The notes under the pieces are model-generated. The model had not been told where the DNA came from, searched no databases, and saw only the letters and a list, made by a program, of their open reading frames with translations. From Styela clava (Eukaryota > Chordata > Ascidiacea > Stolidobranchia > Styelidae), in assembly GCF_964204865.1 (NCBI RefSeq), contig NC_135250.1:5022001-5086000 (forward strand): a stretch of 64,000 nt of DNA, written 5' to 3'. The position numbers were made by a program, and so were the translations under genes. The number at the start of each line of letters is the position of its first letter. Position 1 is the first letter of the stretch. This document shows, in pieces, positions 1-64,000 of this stretch.

Positions 1-15
1 TTCGTTTTTACCGTG

Positions 16-50
<35 letters not shown>

Positions 51-138
51 TGCCCCGGTATGTGTTGAATTAGAATGCTGGGAGCAATGAATTCCAGGAA
101 AAACAGAGGTTTATAATAGTACCCGCATACACATGTTT

Positions 139-560
139 TATTGGACGCGAAATGGACATATGGATCATTTCGTTATGTTGTTGTTCTTGTTAGTTATTAA
201 TCTTTTCTTTTTCTCGTTGTGAAAAAATCACTGTCCTCAGCTAAACTAACTGCTTTGAAATTTTCAGTAGTTAAAAGATTGTATTTATCGTCAGAAGGCC
301 CGTACTTATTAATATTTCAAAAATTCTGTATGCTTTATGAGACTCGTTTTTTGTGTGCTATGACGTGATCAAAATTAAAAAATTGCGCAGCTTGTGGCGG
401 TTACGCATTTGTTGCAATCTGCTGGGCATATGAAGTCGTGTACACTGGGGTGCCGGCAGTCTACTGTGAGAGACTGCATGCCCGTATTACTTTGTTTTCG
501 TACTATTTGATCATTGTACTTTTACCATCGTGACAGACAAGTGAATACCGTACAAGAGTT
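139..560 (+). repeat. Interspersed repeat family R2, copy 1
   Basis: This is one of about ten copies of an element of roughly 400-450 bp. One end carries GGACACGAAATGGACATATG, followed by TTTTGTTGTTGTTCTTG-like sequence. Next comes a block on the theme 'TACTGGACCAATTGCTTTGAA ... TCGCTAGAAGGCTATTACTT', then 'TATGACGTCATCAAAA' and 'TTGCGCA'. The other end has 'TTTCGTGTCCATAAATTTGAGCATTGCTCT'. The GGACACGAAA motif occurs inverted near both ends, which suggests a non-autonomous DNA element, though a SINE is not excluded. Other copies lie at about 4,865-5,340, 6,420-6,665, 8,780-9,130, 17,640-18,010, 21,380-21,650, 26,235-26,870 (-), 34,262-34,690 (+), 39,650-39,800 (-), 40,060-40,330 (-) and 42,765-43,530 (-). 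Confidence 0.6.
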
Positions 561-3255
561 CGTAAACAACCATAAATTTTCATGTTACTAAGATATTGAT
601 TGCGATAAGATATAGATTACGTTTGTATTCCTGTAAGGTCTTGGCACCACCAACTATGCATTTGCGAAACTGCGAGAGTGTGGTTTCGCCTTCTAGAATC
701 TTTTACACATTTTTACTATTTCATACTATGTTCAAAAGTTGATAACGACTGGCACCAAACCTACCTTCAATTTATATGAGTCATAACATGAGAATAGCTC
801 TATTTCCCTTTTAGGTAATACGAGAGGTACCGTTATGCTGACGTTGGTATATGAATATTAGATACAATTTTTAACAAAGACGGATCTACCAGCATGCGAT
901 GTCCACCGAAGAATTATTCTTAAATAAATCGTTCTGTTGTTCGATTATTGTTATTCACAAAATGTCACCTATACCGCAAATTACAACGCGAGAAAAGTGG
1001 CGATGTCTCCGTTCGTTTTCACATATCATTCTAGTAGCCCAAAGACGCGGTTACGAAAAAATTCTTTTGAAGTAAAAAAACGCTTCAAATCGTGTTTAAA
1101 TCTTCGTATGAAAATCAAATTGCCTATTCACAAAGTGGGGATACAATTGTGTTTCTGATGAAGTGCATACTCCCATAATAATATTCACTCAAAAGGAACC
1201 GTATTTTAAACTTGTGTCACGGGCAAAACTGTATAGATAATATTAGTGTGTTTTTCTGCGCCATATATTGACCCTTTTGACAGCCTTTCGATTTTTATTA
1301 TGCTGCCTGTAGGCAAACGTGATGTTTGCAATTTATTAACCATGTCCGACCATTGAAATAATATATTTCAATATAGGAACGCACTCACACCGAGCGCCGA
1401 CTGAAGACAAATTTTTCCCATCCGTATAAACTAAATTGTTTTTTTAATTGCCAGTTGAACCTACCAGTTAGCGGGTCAAGGGTTTTTCAAAAAATTTGAG
1501 GAGTCTAAAAAGCATTTCAAGCGACGAAATATTGCCATGTATGATATAGAAAAAATGTTTTTCTTTTACATTTTAGTTCCGAATACTACATTTTGAAATC
1601 AATAGAGAAAATAGAATATATTTGCACAGACTCTGACGCATTCTTCAACATTAGAATAAAGGTTAGGACTTTTGAAATCGTTGAAAGAACATTATTACAT
1701 TAAAATTCTTCCAGGCAGTTAATTGTGATTGCCTTCAAAATAAAAATCGCTTCTAAAAGGAAGGTTTAGAGCTCTCTGCTGAGGAGGCCATTCAGATGAT
1801 TAACGATCAGGACGATATATCCCATCGCCATTCGAACAAACAGGAAGATCGATAATCAGACATATATTCAGTTCTATAATACAAGATAAGCATCTATCTA
1901 ACGATTCATTATTTGCGTGCTAAGACGCCGGTGACGTGGCGTGTCGACAGTTGAATATTGCTCATGTTTGCAAAGTTGTTCTTGTCAGTTAAACTTCAAC
2001 CGTTTTTGAATTGATTGTGTTCATATTTGGTAAAAGAATAGTATGACGGTACCATTTTGTGCCCATAGGCTAACAGCGAAAACCGCTTTTGTTCACAAAT
2101 TTCAGATTAATCGGCATCACTGATTCAAACAAAAGTACTTTAATACATATGGTCGAGTTTGGACCTTATCTTAGACCATACTTTTTCAAGCTCGCCAATG
2201 GCATAACCTATCTATGGATGACGGTGCAACAATGAAAAAATTCAAAAACTTTGTAAACTTGAAACTTGACTGCATCGTAGCACCTCGAGGCGATTATTAG
2301 TTGTTTGTGGTTCGCTGTCCCGGCTTGCGTTAGCGCGAAGTTAAATATAGCGTGTTTGCACCACCTTTTTCGTATTTGCAGACCAAATTAATTTTTATCC
2401 GTTTTGCCCATTCATGTTTTTCGTTGTCATGGTACCGGTCGGCTCGCTGCCGTTTTCTAATCCAAAATTTGAAATATAAGCAGAAGCCCTGAAGTACCAT
2501 TAACGCAAAAAGAATTTAACGAAATTTTATATCTGTTATATTTATTGCGATTAGCAGAATAAAGTCACCGTACATTTTTGCACTCGCTCGCAGTTGATTT
2601 TCTCAATTACTATTTTATTTCGTTATGGTTTCGCTTAAACTAATTTCCCAATTTTGTTACAATTATGGTAACATGCGTCATATAAAATCTTCGAAATGGC
2701 AATTTTTAGCAAACCATAATATACACTTCAAGACACGATTAATGTTGATTGCTACTAATTTAAATAGTAATTTGAACGTTTTGATAAAGTTCCTTTAATA
2801 TTTTTGCAAGCTATTAAAAAAAACATTGGATATAGTGACATTTTAGGTATATGACCCTTTTCAATAATAGTTCACTAAAGAACTGTGTTGACACAAATCT
2901 AACCGATAAATCATTTTTAGCAATTTTTCTGTTGTAGTTGCTACAAAAGGTCGATTTATCTCTGAATACGTTTTTTTCAAATTTTCATTAGTTTGAGATG
3001 GAAGTGAAGTGTCTTATGGAGTATTAATTATTTAATTTCGTAATCTTTTTAGACTATTTTTTAGCACAAATTTTGTCGATTCAAAAAAGGTGGCATATGT
3101 ATATGTATTTTCTACAGAATGCTGTCCATTCGTCCTAAACGATTAGATCAAGTGAATAAACGGCAATGACTTGATTTAAAAAACACAAATTAGCAATTAG
3201 TTAAAATGTGATGATGTTTTTTAACAAAATGTACAGTTTATACCCCACAAAATTT

Positions 3256-3459
3256 GGTATTCCCATAGTGTGTGTACCAGATTAGGGTTAGGCCATTATT
3301 TTATTCCGATTTTCTTTATTTTAATGCTATTACGAGTTCGGGGACTGTCTGTGTTAGCCGAGTGAATATACCCCCTTTCCATAGTTTTTAGTCTCCTAAC
3401 ACAACTTGATGTACCAAAATTAGTTACCTCCGTATTGGTAAACACACTTCTGGAGCGCC
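3256..3459 (+). mobile_element. MITE 'TACTCCC' family, short-TIR variant, copy 1
   Basis: Starts GGTATTCCCATAGTGTGTGT and ends at GGTAAACACACTTCTGGAGCG. The interior has the family core (TTAGGGTTAGGCCA..TTTTATTC) and TATTACGAGTTCGGGGACTG. This variant lacks the 'AAGATGGCGGACACCGG' terminal segment of the main form. Related copies lie at 8,354-8,566 (inverted), 19,251-19,455 and 24,711-24,936. Confidence 0.7.
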
Positions 3460-3763
3460 CAAAATTTTCGTTTTTAGACTAAAATATTTTTATTTAAACT
3501 TTCGATATTTTACGTGATATGTTTTTATATCTTTGTGACATCACTAAGTTAACCTTACGTATTTTTATAAATGACTTCATGAATCAAAATAGACGTTGAT
3601 ATAAATTATTAGATTTTAATATATTTTGAAAACTCATTTACGGATCAAATTACCCTATAATTTATGTAAATTATCAATTACGTTCTTAACTATTTGTGTC
3701 ATTTTTATTAAAAAATTTATAATATAAATATAGACATTAATTAGAGACTCACTGCCCTACATG

Positions 3764-3793
3764 ATAACGATATGCCCTAGGTCATATCGTTAT
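3764..3793. repeat. Short perfect hairpin
   Basis: ATAACGATATG is followed by an 8-nt loop and its exact reverse complement CATATCGTTAT. No neighbouring gene gives it an evident role. Confidence 0.5.
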
Positions 3794-3839
3794 ATAACTA
3801 AATCTTTTGTTTACGTTACGTTCAAATTAATTTTGGATA

Positions 3840-4048
3840 AATTCGTCAGCGGCTATTAAGGCCGGCGGTCATTGAAATAATTTAAATAAAAAATGTTATT
3901 AGATTAAGCTAATTTATGAAAATGAAATAATATTTCAAGGTGAACAATGGCATATAAAATTCGTTAGCGGCCATTAACCCTGGCGGTCGTTGTACTAATT
4001 TATGAAAAAGTAATTATATTTTAAGGTGAACAATGGCATATGAAATTC
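3840..4048 (+). repeat. Two-copy tandem repeat (~120 bp unit)
   Basis: Two adjacent copies share 'AATTCGT.AGCGGC.ATTAA', '.GGCGGTC.TTG', 'AATTTATGAAAA' and 'AAGGTGAACAATGGCATAT'. The second copy is somewhat shorter. No coding potential is seen. Confidence 0.6.
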
Positions 4049-4864
4049 GGCTCGACACACCAGCAATACTTCATGAATAGTTATCAAGATGTGATATGTA
4101 GGGATGGTATACATTATATCATCTACACTTAACAGTAAATGCCAAATAGCTGTTTGTGTGTGTCTCCGGTGATTCGACCGGAGGCTAAGTCACCTCTCAC
4201 GGTCATATTAATATTTGTTCGTCGCACCATGCTTTGTTTAACAATGGCTAAGTCGGCCCAATCTTCTCCTATACTAAAAGGTATTATATTGTGTTTGTAT
4301 CAAATTGTTGTCGACTTGGGGACACTCAATGTAACTGTCGGTGTTTGACGTTTACAGCGTAAGACCTAAAAATAGAATATAACAGTGAGCATAATCTGCG
4401 GATTACCACGAGAGAAACCTTGTCACCTTTTAGAAATGACAGATTATGCAGCTTTAAATCCGATTTTTTTTGTTGGCATTTTACATTCAGTCTTACCTTT
4501 AGAATAATGGCATTGTGAACAATGAATTGTGTCTGATTGTAATAATTCGAACAATTGCTAATAAAAACCGATTTTTACAAATAATTTTATTGCATAGGCA
4601 AATATTTTTAATCTTGTGCGTAATAAAAAGCAATACATTATGACATATAAATTACGTCATAATTGTAAACCAAATGTCATTTTCGTGAAAATGCGCTTTG
4701 TGACCAAATGCTGGGGGTACATACTGATCTGTAGTTAAAACTAATCCACATAATAGCTTTAATTGTGTCAGTAGTTGATTAAAACTTATGCAAGAAACAG
4801 GCGCTGACCGCGCAGAATCTATTTTAGCTAATTTCCATACAAAACCATGTTGGTTTTCCCTCAT

Positions 4865-5340
4865 TTGGACACGAAATGGAAATATGAATCGTTTTGCAAA
4901 TAATTGTGCTTCATCTTATTGCTGGGTGATGAAAGTTGCCGTGAACAAATCGCTTTTTTTCGTGACTAGGGATTGCGAAATCGAGTCTGGATTCGATCAC
5001 AGAATCGATTCTCCGCGGAATCGACTAGAATCGATGCATTGGAATCGATTCTTAAGGTTATAACTTGGATTGCAAACAATGTGTAACGTTTTATGGCAAG
5101 TCCTTCACTTATATTATAAGCATAAACTGCTTTACTGCTATGCTGAGTTGCTACAATTACAAACTTCGCTATATATCTGTGTATTTGTCGCTAGAAGGTG
5201 CTTATTTATTTCAAAAGTCTCTGTGGGTTCTGAGAGATTCATTTTTTTTGTGCGGTTTTGTCTACTGTGACAGATTGAACACCCTTATTACTTACTTTTG
5301 ACATTTTTGTTCTTTCATATATTTGAACATAGCTCTCGTG
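4865..5340 (+). repeat. R2 family copy 2, with an AATCGATTC-rich insert
   Basis: Begins TTTGGACACGAAATGGAAAT and ends near 'TTTGAACATAGCTCTCGTG'. It contains the R2 TCGCTAGAAGG block. Between 4,970 and 5,060 it carries an insert dense in AATCGATTC/GAATCGA motifs, which looks like a piece of another small element (compare 11,752-11,868). Confidence 0.5.
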
Positions 5341-6859
5341 TTTCATTTCATATAGTATTGTTCCAGTGGGTATGCTTTCTCGGCAAGTTATGTCGGGGAA
5401 TCGAGAAATGGAATCGAAAATTTAGAAATTGGATAAGAATCGAATACTTGTAAGTAGTCATATACTTAGCATCCTTATTCGTGACAAATATACCAATCGA
5501 TATCGAATTTTCAGCATTTAAGAGGGAAAGAGTAGCTAGCAAGCTATTACTTTACTATTAATTTTTTTTTCGTGTCTCCCATCATTTCCATGGGACCTAC
5601 TTTTCCAGAAATTTTAAAGATTTATTTCATTGGAAGTGAACATCCTTTCATCATACTTGACCGTCTTTGTCACACTTGTCTCACTCGGCCGATCTTTTTA
5701 GCAAACGTGATGCTTTAAAGCCGTACCGGTACCGACGCGCAACTTGTGGCCGCAAACTTGAGCAATTGATTGCTATCTTGTTTTGCTTATGACCACCATA
5801 CATGCTAAAATAATCAAATTAAATAACTTTAATTTCCACAAAACAATATAATTTGAAGGTCTAACTTTTATCTAATGACACATAATTACTACTTGTTTCG
5901 AACTATTTGTGGTGTACTTGGCGAGAAATTGTAAGGAGAAGTAATAACAATTTATTTAAAATAACACCGTCACAAAATATACGAAAAATGTAGGAGGCTT
6001 GATAATTTGCACTTTGAATTAAAAAATTAACCGGATATTGGGTTAAATTGTTGTGGTGTACATAATTTCAAATAAGGTCAGAATACCCGCAAATAATTTT
6101 AATTTTGTTATAAATAAACCGCACTTTCCTGAAAGAGATATTTCTTCAAACAATCACCATTGTTGAGACTGTTGTTGCTGTACTGAAGTCGAAATCAGGG
6201 TCGCATATAAAAATGTAGGAAGTCAAAATTGTGTAACATCCAAAATTGGAAACCGGTTTGAAATTTCAAAAAACCGAGAGTCTAAGTCTAGACCGCAACT
6301 CGAATAAATATAAAACACCAAATTTTTGTAAACAATATTTTGAAATTACAAAGCTGTAGTTTTATTAGACACGTCAGTGGACAAAACGATCGTTTTGCAT
6401 TTTATGCCGGCACTCTTCTTTTTCTTGTTCTTTGACACGTTTTTAAAAAGTCGCTTTTAGCTTTGATTACTGGACCAATCTCTGAAAAATTTTCGGTGCT
6501 CGAAAATTAAATTTCCCGCTAGAAGGCTATTACTTTTATTTATTTCAAATATTCCGGTGAGCTGCGTGAGATTCGTTTTTTTGTGTGTGCTATGACGTCA
6601 TCCGAATTCGCCACTAGGTGGTGCTGCGTGTCCATAAATTTGAGCGTAGCTCTTTCGTTAAAATTTTTATCACTTCGATATCGACAGCAGGAGCCGGATT
6701 TTATCTTCCAATTTCGGAGTTTATAACTGTAATTCCGCATCCTCAGTGTCGATTCCAATGACGACCCATCCTCCCGAGACCTAATTTCTTTGATAACGAT
6801 GCAAGTTATCGAAATTTGCATTATATTCTAAACACTTTTTATGGTTTATGTAAAGACAG

Positions 6860-7074
6860 GGTGCTCCTAATGTATGCGTACCAAGGTTGCGGACACCGGA
6901 ACGTAGTATGTGTACCAGGTTAGGGTTGGGCCATAATTTTATTCTAATATTTCCTATTTCAGTTCTATTACGCGTTCGGGGACTGGACAAGTGACTCCCG
7001 TAGTATTTGTACCTAACATTATGGCCTAACCCTAACCTGGTCCGACATCTTGGTATGCATACTTCAAGAGTATC
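6860..7074. mobile_element. MITE 'TACTCCC' family, copy 2
   Basis: Runs from GGTGCTCCTAATGTATGCG to TACTTCAAGAGTATC. The interior has the GGACACCGGAACGTAGTATG segment, the TTAGGGTTGGGCCATAATTT core, a TATTACGCGTTCGGGGACT centre and an inverted second half. The two halves form a long imperfect palindrome. Confidence 0.75.
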
Positions 7075-7819
7075 AAAGACAGATAGTTTCTAAGAAGTAA
7101 TATAACCCATAAAATGGAGTTCTTTCATAACTCAAAAAAAATAAATATTAGTATACGAAAATGAAATTATCCCATAAGTGACGTTATTTCCTCTCACTAT
7201 CAATGTCGCATTGTGAATCAGGCAAACAAATTTCAAATTAATTGAATGAATAAAATCCACATGCATTTTGCTGTAATTTGTTGCTAGAGTCACTTTGGGA
7301 TAACTAAATCAATTTTTAATAAGAATATATTTTGCAATATGATATTTTCAGATAAAAAAAGTTTACTTATAAATTCCAACTTATTTTTTTTGTTATTCTC
7401 AAACGTTTGATAATGAAAGTAGATTAATCACCCTTGTTGGCATCACAATATATGAAATTTGATACATCTTAGATTACGGTATCACGTCTCGTATCTGCTC
7501 CACGGCGTCATTACTTCCGCAGAACGTTTTAACGATTTTCGGTATTTTCGACGATGATGACAATCATAATTGGATAAGTCGTGACAATCGGAGAAAAAAA
7601 TTTGGAGGAAATACAAGCTTCGCAAGTGGTACGAAAACAGAAATTTGGAATAATAGAATTTTTCGATAAGTCTACGAAGGCTTCTTTCTATACTGCTGGT
7701 AAATATGATACTCTTGAAAATAATCTTCCTGAACTCGATCCTAGAAAATACGTCATTCATTGACCTCTAAATTTAGCGTGTTTTCGTCTCAACTCACATG
7801 GGATAATCATTACCCACTT

Positions 7820-7999
7820 AACCAGAGGTTCTCAAATAAAAACATGTTGAAAATGCGTGTGAATAATAAAGAAATGTAAATATCCAAACTAAGGTGAGCA
7901 AGATCAAATCTAACAAATATATTTTAATTATCTTCACGCCCCTCAAAAACGTGTCCACGCCCCCTTGTGAAAACCACCCCACCGTTTGAAATCCACTGT
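7820..7999. mobile_element. Small hAT-like element
   Basis: Termini are CAGAGGTTCTCAAA and GTTTGAAATCCACTG, which resemble the CAGNGGTTCTCAAAC ends of hAT elements. The interior (AAAGAAATGTAAATATCC..CAAATCTAACAAATAT) recurs at about 16,510-16,770, where the start reads GATGGTTTTCAAACT. Confidence 0.55.
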
Positions 8000-8353
8000 A
8001 CTGAAGCATTTAATTTGAAGCTTGTTTTCTGTATGCTCTACTCTACTCTTTGCGCTTTGTGACCCATAAACTCGACGTAGTGAAATAAGTACAGGCCGGC
8101 TGATCACAAAATTTATTTGTCCCTTTCATGACTTGCGCTTAAGAGAAAAATGTTGGATTGTCGAAAACTACGATGGACACTAGCGTACTGAATGGGGTAA
8201 GGGCATAGAACCAGTGCCATTATTAGGCTCTTTGTTTCATCTCGAATCTTGCAATCGGTGCGCATATTGCGCCACCACGTGGCATTCGGTCAGTCTAGCC
8301 CGCCACATTTTGACAAGTCCGACTTGAATTTAATGATGAGATAACAGATTTTT

Positions 8354-8566
8354 GCGTTCCAGAAGTGTGTGTACCAATATTGAAGCAACTAATTTTGTTC
8401 GCCAACTTTACATCAAGTTGTGTTAAGAGACTGAAGCCTATGGACAGGAGGTATATTCACTTGGCTAACACAGACAGTCCCCGATCTGGTAATAGAACTA
8501 AAATAAGAAAATCGGAATAATATTATGGCCTAACCCTAACCTGGTACACTCACTAAGGGAATACCC
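8354..8566 (-). mobile_element. MITE 'TACTCCC' family, short-TIR variant, copy 3 (inverted)
   Basis: The reverse complement of the 3,256-3,459 type. It opens GCGTTCCAGAAGTGTGTGTA and closes CACTAAGGGAATACC, with the GGCCTAACCCTAACCTGGTA core near the right end. Confidence 0.7.
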
Positions 8567-9847
8567 AGATTTCTGTGTTGCACAGATTACTATTGTATTA
8601 TGCAAGTCATCTGACTATCGTGTCCATATAATAGAACATTGCGCTTTTGCATAATGGAGGAATCAAATGTCCACAAACATACTGCATATATGTTTCATCT
8701 AATTTGCCAACGTCGGTAATGTTTCTCGTATTGCCTGATAAATTTTCTTCGTCAATTGGACATTCATTAATTCCAACGGACACGAACACGAAATGAACTT
8801 TTGGATCGTTTTGTTATTAAGTTGTTGTTCTCGTGTTTTTTTTTCTTGTTGTTATGAAAAATCGCCTTACTCTTTGATTACTGAACCAAATCATTTGAAA
8901 TTTCAGAAATAAAAAGTTACTAACTTCAAAAATTTCTGTGGACTCGATGGGATTCATTTTGTGTGCGAGGCGATAACGACATCAAAATTAAGAAAAAAAT
9001 TGTCCAACCTGCGCCATCTGGTGGCGGAGACTGCGGTACCAGTAGTCTACGATAAACGATTAAATATCCGTACTACTTCGTTTTGGTCTCCGCGTCCATA
9101 CATTTGAGCATTGCTCTCTTGTTTTTTTTGTCTTCCAGTTTTAATGACTTTCAACCCGCAAAAGTATTAGGTCAATGTCGTGTTTTATTCCCATCATGCT
9201 GATGTATCACCATTATTTCGAGAATAACCACGAAATCGAAGTTCTACAATGATGGCATTGCGTTTTGAAGTAAATATAAAAAAAACATATTCATATCTGC
9301 ATATTTTCTTGCCAATATTGGTTATGACATCGAAAACGTCTAGCGGGACTAGATTCACTATAAATAAGATAATAAGGCAGTAAACTGCTGCTGAGAATGA
9401 ACTAAATGAAAACTACTACAAAATGAACCCCAAATACAAAGATTAAAAGATACAATTGTTGATCTAAATAGCCGTGGAAAGTAACTTGGTAACTTGCTAG
9501 AGAACTAAAATGACCTTTTTTAACGGCAAAACAAATACAGACAATAAGTTAATTTAAACTCTGCTCGCGGGTTATTTATGAATCTTGTGCTTCAATTGGC
9601 GGAATACATTTTACTATTAATATTGCAATATCAGGAGCTAAAAACAACGCAATGCGACTGAAAAAAGTGTTTGAATAATGAAGTATTCGATTAGAATGAC
9701 CAGCCCTACAGCTGCAGCTTAATTCAGTCAGTCCACGAACACATATCGGAATACCTAAGTGAACTAAACGTCGATATTTTTACGGTTCATTATTCTGGCA
9801 AGTATTTGACCAGTTCGTCGATGGTGGCATTATCGAGGGCTTCCAGA

Positions 9848-10023
9848 CAGTGGTGGGATTCAATTTTTTTTGTCAACCGGTTCCACCACAAAAGTCATAT
9901 TTTTTAGCCGGTTCTGTTACAAAAAGTCATTGAGATTAACCACTAATGCTAACCGGTTCGCTGATCTCAAATAATTTCATGAGTTCTATAGAACCGGTGC
10001 GAACCGGTTGAATCCCACCACTG
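9848..10023. mobile_element. 176-bp hAT MITE
   Basis: Perfect 16-bp terminal inverted repeats, CAGTGGTGGGATTCAA and TTGAATCCCACCACTG. The flanking octamers CTTCCAGA and CTTTCAGG match at 6 of 8 positions, as an aged 8-bp target-site duplication would. The interior repeats AACCGGTT-type motifs. The corresponding place in the right arm (near 51,595) lacks it. Confidence 0.8.
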
Positions 10024-11467
10024 CTTTCAGGCCCTCTGATAGCTTGATTACTAATACAACGACTTGGATCCATTATGCCTGGGGTATTTTTCAAAGTTTA
10101 AACTTTGCGCTATGAAGGACTGTTGGAGATGGCCCTGGTTATGTTCAGTTTGTCACTCTGAGAACATCCAGCCATGCGCATAATCCATCATTGCCTACAT
10201 GATAATATCACATAGATCATGATTCGTATGAATAACTCACTAATCTATAACTTTCATATATTATTTCATTCGCTCATTCTATATATATAGAATCATCCTA
10301 TATATATTCAAATTGTTACGAGTGGTGGCGGGATTCAGGTCGTTTGCGCCAGCCCGTTCTTGGAATGCCATGATATTGAGCGAACCCGCCTTTTACGTTC
10401 TTGTTTTGTATATGATGCATATGAAGCGTCTTGTTAATGTATCTTACGCAGTGACAGCGTACATTTTCTGAAATGAGAAACCTGTTTTAGTGAGTTCGAT
10501 AAAGCAGCGAGCTTTAAGTATGTCCAATATACCTGTAACACTGGGGTTCTCAGACTTTTGGTCTTATGAGTGGTCTTACCCGTGAAGAGGTCGACTATAC
10601 TATTTACAAAGCCCCGCAATTAATTTATAAAAAGATATTTATCTATTCAATTTTATTGATAATTCAATATTTGAATTGCCTTGTTGCCATATTTCGATGC
10701 TAACGTTGTCAAATTTTGCCGTTATTGCTTCGTTGGACAGTTACAAAATTAGTCAAGTGAGTATTTTAACATGTAAACAAATAACTCGCGGAGCCCCAGA
10801 GTTTCTCTCATGCATAGATTGAAGTAACGACCGTTCAATATATTCTTTTCAGTTCGAATAGACAATTCACTTTATTAGAACATGTTGACATTGGCCAATA
10901 AAAACCACCGCAAGGTGAAATATTTCTTGTTTTACGGAATTTCGTGATAATAATATTTCCTAATTCATCCGATGAATAATCAAAAATTTTAAAATGAATA
11001 TATAAGAATAATCAAATGTATTGAAGGGCAGATGTTTTATAGTCGATGCAGACTTAATAATTTCTTTACGGAATATAAAAAGCATGCTCATTTTGACAGC
11101 CATTAAAACTATAATAAATAAAAATCATCTAACTAAGACGAAGTCCGAAGTATCGTAACAGAGATTTGAAAATAACATAAAATCCCCGCTAGCTATATAA
11201 TGGCTGATTAACAATAATAATATCCAACTTTGTAAATAAACAAATCATGTTTAAGTAACGAACACAAAACTTGTTGTAAACAAATAAAACATGTCGTTCA
11301 TGGTGGTATTTGGGCACAGTCAGATTATTTAACTAGATTGTGAAAATTTGAAGACGGCGCAGTAGTTAACTTTGTAATAGCTGTAATTAATTATAAACTT
11401 ACTGAAGTACGGTACAATGTCCTGGAAGGTTCAAATTTTTAATTTGTATCCTGTAGATTTCCGCTAT

Positions 11468-11719
11468 CAGGGTGGTCGCAAGAAAAGCATAAAATTTGAA
11501 GGGCAAACGAGAGCACGAATAAAATGCGTGCATACTCAATTCTTTTTCAATACATTTTTATTTCTTCTAAGTTCTAGGTTGTTTTAGGGTGATACCTTTT
11601 AGGTTCTATTTGATTTCTTTAATATTCCGTGTAATATAACATATGCCTTTAAAACTTGGTTATTCTTTGTTAACTGAATAGCTGTTTGACAAATATTCTG
11701 CTTTTCTGGCAACCACCTG
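11468..11719. mobile_element. hAT-like element with CAGGGTGGTCGC ends (short left-arm form)
   Basis: Termini CAGGGTGGTCGCAAGAAAAG and CTTTTCTGGCAACCACCTG are inverted repeats. The element sits in the same flank (TTCCGCTAT) as the larger element at 48,119-49,327 in the right arm, so it was there before the arms separated. A third member is at 62,732-62,992. Confidence 0.7.
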
Positions 11720-11751
11720 TAGTTAATACGTTTGTCTATTTATTCGCCATT

Positions 11752-11868
11752 AGGGCTGGGCATTTTTGAATACCTGATGATTTCAGAATCGAATCGAATA
11801 TTTTGCTCTGAACCGATTCGAATAATTTACTATTCGATTTGACTATTCGATTCGAAATGCCCAGCCAT
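11752..11868. mobile_element. Short palindromic element rich in ATTCGA
   Basis: Ends AGGGCTGGGCATTTTTGAAT and ATTCGAAATGCCCAGCC form inverted repeats around an interior of AATCGAATCGAATA motifs. No transposase. Fragments of the same type are seen at about 23,362-23,435 and 33,205-33,265. Confidence 0.6.
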
Positions 11869-11879
11869 ATTCATGTAAA

Positions 11880-12348
11880 ATCCCCCTTGTTCCGCCGGTA
11901 CGGGGGAACCGGTACGAATGTTACTTCAGATGGCGAAACCAGGGCCATTACTAATTCCAGTGTGTCACAGGTATGGCCAGCCAGTCAGTTACTCCAACTG
12001 GGTGTACTTCAATAGAATTTACATATTTATCCAGGGGAGGAAAGCCGATAATACGGCCTATCATTATTGCGAACAACGGACTCTCGGCCGGTTACCATTT
12101 CATGTCGGATATGGTATTAGTTAGTTATTGGTTTTCGGAAGCATGGACTTGATGGTGGAGGGGAGGTATAGCTGTAACCGACCAACGGTTACGTGAACCA
12201 CCCTACGACGGCGAGGAGTCCAGCTATCCTCTCACACATAACTATCCCCGCATGGGATTCGAACCTGCGAACCCACGCAGAATAATCAGAGGTGCGGTGG
12301 CGAGCGTATTCCTAACGCTTAGCACGATGAGCCACACCGCCGCCGCGA
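11880..12348 (-). mobile_element. tRNA-derived SINE
   Basis: Read on the - strand from about 12,348, the head looks like a tRNA gene. There is an A-box-like TGGCTCATCGTGCTAAGCG, about 50 nt of spacing, and a canonical B box GGTTCGAATCCC at about 12,250. The tRNA-like head is followed by a body containing GACTCCTCGCCGTCGTA and GGTGGTTCACGTAACCG. The same body occurs in a degenerate + strand copy at about 45,105-45,360 and in a - strand fragment at about 30,820-31,010. A functional tRNA is unlikely, because the head continues into a long shared body and no clean acceptor stem is seen. Confidence 0.75.
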
Positions 12349-12663
12349 TTTACTGAACTAATGAAATTTAACTAGTGAAACTGAACTAATTCCATCCAAA
12401 TGAGTGCCACATGCAATTTGACAGTAGGTGATTTAATTTTTCCTTTAATGACCCAATTGTTCACTTCCTTCGTGCTAGAAATTCCTTTCAAAGTTTTGTT
12501 TGTCTACTTTGGTTTAATTTTTTGTCTTTGACCTGGGTATCGTGGGACGAATGCGATATTCTGATATCAGAGTAAAATTTTAGATAAAAGATGAATTGTT
12601 TTTTAGAATGATTGAAATATACATCATATGAAAGAAATTTCCTATAGTTTGCAATACAATCAA

Positions 12664-12894
12664 GGGTCCCCCTAAAGTATGTGAACCAAGATGACGGACA
12701 CCGGAACGTAGTATGTGTATCAGGTTAGGGTTAGGCCATAATTTTTGGTACAAATACTACAGGAGTCACTTGGCTAGTCCCCGAACTCGTAATGGAGCTA
12801 AAATAAGGAAAATTGGAATAAAATTACAGCCTAACCTGGTACACATAATACGTTCCGGTGTCCGCCATCTTAGTTCACATACTACGGGATTACC
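12664..12894. mobile_element. MITE 'TACTCCC' family, copy 4
   Basis: Full-form member. It has GAACCAAGATGACGGACACCGG near the left end, the inverted CCGGTGTCCGCCATCTTAG near the right end, and the TTAGGGTTAGGCCATAATTT core. No copy exists at the corresponding right-arm position. Confidence 0.75.
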
Positions 12895-13841
12895 GATTAA
12901 AATATGCATCATATGAAAGAAATCTCCTATATATAATATAGTTTGCAATGCAGTCAAAAGAGAGGCTGACTGAAGGTCGCGTCAGGCGTACTGGCGTTGG
13001 GTTACGCAATCTTTCTTAGAGTTAGCTTTCTTCATTTTTCATACATTTTTCGTTTATCATTTGATCATATATAGTTCAATCCATTCGTACATAGTCTTGA
13101 TTGGCATATAAGTAGTGAGTAAGTAGTAAGTAAGTAGTAAGTAAGTTGAGTTCATATGTTGGTCGCAGCTTGTATTCATGTATTCCGTACATAGTCGCAT
13201 GTGATTATCGAAGGTACATTCGTTAGTAAGGTGTAGCCCGACGCGAACGGACAGCCTCGAAAAACTGGCTTTTGAGGATGGATTTTATACAGTACAATAT
13301 CCAGTAACCTAATGTGTATGGTGACTTTAAATATTATTGTGATTGGGAGGTGTGATAAAGGCGTGAAAGTGAATTCGGTAAGCATAGGTATTTCGACAAA
13401 CAACGCCCTCCATATACCTATTGTCATGTGGTGATGCGTTGAGTACACATTACACTGTAAAGCTGTCGGGACCAGACGTCACGAGTGCTTTTTGTTGAAA
13501 ATCAATGTGAGATTTTACACGAAGAGCCTTATATCATTGTTGTATTGGTTTGGAGAACTAACTGAGGGAAATATCCTCAAGTTTAGCATCAGGCAAATTT
13601 ATAAAGTTTTATTCCCAAGGGCTTAGAAATATAATCAATATAGCAAAGCTCTGCGACTCTTGGACTCCTGACTTTGTACAAAAACATTATATATATCCAT
13701 CGACCATCATGTGTTAGCGACATGTTTTTTGTGAAATAAATCACTCGAATGATTGAATTGATTTTTATCCATACATATAGTAACTTGCAATGATCTATTA
13801 GCATCAACGAACCATCACTCCAGCATATTGATATTTTGTTT

Positions 13842-14077
13842 GGTACTCCCGTAGTATGTGAACCAAGATGGCGGACACCGGAACGTAGTATGTGTACCAA
13901 GTTGGGGTAAGGTCATAATTTCAGGTACAAATATTACGGAAGTCACTTGGCTAGTCCCCGAACTCGTAATGGAACTGAAATAGGGAAAATTGGAATAAAA
14001 TTATGGCTTAACCCTAACCTGGTACACATCTTACGTTCCGGTGTCCACCATCTTGGTTCACATACTTCGGGAATACC
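13842..14077. mobile_element. MITE 'TACTCCC' family, copy 5
   Basis: The best-preserved full-form copy, from GGTACTCCCGTAGTATGTG to TACTTCGGGAATACC. The two halves are near inverted repeats (AAGATGGCGGACACCGG versus CCGGTGTCCACCATCTT) around a TCCCCGAACTCGTAATGG centre. It lies just upstream of the left protease gene. Confidence 0.8.
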
Positions 14078-14755
14078 ATTAAAATAGCTGTATACGTGCA
14101 AGTTCAATATTGCTTTAAAAAAATTCACTCTGGTATGTTTTCGTATTTTTCTACTTCAGTTAAGATTATATATTTGTTTAAAGATCGTAAGGCAGATAAG
14201 GTATTCTGATAAGTACAATCACCATCATAATTTTTATATGTAAATACTTCTTCAACAATATGCGGATTCTTCTCATTTCAACTGATTCCTTGATCGTGCT
14301 AACCGTGTTTTCAACTTTACTATTACACACAACAGGTACGTTTGATTGCGCAAAAGAAATACACAAGCTAACACAAATTGTTTTATTATTATCATTTTAA
14401 TGGTGCTTATAACTGGCGTAGTTTTGTGCACCAGTACTGTGATATTACGCGTTGCGTGTTCCAATGCGTCTACGCGTTATGAGTACGTATTCTATAACAA
14501 AAGATGTAAACAATGTTCAAATCGTGTGATATGTTCAAGCGGAATTGCTTTTTTTTTGAATAATCCCAATTAAAGAGGCACAAGAAATAACAATATCTTT
14601 ACACATTTTATGCGCCTCTCTCTCCATACAGCGTTCTCCAGCCACTATTGGGTAGGGAGTGACTATATTGCGGATGAAATCTTTCCTTTTTCGGCCCTGC
14701 ATATCCAAACTCGAGGATAGGGCAGGTGATACGAGCCCAAAATATTAAATGTAAT

Positions 14756-14989
14756 GGTATTCCTGTAGTAGGCCATGCGAACCAAGATGGCGGACACCGG
14801 AACATTAGGTTAGGGTTAGGCCATAATTTTATTTCAATTTTCCTTATTTTAGTTCTATTACGTATTCGGTCGGAGACTCTCCGATTGTCCTCCGTAGTAT
14901 TTGTACCTGAAATTATGGCCTAAACCTAGCCTGATACACATACTACGTTCCGGTGGCCGCCATCTTGGTTCGCACACTACAGGAGTACC
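14756..14989. mobile_element. MITE 'TACTCCC' family, copy 6 (protease intron 1)
   Basis: Full-form copy from GGTATTCCTGTAGTAGG to CACTACAGGAGTACC. It includes GAACCAAGATGGCGGACACC and its inverse. It lies in intron 1 of the left protease gene and is absent from the right gene. Confidence 0.75.
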
Positions 14990-15994
14990 GAATATAGATC
15001 GAAATATCGAAACATATCTTCGTGATAGTAACAAGAATTCGCAGTGAAATAAATCGTCCTAAACGATAAAATCGGTGAAACTTTTACTATTCTAGGTATT
15101 TGGTCACCTTGGAGCGATTGGTCGGTATGTCCGAAATCTTGCCAAAAAGGTGAACAAATAAGAGTTCGCGTCTGTCTCAACAGCAGCTGTGAGGTACCTG
15201 AAACGCAGCATAGAGAATGCGGTCAATCATGCGATGGGGAAAATCAACTGGGTTAGTCATCAACGATTGCTAGTTTTAGACGGTATAATAAAATAAACTA
15301 TTTTCATTGGGGTAAAACAGAAGTTGCGAATAATCGTTCAGTTTTCTATATATATTCATATATAAATCGTTGAAATTAGTCTTCTAGACTTCCATCTCAG
15401 TTTTTGTCACAGTGTGTGCTGTATGTTTATTCCTACTAATATCTGTCTATATAGTGTCATGATAAAAATGAATAAAGGCTAATATTGCCGTTTTTTAAAT
15501 GAATACGTTTCCCAAACGGGTGGACTTTTCGTTCAAGGTTAAAAAATGCTCTTCTGATTAATTCGTAACTTATATTTGCAGTTTTTCAGTGGGGCACATG
15601 GGTTGTCGGAGGGTTTTCATCAAAACCCGAAAAATGGCCTTGGCAATTTCTTATCATAACTGAACTTGATGGTAAATGGCAACATTGTGGAGGAACATTG
15701 ATAACAGATTCTTGGGTGCTCAGTGCGGCGCATTGCTTTTTAGATCCATTTGGGTGAGTATGTTTTATATATAATATAATCGAATAGCCTACTTTCAAAT
15801 TCTTTTGTCTGTCTGGTCTGTTTCCTAGCTAATGAATATATAACTGTATGCTTTCGTATGTTTGATTTCGTATAAAAAAAAATTAAAAGTGTGTGTGTTC
15901 ATGTTGGTTGGTTTGGAGTCATGAATATTCCAATATTTGAGTTTTCTTTTTCAAAAATAGGGGTTTATAACGCACCAGGGAACGGAAAAGAGTC

Positions 15995-16222
15995 GATACT
16001 CCCGAAGTATGTGTCGCAAGATGGCTGACACCGGATGTGTACCAGATTAGCTTTAGGCCATAAATTAAGGCACAAACACTACGGGAGTCGCTTGGCTAGT
16101 TTCTGAACTCGTAATAGAACTAAAATATGAAAAATTGGAATAAAATTATGGCCTACCTCTAACCTGGTACACATACTACGTTCCAGTGTCCGCCATCTTG
16201 GTACACATACGTCGGGAGTAGC
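15995..16222. mobile_element. MITE 'TACTCCC' family, copy 7 (protease intron 3)
   Basis: From GATACTCCCGAAGTATGTG to ACGTCGGGAGTAGCC, with AAGATGGCTGACACCGG on the left and TCCGCCATCTTGG on the right. The rest of this intron (15,754-17,452) also holds a degenerate hAT-like segment from about 16,512 and a block at 16,760-16,920 resembling 10,430-10,560. Confidence 0.75.
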
Positions 16223-17639
16223 CTACCAAAAAATCAAACCTAGTTTATGTAGCCGACGTGGGTTCCTTTTGCAAGATGTTTCTTTTCAAACGAAATTATA
16301 TAAAAAAAGCAGGTTTCCAGTCATACATATCTCTTTTGTTTGCATTGTCTGCGATTTTTCTCTTCTTTTAGTAAGATTTCAAATAAGTTAATTGACTGCA
16401 TATATATGGGTAGAAATACCTGTAATCGATGGATTGAGTTTTAGAGGGTTCGCGAACCTGTTCCACGGATGTCGCGGTAATCAGCGGACCCATCCTTATT
16501 TTGTTTTAGACCGATGGTTTTCAAACTATTAAAGCCGCGCCCCATTTTTGCAATTTGTCAAGTTTTGTGCTCCACCTCAAAAAAAAAAACTATCTAACAA
16601 TAAGCTACAAATAATATACAGTAAGGCGAAAGTATGTTTCATTCACACAACACTTCAAGGAATACGTAGATGAAACGTAAATATCCAAAATAAAGAAATG
16701 TAAATTTTCAAAATAAGGCAGGCAATATCAAATCTAACAAATATTTTTAATTAGCTTAATTAAGGTTTGTGTAAAGCGTGTCTTGTTAATGTAGCTTACG
16801 TAGTGGCATGCATACAGTTTCTGAATAAGGGCACCTGTTGGTAATTTAGTTTTGTATGAAAGCGAACTCGTTGTTTGAATTTCCCCACTGCCTAACACGT
16901 AAGTAACATATCGTGGCGCATGAAATATTTGGTCCATGAAACGTAAGAGAGTGTGCTGAAAACCATAACAGCATTCATTGTATGAAAGTGGATTTAATTC
17001 AGTTCAAAACGTCAACTAGTCGAGCCTGATCTAATATTTTCTGCAATTCATATTGATTCATATTCGATGTAGTTTGACTAATATTTCTCATGTTTTTTTT
17101 TTTTAATATTGCAATTCGTGTTTATGAACACATAATACATTATCCAAACGCAGAGTGAGGTGAAAATGAACGGGTTCAAATGAAACACTGGGATGAATTC
17201 GTCTAAAAAGCTTGGGAACCACCAAGCTAGCTTACAAAATTCATACGAGTATAAACTCGTGCGAAGTTGTAATCTGTCTAAATTTATCAGCAACTGAACC
17301 GCTTTTAAACGGTGAGTTCTATTTGCTACTCAATATAAATAAAGTCCGTCCATTTCGCAAAGATTCCAGAGTTTGTGTATTTTACCGTGGGAATACAAAC
17401 ATGAATGCTCAATTAATTTTCTTGTGTGACTAATACAAATTACTTTTACTAGAAACAATTGGAATATTCAAAGAATTACGTTGGGAACAATAAACAGAAA
17501 CGGGATTGGTAAAGGAGCTGTTAATTATACAAAGGCATCCATTGTTCACGTGCACGAAGGTAATATTTATTTTAAGTTTAAATCTGAAAGTAGGGTTATA
17601 GTTATGTTGGATACAAATCGGACCTAATAATCCCTTAGT

Positions 17640-18010
17640 TATTATGCTGTGGTTAGTATTTTCTTGTTGTTGTTGTTGCTTTTTCCTTTTACTACTGGAC
17701 AAATTGCTTCAAATTTCAGTGGTTAATAATTGTTATTGTCGCTAGAAGGCTATTAATTTATATATATACATTTTTGTGGGCTCTACGAGATCATTTTTCA
17801 CTGTGCGTGATGTCTACTCTGTCTATTGAGTTTTGTGTGATGACGCCATCAAACTATGCACCGTGTGGCATTTTGCGATCGCATTTCATTGAGATGGCGC
17901 TCTGCGAAGTCGGAAATCTTTTGAAAAGATCTCGATACCGTGATGGATTTGAAACATCATTTTGGCTTTCGTACCCATGCATTGCTCTTTTGTGTTTAAA
18001 AAGTATTCTT
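17640..18010 (+). repeat. R2 family copy in protease intron 4
   Basis: Shows the R2 blocks TACTGGACAAATTGCTTCAAA, GTCGCTAGAAGGCTATTA, GTGTGATGACGCCATCAAA, and an end CGTACCCATGCATTGCTCTT. The right gene has a related R2 copy near the same exon (about 42,765-43,530), so this insertion may predate the duplication. Confidence 0.6.
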
Positions 18011-19250
18011 CATTTTAAAACTAAAACCTAATCAGGCTTTTAAAATAATTCCTTGAACCGCCTGTACAATTCATCTTTGTTTACGGAATTCGTAATTTGA
18101 ACGGCTCATTCATAGGAGATCAATATTTTGATACTTTGTGTAGTATAAAAATATATGGCGCTTTCAACAATTAAAATACTTATTTTGCATATTTTGATAG
18201 TGAATTTCTTCAATATGCATGAACAGGTTCTAAGAAACTTCGCCGTAGGAAATCTCGCCGCAAAGGAAATATCGCCGCAAGAGCATTTTGCTGTAAAACA
18301 AGTGTTTTTGGTAAAAACAGTTAGGTTTTGGAAGTACCTTTTTATTTAGGAGAGATTCGTTATTTAAGAAGATACAGCATACCCTAAACCTATAAACCTA
18401 ACTGTTTTTATCGCAAATACTTGTTTTACAGCAAAATGCTTATGCGGCGAGATTTTCTACAGCGAAATATCCTGCGGCGAATTCTCCGGACACGACAGAA
18501 ACATATGCTGAAAACCTAATACCAAGTGACTCAAAACAGCACTGGAAAATACATTAGTTCGGTACTTGCTATCATCGCATCCTTTCTGTTCCAGATTTCC
18601 ACAACCGAGTTTATCTCAATGACATATCACTAATCAAACTACCAACACCGGCAAATGCAAACACTAACGGGCATATCCAACCCGCAACTCTTCCTGTGCA
18701 CAATGAAACAGTGTTAGCAGGAACGTCATGTGTAGTTACGGGCTGGGGAGCCACAGCCTCGAATGGAAGCAAAGGTTATTTATTTTTTCCATATTATGAA
18801 AAAAATATCCTATATTATGATAAAACAAAGTTGAGTGCAACCGCAGAATGCTTAGAAAAGCGTACGCAAATCTATATAAATAAAAAGTAATTAGCAAAAC
18901 TCAAATATATTTCATAGGGCACCCACGACTATCGGTAATTGCTTATTAGAAAATTATAGATACTGAATAACAGTTCCAACACGTATGGTTCTGATAATTT
19001 AACTGCACTGTACTAATTTGAAGCGCCTGATTGAACTGCTCCGTTCAGATCGTTTCTCATTATTTCACTTAATTTATTTTTTATAACTGACCCACCATTT
19101 ACAACTTGACTGATAAGTCAAACTAAATTTTATCATCAAAGTAAATAACACGAACAGACAAAGCAAATGCTCAATACATCACCATCATCAAGTATACAGA
19201 CTTGTGACTCGCAAACGAATACTTGAGATTCATAGAATACTACTATATTC

Positions 19251-19455
19251 GGTACTCCCGTATTGTGTGAGCCAGGCCATAATTTCATTCCGATTTTTAT
19301 TTTATTTCAGTTCTATTACGAGTTCGGGGACCGTCTGTGTTAGCCAAGTTAATATACCTCCTGATCATATGTTTCAGGCCCTACAGACAACTTGATGTAA
19401 AGTAGGCGAACAAAATTAGTTACCTCCATATTGGTACACACACTTCTGGAGCGCC
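19251..19455 (+). mobile_element. MITE 'TACTCCC' family, short-TIR variant, copy 8 (protease intron 5)
   Basis: Starts GGTACTCCCGTATTGTGTGA and ends CACACACTTCTGGAGCGCC. It contains TATTACGAGTTCGGGGACCG and the ACAACTTGATGTAAAGTAGG block. Absent from the right gene. Confidence 0.75.
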
Positions 19456-20427
19456 AACTATTGTAGTATAATGAACTTTGGTGGAATCGGTTTGTTTGCC
19501 GATTTTTATTTAGGCCATGGAATAACTCTTCAATATGGGAACGGTTTATTCCGCCACGCTCTCCACCGATCTTTTCAAAATCGTGCTCTGCTTAGGCAGC
19601 ATTGCACTGTAGTGACTGACAATAATAATCACTGAAGCGACACTGAACCTATAGGAATGGATATATCGAATTAAGTATAATTCAAATCTCAACTCTTTTT
19701 TTATAAATACTTTCCGTCCTATATTGTCCTTTCAGAATCAATTCCAGATGAGTTGCAAGAAGTAGATGTAAATATATTTACAGATGAAGATTGTAGAAAA
19801 ATGCATCATACTCCGGGACTGGATGGTTCATTTACCAAAAGTCATTTTTGTGCGGGGTAAATGCAGACTAATGGCAACCTAATGATTTATTCAATGGACT
19901 TTCAGGACACAGGTTTTAAAGGACACGAGTTAGTCCCAGCTTTCAACTGAACCTGGGAGAAGTATAAAACGATTGGTCACTGATGCGATAAAACATAAAT
20001 TTAAAAATTAGAGGTTGGCACGGGGCGAGAAATAATATCTTAACAATGGGAAACACCAAGGCACATATATTTGTTCCATCTAACGAACTACATATAGATT
20101 TCATGAGCATGTACGAATCAAATAACGCTATAAGTCTTTTTTTAGCCGCTTAAAACCCCTAGAACTATTAAACTTACTGAATATTGTCATAGCCCAATTT
20201 ATTACAACCTCACAGTCACAGAGATTACGTACATGTGACCTGAATATTAATCTACAATAATAGCACCCTGACTAGAGTGACTAATTTAGTGAATTTTATT
20301 AAAATTCATCTATGTCGGAAAAATAATTGTTACAGTGACTAATACCGCTCTATAAACACAAACGCTCAACGGTTACACGAGATCCACCATCTTAAGCAGC
20401 AGGCAGTGTCGCCCGAAACTAACAAAA

Positions 20428-20450
20428 TGTTTGTGTGTGTGTGTGTGTGA
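20428..20450 (+). repeat. (GT)n microsatellite
   Basis: A short run of GT dinucleotides in intron 6 of the left protease copy. Confidence 0.8.
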
Positions 20451-21379
20451 TCAATAACATTAACCAAAGTTTCTTGCACCAGGTCGTGATTGGCTATTTA
20501 TCTGGTGGAAAATTATTTGAAAGAGATCCTTTGTTTCTATTATATAGGTCTACAAGTAGTTTTGACAAATTTTAGCTCATAAAATAAAATTCTAGCACAT
20601 AAGCTTAGTAAATCGTCGATTATTGAAACGTCTGCAGAAAAGAATTAAATGGGCAACAGTTCTTTTATATGACAAAAAGAGCATAGTTCGTCTTCAGGAC
20701 ATCTATATTTTTGTAAATGGCTATTTAATCGACAATGTTTTGTTTGTTTGTTTGTAAACGAAACAGCCTTATTTCGTACTTCCGATGTAAAATTGAATAT
20801 TGAAGTATGGGTAGTTCTGGGTGAAACATCTTAAAGTGGTTTGTATCTTCACTTTGTATATATTCGGTATTCCATTTGCGATGACAAATATTAGACAACA
20901 AAGATTTAACAAAATGGAATGTGACAATAGCAACATCAATCACATAAACGTTATAAAGCGGTACTCGACCGGCACTCGTTCAACCGATCGGATTGCCACT
21001 GTTACGCCTTTAGTCCAATATACATAAGGCTATAGGGTCAGCGTTTAAATATCACCCTTTCTAATATAAGTTTGTATTTTGTCTTACACAGCCACCTTGA
21101 AGGGAAGAAAGATACATGCGGTGGTGACAGCGGCGGACCACTCCTGTGCGAAGAAATAGCAAGTACATTGTACACGGAATAACAAGCAGTGGCCCAGCAG
21201 AGTGTGGAAAGAAAAATAAACCGGGTTTTTACACAAGGGTCAGCGATTTTATCACGTGGATCGAAAAAACGATATATGGTAAATATATCTATGTTTATCT
21301 TTTAATTATCTTTTGATAAGGCGTATGTAACCATTATCTGTTTTAGCTGACTTCTTCATTGATTCAAAGTCTATAAAAG

Positions 21380-21650
21380 CGTTTTTAGTATTTTTTAAAA
21401 CCGCTTCTCTCATTGACTACTGGACCAACTGCTTTCAAATTTTCAGTGGCTAAAGATTGCATTTCGCTAGAAGGCTGTTACTTTTATTTTTTTTTAAAAT
21501 TTTGTGGACTCTACGGAAGCCTTTTTTTTGCGATGACGTCATCAAAATAAAAAATTGCGCATCTTGTTGCGGTAGGCTACTGTGACAGATTCGTTAGATT
21601 CGTTTTGGCTTTCGTGTCCATAAATTCGAGCCTTATTTTCTTGTTTTGTT
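21380..21650 (+). repeat. R2 family copy in protease intron 7
   Basis: Contains GACTACTGGACCAACTGCTTT, TCGCTAGAAGGCTGTTACTTT, GCGATGACGTCATCAAAAT and TTGCGCATCTTG, ending at CGTGTCCATAAATTCGAGC. A related - strand copy at 39,650-39,800 occupies the matching intron in the right gene, so this insertion predates the duplication. Confidence 0.65.
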
Positions 21651-24600
21651 TATTTTTGTATCTTTTTCTTCAGGATTTCGTTATCATTGGTCCAAGTGGA
21701 AAAGAAATAAATGCAGTGTGACATGTGGTAGAGGAAAAAGAACAGAGAAAAGAACTTGTCTTGACAAAGATGACAAACTTGCAACAGAATGTGACGGAAT
21801 TTCCAGACGAAATATTCCGTGTCGAAACCCCCCTTGCATTAGTATGTTAATAATTTTTAAGCTTAAATTATTTAATGCTACGTATCCGAATAGACATTAC
21901 CATGTAAAAATGATACGTAAGCTCGCCAACATTAAAAAGTATTAAATACTTGAAACGTGTTATTGTTCATTTTTATATAATAATGATAATAATACTAGCT
22001 TCGTTTTCTTCATTTTTTTCCACATTTTATTTCAAAGATTTGAAAATTTGATACTTTAGCTTTAATTAAACGCATAAGTTTTCATAAGTTTCATAAGTAA
22101 GTTTTCATACCAAGTGGTACAGCTAGATGACAGCAAGCAACTTGGCAAAAGCCCTTCCTGTTCTATGCTGTACACACGAATCGGAAAAGGCTTGATCGTC
22201 TATTATTATCATCAATGTTTTCTTATTGATAACAGAATACCATTGGTCTCCTTGGAAAACAACTTGCAATGTAACATGTAATAAAGGAATCGCAACTAGC
22301 ACTCGATATTGTGCTGATGCAAACGACGCACCGATGTTTCCCAATAACTGTCCTGGCCAAGATAAGAAGATTGAACCATGTGTATTGCTAAGGCGCATTG
22401 GTAACTATGTATATTTCATTTCTAAATTCAATATTTTAAATATAGAAAATGATTGACTCGTCTAGTTTGATACAATTGCACCACATTATAACCCAATGGT
22501 TTGCAATCTTTTTGATGGAAAATAATTATTGTATAAAACTATTTCCATATTCTCTTTTTTACTCTACTTTCGATGTGTATTTCTATTAATAACAGGATTT
22601 CACTGGACTGATTGGGTCCCAACCTGCAGCGCCATATGTGGCGAAGAAACTGAAACGAGCACTCAAAACTGTGTGGACGATAAAGACAATCCATCGAAAC
22701 TCCACTGGCGAAAAAAAGAAAATTGAAACATGTGTTAAACCAGAATGCATTGGTATACAGAGATTTATTTTATAGTTCTGGGAATCAAATCGGATCGCAA
22801 ACCATCATATAAATCTATCACCACGTTAGCGCATTCCATGCCACATTTAAAGGCCAAACTTCGCCATGGGATTTTTTGTATATTGGCGTATAATACAACG
22901 CTAAATCGTGTCTTTTGCTCCGAACAAGGCTAGGTAAAAGCAGCCACGGATATCTAACAATATCTTAAAAAATCTCCCCACAGACTTACTTTGCTGTCGA
23001 AGTTATTATTTCATCTATATAAGCCCGAATTTTCATCTATCTCGGTTGGTTCAACTGAAGAAAGGAATATTGATAGTAAGCCAGAAAACGTCGTCTTTTT
23101 AGTAAATCGTTTGAGAATAGAGCAAAATGATGGTGAAAAAGACGTAAGAGTGTATGTCTCACTGTAAATGCCGCTAAATCCCATTTAAAAAGAAAATATT
23201 GAACTGGTGGATGGTGATTAATCACGAATCCCAATCAGTAGATGACTTGGGTTACTCGAGAGTTGAGTTAATTACTCGAGACTCACCAGCACTAATAACA
23301 ACTGATGAGTGAATAGAAAGATTCTAAATTTATACTACTCAAAATTCTTTTATTCGTGTTCAGGGCTGGACATTTTAAATTGATTAGTCAATTATTCGAA
23401 TCGGTTCATATCGGTTCGAAAATTCCGAATCGCGGCCATCTTTTTTTTTCTCTGACCGCTAAAGGTCGAGATACCTCCTACAATTTCCTTTATTGAATCC
23501 ATATTTTTACAATGCAATTTAGACATATAACTCGTTTTGCTAGAAAATGCCCTATTCGTGTTACCGCAAATGAAATTTTTTTTTAGAATACCATTGGGGA
23601 GAATGGTTCAAGGCCACTGAATGTAGCGCCTCATGTGGAACTGGAGAAATCGAAATGAAAAGAAAGTGTCTTGATTCTGACAACGTCGAAGTTCTTGATA
23701 CAAGTGAATGTAATCCCGGGAAATATGTTGAACTTCGCACTTGCAATCTAAAACCATGTCCAGGTGAGTTCATTTTCAATAATCACGATTGACAGCAAAA
23801 TTACTTGGAAGAAAGTTGTATCTGAATTTGCTAGAAGCATCTATACATAATAGTAGTTATTTTAAGGTTCGCAACAAGTGCAGTATATTTGGGTTATTGG
23901 TGGTCTTGTGAGTATTTGTTAACGAGTAACGAAGTTTGTCTTAAATATGCATCACAAGTAATGAACGTTTTTGCGTGCATATAATCTTCATTTACCCCCG
24001 GACATGGAAATAATTAAAGTATTTTTTACATATTTGATGAATTATGGTATTTCAACTTTTGAGTCGACTGGGGAGATTTAAAAATTCGGTGCCGACTCGA
24101 ATCTATTCTTTGTTAGGATGAGAAATTGAGTCAGCCTAGTTTTTCTAAAACAAGCTTTACCTTACAACACGTAGTTTACAAATGGAATGGATGGAAGACG
24201 AGTTGCAGCGTCACATGTGGAACTGGTGTTTTAACTAAAACAAGAAATTGTACTGATCAAGATGGAAACCCCGCTGAAGATGTGTTATCCTGTGGCCATG
24301 GAAAATCCATTGAGAAAGATGTTTGTACTTCACCATGTCCATTAATATCAAGTAAGTATACTCATGAAGTTTATTTGAGTCGTTGGGTAATCCATTATTT
24401 TTCTTAGTCATGCAACATTAGCTGTGCAATGACGCTAATTCACTGATGCTGTTCCAATAAATTAAAAATCGAAAATGTATTCCCCAGAAAAGAAGAAAGA
24501 TATTTAGATATTTGCTCAGAGAAAACAGTACCAAAATGAAGTTATTCAACCCAATATTCCTCATATTTCAGAAGAATCCTCAACATCGTACCACTGGGGT

Positions 24601-24710
24601 AAATGGGGGTCATGGTCGACCTGTCGTCTTCGTATGGGAGGTGTAACTATTTGCAACGGATTTAAATCGTCCACTCGGGACTGTTTGATGGGATCAAAGG
24701 TAAATATAGC

Positions 24711-24936
24711 GTACTACCGTAGTGTGTGTACCAGGATAGGGTTAGGCCATAATTTTATTCTGATTTTCCTTATTTTAGATCTATTACGAGTTCGGAGACT
24801 GTCTGTGTTAGCCAAGTGAATATAAGCCCATAGGTTTTAGTACCCTTAAACTACTTAATGTAAAGTACCGGACTACCGGTAGGTGGACAAAATTAGTTAC
24901 CTCTATATTGGTATGCATACAAACTTCTGGAGCGCC
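24711..24936 (+). mobile_element. MITE 'TACTCCC' family, short-TIR variant, copy 9 (protease intron 13)
   Basis: From GTACTACCGTAGTGTGTGTA to CAAACTTCTGGAGCGCC, immediately after the exon ending at 24,699. The matching intron of the right gene (35,189-35,682) lacks it. Confidence 0.75.
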
Positions 24937-25578
24937 ACAAATATAGTTATGAAACCTGTATTAAAATGGGATTGGGTTGGTGTGGCTCTAAAATCAAATA
25001 TTTCATTTATCTGGGATACTTATATCCATCTATTATGCAGGAGGCTGGGTATCTCAAATGTTGTTTTCTCTTATTACACACACGCGTGTGCCATTGTAGC
25101 ACTTTTGCACCATTTCTGCACACTAGTCCCACTCCTGTTGTTGTTCTGGGGTAGATATATTACTTTAAGCAAATGGTTAAAGTAAGCATATATGTGAACT
25201 ATTAACATACTATGTTCTGGATTAGAAAAGATATAAAACTTTAGTCAAATAGTTTAGTCGAGCATATAAAGTGACATTTATGCTATGTTCTGGGTTGAGA
25301 TACATAAAATACTTTGATCAGAGCAAGCATATGAAGTGAGATACATGCATTCGGGACACTGTATTTTTAGGATTGTCCGAGAGACATAACTCTAAATACG
25401 ACTTCTTTCCAATTTGATGACATTAATGCTATCATTTAACGAGACAACTCGAATTACTTAAAATCTGGTATTTGTATTTAAATAGGACGTCAACCCTCGA
25501 AGATGCAGTGGTGAATATCCCGGTGAAGATTTTTATCGCGAGTCATCGTGTATGATGGAAACCAGCAATTGTCCTTGA

Positions 25579-27839
25579 AAATATTACTGTTCTAGAATAT
25601 GTTTGTTTCACGGCCATACTTACTGATATTACACGGATATTACTCTGATATATATTGTACTTAGCAAATCTAACCCTCTGTGAGTAAAAAGTGTTTGAAC
25701 TTTGCGTGGTGACTTTACCGAGTTGTTCCACTGTCGACATAGTGACATTAGAGTTTTCTACTTTTGGCTGTTTGTGTTGATATATATTATGGCTTAAATT
25801 AAAGCATTGGAGTATATTCATCTGCTTCCAGATGTTTTGATGCTAGAATAAACGGTCCGCCAATATGACTTCCAAACCATTTTAATTCTGTGTACATCTG
25901 ACAAACAAGCAAATGCCCATAGAAAACACTGTTTTTTAATATAATTGCTGTTCTACTTTTTGGTAATAGATAAATGAACTCATCAATTACTAAAAATAGC
26001 AAGACGGAACACAGTCCAAGCAACGTGTATATAGGTGTAGCTTAAAAAGTAGATACTTCCCATTTGCTTACGATTCTCAACTCTAACTCGCAGCTGAAAA
26101 TAAATTGATTTCAACTCTGATATATTTAACATTTCAACATGAAATTTTAGTCGCTCAAGAGATTTATGTTTGTTAGTTTTTGTTAAAAAAAAAATCGACA
26201 AAATTTCGATTCCGGCTTCAGAATGGAAATTTGGATGGAAGAGAGTAATGCTCAAATATATAGACACAAAGACCAAAACGAAGTTATATTAAATCTTCTA
26301 CAGTACCGATAGTCTTCCTTACCAAAAAACTCTGCTGAAATGCGACCGGGGAATCGCCACACTCTGCACAATTTTTATTTCGATAACGTCATAACACAAA
26401 ACTTCAAAGTGAAAAACGAATGCCATAGAGCCGACTGCTTCTAGAAACAATACCAATCTTAAACTGCTGACAATTTCAAAGCAATTGGTACAGTAGTTAA
26501 GAAAGATAAAAGAGATTTTTCACAAGGACAAGAAAAAGGGTACTCCCTAAGTATGTGAACCAAGATGACGGACACCGGAACGTAGTATATGTACCAAGTT
26601 AGGGTTAGGCCATAATTTCAGGTACGAATACTACGGGAGTCACTTGACTAGTCCCCGAACTCGTAATAGAACTGAAATAACAAAAATTGGGAATAAATTT
26701 TTGACCTAACCCTTACCTGGTACACATACTACGTTCCGGTGTCCGCCATCTTGTTTTTATATACTTCGGGAGTACCAGAAAAAAAATACTATACCAACAT
26801 CAATCTAACAAAACGATCCACACGTCCATTTCGTGTCCAAAAACACTCCGCTCCGAATTCAATATCGAAGAACAATTCCGCATTCCCCTAACTTTAATCG
26901 CGTAACTTTATCGCCAAGTTAGTACCTACACCAAAGTCATAAGATATTAACAAGAATGTTTATTCGATATATCAGCGAGATGTTTTGAGTAAGAAAAGGC
27001 AAGAAAAATCATGAAACGTAGCTCACGAGTCTTCGTAAAATTGTTTCATAAAATAAAGGTTTTATTACGGTAAAGAATTTTTATTTAATTCAAATTACAA
27101 TACTTTGTTTTTAAGGTTAAATCAGAACTTTTACTGTTCCGTTAAGGGCGTGCTACGGTGATATATTTCAAATCATTCATAAGTAAGGGCACATATAACG
27201 ACTGCAAAGTGAAACTTGAATCTGATAGGGTTTATTCAAAGCTAAACCATTTACACTTCAAGCCTTCAACTCCTGTTAGTAGCCCACCGGCCACCGGCAA
27301 CCACCGGCGTCACGATCCATTATGAGCAACGCAGTAACGGCAATGAGTAATACTTTGTCGTCGCCTTGCACTCTTGCTGCTGTTTCCATGGTAACTTGAA
27401 CATCGGTGCTAGGAGTCGTTATTTGTTTCTGTGTATCGGACGCTTCCTGGAAAATCAAGTCGCCCCGATTGTAATTTCTTCCTATATTCTTTTGCTGGTT
27501 TTTCTACTTTTTTAATGCTATTATCAATTACTGTTAGGTTTTTTTCACGGGTGTCGCTGCTCGATAACCGGTCCTGGTTTCTCGCGACTCCTTTTCACCT
27601 CGGCTTACCAGTTTCGCCTCTTTTTACATACTGTATTGATTAGTGTATGGTATTTCATGTATGGTGGATAAAATAAACTACTGATTACCCATCACTCTGC
27701 AAACAAAAAAATGGAAGAGTGGCGTGTGTTACAGTCTATAAATGTTCTCAACGTAATGGCCAGTGTTTCTCTCTTTATAAATGACGGGTCATGAATGTGA
27801 AAAAGTCTATGTCATATATTTGACTTGACCAATAAAAAC
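25579..27839. other. Intergenic: inner part of left arm, then unique spacer
   Basis: Up to about 26,890 this is duplicated arm sequence containing an inverted R2 copy (about 26,235-26,870) split by MITE copy 10. From 26,890 to 27,840 I see no gene. The stretch 27,270-27,480 is richer in GC and has a 60-codon - strand frame, but I recognise nothing in it. Confidence 0.5.
26539..26776. mobile_element. MITE 'TACTCCC' family, copy 10, nested in R2
   Basis: From GGTACTCCCTAAGTATGTG to TACTTCGGGAGTACC. It interrupts an R2 copy. The homologous R2 copy in the right arm (34,262-34,690) runs through without it, which gives an empty site. Confidence 0.8.
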
Positions 27840-28373
27840 CCGTATTACATTTATACATTTAAATCATTGGCCTAAAAGCAACAAACATATACATCGTCGT
27901 TCTGGGCTTCAGTGACGTCATCCCACTTTGTATTTATTCTGCACTCTCTTATATTTACCATCTCTGTTATTTTGGTTTGTTCGATACACAGTCTGAACGG
28001 GGATTGGAGGTTGGGGGAGTGCGTTTTTGAGACGAAAGTTTTATGTATTATGTACAGTGGCCTATATTGCAACATTGTACTTTGATTGATCTTGTTATAC
28101 ATTTACTAAAATAAAACATAAATTTGACGACAGAAAGTTTTGAAACATGGTTCTGGTGGTTCGTTTCGTGCGATTGAAGATAGGTAACCCATTTTAAGGG
28201 TGAAGAACACGGGTAGATTATGGGGAATTACCATGATTCCTATAAGGGGAAATAGAAAGAGTGAATCTTTATAATGAGACGGAAGACGAAACTTAGGTAT
28301 TGTACTGGTCACATAGGCGTAATGCATTTAGTTTATACAAATTTATTATATTTGTTAAATCGATTTTTCAATA

Positions 28374-29299
28374 ATGAAAAAGGTTAGTGGTAAAACAACT
28401 CCAGATAAACTGCGATACACGCAAGATTCAATAAGTTCCAATTTCAAAAATGGCGGAAGTATCGAAGAAGCCATCAATAATGTTGTTGCCGGGGTATTAT
28501 CAGTTCTTGATTTTCCTCGAATGGAAGTTTACAGTTTTGCTGGTAGCTTGTGGTGTCGAAACAACAGGAGACTGTACGTTATGAAAGTAAGTAAATTTGT
28601 AAGTTGTGCTTTATTGTGTGTGATGTTATCGTTTATGAATTGTTATACTGTATTATATGGAAGTTTCCCCAATCCTTGACCTCTGAAAGATCCTCCCTGT
28701 ACTTCATCATTGCAAACTTTTCAACGTTGATTTTGAGAGTGTTTTGGAGAGTTGGCGCTTACAAACTGGCTCCCATGTCTAAACCTATCATTTTTTTTTT
28801 CAAAACAATGAACAACGTGCCGCTTATAGCTACTGATAGCTAATTTTAGGGTATTCTATCGCAGCGTTTGCAGTATCAATTTTTGGTTATTGTAACTACG
28901 GTAAACTAAAGGTCTTCAGAAGACCTTCAATTCTGTAAATCTGGCAACTGGTTTCAAAAATGCTGTGAGTCTGTAACCAAGCTAAATCATCACTAAATAT
29001 TTTTATATAAGTCCTTGATATTACTTACTTACAATATAATTGTTTTTATTTTCGTTGCATAGGAGCTGCAAAGGCGGGGGCATTTAGACAAAATCGTTTT
29101 TGACTACGTGTGGGAAAGGCCACATAATAGAAGATATTTTACGACAAAAACAGACGGAAAAAGTATACGAGTTCGCAAAGGACGGTCAGGAATTAATAAT
29201 GTTGGGAGAGGAGGGTTCAGAACTATTAATGCAGACATATTGCTCTCCTCATTTGCATTCTCACTTACAGATGACGAAGCTGATGACGATATATTTTAG
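28374..29299 (+). CDS. F1: two-exon gene family member, unrecognised function (149 aa)
   Basis: Exon 1 is 28374-28586 (71 codons, ends ATGAAA|GTAAGT). Exon 2 is 29063-29299 (AG|GAGCTGCAA..., stop TAG). The phase-0 junction joins YVMK to ELQRRGHL. Conserved landmarks are [18 protein letters not shown] at residues 11-28, [12 protein letters not shown] at 60-71, then [18 protein letters not shown] in exon 2. The C-terminus is acidic (DDEADDDIF). There is no signal peptide or membrane segment, so I expect a cytosolic or nuclear protein. From memory, the RYTQ-SI/F-NG/(D)NRRL pattern recalls uncharacterised ParB/sulfiredoxin-like proteins of eukaryotes. That is not established here. The start is supported by an identical TTTTCAATAATGA context in F5. 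The intron (476 bp) and the upstream 300 bp are shared with the other copies. Confidence 0.75.
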
Positions 29300-30548
29300 A
29301 CTGGTAATCCAAATCCTATAAAAATTAGATTCTGTTTATGCAGGATTTTGTATTGTTATGGTGGGAATCAGGAATGTCGCAAATGTTTGCATGAACTCTC
29401 GTACTTGAATATCGTTGTGATTAGCGAACCAATTATCATTATAGCCGTTAGACGGCAGCAGCAAATGAGTTACGTCCACTGCAGTAATGTATTCATATTT
29501 GTGAAGCGTGCCACTTCATGACAGCTTACCTGGTAGAATACAAATACCTGTTGTGAGTGAATTCTACACAAAGGAGATCCTGTTATTAAATTTTGAATCC
29601 CACAACCAGTTATATGGTTCCAATAATTTATGTGCTTATTTTATGTATATATATCTATATATATTGTATATTTTTATACGATACTATTAAACTGAGTTCG
29701 CCTATTTTGTGGAATGTATTTTTTTTTGTATTGTACATTTGTGTATGGCGTAACATTGCCATCTGGAATTCATAGATTGGGATTTTGAGGTATGATTCAG
29801 TTCCGTGTGATAATATTGAGCATGCTTCTTTTATTCTACTTCTTGAGATATTTCTATAAAATCAGTTTAACAAGGTGTCCGTGATTCAAAGGCAAAGCGT
29901 CGAATAGTCGATTTCGTACAAATTTAACGCTAGATATATTATAACGTTGCACATTCGAATTGAATTACGAAATATATTATAATGAAATACAACTAAATTC
30001 TAATACCAGTATACGTGACGAAACTAATTATGGGAATCACTGCCCTGAAAATGTTTAAAAAAAACTAAATCCTAGACCTCGAAGCCACAGACGTATAATT
30101 TATATCGCCATTATGTATACTGATAACCTTATTTTACTTTTTATTTACACTACACTTCTCTTTTATTTGTCTTCGTCGTTCATTTGCTACGATAAGGATA
30201 CCGGAGGGGGGGTGTGGTGGGCAAGGTCGAGGGGTGTTTTCGAGAAAAAAGTTTCGTGTATTTCGTACAGTATTTAAATTGCACCATTCAATTCTTTGTA
30301 CTTTGAGCGTGTTAGACATTTACTAAAATAAACCATACGTTTGATGACAGAATGTTCTAAAAAATGGTTCTTACGGTTCATTTCGTGCGAATGAAGCTAG
30401 GTAATACATCGGTAGTAGAACATAAAGGGGGAGTTGCCAACGAAAATAAATTAAGCTTCATAATCAAGCGAAGGGTTTTGTCCATGCGATGGAGGCGAAA
30501 TGCTCGCCGTTTATGTAACATTATATTTGTCGAACCGATTTTTAAAAA
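29300..30548. other. Spacer between F1 and F2
   Basis: Holds the F1 3' flank (to about 29,880), which is conserved in F4 and F5. It includes the empty site CATACCTCAAAATC (inverted, around 29,790) for two insertions seen elsewhere. From about 30,120 it holds the conserved F2 upstream leader (TTACTAAAATAAACCATACG ... CGTTTATGTAACATTATATTTG). Short frames in the leader are not conserved between copies. Confidence 0.55.
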
Positions 30549-31310
30549 ATGAGACTTAGAATAAGTCCTGATAACCTGCGATACACTCAAAACTCAATAA
30601 GCTCAAACTTCAGAAATGGCGGGAGCATCGAGAAAGCCATTAATGACGTTGCCAGAGGAGTATCGTCAGTTAAATCTTTTCCTAGAATGAAGGTTTACAG
30701 TTTGGCTGGTAGACTTTGGTGTCGAAACAACAGGAGACTGTACGTTATGAAAGTAGGTGAATTTGTAAGCTGTGCTGTATTGTGTGTGTTAATAAGGCTT
30801 ACTTACCGTGGCTAGGGTATGAGTTTCGTATTTATTCCGAAGGAGAGGAAAGCTCAATTGTATGGCGAACCACGGCCAAAGGTATGGGATTAGTTAACCA
30901 GTTATTATTTATTTCAGATGCATGGACTTGATAGTGGACGAAACCGTGACCGATCCGCTTTACGATGGCGAGGAGTCCGTCCTATTCTCTCGCACTTAAT
31001 TTTTCTCACGAGCGTAGACTAAACTAAATGGCTTCCTCCCCGTCCCCCAAATTATGTACTTTGACAATTTATTTTTGTTCTAAAGGAACTGCAACTGCGG
31101 GGGCATTTAGGAGAAATCGTTGTTGACTACATCGGGGAAAAGCTACATCATAGAAGATATTTTACGACAAAAACAGACGGAAATAGTATACGAGTTCGCG
31201 GACAGTCTGGAATTGCTGATTTGAACTCCTCATTTGCAGATTTAACCATTACTGCGAACCAATATAATTACCAATATGATGAAAGACCAATACGAAGACT
31301 AATACGATGA
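30549..31310 (+). CDS. F2: family member with a degenerate repeat tail (predicted 142 aa)
   Basis: Exon 1 is 30549-30752 (68 codons, ends ATGAAA|GTAGGT). Exon 2 is 31086-31310 (AG|GAACTGCAACTG, stop TGA). The protein core matches F1 and F3 ([49 protein letters not shown]). After a TANQYNYQYDE stretch the reading frame leaves the D-D-Q-Y repeat frame that F3 uses and ends within 30 bp. Removing one A near 31,282 would only meet a TAA a few codons later, so the tail is broken twice. The minisatellite itself continues to about 32,678 and is split by two hAT elements. The 333-bp intron holds a SINE-body fragment (about 30,820-31,010). It may be an active short form or a decaying copy. Confidence 0.65.
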
Positions 31311-32678
31311 CCAATATGACGACCAATACGATGACCAATATGAATACCAATACGATGACCAATATGAAGGCCAATATGATGACCAGTATGAAGACCAGTA
31401 TGAAGACCAAATCGATAACCTATATCAGGGGTGTGCAAACTGCGGCCCGCGGGCCAAATGCGGCCCGCCAATAAAAATTGTGCGGGCCGCGAAGAAGTGC
31501 CGATTTTAAGGATGTGACTTGAAGTGCTTATTACACGTCTAGGATGTTTTTGATTAAAAATATTTTATAATTTTTATCCTATATTTCAATTTTGTCGAGA
31601 TAGTTCGTGCAGCCTCGGCAATAAGGGCAAAATATAATGGCATATATAATCATTTCTTGCAATTTGGAATCAGAATTTGGTAATCAGGTTCACTCATTTA
31701 ATAACGACGATGATCGCGTAATTACATTTACGTTTTACTGAATCAACGAATGGTGTCGTAAGCAATATATATATATAAATAAAAGCCCGTGGTACAAGCC
31801 CTACCACACGCCAATCAAATATCTACCATCCCATTTGGCCCGTTCGTTTCCTGCGAGTACGTGCAAAAGGTCTCACTCAGTTTCAGTTGAGCAGACAATG
31901 ATACGTAACGATGGCGTAACAGTTAAAACTAAATAAAAAATTAAAATAAAACTGCGAAAAGAGTAAATTCTAATTTTGAATTCCATTTGCGTGTGCTCAT
32001 TTTCGTACATTACGTTCTTTCTCAACTATTAACGCCTCCGCTCACCTCCCTCGATCGCCGTCCTCACACTTTCCGCGGTCTTTGCTTATCCAAGCCAAAT
32101 ATTATCTCCGTGTTTTGTGGACTTAGAACGGTTTAATGCCTTTTCAGATAAAGAGCGTCCGTACTTACGGAATGGGGATTGGAACAAATTAATTTCGTTC
32201 CAATTACGGAAACCTCTTATTTAAGGTGCACATGGTAAGAAGAAAGAACAGGGAGTTAACGAATTAAAACTACAAATTTTTCGTATTCAGAGACTTTCGT
32301 AGGTAGAATTTCTAGGTGCGGCCCGCGGCTTCACCAAGTTACTTGTATTTGGCCCGCCTGTAAAAAATGTTGCACACCCCTGACCTATATGATGACCAAT
32401 ATCCTTGCCAATATTGTGACCAATATTATGAAAATTATGGCCAATATGATTACCAATATCCCTGCCAATATCATGACCAATATGATGAAGATTATGACCA
32501 ATATCCCTGACAATATCGTGACTAATATGATGAAGATTATGACCAATATGATTACCAATATCCCTTTCAATATCGTGCCCAATATGATGAAGAATATGGC
32601 CATTATGATTATCAAAATCATGATCAATATCATGACGAATATAACCGAGAAGAATATGACGAATATTATGACGTATAT
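31255..32678 (+). repeat. Degenerate 12-bp minisatellite of F2, split by a hAT element
   Basis: The unit is GA(T/C)GACCAATA(T/C), coding D-D-Q-Y in one frame. It runs from about 31,255 to 31,425 and again from 32,383 to 32,678 with heavy decay (AATATNNNNACC patterns). Short open frames on both strands (32,287-32,754) are by-products of the 12-bp period. Confidence 0.75.
31426..32382. mobile_element. 957-bp non-autonomous hAT element inside the F2 repeat tail
   Basis: Ends CAGGGGTGTGCAAAC(T)GCGG and, inverted, ATGTTGCACACCCCTG. The flanking octamers are identical, ACCTATAT at 31,418-31,425 and at 32,383-32,390: a perfect 8-bp target-site duplication. Subterminal sequence repeats GCGGCCCGC and GGGCCAAATG. 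No transposase frame is visible. Confidence 0.9.
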
Positions 32679-33461
32679 CAAGGCTGCCCAACCCGCGGCC
32701 CGCCGAACTGTTTTTTGCGGCCCGTCCTATAAAGTTTGTGAGAAAAATATTTAAATTTTCACTATGTTATATATAAATATTTAGGTTTAAGTATGTTTGG
32801 TGATTTTGGTGTGATTATTCCTGCCATCTATCCACATTCAATTGCCGGTTCTTATTATTACGTATGTGTCAAGTCTTGCACCCTGGTGGACATCGACGTC
32901 GTTTTTTTTTTTATTTCTGGAATTTATTTTTGGATATCGTGCGATCATTGGGGACAAACGAAACGAAACGACCCACTTAAACTTGATATTCCCGCGACTT
33001 AAACCTTGAGATAATATCATAGCTACTCAAAGTAAACGGATGAAAACACTACTACCCAAATATAACACTCAATTTTGACGCGATGTATTTGTTCTCGTGT
33101 GGTCGTCAAAAAAACGCAATTGTGTTGTGGTATACAACTTGTGTAATGATTGATTGTTTGATTCGGGGGCCCGCGAGTGTCATGTCCACGCCCCGCGTTA
33201 CCAGATATTCGAATAGTAAACTGCTATTCTAATATTCGACTTCATATTCGAATAATTTGCCAACCCTAACCAGTAACCAGGAAGCAATTATCAACTTGAT
33301 TGATTTCATGTTAATGAACTTGCCTTTTATGTATTATGTAAATTACCTACACCGAAATTTGGAATTAGCTGGTATTAATGTTCAGTATAAACGTTTGCGG
33401 CCCGCAACGAATTTCGTCATGTGAAAGTGTCCCGCGAGACCAAAATAGTTGGGCAGGCCTG
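32679..33461. mobile_element. Second hAT element (783 bp) in the F2 repeat tail
   Basis: Ends CAAGGCTGCCCAACCCGCGG and, inverted, ATAGTTGGGCAGGCCTG. The flanking octamers ACGTATAT (32,671-32,678) and GCGTATAT (33,462-33,469) match at 7 of 8 positions. It shares GCGGCCCG subterminal motifs with the first element but has different ends, so it is a related but separate family. Confidence 0.85.
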
Positions 33462-33469
33462 GCGTATAT

Positions 33470-35095
33470 GATAACGATTTGTTGGACTGGTCATCTGAAA
33501 TCTCCTATGGAGTCAGACCATTCACTTGACCGTATTTCATTTCCCAATGTAAATAAAACAAAACTTGACTATGACGAGGTTTAAATTATTTTTTTCAAAT
33601 TTGTCATTAAGATGAACCGATCGCCTAGGTGCAAACATCAACGATGACAAATTGCCTATATTTGTTTGCCTTTGTTATATTATTTCAGATTACCTGCAGT
33701 CGAGAAAATTATTTCTATATTAATATATTTATAAACGTATTAGAAGCATTTATATGCCAGCCACAGTTACGTCAAAGTGCATAAATAATTATTACAACAA
33801 TATACGCTGATTTTATGTCTTTACACTATGCTATTGAATTCGAGTTCTATTTATTTGTAGATTGTATCGGTTTTCTTGTAGTAAATTTGGTTATGACGTA
33901 ACATTGACATACTTACCTATCTGTAATTATTTTATTAATATTTCAAGGTATGAGTAGGTTTTGTGTTATAAAATAGTAGAATATTGAGTATGCTTATAGT
34001 TTATTCTACTTCTCCGAGTCTTTCCGATATAAAAAAAACAACTAGGGTCTCAGACAAATAACATTCACTATCAACAGAAAGTGGTTAAACACATCGCAAT
34101 TTACAATAGCTATTATGTTATTACTCCCTCAAGTTGCAACTCTATGATGAGATTGTTAAACTTCTGATTAACAGAAATTGTAATAGGCAGTTGATAATGA
34201 TAACAAATAACCAAAATGGGAATGCGGAATCGTTCTTCACTATTGGATTCAGAGCGGAGTGTTTTTAGACACGAAATAGTCACAGGGATAGTCTTGTTAA
34301 CTTGTTCTTATTTTTTTGTTATTTTATTCTTTTTCTAGTCATTGTAAAAAATCGCGTTTCTCTTTCTTCGACTACTGGGACAATTGCTTTGAAATTGTCA
34401 GTGGTTGAAGATTGTTCTTGTCTCTGGAACGCTATTACTAATATTTATTTCAAAAATGCTGTAGGTTGTATAGCATTCGTTTTTCACTTTGAAGTTTTGT
34501 GTCATGGCGTCATCGAAATAAAAATTGCGCAGCGTGTGGCGATTCCGCGATCGCATTTCAGCGATCTAGACTTTCTAGAGGTCAGCAAAGTCGGAAGCTC
34601 ATTGATAAGGAAGACTATCGGTACTGGAAAAAATTTGATATACCTTCGTTTTGGTCTTCGTGTCTATATATATATTTGAGCATTGCTCTCCTTTTTTCCG
34701 AATTTCCGGTCTGGAGCCGGAATCGAAATTTTGAACTTTTTTGAACGGTCAAGTGTGAAGCCAGTGTCGATTTTTTGTAACGAAAACTACAAAACATAAA
34801 TCTATTGAGTGAATAAATTTTCATGTCGAAATGTTGAATATCTCGGAGTTGAAATCAATTTATTTCCAGTTACGAGTTAGAGTTAGGAATCGGAAGCAAA
34901 TGGGAAGCATCTTTCTTAGCTACACTTGTATACGATATACCGTCGTATACCGTTTGCTTGAGCTGTGTTCCGTCTTGCTATTTTTAGTAATTGATAAGTC
35001 CTTCAAACTATTTGTTAAAAAAGTAAATTTCAACGACTGCTCACGTGAAAAACAAACAAATAGTAAAACAGCAATTATACTATAAAACAGTGTTT
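33470..35095. other. F2 3' flank and start of right inverted arm
   Basis: From 33,470 to about 34,050 this is F2-unit 3' flank. It matches the inverted F3 flank at 52,080-52,450 (for example GACTATGACGAGGTTTAA). From about 34,215 the right duplication arm begins, with an uninterrupted R2 copy at 34,262-34,690. No gene is seen. Confidence 0.6.
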
Positions 35096-38000
35096 TTAGG
35101 GGCAATAGCTTGTTTTCATTCTACACGATGACTCGCAATAATGATCTTCACCATAATATTCATCTCTGCATCTTCTAGTGTTGACGTCCTATATAAATGC
35201 AAATACCAGATTTTAAGTAATACAAGTTGTCTCGTTATATAATGACATCAAATTGGAAGGAACTCGTATTTAGAGTTGCACGTATAGGCCAGGTTGTCAC
35301 GCCAGTTGCATGTATCTCCTCACTTCATATGCTTACTCTAATCAAAGTATTTTATGTAACCTAACCCAGAACATAGCTTGAATGTCATTTCATACACTTA
35401 ACTAACTATTCACCTAAAAATTTATATCTATTCTAATCCAGAACATAGTATGTGTAAATAATAGTTCATATATATGCTTGCTACATCAACCATTTTCTGA
35501 AAGATTATAATATCTACCCTATCTCAGAAAAACAGAAGTGGGACAAGAGTGAAGAAATGGGACAAATGTGCTACACTGGGACACGCGTGTAATAAGAGGA
35601 CACAACATGTGGGACACCGTGTCTCCGGCATAAAGATGGAACTCGATCCCAGTTTACTACAGGTATCATAACTATCTTTCACCTCTGATCCTATTAAACA
35701 GTCTCGAGTGGAGGATTTAAATCCGTTGCAAATATTTCCATGTCCTACACGAGAACGACAAGTCGACCACGACCCCCATTGACCCCAGTGGTAAGATGTT
35801 GAGGATTCTTCTGAAATATGTGTACGGGGTTAAACGAGTTCATTTTCGATGAGGAAATATCTAATGATCTTTCTTATATTCTGATAAAATATTTTTAATT
35901 TATTGAAACACCAGTGTATAAGCGTCCTCACACAGCTACAGTTGCATGACTAAGTGAGATAATGAATTGACCCACGACTCAAATACACTTCTTGAGCATC
36001 TGATCTTGTAAAACATGACACCAACTTAGTACTTACAAGAAGTTTTTCCAAAACTACTACTCTCATCCATTTCAAATTTACTCAAAAGTAGAAAAAGTAT
36101 CGCGAAAGCTCATCGCCGAGTCTTACATGGACCGATATCCCGAAACTCGGTCTTCAGCGAAGGTCTCGTTGGTACTTGCGCGCGAGATAAGTGGCCATAT
36201 ATAGGATCAGTACTAATCGATACTGCTCTTAGGCGGGTACACGTGTCCCACTTGTACCAGTGGGACACGTTGGACAAGTGGGACACGACATTTTGGAGAC
36301 ACCGGATAATATGCACGCAATATTTTGGACAAACTCTGTTACTCGTTATAAATTACTCATGAATCCACCACAAACGCAAATCTACTACAGTTGTCGCGAA
36401 CAAATACCTTAAAATAACTACTATTCTGTATAGATGCTTTTAGCAAATTCAGTTACAACATCTACCGAGTAATTTTGCTGCCAACTATGATTATTGAAAA
36501 TTATTTCACCTGGACATGATTTTAGATTGCAAGTGCGAAGTTTAACATCTTTCCCAGGATTACATTTATTTGAATCCAGAACTTCGAAGTTGTCAGAATC
36601 AAAGCATTTTCTTTTCATTTTGATTTCTCCAGTTCCACATGAGGCGCTACATTCAGAAGCGTTGAACCATTCTCCCCAATGGTATTCTGGAAAATATTTT
36701 TATTTGCGGTAACACGGAGAAAAAATTTTTCAGGAGGCATAAATTTAGTATCTTTTTATTCCCTCGTGCGTTTTTATCAGTGTTAGGGAGGCTCGAGTAA
36801 TTAACTCAACTCGAGTAACCAATAACAAAGACTCGAAGTTACTCAAGTCATCTATTGAGTGGGATTCGTGATCAACAACCGCCAGTGAGACTCAACTTGG
36901 TGTTTGAATTGACCCCGGACTCTACTTGGCTCACTCAGAACTTAAGTTTAGGGACTTTCACTAAACACTGGTTTTTATAAAAAAAAATACCCGATTAATA
37001 TGAAATTGTATAATATGGTACGATATTACGCGACAAGCCTGTTTGACCAAATGGCGAAGTTATACCTTTATAGGTGGCACGAAATGCGCCAACGAGGTAA
37101 TAGATTTATATGTTGGTTTGCGATCCGATTTGATGCCCAGGGCTCAAAAATAAATCTGTTCAATATACCAATGCAGTATGGTTTGACACATTTTCCAATT
37201 AGTTTGTCTTCTCCAGGGCAGTTGTCCGGTTTCGATTGATCGCCTTTATCGTCCACACAGTTCCGAGTGCTCGATTCAGTTCCTTCACCACATGTTACGC
37301 TGCAAGTTGAGACCCAGGGTGTCCAATGATATTCTGTTAATATTATATATGTGATATCAGAAGATAAGAAACTTAAATCGGATGCATCACAAATAGAATA
37401 TTAGCAAGAAACAACAGTAAGATTTATATTTATCATTTTATCATAGCATGTATGTTGTTGTGAGATTCGATACACAGCCAAAACAACAGCTCGGTGAAAC
37501 CAAGTATATTAAAGTGAGCACAATTTCTGCGATAAAAATTGTTTATAAGAGTATATATCAGTTAGATTTTTCATTGCTTGATGAACTGAAAATATAAACT
37601 GAGGGTACGAAAAAAATTTACACATTGAAATGGGAATATAAGACAACTACGGTTTTATTTTCCTTGTATTAATTTTGTATAGTGATGAAAACTACCACAA
37701 CTTTTTTAATTTGCATGATTGCCGGGTTGCCTGATTTGTGATTGTCGCTATATGTTAATGGTAATCTCAGGGCATTCAATTTTTAGTTTGAAACTGTTAA
37801 TAAAAGTTACCAATACAGTCGGGCTTGACACATTTTCTAATTTTCCTGGATTCACCAACACAGTTCTCCGCTTTCGATTGACTGTTTTTGTCGTCCATAC
37901 AGTCTCGAGAGCTTGTTTCAGTTCCTTCACCGCATGCTACGTTGCATGTTGAGACCCAAGTAGTCCAATGATATTCTATTATCAACGGAACATCAACATC

Positions 38001-41000
38001 GAATGTACAGTATACAGAGAAAATGGAAATAATTTTATACAATGCTTATTTTCAACCAAAAAAAAATTGAAAATCAATGGGGTTAGGATGTGGTACAAAA
38101 GTATCAAACTAGACGAAACAATCATTTTCTGGATTCAAAATATTGAATTTAGAAATAAAATTAACATAATTACCAATGCACTTCGGCATTACGCATGGTT
38201 TTATCTTCTTTTCTCGGCCTGGGCAGTTATTCGGAAACGTCGGTGCATTGTTTGCATCGGCACAATATCGAGCGATAGTTGCGATTCCTTTATTGCATGT
38301 TACACTACAAGTTGTTTTCCAATGTGTCCAATGATACTCTGTTATCAACGAAAATTTACATCGAATGTACAGTATACAGAGAAAATGGGATTATTTCTAT
38401 ACATTCCTTTTTTTCCACCAAAAAAATTGAAAACCAACGGGGTTAGGATGTGGTAAAACTGTATCGAACTCGACGAGTCAATCATTTTCTGTTTTCAAAA
38501 TATTGAATTTAGAACTAAAATTTACATAATTACCAATGCACTTCGGCTTTATGCATGGTTTAATCTTCTTTTCTAGGCCCGGGCAGTTATTTGGAAACGT
38601 CGGAGCATTGTTTGCATCAGCACAATATCGAGTGCTAGTTGCGATTCCTTCATTGCATGTTACACTACAAGTTGTTATCCAAGGTGTCCAATGATACTCT
38701 GTTATCAATGAAAATTTACATCGAATGTACAGTATACAGAGAAAATGGAAATATATCTATACATTTCTTTTTTTCCACCAAAAAAATTGAAAACCAACGG
38801 GGTTAGGATGTGGTAAAACTGTATCGAACTCGACGAGTCAATCATTTCTGTATTCAAACTATTGAATTTAGAAATAAAATTTACATAATTACCAATGCAC
38901 TTTGGCATTACGCATGGTTTAATCTTCTTTTCTCGGCCAGGGCAGTTATTCGGAAACGTCGGTGCATTGTTTGCATCAGCACAATATCGAGTGCTAGTTG
39001 CAATTCCTTCATTGCATGTGACACTACAAGTTGTTTTCCAAGGTGTCCAATGATACTCTGTTATCAACGAGAATTTACATCGAATGTACAGTATACAGAA
39101 AAATGGAAATGTTTTATATAATGCTTATTTCCCACCAGAAAAATTTAAAACCGCTGGGTTAAAATGTGGTACTCTACTCCAAGGGGTACCAATGGTATTC
39201 TGTAAGCAATAAGTAAAATATCGTCACTAAACGATAATGATGTCACACATTGGCAAAAGCAAAACAGTCAAATTCCCCTGGCATTAATCTGTGTGTACAG
39301 CGTGTAATGGGAAGTCTCTTCAGACAGAGTGCCTTCTGATCATATAGTAGTCGTATCATATATTGACAAAAAATGTCTATTCGGATACGTGCCATTGAAT
39401 AATTTGGACTTGAATCAAATTAAATCTTTTTCAAATCAAGTAATTCATATATGCGGTAACAAACCGACGCAAGGCGGGATTCGGCAGCGAAAATGTCGTA
39501 TGGAAATTCCTTCACATTCCGTTGCAGGTCTGTCATCTTTGTCTAGACAAGTTCTTGTCACTGTTCTTTGTCCTCTACCACATGTCACACTGCATTTATT
39601 TCTTTTCCAGTTGGACCAATGATAGCGAAATCCTGAATAAACAAATACAAAACAAACAAAACTCGATAGAGATGCTCAAATATATGGACACAAAAGCTAA
39701 AACGAAGTAGTACGGGTATGTAATCTGTCGCAGTAGACTACCGCCGCAAGGTGCGCAATTTTTAATTTTGATGACGTCATCGCACAGATGATGGTTACAT
39801 CCGCTTTATAAAAAATACTTCAAAGATAAACATAAATATATTCACCATATATAGTTCTTCCGATCCACGTGATAAAATCGCTGACTCTTGTGTAAATACC
39901 CGGTTTATTTTTCTTTCCACACTCAGCTGGTCCACTGCTTGTTATTCCATGTACAATGTATTCCCCGTTTTCCTCGCACATGAGTGGTCCGCCGCTGTCA
40001 CCACCGCATGTATCTTTCTTCCCTTCAAGATGGCTGTGTGAGACGAAGTACAAACTATTTATGTGAATATTTTTTAAACAAAAAAGATATGCTCAAATAT
40101 ATGGAAACGTAGCGCCACATAATTTTGATGACGCCAAATAAAAGTGATAGCCTTCTGGAGAAAAATTCCATTTTCAACCACTGAAAATTTCAAAGCAATT
40201 GGTCCAGTAATCAAAGAGAAAAGCGATTTCTTCAAAACGTGTCAAAAAACAACAAGTACAACATAACAACAAAACGATTGTTATGTCCACTACGTGTCCA
40301 ATTATATTATTCAATTTTGTTAATTTCTGGCAACACTGCATGTTAATTTCACCGTTTTGTTTCATACTTCACTGATTTTGTGTTTGGCTTGTCCTTGCAT
40401 TGAAAACTTGTAGCGGGTGGGTAGGTCGCTGCCCAAGGCATAATCTGACATAATCATGTTCACGAAGAAGTATTAGTCAAATTACCAATTATTTTATTTC
40501 TCTAGAGAAATTGTGATAGAATATATAGGTTAATCGACGCTGCCGTTCAAATTTAGTTTCAGGTCTCACGGAAATTACCTTTTTAACGTTTTAAAAATTG
40601 GGCTAAGGCAGGGGTGGCCCAACCGGTCAGAGATCAAGAGCCGCATTCCGTACTTTATTACTGCGAAGAGCAAGTTGATACTCTTTCCAATTTCAGTTGA
40701 AAGTTGGGTAGCTATTTTTCAGATAACCAGAGTACTGTCTCAACCCGCGTTGTATGAAGACTAGGAAGTTTTCTAAATGAATCAATATTAATTAGGCAGT
40801 GCGTAAACTAGTTGCTAGTAGTCAGTATTAACCCCGCACAAAAATGACTTTTAGTGTATGAACCATCCGGTCCAGGAGTATGATGCATTTTTCTACAAGC
40901 TTCATCTGAAAATATGTTCACGTCTACTTCTTGCAACACATCTGGAATTGATTCTGAAAGGGCACAAACGTTTATACTCAGTAACATTTAATGTTGTATC

Positions 41001-44000
41001 TTAATATTGAATAATAACGTATTATTGATATAGTAAGGGGATAAATTTTAGAAAAAGATTCGAGCTTGAGACATGGAGTATAGTATGTTAAATTTGATAT
41101 CTCCAATTCTGTATGTGCTATGGCGTTTCATCGTAAATCATTGTCGTCAATTATAAGAGACATATAGTTGAATATATGGACATGAAGGGCATGCATTAGC
41201 ACCGATACGACGAAGCCTTTACCGCGAGTTTATTAAAAAGTCCGCGGGGAATTATGCCTGAGGTCAGGGGGGAGAGGGGTGCGGGTCGTTGTGCGCCATC
41301 TTGGTACACATTATTCGGGAGCACCTAATTTTCAGAACCCCCTGCTGCTGCAGGCGTGCAACTCCCTCGTCTATTTTCCCTTCCCTCGAATGACCTTAGT
41401 CTGATATGATACTGTGTCCCAATTCAATGCGCTTAGTACTCGTGTTTCTAAACTTCTAATAACAGGAAGAAATCCAGAACTCAAGAAATAACAGTCATAC
41501 ACAGTACGATTCCGGGAAATTAATAAAACTATAACGATATGTATTGTCTTCCAATTAAAGTGATAATCATACATTTGAAACTGCGGTAACTGGTATTGAA
41601 TTTAGTGCTTCTTTGCCAGATTTACTACAGGAATACAGTAAAAGAAACTTTTTAAATAGAAACATCACAATTAGATTTTCATCCAAACTACATACGACTA
41701 AACTCAATACCAGTACATGTACTAACCTTATATTTCTTTCAAAGTCACAAATTAGGCACTAAAATAATCTTAATAAAGTCAATCCTGGAAGAGACACAGA
41801 GACAACACTAACGTACCAAACTTGTGCTGAAAACAGGAAGTGCAATCTATTCTGGGACTTTCTACACAAAACCATTTGAACTATGACGTCATATAATTAG
41901 GCCTGTCAATCAACACCCTTGCAAGCCGTCAGATCCTGTGCCTTATAAGGATATCTGGCGTGCAGTAGTAAAATATTTTCTTATAAACAATTATTACAAT
42001 TATTAATAAAATGGCCACAGACGTCAAATAAAGTAAATTTTCCTAAGCATTGCTCGGAACCATGAGGCCGATGCGTATACTGAAATATCGGTGATTTAAT
42101 CGTTTTATGTAAACGCTGCAGGACAACGATGCCGTGAGTGTTAAACTGCTTATCGGTATGGCGATACCCTTAGTGAAAACCGCATACACTGTTGGTTTAT
42201 GAAATAGAGTGAACAAAAGAATGGTTTTGCACTCTGTGTGGTTCGCGGGATACGTTTAGCCAGTAAGGTATCTCTGGTGTAAATTTTTTTTTATAAAACT
42301 TGAATAGACTATAATTACCTTTACTTCCATTCTTTACTGTTGCCCCCCAGCCCGTAACGACACATGACTTTCCTGCCAACATTGTTTTAGAGCCTATAGG
42401 GGGAAATATGGGTTCGATATGACTATGCAATCCTGTATTTATCGGTGTTGGGAGTTTGATTAGTGATATGTCGTTCAGATATTTTATCTTGTCGAAATCT
42501 GGAACAAAAAATGCTTTTTGAAATAACGATGCTAAGATGGCGTATGAAAGCAATGGTATTCGTATTGGCAAAATTCACCAGCATAATATATAATTGTTGA
42601 AAGCGTCATATACTTTTATGCTGCATGTGGTATCAAAATATGGATTTTCTGTGAAGCGCTCAAATTACGATTTCCATAAACAAAGATGTATTGTAAACGC
42701 GGGTCATGAGTTATTTTAAAAGCCTAACCAAATGTTAATTTCAAAATTGAAAATAATTTTTGAAAACAAAAGAGCAATGCTCAAATTCATGGACACGAAA
42801 ATCAAATGAAGTAGTATTAAATCTATAACAGTACCGAGATCTTATTAAAAGACATCAGACTTTGCTGAGCACCATAACGGCACGGTGCATAGTTTGATGA
42901 CGTCATCACACAAAACTTCATATGTTAAAACCAATCCCATATACTCAGGGCTGCCATCGTTATGAATCCAAAAATGAGGACGTCAGGGAAACATAATATT
43001 AGAATACCAAAGAACGAAATGTAATAAACAAAATGTATTCATGCCAGTGCGACCCGTGTCTAATCATACTTTGCACTAGAAAGGTTTTACTCCAGCAGTT
43101 CTTTATTTTTGGAAACAGTCTGTTCCGTCGCACTTTTAACACGAACTGATTTTAGCCGATAGGATATTGTTTTGTGTCAATTATATTGCTGTTATTACGT
43201 AATGAATGCGCGTAGCAATCAATGCGGTTGTAAAATGTCATTTCTAGCAAATCAAACATTCGAATTGACCAATCTGAGTGCCTGGTATTAGAACCTCTCC
43301 CCATAAAATAAGAACACATGTCAAAATAAGGACGTTTCTTAGAAATAAGAACCTAAAAATTTTCTAAGACTATGGCAGCCCTGCATAAAGCCCACAGAAA
43401 TATACGGTAAAAAAAATAATAGCTTTCTAGCGACAACAACAATCTTTAACCACTAAAAATTCAAAAGCAATTTGTCCAGTAGTGAGAAAAGCCTGTTTTT
43501 CAACAACATAGTAACAAATTGATCCATAGACCAACTTCGTAATTCTTTCAAATTCAAATATAAAATAAATATTACCTTCGTGCACGTGAACAATGGATGC
43601 CTTTGTATAATTAACAGCTCCTTTACCAATCCCGTTTCTGTTTATTGTTCCCAACGTAATTCTTTGAATCTTCCAATTGTTTCTAGTAAAAGTAATGTTA
43701 ATTAATTACACCACAAAATTAATTGAGCATTTATTTTCGCAGTCCAACAGTAAAATACACAAACTCGGGGAATCCTTGGTAGTTAGTGGCAAATGGACTT
43801 CGTCGCATTTCAGTTGCTGATCAATTGATGCAAAATACCACCCGCACAAGTTTATACTCTTGTGAAGTTTATGAGCTAGCTCATTGGTTCCTAACCTCTT
43901 TTTTAATAAATTCTTTCCTTTGTCTATTCCGGACGTTTTTATTCGTCACTCATTATGCGTTACTTACGTCTATGATATAGAATTTTAAATCCCACCACAG

Positions 44001-47000
44001 TGTCTGTAATATTATATAGAGTCTATATAATATTACAGGCTGTAGTGGGATTCAAAATTTTAAGAACGGGTTCTCTTTTGTAGCATCCTCACTGACAACA
44101 GATTTCTTCATTTTAGAAACTGTATATATATATATATGTCACTACGTGAGCTGCATTAACACGACATGCTTTACATAAACCCAAGAACTTTCGAACGCCA
44201 AATATAACGCTAGTTGGAAGCTTCCATCAAACGTCCAAATCAAAATAAACAACATAGCACCACGACATCCGGGAAACGGGTTTGCGTGAACTCTCTGACC
44301 CCCGTCAAACCCCCGTTAAATACGTGAAGTCATACAAATAGAAGTGAAAAAGTATGAGATAGCAGAGATATGAGAAATAAGTATTGGGAAATGAAAAATA
44401 CTCACCCAACAGGATCTAAAAAGCAATGCGCCGCAGTGAGCACCCATGAGGGTGTTATCAAGCTACCTCCACATTGCTGCCATTTACCATCAAGTTCTGT
44501 TATGATAAGAGCTTGCCAAGGCCATTTTCCCGGTTCTGACGGTGACCCACTAGTAATCAATTCCTCGGTCGGACAGAACATTCTGCTCCTACGCCCACAT
44601 AATCTACTTTGTACTATCGACCCATTTTTTCTGTCTCGGCATTTCCTTGTTCGACTGCTTGAACCATATCTCCAAGTACACGAAGTCCAAGATGTCCATG
44701 TCAAATCTGCATGTAGAAGTTTTTCAATCATAACTTTGGGTTATAACAAATAATGAAACCCGCCATTAGCACATTTTTAATAATGTGGTATCAAACAAGA
44801 TGTGTGCTTGTTTGAGAGATATAAATATATTCTAGCAAAAGAAATAACGTTAATAGTCATTTAAACTTTTTATAACGTTTTGATATGCATGTCAGTGTTA
44901 CGGTTCTCCGGCATTTGGTACAAGTCCTTAAACTCCAAGGCACGGATCATTCGAGTCTTGAGTCAAGACTCAGTCCCAGCAAGTTGGCACGGCTCTAATA
45001 TTGAAGAGGTAAACTAAATTTTCCATTCCATCAACTGAAGGTATTATATTGCGGAAAAGATTGGATAAACTAATCAGGGAAAAAGTATTTACAGTTGGTT
45101 TATTGTTCAACCGCGGCGTTTGGAATACGTTTACTATTGCACCACTGATTGCCTGCGCGGATTGGTATGTTCAAACCCCGTGGGGAAAATTATATACGAA
45201 AAAATTGCTGGACTCTTCGCCGTCGTAAGGTGGTTCACGTAACCGCTTGTTGGTTATGAATTTGACTATTCCCATACCGCACATAGCCTGGTAACCGGTA
45301 CGAAGCCTTGGTTCTCTATGACTATGTGATGGAGCCGTTCTATCTACTTTCTTTCCTACCTACTAGAAATACTAGACTAGGGCATAACTTTAAAATTAAA
45401 CAGTTGAGCAAACTTCAACATTACACGGACAGAAATACACTGAAGATAGTTTATTATTAGTTATCGATTTTAATCGGTAAGTATGTTGATAGGTATTTGT
45501 CTGTATGTTTGTCTGTTAGATGCACGCGATATCTCACGAAAGCGAGATTGAATCTGCTCCAGATTTTGCATGTGCATTCATCTTATCTCGGACCAGAAGC
45601 CTATTGATTTTGGGCGAATTATGTCGTATAATTAGCGAGTTATCAATCAATTATTGACATGCGATGCGCAGTCCGCAAGTTACAAGAGCGGATGAATCGA
45701 AACTGCAGTTTCTGTTTTGGGGGATCCCCTAACTATCGATCGATAAGTCTTCGGTTTCCAACCGATATTCTCGTTTACTCTTTTAAACATATATCGTATA
45801 TACAGTCATTGTTCGGGGATCTGCCTCCAAGTCAAAACTAAATCCTATAAAATCTGTACAGAATAGGGCTCTATGGACCTAATGCTCATATTTTACATGA
45901 ATATGATGTACTACAAAACTGGCCTTCTCAAGTATACTGATATTTATCAGCCAGAAAATTTGTAAATTGATGCATCAGATTCATAATTGTTGCCTTCTAA
46001 AGGTAATCAATAAATACTTTGCCGAACAAAGCAGTGTTCGCAATTGAAAGGCTAGATCAGCATCATCATTCCGTGTGCATCGCCAGGCTCACGCAAAGAC
46101 TCGAAATTCATTCACAAATAAGAGTAATATTATGTGGAACGCTTACCATGGTAATATACAAAGCATGTGTTATCAACTTTTTAAATCAATTATGAAATTT
46201 CGTGTCGACTCACGTGGAATCCTTGTAACAATTGGTCTGGAAGTGTTTTTTGTGGCATTTTTGATACGACCGCCTAAAAAAAAAGAATAAAAAAGGTTTA
46301 TATACCATCCTACGCTCTTGTTACATTTATAGTGTCACTTTTGGTATTCATAATACTGTAATGCTATTTGTGTCTTTCATATTTTTTAATATACAGTTTA
46401 ACGAATATTTCCTTTATTAAATGTGTTCTTGTGAAAGTTAAAATTTGGTAGCAATAATCAGAACACGATCCCGAAAATACAAGAATAGTCTATTGGGCCC
46501 CACGTTTAATAACCGGGAAGTTCTTCAGTTCGTTATTTTAACTATAATATTTATTATTTATCGATCTCGATCGAAAAGTATGTTGATAGGTATTTGTCTG
46601 TTTGTTTGTTTGTTTGTCTGTTAGACACTTTCGTATGTTACGCGATATCTCACGAAAGCGAGATTGAATCTGCATGTGCATTCATCATATCTCGAACCAG
46701 AAGCCTATTGATTTTGGATGAATCATGTCGTATAATTAGCGAGGTATTGATTAATTAGTGATGGGACATGCGGTGTCGCTATTGAGTCAGAGCGAAGGAA
46801 TCGAAAACGCAGATCGATAAGTCGGCGGTCTCCCATCGCTATCTCGTTCACTCTTTCGAACCTATATCCCATATGCAGTCATTGTCTGGGAATATGTCTC
46901 CGAATCAATACTGAATCCTATAAAAGCCGTACGTAATAGGGCTCTATGGGCCTACTGCTCATATTATCAGGAATATGATGTACTACAAAACTGGCCTCCT

Positions 47001-48014
47001 TCAGTATACTGATATTTATCAACTAGAAAGTTTGCAAAGGGATACATCAATTTTATAATAGTTGCCTTCCAAAGGTAATCAATACCTACTTCGCCAACAA
47101 AGTAGTGTTTGCAAATAAAATGCTAGGTCAACATCATCATTCTGTGAGCATCGCCAGACTTACACGACGACTTAAAATTCATTCAAATACAAGGGTGTCA
47201 AATACAATGTGGAATGTTTTCTGTGATGAAATATGGTGTGTTGTCAACCTTTCAAATCAATAATGAAAAAAATTTCGTGTCGACTCACGTGGAATCCTTG
47301 TAACAATTGGTCTGAAAGTGTATTTTGTGGCATTTCTGATACGACCACCTAAAAAAAGGAATAAAAAAGGTTTATATACCATCCCACGCTTTTTTCGCAT
47401 TTATAGTGTCACTTTTAGTATTCATAATACTGTAATGCTATTTGTGTCTTCAATATTTTATAATTTACAATATTTCGAATATTTCCTTATTAAATGTGTG
47501 CTTGTGAAAGTTAAAATTTGGTAGCAATAATCAGAACACGATCCCGAAAAGACAAGAATAGTCGTTTGGGCCCAACGTTTAACAACCGGGAAGTCTTTCT
47601 TGAGGATGAATTTCGCAGCATTACTAATATTCTTTAGTTCGTTATTATAACTATGATTTTTAATATGAACTATTTAAACTGTATAAAAGCAAGATTGCGA
47701 CTTGCGTATAACACTGGCTGAACCTATTGAAGATTGAACAAAAAAAGTTGTTTCCATGCTTAGTGAGAGAGGGATAAAGAGTTTCAAAATAGGTGAAGGG
47801 GAAATTAACAAAAAAAGTTTGGGAATAGAGAATAGTTAGGAATAAACAAAAAATCAACAAAAATGAAATATTTTAATTTCAACAATTCATGTGGAAATTT
47901 AAACGACTATTCAAAATATTTTATCACGAACGTACCTTCTGTGAGCAATATTATTAAAGTTGAAAAAACGGTTAACGCGATCACAGAATGGGCTGAAATG
48001 AAAAGAATCCGCAT
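35096..48014 (-). CDS. TSP1-trypsin-TSP1(n) secreted serine protease, right copy, intact (788 aa)
   Basis: Exons on the - strand, in coding order: 48014-47936 (ATG, hydrophobic signal peptide), 44706-44406 (TSP1 plus trypsin N-part), 43682-43576, 42498-42319, 40953-40833, 40033-39846, 39632-39465, 39057-38893, 38698-38534, 38338-38174, 37975-37811, 37333-37169, 36686-36510, 35810-35683, 35188-35096 (TAA). All borders are GT/AG and the lengths sum to 2,367 nt with no internal stop. The triad is His120 (TAAHC), Asp172 (NDISLIKL) and Ser276 (CGGDSGGP). Asp270, six residues before the Ser, corresponds to trypsin Asp189 and predicts cleavage after Lys/Arg. One TSP1 precedes the protease and eight follow (YHW..W...C...C pattern, six Cys each), the last split over two exons. 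The usual R|IVGG activation site is absent (LITSGSPSEPGKWPWQ), so zymogen activation is unclear. Secreted or matrix-bound; the substrate is unknown. Confidence 0.85.
38174..39200 (-). repeat. Tandem triplication of one TSP1 exon plus a fourth remnant
   Basis: Three 165-bp exons (39057-38893, 38698-38534, 38338-38174) lie at 359-360-bp spacing with near-identical introns (TACAGTATACAGAGAAAATGG and GGGGTTAGGATGTGGTA in each). Their proteins share EYHWT.WKTTCSVTCN.GIA-type sequence. A fourth partial copy at about 39,146-39,200 keeps the acceptor and EYHWYPLE, then jumps into intron sequence, so its exon body is deleted. The left gene has a single equivalent exon (22,236-22,400). Each exon is phase 1-1, so copies can be added without changing frame. 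Confidence 0.85.
40612..40860 (+). mobile_element. hAT-like fragment with one recognisable end
   Basis: Starts CAGGGGTGGCCCAACCGG followed by AGAGCCGCATTCCG, a pattern common at hAT termini. I do not see a matching inverted end before the exon at 40,833, so it is probably truncated. The right boundary is uncertain. Confidence 0.4.
42946..43383. mobile_element. 438-bp hAT-like element nested in an R2 copy
   Basis: Ends CAGGGCTGCCAT and ATGGCAGCCCTG are perfect 12-bp inverted repeats. The flanking octamers CATATACT and CATAAAGC share only the first four bases. R2 sequence continues on both sides (about 42,765-42,945 and 43,384-43,530), so the element split an R2 copy in intron 3 of the right protease gene. 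Confidence 0.65.
43979..44061. repeat. Imperfect palindrome with ~40-bp arms
   Basis: AATTTTAAATCCCACCACAG, then CTGTAATATTATATAG, is mirrored by CTATATAATATTACAG and TGTAGTGGGATTCAAAATTT around a 2-4-nt centre. It could form a long hairpin or cruciform. The right arm continues into a repeat (GTGGGATTCAAAATTTTAAG) that has relatives near 10,320, 50,190 and 56,710. It lies in intron 2 of the right protease gene. Confidence 0.7.
45105..45360 (+). mobile_element. Degenerate SINE copy
   Basis: Shares GCGGATTGGTATGTTCAAAC (decayed B-box region), then GACTCTTCGCCGTCGTAAGG and GTGGTTCACGTAACCG, with the SINE at 11,880-12,348, in the opposite orientation. Confidence 0.55.
45430..47545 (+). mobile_element. 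Tandemly duplicated ~1-kb LINE-like fragment
   Basis: Two copies (about 45,430-46,467 and 46,545-47,545) share GTATGTTGATAGGTATTTGTC, ATCTCACGAAAGCGAGATTG, AGGGCTCTATGG, TACTACAAAACTGGCCT, TCGTGTCGACTCACGTGGAA and TTGGTAGCAATAATCAGAAC. In broken frames the middle reads like the C-terminal end of a non-LTR reverse transcriptase (Q/N-RALW..., EYDVLQNWP, then R-L-R-LKIHSNTRVSN.MWN). All frames are interrupted. It occupies intron 1 of the right protease gene and has no counterpart in the left copy. The family assignment is weak. Confidence 0.45.
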
Positions 48015-48118
48015 ATTGTTGAAAACCTTTTCACATATAAAAAGTTATGATGGTGATTGTACTCATTAGAATACACTATCCGTCTTACGATCTTTAAACA
48101 AATATGTACTCTTAACTA

Positions 48119-49327
48119 CTGGGTGGTCGCTAGAAAAGCAGAAAATTTGTCAAACAGCTATTTATTTTTACAAAGAAGAATTTTTACAAAGTTTTTTATG
48201 GCAAATGGTATATTACACAGAATATTACAGAAATCAAATTAAAACCTAAAAGGTAGGGGAAGGTGGGGCACGCTGGGACACGGGGCACAGTGGAAAATCA
48301 GCTCTCACGCTGATACTATATCCGCAATCCTGTCCACGGTTCGATGTTTCAATCCGCCCTTCGGTGAGTTACAACGTCCCCGCGAACGGACAACGGACGG
48401 GTAGAGCGGCGCAAGCTATGAGGTGAAATTGGTTTTGGGAGGTTGGAACTAAAATTTCATCGTTCCAGTTTTTTCTTTTTTTGACTTTAGCCTTTCCAAC
48501 ATGACAAAACATCGTCTGATATTTTTCAGCATTAGTCCACTGTAATATATTGATAACGTTGGCGAGTGGATGTGCCTTCCGAATTTCGCCGTGGGAAGGT
48601 CTGAAAATATTTGTTTTCTATGGGGAACAATGGACCGGGGTTCAGTGGGACATGCCCTACAGGGCACCATTCGAGAGTGTTTGATACAATAAGTGCTTAG
48701 TGAACTAGAGATGCATTATATTTTGTGTAATAATATGGTTTCTTTCGGCCCATGGCCCAATATGGAATATATTCGAGAATCAATAATATATCCAGATTTA
48801 GATTCGAGAAAGGAAATGATCAAATTTGTTTGCGAAATTTTTTGTCAAAATATCTGAACTATTTCAGTTGAACATAGATTTTAAAAATATTAAATCTTCA
48901 AATTTGAAGTCTCCCTGTTCTTTAGACGATTATGCTGATTAAATGCTTACTTTTAAGGGCATACTTCGTTGAATTTTGACAGACTGACCCATCGTGCCCC
49001 AAGGTCTGTCCGAATGTGCCCCACAAGTGAGGTACAGTAGGACACTTGACAGACGTTTTCAGAGCATTTTGGTAGTAAGATGTGTGTCACAATGGTATTT
49101 TCTAGTCGCTGAACAAAAACTACATTTACCCCTCTATGCATTAGTCCCGCCAACTTAAGTGAATATGCAGAATCAACGGCTCAAAATATGCAAAAGAAAA
49201 AAAGTGTCCCAACCTTCCCCACTTTCCCCCATCGCCCTGAAACAACCTAGAACCTGGAAGAAAACGAATCGAAATGAGTAAAAGTCTGCAAATGAGTAAA
49301 TTTTCTGCTTTTCTAGCGACCACCCTG
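48119..49327. mobile_element. hAT-like element with CAGGGTGGTCGC ends (right-arm form)
   Basis: Ends CTGGGTGGTCGCTAGAAAAG and CTTTTCTAGCGACCACCCTG are inverted repeats. It has the same outer flank as 11,468-11,719 in the left arm. The size difference is explained by a nested insertion at 48,256-49,236. Confidence 0.7.
48256..49236. mobile_element. Nested GGTGGGGCAC element (~980 bp)
   Basis: Begins GGGGAAGGTGGGGCACGCTG and ends GTGTCCCAACCTTCCCCACTTT as an imperfect inverted repeat. It interrupts the host hAT between AAAAGGTA and CTGAAACAACCTAG, which are joined in the left-arm copy (inverted, around 11,590). It contains several GGGACA/GGGGCAC motifs and no long frame. Confidence 0.65.
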
Positions 49328-50573
49328 ATATAGCGGTAATCTGCAGAATAACAATTAAAAATGTGAACCTTTTAGGACATTACAGTGTACAACAGACTAA
49401 GGTAAATTTACAACAAAAAAACTATTACAAATGTAATCTACTGCGCCGTCTTCAAATTTTCACAACTAGTCAAATAATCTGACTAAACTGCCACAATAAA
49501 CAACACGTTTAGTTTCTAGTATTCTAGTTTAAACTTGATTTGTTTATTTACAGCTTTGGTTATTATCGTTGGTAATCAACCGCTGCATAGCTCGCGGGGA
49601 TTTTGTGGTATTTTTAATTTTTAAATGCCGTCAGAATAAACTTAAAATTTTTAATAATTCACGCAGTGGATTAGAAAATATTATTCCATGAGAATTCCGT
49701 AAAATCAAGAAATATTTCAACTTGCGATGGTTTTTATTTCCCAAGTTCAAGATGTTCTAAAAAAGGGAACTGAACGAACTGAAAAAAAAACCTTGAACCG
49801 GTGGTCTTCTTTTTCATTTTATGCAGTATCCCGCTTATGTAGCAGTGTACTGGTGGTCTGTTAAAGCATAAGTTCTTAAAGTGCTCCATACGGAGCCCCA
49901 GGGCTTTCTTAATTGAATTAGAGGCTCCGCGAGTTATTTATTTACATGTTAAAATACTCACTTGGCTAATTTTGTAACTGTCCAACGAGGCAATAACGGC
50001 ATTAGTTTATAAAATTTGAAAACAGTAGCGTCGAAATATGGCAACGAGGCTGTAATTCAAATATTAACTTATCTATAAGTTTCAATAGATAAATATTTAT
50101 TATTAATTAACTGTGGGTCTCCGTAAATAGTAGTCAGTCTCTTCACGGGCTTTGTAGGACCAAAAGTTTGAGTACCCCAGTTATGTTGGACATACTTAGA
50201 GCTGGAATTCAAAATTGTAAACTAGCTCGCTTTTGTATCGAACTCAATAAAACAGGTTTTTCATTTCAGAGAATGTATGTCGTCACTGCGTCAGAAATAT
50301 TAACATGACCGCTTTACATAAATCTCATACAAAACAAGAACGTAAAAGGCGGGTTCCCTGATTATCATGGCATTCCAAGAACGGGTTTGCGCAAACGCAC
50401 TGAAACCCGTCACCACGCATAACCATTTGAATACATGGATGGTCTTGGTTGTAATTAGTAGACTTTAACGGACGTCTGAATATAAATGTCGGGTGAATGT
50501 CTACAGTGAGCGAATGAAATAATATATGAATATTAGGGATTGTTGAATTATACATACGAATCATGATCTATGC

Positions 50574-51003
50574 CAGGGGTCGGCAACCTACGGCCCGCGG
50601 AGTAATATAATCCGACCCGCTACGCTTCATTGAATAGTGGTAACAAAACAGCTGTTTTGACAATTATATTCTTCACGTAACAGACCTTATTGTGATACAC
50701 GTGTACATTGAATTATATTATATTCTAACAAGTATAAAATTCGACAATGGCAAGATAACCCAGAAAAGGTGATGCTAAATGCAAAGGGTTCAATGTCGCC
50801 GAAAATATTCAAATGGATAGTTTTGAGATGCAATACAACGAGGAAATAAATCTATATTCTATTCGAGAGATGTATCATTGCCTAATTTTTATTATGAAAA
50901 ATATTATTTGTTCGGTTTTCAACTTTCTAAAAAATGTGCTCCCGCCAATGACTTGCAACTTTTATCTTTGGCTCGCGACCCACAAAAAGGTTGCCGACCC
51001 CTG
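50574..51003. mobile_element. 430-bp hAT MITE with an empty site in the left arm
   Basis: Ends CAGGGGTCGGCAACCTACGG and AAAAAGGTTGCCGACCCCTG. The flanking octamers ATCTATGC and GTCTATGC match at 7 of 8. The left arm shows the uninterrupted sequence (ATCATGATCTATGTGATATT, inverted, at about 10,205-10,225), confirming a post-duplication insertion. Confidence 0.9.
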
Positions 51004-51026
51004 GTCTATGCGATATTAACATATAG

Positions 51027-51525
51027 GTAGGCTTAACATACGTCCCGCTTTAGGCGGGACAGTCCCGATTTTCAGCGTTTTGTCCCGCCGTCCCGATAAG
51101 TCAGCCAAAAGTCCCGCTTTTCCAGCATAATACACAAACATGTTCTCGTTACTGTTGTTTCTGTGTAGCGCAGCGCTAGCCTACTCACTGAAGGTGAATG
51201 CGTTCGTTTCCCGCTGATTCCCATTGATGGCAGACGTATCGCATGTAAAACCAATACTAATTAGTCTAAATTCGAATTATTTGTACCGGTATCGTTAACG
51301 TCAATTACTTCTTATTTTTCGACCTGAACCCGATATTTGGACAGAAAATATGCGCATGTAATTTGGATAACAATATGGTCAATAAAGACAGCCGAGACAG
51401 CTTTAAATGTAGGAATGTAGGCCTATGTAGTAAAATCGGAAAATGTGAAGTTACAAAATCACAGCTAAGGGGTCGTTGTCTTTTGAGGCGTCCCGATTTG
51501 AAGTCACAAAAATATGGTAATCCTA
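51027..51525. mobile_element. ~500-bp element with GTAGG(C/A)TTA ends
   Basis: Ends GTAGGCTTAACATACGTCCC and, inverted, GTAGGATTACCATA. The left end is rich in GTCCCGC repeats. The flanks ATATAG and ATACAG correspond to a single ATGTAG in the left arm (inverted, near 10,195), so a 6-bp target duplication is likely. The class is unknown. Confidence 0.65.
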
Positions 51526-51781
51526 CATACAGGCAATAAGGGATAATACGCATGACTGGATGTTCTCAGAGTGACAAACTGAATATACCCTCATAGTTCA
51601 CTCCTAAGGCATTTCGGTATTTGTTTGTGAACTGACTGACTTGAGCTGTAGGACTGTAGCCCAAGATTCATAAATAACTGCGAGTAGAGTTTGAATTGCT
51701 TTTCATAGAAATATTTAATGAAGTAGAACAAAATATAAGCATACTCAATATTATCACACGGAATTGAATCATGCCTTAAAA

Positions 51782-52070
51782 TAGTGGTTCTCAAACAGGG
51801 ACCAGTGGCCCTCCAATGGACCACAAAGTAGCTTGATAGGGGCCACCATGGTAGGCGCAAAACTAATTTTTACTTTCATTGCTTGATAAAGTTACTTCTC
51901 TGGGTATTTTACCTTTGTTGAGAATGAATTGTTTGCACATACAGTAATCGGATTTGGAATCGACCAATCAAAGTAACACTATACACACCACTGGAATGAG
52001 AAATAGGGGGGCATGAGTGCTGAAAGCCTCCAGAATTGGGCCACAGGGTATAAAAGGTTGCGTAGCACTG
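51782..52070. mobile_element. 289-bp hAT MITE beside F3
   Basis: Ends TAGTGGTTCTCAAACAGG and GGTTGCGTAGCACTG. The flanking octamers CCTTAAAA and CCTCAAAA match at 7 of 8. F4 (about 56,533, TCCTTCAAAATCTC) and F1 (CATACCTCAAAATC, inverted) keep the empty site. F5 has the same insertion at about 61,627-61,917. Confidence 0.85.
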
Positions 52071-52519
52071 CCTCAAAAGTTCAATCTATAATTTACAGAT
52101 AGGTAATTATGTCAATGTTACGTCATAAATAAATATACTCTACAATAAAAGCAATACACTCTACAAAAAAGATGAACTTAATAGCATTGTTAAAAAATAT
52201 ACAATATATAAAAGCAGCATATACTTTATAATGTTGTAATACATATTCACCGTGGCTGGCATATAAACGCTGCTAATGAATATAGAAATTGTTTTCTCGT
52301 TTGCCGGTAATCCAAAAGTAATGTAACAAAGGCAAACAAATATAGGCTATTTGTCATCATATTTGTTTGCACTTTGAGGATTGATTGACCTCACTGACAG
52401 ATTTATGAAAAATGTTAAATAAACCTCGTCATAGTCAAGCTTATTTTTTCAATTCAATAAAATATGTTCAATGGAATTGACTCAGTAAAAATTTCAGGCC
52501 CCAGTCGACGATATCGTCA

Positions 52520-53690
52520 TCATCTACGTCATAATATTGGTCAGGATTTTGGTAATTATATCGGTCATAATCTTTGTCATCATATTTTCCACGATATTGG
52601 CAAGTGTATTGGTGATCGTATTGGTCATTGTATGGGTCACAATATTGGTTATTTTATTGGTCATCGTAGGGGTCATATTATTGGTCATTGTATGGATCAT
52701 CATATGGGTCATCATATTGGTCATCGTATGGGTCATTATATTGGTCATCATATGGGTCATCATATTGATTATTATGTTGGTCATCGTATGGGTCATCATA
52801 TTGGTTATTATGTTGGTCCTCGTTTGGGTCATCATATTGGGTATTATGCTGGTCATCGTATGGGTCATCATATTGATTATTATGTTGGTCATCGTATGGG
52901 TCATCATATTGGTTATTATGTTGGTCATCGTTTGGGTCATCATATTGGTTATTATGCTGGTCATCGTATGGGTCATCGTATTGATTATTATGTTGGTCAT
53001 CGTATGGGTCATCATATTGGTTATTATGTTGGTCATCGTTTGGGTCATCATATTGGTTATTATGCTGGTCATCGTATGGGTCATCATATTGATTATTATG
53101 TTGGTCATCGTATGGGTCATCATATTGGTTATTATGTTGGTCCTCGTTTGGGTCATCATATTGGTTATTATGCTGGTCATCGTATGGGTCATCATATTGG
53201 TTATTATGTTGGTCATCGTATGGGTCATCATATTGGTCATCGTATGGGTCATCATATTGATTATTGTGTTGGTCATCGTATGGGTCACCATATTGGTTAT
53301 TATGTTGGTCATCGTATGGGTCATCATATTGGTCATCGTATGGGTCATCATATTGGTCATTGTATGGGTCATCATATGGGTCATCATATTGGTCATTGTA
53401 TGCATCATCATATTGGTCCTTGTATGGGTCATCATATTGGTCATTGTATGGGTCATCATATTGGTCATTGCATGTATCATCATATGGGTCATCGTATGGG
53501 TCATCATATGGGTCATCGTATGGGTCATCATATTGGTCATTGTATGGATCATCATATGGGTCATCATATTGGTCATTGTATGGATCATCATATGGGTCAT
53601 CGTATGGATCATCATATTGGTCATTGTATGGGTCATCATATGGCTCATCATATTGGTCATTGTATGGGTCATCATATTGGTCAGCAGTAA
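52520..53690. repeat. Hierarchical minisatellite encoding the F3 tail
   Basis: The base unit is 12 bp (+ strand TCATATTGGTCA/TCGTATGGG type). It is organised in 36-bp units (+ strand motif GGTCATCATATTGGTTATTA) and, between about 52,790 and 53,250, in a 108-bp higher-order unit in which every third 36-mer differs (TTTGGGTCATC). Because 12 is a multiple of 3 and the unit lacks stops, several frames on both strands stay open for over 380 codons. Only the - strand frame continuous with the F3 exon is supported as coding. The tract runs past the F3 stop (52,678) to about 52,520. Confidence 0.85.
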
Positions 53691-54946
53691 GAGTTAAATT
53701 TGCAAATGATGAGTCCAATAGGTCTGAATTAGCGATTCTTGGCCGTTTTCGAACTCTGATACTTTTTCCGGCTGTTTTTGTCGTAAAATATCTTCTATAA
53801 TGTAGCTTTTCCCCCACGTATTTAACAACGATTTCTTTTAAATGCCCCCGCAGTTGCAGCTCCTTTGAACGAAAATAAGTTTTCAAAGTTCATAATGTGG
53901 GGATGAAGAGCTATTTACATCAGACTACGCTCAAGAGAATAATTAGTATTTCCCGGCTAATAAGTCTACCAGGCAAATAAGACGATGTCTATTTTTAGCA
54001 CTAAAAAAGAGGGTTTTTCCATATAGCCCTCCAATAAAACGGGACAGGGAAATTGCTTCTGTTGGCCAGTTAAACACTAATATGCGCTAATAATTTTCTA
54101 TGGTTAGACCAGATCATGTTTGTTTGGTAGAATCATACTCACAGAATCATTTATTCTTAACAACGAGGTAACAATTTTAAGTTAAAAAGTGGCAATCACT
54201 TTGAACAACCTATTAATCCGAACGTTGAAATAACTTTTGAATAGGGTGTGATATGTACTACACTGCACGTCCATGGGTTTGTTAACAGCTGTGTGTTTCC
54301 CGTCTGTGTCGTTTTGCGTCAAATCGGCAAAACAAAAGGGTCATGAATCGCTTTACATCGGTGGCAGTGTTTTCTCTTTAAAGTACCGATAACGGGCTGG
54401 CTAAATATCGAGTGCTTCATTTATAATTACAAGGGAATTTTCAAACAGAATATAACAAATAACAGCTACCAGTACAAGTCAATTAAATATCATGATTGGC
54501 AAACCCTTTGGCGACATCGAGTATATAATAAAATATATCAAACCAAATATATATAAGGTTAACATAAATCATGTTTGAAAATAAAATAAGCGGATCACAA
54601 AAAAATACGATAAGTTTACCTGCCCAATAAGACGCCCCCCCTCTCCCTCGGGGTAAATACGAAACTCCTATCCTAACCATGGTAAGTAAGCCTTATTCCT
54701 TATTACCATACACAACACAGAACAACTTATAAATTTACCTACTTTCATAACGTACAGTCTCCTGTTGCTTCGGCACCAAAATTGTCCAGCAAAATGGTAA
54801 ACCTTCATTCGAGGAAAAGATTCAACTGACAATACTCCTTTGGCAACGTTATTAATGGCTTTCTCGATGCTCCCGCCATTTTTGAAGTTTGAGCTTATTG
54901 AATCTTGAGTGTATCGCAAGTTATCAGGACTTATGCTAAGGCTCAT
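52678..54946 (-). CDS. F3: family member with long repeat-encoded acidic tail (predicted 462 aa)
   Basis: Exon 1 is 54946-54743 (68 codons, ATGAAA|GTAGGT). Exon 2 is 53862-52678 (AG|GAGCTGCAACTGCGG, stop TAA). The core matches its paralogues: [32 protein letters not shown] (Ser where others have Asn), [17 protein letters not shown]. After [12 protein letters not shown] the protein becomes about 325 residues of D, Q, N, Y, P and H in units such as [12 protein letters not shown]. There is almost no hydrophobic residue besides Tyr, so the tail should be disordered and strongly acidic. The intron is 880 bp. F1, F4 and F5 stop shortly after the core. F2 has a decayed version, so a repeat tail existed in the F2/F3 ancestor. 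The repeat count is likely polymorphic. Confidence 0.75.
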
Positions 54947-55640
54947 TTTTGAATAATCGGTTCAACAAATATAAAGTTACATATAACGGAGAGCATTTCG
55001 CCTCGGTCGCATGAACAAAATGGAGCCTTAGTTTCACCCTCCGCTTGAATATGGAGCTTGATTTCTTTTCGTTGGTAATTCCCCCATTATGTCCTACTAC
55101 CGATGTGTTGCCTAGCGTCAATCACACAAAACAAACTACCAGAAGCATGTTCCAGAACTTTCTATCATCAAATTTATGTTTTATTCTAGTAAATGTATAA
55201 CAAGCTAAATCGAAGTACTAACGGGTCAAATGATGCAATATACTGTACGCAATACATGAAACTTTTGTCTCGAAACACCTGTCGACCTCAGGCTTTGATA
55301 CCGTAGCGAATAAACAAAATGAACAGCAAACAAAAGAGAAGTGCAGAGTAAATAAAATGTAGGATAAGATTATTAGTGTACAAAATGACGTTATTTGTCT
55401 GTCTGATGCTTCGAAGTCTAAGATTTAAGAATTTTTATCACGACATTTCCTTCCAGGAGGCTGAACCAAACCACTAGTTTCGTCAATCTACTGGTATTAT
55501 AGGGATTTAATTGTGTTTCATTATAATGTATTTTATAATTCAATTCGAATGTGCAACGTTGCAACATATGGGGTGACCATAAAATCTCTTTACAATCTAA
55601 CAAAAATTATTAAAAAGTGAAATGATGATATATCTCAATG
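54947..55640. other. F3 upstream region
   Basis: Conserved 5' leader and flank shared with F1, F2, F4 and F5. Inverted, it reads TACTAGAATAAAACATAAAT, then GTTTCATTTTGTG-type sequence, and CGAGACAAAAGTTTCATGTA further out. No other gene is seen. Conservation across all copies suggests it contains the promoter, but I cannot point to a specific element. Confidence 0.45.
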
Positions 55641-55919
55641 AGGGTTGTTTTATGTTAATCGGTATTTCATGAATTTTTTAGTGACACTAATATTTATTGT
55701 TTGAGATAAAAAATAAATTAAATAAAATTTCGTATATTATATGATCAAATTATATGACCGAATCCCCATGAAATAACTACTCCCCAAGATCAAGTGCAAT
55801 GTGTATCCTGGTTCATTGAGATTTAAGACAAAATCATATGTTCAGACCCAGCGAAACTACAGAAGTAAGAATGAAAGAGACCCACCATTACGTCCCTCAA
55901 TTCGTTTATGGCACTAGAA

Positions 55920-56360
55920 ATTCGTGGAGACAGGGACGGTGTTCGATACAAGGAGAGGGGTGAGCGACCAAGAACATCCGAGGAAAACATTTAGCTAGTA
56001 AGGCAAGCCTCCAACGTTCCCCCATGAATTCCATCCGCACGACTGACACATTGTATGCTCACAAAATACAAATGTTACATGCACTTCAGCCAAACGACGC
56101 GCCATGACAAAAAGAATTTGCAGTGAACTGCAACGAATTTCTGAAGATGAAGCTCGCGCAAGTCTGTTTCAGTGATGAGACAACTTTTCGTGTCTTGGGA
56201 AAGTTACACACACACACTCTAACAATTTGGGGATCGGAAACCCTCATGCGAGTAGAGAACTTCAGCGAGATAGTCCAAAAATGAATATTTGGTGTGGAAT
56301 TATGTACAATCTAATAATCGGGCCATTTTGATGATGATGTAATATTTTTTTATAATTGTA
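55920..56360 (+). pseudogene. Degenerate DUF4817/DDE_3-like transposase
   Basis: Patches of recognisable protein occur in shifting + strand frames: RSPMNSIRT, LYAHKIQMLHALQPNDAP, KEFAVNCNEF, QVCFSDETTFRVLGK, TIWGSE, then SREL-RDSPKMNIWCGIMYNLIIGPF. The order (helix-turn-helix linker, 'ALQPND', FSDETTF, WG, SPK-N-W) follows the Tc1/mariner-like transposases with a DUF4817 N-terminus known from invertebrates. Stops and frameshifts make it non-functional. No terminal inverted repeats were found. Confidence 0.65.
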
Positions 56361-57013
56361 AAGAGACTCTAGGGACATTCTTGTATCTAGCGTTTAATCT
56401 ATATGAAATCGACTTTTCGACGTTTTGCTTCGGAATTACGGATACCTTTATTTTAAAAATTGATTGAAGAAATATTTGAAGAAGTAAATTAAAATATAAA
56501 CATACTCAATATTATCACACAGAACTGAATTATCCTTCAAAATCTCAATCTATGAGATATCAATGTTCAATGTTACGTCATAAACAAATGTCCCCTGCAA
56601 TAAAATCAACACATTCCACAAATAAGGTGAATTCAATTTAATAGCATCGTATAAAAATATACAATATATATAAATTACAGTATAATGTTGTAATTGGTAC
56701 CATATATGTGGGATTTGAAATTTAAGAACGACTTCTTTTTCATGTTGAACTCACTCACGACAAGTACTTGTATTTTGACAGATAATCTGCCATCACATGG
56801 CACGATTCACAAAATTCTAATACATTACTACGGTTACTACTACTCAATTTTCGCGGTCGCCTAACGGCGAAAACAAGAACGTGTTCGCTGATCATCACGA
56901 TATTTCAAAAACGAGTTCGTCCAAACATTTGCGAACGCCCCGATTCCCATCATAACAATTAAAAAACCCATCGACATCATAAAAGGTCTTGAAATTTTAT
57001 AGCATTTGGTTTA

Positions 57014-57654
57014 TCAGTCTAAAATAAAATCGTCATCTGTAAGTGTCAAGTATACAAATGAGGAGAATAATGTGTCTGCATTAATAGTTCTGAACCGTCC
57101 TCTCCGAACTCGTATACTTTTCCCGATTGTTTTTGTCGTAAAATATCTTCTATTATGTGGCCTTTCCCCCACGTAGTCAACAACGATTTCTTCTAAATGT
57201 CCCCGCATTTGCAGCTCCTATGACACGAAAATAGGAATAAATAGATTTTAAGAGTATTATTATTAAGGACCTATATAAGGAATATTCGGTGATTATTTTC
57301 AGTCTTACAGCATTTGTGGAGCCAGTTGCCATATTAACAGAATTGCTTGTTTGGTCGTTTTCGAATTCACTGTTACTAGATAAATACGAAAATGTTCTCA
57401 TGTCCGTATTTCAACTGCTCTGCAACAGCACAACTTACAAACTCACTCACTTTCATAACGTACAGTCTCCTATTGTTTCGGCACCAAAATTTTCCACCCA
57501 AACTGTAAACCTCCATTACAGGAAAAGATTCAACTGACAATACTCTTTTGGCAACGTCATTAATGGCTTTCTCTAGGCTTTTGCCATTTTTGAAGTTGGA
57601 ACTTATCGAATCTTGAGTATATCGCAAGCTATCAGGACTTATGCTAACTCTCAT
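57014..57654 (-). CDS. F4: two-exon family member (predicted 135 aa)
   Basis: Exon 1 is 57654-57451 (68 codons, ATGAAA|GTGAGT). Exon 2 is 57217-57014 (AG|GAGCTGCAAATGCGG, stop TAG). The core is [51 protein letters not shown]. It is shorter than F1 and F5 in the RSGI...RFRT linker (about 11 residues missing) and ends TLTDDDFILD. The intron is 233 bp. The 3' flank has the empty site for the hAT found beside F3 and F5. Same caveats on function as F1. Confidence 0.7.
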
Positions 57655-58033
57655 TTTTGAAGAATCGGTGTAACAAATATAAAGTTATATAAATAGAGAG
57701 CATTTCGCCTTCGTCACATGAACAATAATAATCAAGTTTCACCCTCCGCTTTAATATAAAGCCTCCTTCTTTCTATTTCCCCTTATAGAAAACATGGTAA
57801 TTCCCCATAATCTCCCCGTGTTCTACACAATAAAAATAGGTTACCTAGCTCCATTCGCACGAAATGAACCGCCAGGATTATGTTCCAGAACCTTCTGTCG
57901 TCAAAGATATATATGTTTTAGCCTAGTAAATGTATATTAAGCTCAATCAAAATACTAATGGATTGGATGGTGCAATATAGGCTGTACAAAATACATGAAA
58001 CTTTTGTCTCATTATTATTACACGGAACTGAAT
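57655..58033. other. F4 upstream leader, joined to the F5 3' flank
   Basis: The conserved family leader runs to about 58,012 (CGAAATACATGAAACTTTTGTCTC-like) and then abruptly joins ATTATTACACGGAACTGAAT, the outer 3' flank of the next unit. The tandem-unit boundary is therefore near 58,012. Confidence 0.5.
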
Positions 58034-58892
58034 CATACTGTTGTGTATTTATTACGTCATAAATCGCATGACCATTCATGCGATTTACCTAACACGTTAT
58101 GTCCTTGGCCGGAGTTTCCACCAATGTGAAGTGACTCACATGCTGTGCAGTGGCGCGTTAAAACTCACTCAGTGAGGGGTAGTGGTATAAAACATGGGCG
58201 AGTCCTGAATTCAACACGGTCGAATATCTCTCGAATTTTATATATAAACTAAATACATACAGATAAGTAGTAAATTCGAGTACATTTAACGGTAACTTAG
58301 GAATATGAATTTAAAGGAATACAGAATAAGGAATACGTCGTCAAAGGAATTTATCCTCAGTAACCGTTGGCAATGTCAAAATGATTGGGTCAGTGCTACA
58401 ATAACGTGAGGACAACGCATCCATAATCATACGACATTAATAGTGCTATGAAACCATTCAATTACAGGCTTGGGTCCTACAACTGTACATGTGTTCCTAT
58501 TTCTGCAATTTGCAATATATGACGTTTTAATTGGTATACTTGTAATATACATGACAATTTGACATGACAAGTTTTATATGAATTTTATAGAAACTCAAAT
58601 TTATTTTATTCCATGCAGCAACTAAAAGTTTAATCGAAATCTAAAATAACTTTGTCGTTTAGATTTTTCGCCGTCGCAAAGCCAGATGTCAGTATATTTT
58701 ATTTCATGTGGTAGGCTATATTATAAATTTACAGTGAGATGGAAATTTCAAAAATCAACATAAAAAATTCTACTATTCTGTTGACTATAGATTCTACTAT
58801 AGTCGACAGTTGAGATGGGATGTGCAATTGTGTCTGCTAATTTTCAAGAGATACCCCAAATCGACAAAAAATTATAAGAATATATTTTGCAT

Positions 58893-60170
58893 ACAACGGC
58901 ATAGCTGAAAAATCGTAGAAATATACATTTTTCAAACTTTAGTCACATGTCTTCCCGCCCAAGTGGGCGAGATTTTATTATTTGATATTGATAAAGTTTA
59001 TATAAATTCTACACAATACAATTTGAGTCGTTGGGTACAAAATTTTAAAATTATGCGTAATCCATTGCTGAAAATAACCTATTTCCCATGTATTGGCATA
59101 GCTGAAAAATCGTAAAAATCTACACTTTTCAAACCTTAGTCATATGTCTTCTCGCTCAAGTGGGCGAGATTTTATTATTTGATATTGATAAGGTTCTTAA
59201 ACTCCACAGTCTACAGTAGTGGTTCTCAACCTGTGGTACGCGTACCACTGGTGATACGCGGGAGCTTTTCAAGTGGTACGCGAGCAGATTTGAATTATTG
59301 CCACAATTAACCTTTCAGTTGGCTAAGATGTGTCGGCAACGCTTTATCTTCCTTGCTGTATATATTCGCTGAACAGCGTTTATGGATGTTTCCCCAAGCA
59401 TCAGTTTTCTCGTTTATTTCCGTAACTATAACCAATCAGCAATAAGTCAATAATGACGCAACACGTAACAAATGCAATTTCTGCACTCAGCCGCTCAGAC
59501 ACTTCTGTCGCTCAAACAGATATTCAAGTATGGTTGCAAACATTGCCTCGTTTTTGTAGTTTTGAGTGATATTTGTCAGTTTTCAGTTGTGTTTCAAGAA
59601 AATAATAGTGAATTAATTAAGTTAATTGTCATTAAGTCTTCCGCGGAGCTTTACTTTAGTTGCAGTGATCGAAATTGAATCTCGCAAATGCTGCGATGGC
59701 CAAGGCTAAACTTAGTTATATCAGTACCTGCAAACGGCACATGGTTGATTAATTGTAATAAAAATTATGGTTTCAAACACGTAAACCAGTTTATATGCGC
59801 CAACATACCGAAACACTCTCAGAATAAGCATAAAGTTTGCAATAGTAAAGTATAAGAGTAATTTTTCCGGGGTCAATGGTCGGGGAAACGTCCATGGCAC
59901 TTTGCGCTATCGGTCCTTGTCTTTAGAGATCGCCCTCGCCCGCTATTGCCCATCTTAAATGAAGCGATATGGGCATGTTTCTTGTTTGTTTTGCGTGTTA
60001 CGCCACAAAGGATGTAGTGCCACATTATAAAATACACCTTGCGTCTTTTTCCCCAGGCCAAAAAAGGAGCTTTGTCGGTGGTACGCGGCCATAATAAAAA
60101 CAGTAAAGTGGTACGCGTTCAGTAAAAGGTTGAGAACCACTGGTCTACACAATGCAATTTGAGTAGAGGA
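58893..60170. repeat. Direct repeat inside the Gypsy relic, second copy split by a hAT
   Basis: GGCATAGCTGAAAAATCGTA...AAGTGGGCGAGATTTTATTA and TTGATATTGATAA recur at about 58,898-59,000 and 59,095-59,195. The first copy continues into TCTACACAATACAATTTGAG. In the second the same continuation appears only after the hAT element, at 60,144-60,163. Confidence 0.7.
59217..60142. mobile_element. 926-bp hAT element with 'GGTACGCG' interior
   Basis: Ends TAGTGGTTCTCAACCTGTGG and AAAAGGTTGAGAACCACTG. The flanking octamers GTCTACAG and GTCTACAC match at 7 of 8. Subterminal GGTACGCG motifs lie at both ends. No intact transposase. The empty site is preserved in the neighbouring direct repeat near 59,015. 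Confidence 0.85.
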
Positions 60171-60299
60171 CTGTCATAGATACAGGTACAGGGACTGTCA
60201 TAGATATTTTAGGTCCTTTGACAATGATCCATTATTTTCGATTATATTGAAACATCAATTGAAATATCTCGTGCTATGAGTCAATTATGGAGGCGCAGT

Positions 60300-60740
60300 T
60301 CTTACCACTTCATGGCAGCTCCTGCCACAAACGAACCGCGGCAGCTCTTGCCATGGTTTTATAGCGCTATTCAGTGTTCAGTAATCAGTATTAACGATAT
60401 ATTCACAAATTATTGTACCAAATTTTAATTGATTATGCGGAATTATATCTACTTAAACCTTAACCCTAACCCCAAATCCATCAAAACTGTATCCATAAGA
60501 AAAACGTTCCAACTTACCCAATATTTGTTACCATAAGAGACAGCCCGGTCTTTACGGTCCACCTGCCGTGGTTACGACAGCAAAATTTTATCTGCCATTG
60601 GTTTTCAATTTGCTGCCGCGGTAACGGCAGCTCGTCTTTGGTTTGTGGCAGCTAAAAAGTCAGTTGCCATAGGTTTGGCCGTAGCGGCCATGGTATGGAA
60701 ATACCGTCATGATTTTGCGGCAGCTGCAGACGCCACAGAA
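60300..60740. repeat. GGCAGCT-rich segment
   Basis: A segment unusually rich in GGCAGCT/CTGCCG motifs (GCTCCTGCCACAAACGAACC, GCTGCCGCGGTAACGGCAGC). It probably belongs to the internal part of the LTR element or to another insert. I recognise no coding sequence. Confidence 0.4.
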
Positions 60741-61626
60741 TACTTAAAACTGCACTTACACTACTGCACACTGCCTATTGACCTATTCTATATTATTCTG
60801 TAGACGACGTTCTCGTATTATTTTGGACCTAATCAAACCTAACATTCGTAATCGTGTTGAAATACAAACGAGATGCAGTGCGGACGAAGAGTAACAAAAC
60901 CCTACGATCATTTAGCGTTGATGAAACAGTCCTCGTTAGAGATTATCGTGGGAGCTCAAAATGAAAACGTGGTGGAATAACAAAAATAATAGGTTCACTG
61001 ACTTATCTGGTCAGTGTCGCTTCTAATGTTAGTTGGAAAAGACATGTCAACCAGATTATTAAATCTGACATGAACATCAAGCAAGAATATAGATATGAAG
61101 AGCAACTGAGTTGAATCTGAAGATGATCCTTTTGAACATGACGAGCCTGCAAGTGTGAAACCGGATGCAACAGACAGTGTAGTACGCAAAGATCCAGTGC
61201 TTTCTCCAAACATCGAGTCTCCGCCACCGAACTCCCTTAGCGGTCGGACACCGGAAACAGCCAAATCCAACAAAGACCCCAAGGTCAACTACACACATTG
61301 AAGGACGTTACCCACTTCGGCAGAGAAAGAGACCAGATACATTTCAATTTTAAATTGCCTTTACTACATCATTTGTATATGATTGTCAGCGTCAAATCTT
61401 GTTACTAACATTTCTTATTTTTAGGAGGGAGGTGATGTGGAGTATTTATTACGTCATAAATCGCATGACTACTCATGCGATTTACTTAACACGCTTTGTC
61501 CTTGGCCGTAGTTTCCGGCGAGTCGATGGTTTGAGAAGGTCAATAAAGGAAGTCGCTACAACGTGTATACCTGTGTATTTCTTGCGAACATAATGGGCTT
61601 AGGAACACAACACATACCTTGGAACA

Positions 61627-61917
61627 AAACAGTGGTAAACAACCGGGGACCCGCGGCCCTCCAATGTGGGCCACAGAGCAGTTGGGGTGGAGCACCATGC
61701 TAGACACAAAACGGATTTTACTTTCATGCTTGATAAATTTTTCTCATAGGCTGTTTTTCCTTTGTTGAGCGTGAATTGTCTGAACATATTGGGATTTGGA
61801 ATCTACGAATCAAAGTAACACTATAAATACCACTGGATTGAGAAATAGGGGGGTCATGAGTGCTGAAAGCCTTTAGAATGGGGCCATAGGATATAAAAGG
61901 TTGCGTAGCACTGCCTC
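61627..61917. mobile_element. hAT MITE beside F5 (same site as beside F3)
   Basis: From CAGTGGTAAACAACCGGGGA to GGTTGCGTAGCACTG, followed by CCTCAGAAGTTCAATC. The body matches 51,782-52,070 (GCCCTCCAATG, GGGGG.CATGAGTGCTGAAAG). The flanking CATACCTTGGAACAAAA on the left fuses with the Gypsy insertion site. Confidence 0.8.
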
Positions 61918-62271
61918 AGAAGTTCAATCTATAATTTACAGATAAGTAATTATGTTAATGTTACGTCATAAATAAATATACTCTACAATGAAAGCAATAC
62001 ACTCTACAAATAAAGTGAACTCGAATTAATAGCATCGTATAAAACTATATAATATATACAATATGTAAAATCAGGATATACTCTATAATGTTGTAATAAT
62101 TATGCACTTCGACGCAACTATGGCTATAACATATAAATGCTACTAATGCGTTTACAGATATAACATAGAAATTATTTTCCCAACAATATCTAATTTAAAA
62201 GGAATTCAACAAATGTAAAAGCCCATTGACTTCATAAAAATAAAAAGTCTTGCAATTTTATAGGATTCGCA

Positions 62272-63262
62272 TTACCAGTCTAAAATAATATCGTTATCAG
62301 CTTCGTCATTTGTAAGAGTCAAGAATGCAAATGAAGAGAGTAATGTGTCTGCATTAAGAGTTCTGAACCTTCCGCTTCGTACATTAACAATTCCTGACCG
62401 TCCTCTGCGAACTCGTATACTTTCGCCGGCTGTTTTTGTCGTAAAATATCTTCCATTATGCGGCTTTTCTCCCACGTAGTCAACTACAATTTCGTCTAAA
62501 TGCCCCCGCTTTTGCAGCTCCTATGACACGAAAATAAAACAAATAGATTTTAAGAGTAACATCAAGGACTTATATGAAAATATTTAGTGATGATTTAGCC
62601 TGGTTACAGGCTCACAGTATTTTTGAATCCACTTGCCAGATTTACAGAATTGCTTGTTTCGTTGTTTATTGAATCCACTGGTACTAAAATACAAAAGTGT
62701 CTCACTGCCCGGACTGCTTTGTAATATAATGCAGGGTGGTCGCTAGAAAAGCAGAAAATTTGAAGTCAGATGAGATCACGAATAATATACGTGCTGATTT
62801 CTTTTTCGATACGTTTCTCTTCTCTCCAGGATCTAGGTTGCTTTAGTTTGATACCCTTTATGTTCTATTCAATTTAATAATATTCTGACACCCGCATCAT
62901 GGAAGAAAGCAAGAAACAGCTTTGTAAATGTTATTTTTTGTAAAAATAAATAGCTTTTTGACATATTTTCTATTTTTCTAGCGACCACCCTGTCTAATAA
63001 TACATGAACGATAACATCACACACAATAAGCACAACTTAGAAATTCACTTACTTTCATAACGTACAGTCTCCTATTGTTTCGACACCAAAATTTATCATC
63101 AAATCGATAAACTTCCATTCGAGGAAAAACATCAACTGATAATACCCCGACAGCAACGTCATTAATGGCTTCGTCGATACTTCCGCCATTTTTGAAGTTT
63201 GAACTTATTGAAACTTGCGTGTATCGCAGTTTATCTGGAGTGGTAGCCTTAACCCTTTTCAT
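62272..63262 (-). CDS. F5: two-exon family member (predicted 152 aa)
   Basis: Exon 1 is 63262-63053 (70 codons, ATGAAA|GTAAGT). Exon 2 is 62520-62272 (AG|GAGCTGCAAAAGCGG, stop TAA). The core is [51 protein letters not shown]. The acidic C-terminus resembles F1 (NDEADNDIILDW). The N-terminus (MKRVKATTPDKLRYTQ) pairs it with F1 rather than with F2-F4 (M-L/V-SISPD-LRYTQ). The intron carries a CAGGGTGGTCGC element (62,732-62,992). Function unknown, as for F1. Confidence 0.75.
62732..62992. mobile_element. CAGGGTGGTCGC hAT-like element in the F5 intron
   Basis: Ends CAGGGTGGTCGCTAGAAAAG and TTTTTCTAGCGACCACCCTG are near-perfect inverted repeats. It belongs to the same family as 11,468-11,719 and 48,119-49,327. 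The F1 intron lacks it at the matching place (after GATGTTATCGTTTATGAATT). Confidence 0.8.
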
Positions 63263-64000
63263 TATTGAAAAATCGATTTAACAAATATGAGAAATTTGTA
63301 TAAATCAAATGCATTACGCTTTCGGTACCTGCACAATACCTAAGTTGCGCCCTCCGTCTCATTATGAGGCTTCACTCTTCCTATTTCCCCGTATAGGAAA
63401 CATGGTAATTCCCCATAACCTCCCCGTGTTCTACATCATAAAAGGGGTTACCTAGCTTCATTCGCACGCAATGAACTACCAGAACCGCGTTCCAGAACCT
63501 TCTATCGTAAAATTTATGTTTCATTTTAGTAAATGTATAACGAGCTATACGTTAAAGTACAAAGGATTGGATGGTGAAATATACTGTACGAAATACATAA
63601 AACTTTTGTCTCGGAAAAGCCCCCGATAACACTCAGGTTACGTTATCGTAGCGAATAAATAAAATGAACAGCAAAGGCAAATAATACAGAAGTGCAGAAT
63701 AAATATAAAGTGGAATAACGTCACTAAAGCCCAGAATGATGATGTATATGTCTGATGCTTTAATCAAGGTCCAGAATTTAAATATGACGATGTACTAAAA
63801 ATAGGAAACAATCAAAAATAGAACACGGATTATGATTTATGAATATTTCTTTTTCATAACCCAGTAAACGCACCTCATTCAACGTCTGTTCAACGAGTAA
63901 ATAAAACGTTGTGCAACGTCATTTTAGCACGGAGTGACGTGTCTGATACTTTGGGCCTAGGCCAATGATTTGAATGTGTAAATGTAATACGGGTTTTTAT
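63263..64000. other. F5 upstream region
   Basis: Conserved family leader and flank: inverted, it includes AAACATAAATTTTACGATAG, then the GGTTACCTAGCTTCATTCGC equivalent, and the CAGAATGATGATGTATATGT outer end matching 27,890. No further gene begins before the window ends. Confidence 0.5.

Follow-up and report, generated by a model that had tools for sequence, protein, structure and literature searches.

A 12-bp minisatellite in the open frame of a Tox-ParBL1-like gene family of the ascidian Styela clava

We analyzed a 64,000-nucleotide stretch of the Styela clava genome (NCBI RefSeq assembly GCF_964204865.1, contig NC_135250.1, positions 5,022,001 to 5,086,000 of the forward strand), hereafter called the window, whose own numbering is used unless another contig is named. 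A two-exon gene is present in it in five copies. F1 (28374-29299) and F2 (30549-33529) lie on the plus strand, while F3, F4 (57014-57654) and F5 (62272-63262) lie on the minus strand. F1, F4 and F5 are tail-less, with predicted products of 149, 135 and 152 aa, respectively. All five paralogues share AAA-GTRRGT donors and AG-GA(A/G)CTGCAA acceptors (the hyphen marking the splice junction), introns of 233-880 bp and unbroken core frames. Exon 1 of F3, used as a tblastn query, found a match in all five, with 76-81% identity to the other four, and the core part of its exon 2 matches the other four as well. F4 may be a gene-conversion mosaic, its exon 1 being nearest to that of F3 (0.119 differences per site) and its exon 2 nearest to that of F1 (0.088).

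Exon 1 of F3 (54743-54946, minus strand), delimited by tblastn, comprises 68 codons for the N-terminal half of the core, ends in ..NRRLYVMK and is followed by the donor AAA-GTAGGT. An intron of 880 bp, with an acceptor ending ..TTCAAAG, separates it from exon 2, which starts at 53862. The core part of exon 2 (53683-53862, 60 codons, ELQLRGH...SIRVRKR...LTLTA) was placed by tblastn and by its acceptor. Exon 1, the splice sites and the exon 2 core are free of stops and frameshifts, and the core frame enters a repeat array at 53682 without interruption.

The array is a minisatellite (52681-53682, minus strand) built on the unit GAC CAA TAT GAT, coding for DQYD, and its variants. A preliminary description of this DNA had the core frame running straight into a 12-bp minisatellite and staying open for more than a thousand bases, which is the case over 1,002 bp; the long in-frame tail that it put at about 325 residues spans 334 codons. 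The periods of 12, 36 and 108 bp noted there, the latter two being of higher order, were recovered with identities of 0.72, 0.87 and 0.87 at the respective lags, rising to 0.97 for the 108-bp lag over the central 504 bp, and as a repeat the array stands well above chance (TRF score 1115). The open part keeps a strict 12-bp register with 83 whole units of 21 types. The register itself extends over 96 units within the exon, in a frame unbroken from the core, the unit being a multiple of three. Described earlier as acidic, rich in Tyr, Asn and Gln and of low complexity, the predicted tail indeed consists of 36.5% D, 18.9% Y, 13.5% Q and 12.9% N, with a net charge of -124. If translated, the F3 product would be 462 residues long, a basic domain followed by a probably unstructured acidic tail.

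The open frame ends, as had been reported, at a TAA inside the array. This first in-frame TAA (52680-52678 on the minus strand) falls on the TAT codon position of the unit; an origin from a 3-bp insertion was considered and rejected, as the 12-bp register shows a T-to-A change at that position. A second in-frame TAA (52654-52656, minus strand) follows 24 bp beyond the first. Downstream of both, the frame carries on through degenerate repeats on the distal side into the ancestral C-terminus (52468-52653, minus strand), where DDDDIVDW occupies 52524-52501 and is followed by GLKFLLSQFH and, at 52470-52468, a TGA. But for the two TAA codons, the frame and the 12-bp register are kept over 385 codons. 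The TAA of F3 precedes, and removes, the old DxDI(V/L)DW end.

An hhalign comparison of the five window paralogues (alignment A1) with an alignment of nine bacterial and viral-contig rows (A4) covered 95 columns over the whole length, with a probability of 98.8 and an E-value of 7.3e-17. With tblastn, the F3 core matched a Sinorhizobium chiapasense plasmid among plasmid sequences (E 3e-7). The residues NRR (N61-R63 of F3) are invariant in 8/8 rows of a further alignment (A2) and are also present in F6-F8, three paralogues outside the window, and an N-terminal Ser/Thr is conserved, RF[ST]Q of the bacterial and viral-contig rows aligning with RYTQ of the window paralogues. The Tox-ParBL1 motif is given in Table 2 of PMC3482391 as [NT][RT][RT], mostly NRR, and the whole-length homology, the N-terminal Ser/Thr and the NRR motif are all likenesses to Tox-ParBL1 as presented there. 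Judged by its sequence, the core of the F3 family is a Tox-ParBL1-type (ParB/sulfiredoxin-like) domain. In sulfiredoxins the active-site Cys lies in a GGCHR-type motif. That motif is absent here, the window paralogues reading WCR(N/S)NRRL at this place, and the exons identified show neither the helix-turn-helix nor the dimer domain of ParB (cf. the account in PMC12704722).

Metazoa are among the carriers of Tox-ParBL1 named by Zhang et al. 2012 (PMC3482391), where the domain in polymorphic toxins is described as C-terminal, behind RHS, FilH or HINT parts. No RHS-, FilH- or HINT-like part was found ahead of the domain in the window exons; the proteins start 9-12 residues upstream of LRYTQ and are made up of the domain and a C-terminal part. 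Since the Tox-ParBL1 entries of PMC3482391 list eukaryotic carriers apart from toxins, the missing RHS/HINT part counts against a toxin architecture and not against ParBL1 homology. The Styela genes differ from the Tox-ParBL1 toxins described there in having two exons, in showing no RHS/HINT part in the exons located and in the acidic tail that a repeat encodes in some copies.

Other searches returned little. Pfam and NCBIfam held no family for the core, PDB searched by sequence gave no match for the F3 core and only three weak, unusable ones for the Sinorhizobium domain (E 0.53-1.2), two wider-family proteins had sub-threshold Pfam matches or none, and no phage sequence was matched by the F3 core with tblastn. 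A second plasmid record, from Haladaptatus (E 0.7; two records in all), was disregarded. The profile of the window paralogues (A1) yielded 110 pattern stretches in genome contigs and 17 in viral contigs, none of which was confirmed, while with the bacterial alignment (A3) 9/205 and 1/58 were confirmed in the same two sets; of these 10 loci, A4 left out one partial match (L012).

F2 carries a broken version of the tail, in agreement with its earlier description as the decayed copy. A 1-bp insertion in GATGAAAGACC at 31278 puts its tail out of frame after 9 codons, and the frame that follows meets stops at 31300, 32508 and 32523. The F2 tail also contains two inserted elements of 957 and 783 bp, flanked by 8-bp target duplications (one with a mismatch), which, judging by their ends, we take to be hAT-like. 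With F1, F4 and F5 tail-less, an intact tail is thus confined to one of the five window paralogues, as had been proposed. Once the extra base and both insertion lengths are subtracted, the terminal DNDLLDW of F2 (33470-33490), the counterpart of DDDDIVDW in F3, comes into frame with the core; by this arithmetic, the ancestral tail is suggested to have been one continuous frame. The second repeat piece of F2 has TRF periods of 21, 45, 57 and 102 bp, multiples of 3 and not of 12. The frame arithmetic and periods of F2, together with the 385-codon register of F3, hint that the tail may once have been translated with some constraint on frame.

A search of the genome (376.6 Mb, 379 contigs) with the F3 core gave at least 41 matches, of which 10 lie in the window and 21 others were inspected, ten being left out (seven on contig C3, two on C4 and one on C8). 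Exon 1 of the two-exon type occurs 8 times among them, seven times on C1 at 5.050-5.095 Mb and once on C10. There are at least eight two-exon paralogues, and four of them bear a tail with a 12-bp period in the same position; the unit is DQYD in F2 and F3 and DEYDDEDT in F7 and F8. In F7 (C1, exon 2 from 5094414) and F8 (C10, exon 2 from 22330902) the acidic array directly follows LTIT. F7 has 92 codons of acidic repeat in frame and a TGA about ten codons later, still within the array; F8 loses its frame after about 13 array codons, and its exon 1 contains a TGA. The acidic end of F6 is short. In genome searches with tail peptides, that of F3 matched F3 only and missed F2 (7/7 candidates scored), and the F7-type peptide matched F7 and F8 only (150/217 candidates scored). 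On the core tree the label 'tail' needs 2 changes, with a single origin in 22% of 200 bootstrap trees, so the tree leaves room for one origin or two.

ParBL1-like relatives of a wider family, with about 30-39% identity to F3 and differing C-terminal tails, form clusters on C3 (20.26-20.78 Mb), C14 (13.98-14.00 Mb) and C13 (6.106-6.108 Mb) of the same assembly (G000). One of them (L024, C3:20776469-20776783 and downstream) looks intronless, with a 449-codon frame and, by eye, several tandem C-terminal copies of about 70 residues. Some other C3 relatives have hydrophobic ends resembling membrane anchors.

The tail-less copies indicate where the arrays sit. In tail-less paralogues the acidic C-terminal stretch is short (DDEADDDIILDW, directly before the stop). 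F5 ends in LTLTNDEADNDIILDW (also given as LTNDEADNDIILDW) before its stop; this end contains DNDIILDW, the counterpart of the array-distal C-terminus. F1 terminates with LTDDEADDDIF and F4 with LTLTDDDFILD. The arrays of F2 and F3 lie between LT(I/L)TA and DNDLLDW or DDDIVDW, with a short extension following the Trp. Flanked in this way by LT(I/L)TA and DxDI/LVDW, they point to an acidic C-terminal stretch that expanded internally instead of an appended new domain. The acidic codons just ahead of the stop (..LTxDDEADDDIILDW) form a short 12/24-bp near-repeat. Doubled, the F3 unit matches the 24-bp unit of F7 at 19/24 positions; for the acidic codons of F1 and F5 the agreement with that F7 unit is 17/24, the best of 507 in-frame 24-mers from the window cores reaching 15/24. 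Once the amino acids are kept constant, this F1 and F5 match is of marginal significance (P = 0.12 for F1 and 0.034 for F5); it is suggestive, and no stronger, of a tail expansion that may have started from such an acidic seed.

Over 53682-52681, four of the six frames are free of stops: the coding frame, one other on the minus strand and two on the plus strand. Over 53682-52528, the coding frame contains two stops and the three others none. Frame length, or the absence of stops, was therefore rejected as proof of coding, three other frames being equally open over the same DNA. In the repeat segments reported for Nematostella, 37.5% of alternative frames lack a stop, compared with 4.3% in a random simulation (Naamati et al. 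2009, PMC2805694). F3 resembles the tandem-repeat proteins described there in being an animal gene with coding tandem repeats in DNA that is open in several frames; what sets it apart from those proteins, as that source presents them, is that the stages of a single gene family can be traced here, from short acidic ends through a long array to arrays in decay. For annotation, this calls for caution: a stop-free unit whose length is a multiple of three can yield a kilobase that is open in several frames, and ORF length is then no evidence of protein use.

To look at constraint on the tail, we counted private changes, that is, variants in single units, classified by hand (kappa 2). The F3 count left out two unit types with an ambiguous nearest neighbour and the types present in at least two copies; for F7, a two-copy GTA GGT unit contributed two changes, and a GGC change involving two bases contributed one. 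F3 has 2 synonymous and 7 non-synonymous private changes (2/9), where 0.198 synonymous is expected under neutrality, with an ML omega of 0.86; adding the ambiguous types gives 2/10 synonymous (omega 0.99) or 3/11 (omega 0.66). In the in-frame part of F7, 2/8 are synonymous, against an expectation of 0.208. Pooled, 4/17 are synonymous and the ML omega is 0.83, a value that comprises 17 hand-classified events. The probability of so few synonymous changes is 0.0001 at an omega of 0.1, 0.0068 at 0.2, 0.051 at 0.3 and 0.27 at 0.5. Strong purifying selection on the tail sequence (omega of 0.2 or less) is thus disfavoured, and moderate or composition-only constraint stays compatible with the 17 events. 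The preliminary description had called the minisatellite recruited and had likened its product to a metal-binding or phase-separating domain. Recruitment as a functional domain does not follow from the open frame, which is expected for such a repeat, and it finds no support in the three equally open frames, the private changes without a signal of constraint, the two stops of F3 before its ancestral C-terminus or the broken or stopped frames of F2, F7 and F8.

We consider it probable that the locus holds a coding minisatellite on an animal ParBL1-type gene, grown from an acidic C-terminal stretch, with a tail that is tolerated and not selected for its sequence. The acidic stretch would have expanded in some paralogues by gain and loss of units, through slippage or unequal exchange, giving rise to a coding minisatellite in which homogenisation spreads stop-free units. 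F3 would be open for 334 codons because a change in the copy number of a 12-bp unit never breaks the frame and because stop-free units spread. A TAA would then have ended its tail early, cutting off the old C-terminus. Expression, disorder and neutrality of the F3 tail are predictions made from the DNA.

We regard it as unlikely that the tail is a selected functional domain, that is, a long, disordered acidic polymer rich in Tyr, Asn and Gln on a basic ParBL1 core, serving for example charge masking of the ligand site or condensation, with composition alone under constraint. Acidic tails are known to mask by charge in HMGB-type proteins. The 128-residue core of F3 has a net charge of +14, and the part up to SIRVR one of +13 in F2 and F3 compared with +10, +9 and +6 in the tail-less F1, F4 and F5, so that a basic core would be joined to a tail of -124. 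It would also agree with such a function that four of the at least eight paralogues bear acidic tails in the same position, built from two different units, that the tail-less copies have acidic ends too, and that the frame is kept over 385 codons in F3 and, one base aside, through F2. However, no amino-acid constraint was detected in F3 or F7, F2 and F8 lose their frames after a few units, and the stops have cost F3 its old C-terminus. Were the tail selected, this would be an unusual fate for a ParBL1 domain in an animal.

Equally doubtful in our view is an array that is effectively non-coding, either because the F3 mRNA ends, is spliced or is degraded before it, or because F3 is a young pseudogene, the open frame being a by-product of the 12-bp repeat. 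Among the cores of the five window paralogues, pairwise dN/dS ranges from 0.30 to 0.65, and a one-sided Fisher test gives P < 0.05 in 7/10 pairs; the pairs without significant constraint are F2-F3 (dN/dS 0.65, P = 0.18), F3-F4 (P = 0.08) and F1-F5 (P = 0.07). The constraint in seven pairs, the intact exon 1, splice sites and exon 2 core of F3, and an ancestral C-terminal motif lying beyond the array in the same frame all argue against a non-coding array, although the F2-F3 value, the openness expected of any such repeat, the two premature stops ahead of the ancestral end of F3 and the sister arrays of F2, F7 and F8, all broken or stopped, would fit it. Least credible is a ParB-like family, related to domains of bacterial toxin systems, that in an animal repeatedly turns the same C-terminal acidic codons into long, fast-renewed acidic polymers selected for composition, a charge lid or condensate-forming arm on a putative nucleotide-binding basic core, even with two different units among the four tailed members of a set of at least eight paralogues. 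Within one genome, the family displays several states of a coding minisatellite: F1, F4 and F5 have a short acidic end, the array of F3 is long and open, that of F7 is open in part, and those of F2 and F8 are broken.

No RNA families or tRNAs were found in the 64-kb window. Its first half contains several copies of a partly self-complementary repeat, each about 200-250 bp long (6858-7050, 12662-12900, 13828-14080, 14756-14992, 15997-16224 and 26536-26787). F1 and F2 lie between the arms of a large inverted duplication (17205-26887 and 34218-43901) whose pieces are about 71-89% identical and which carries TSP1 and trypsin exons. A tandem 360-bp repeat at 37956-39171 (3.4 copies, 90% matches) overlaps a TSP1-domain frame at 38708-39124, so that a TSP1-coding segment appears to have been duplicated in tandem.
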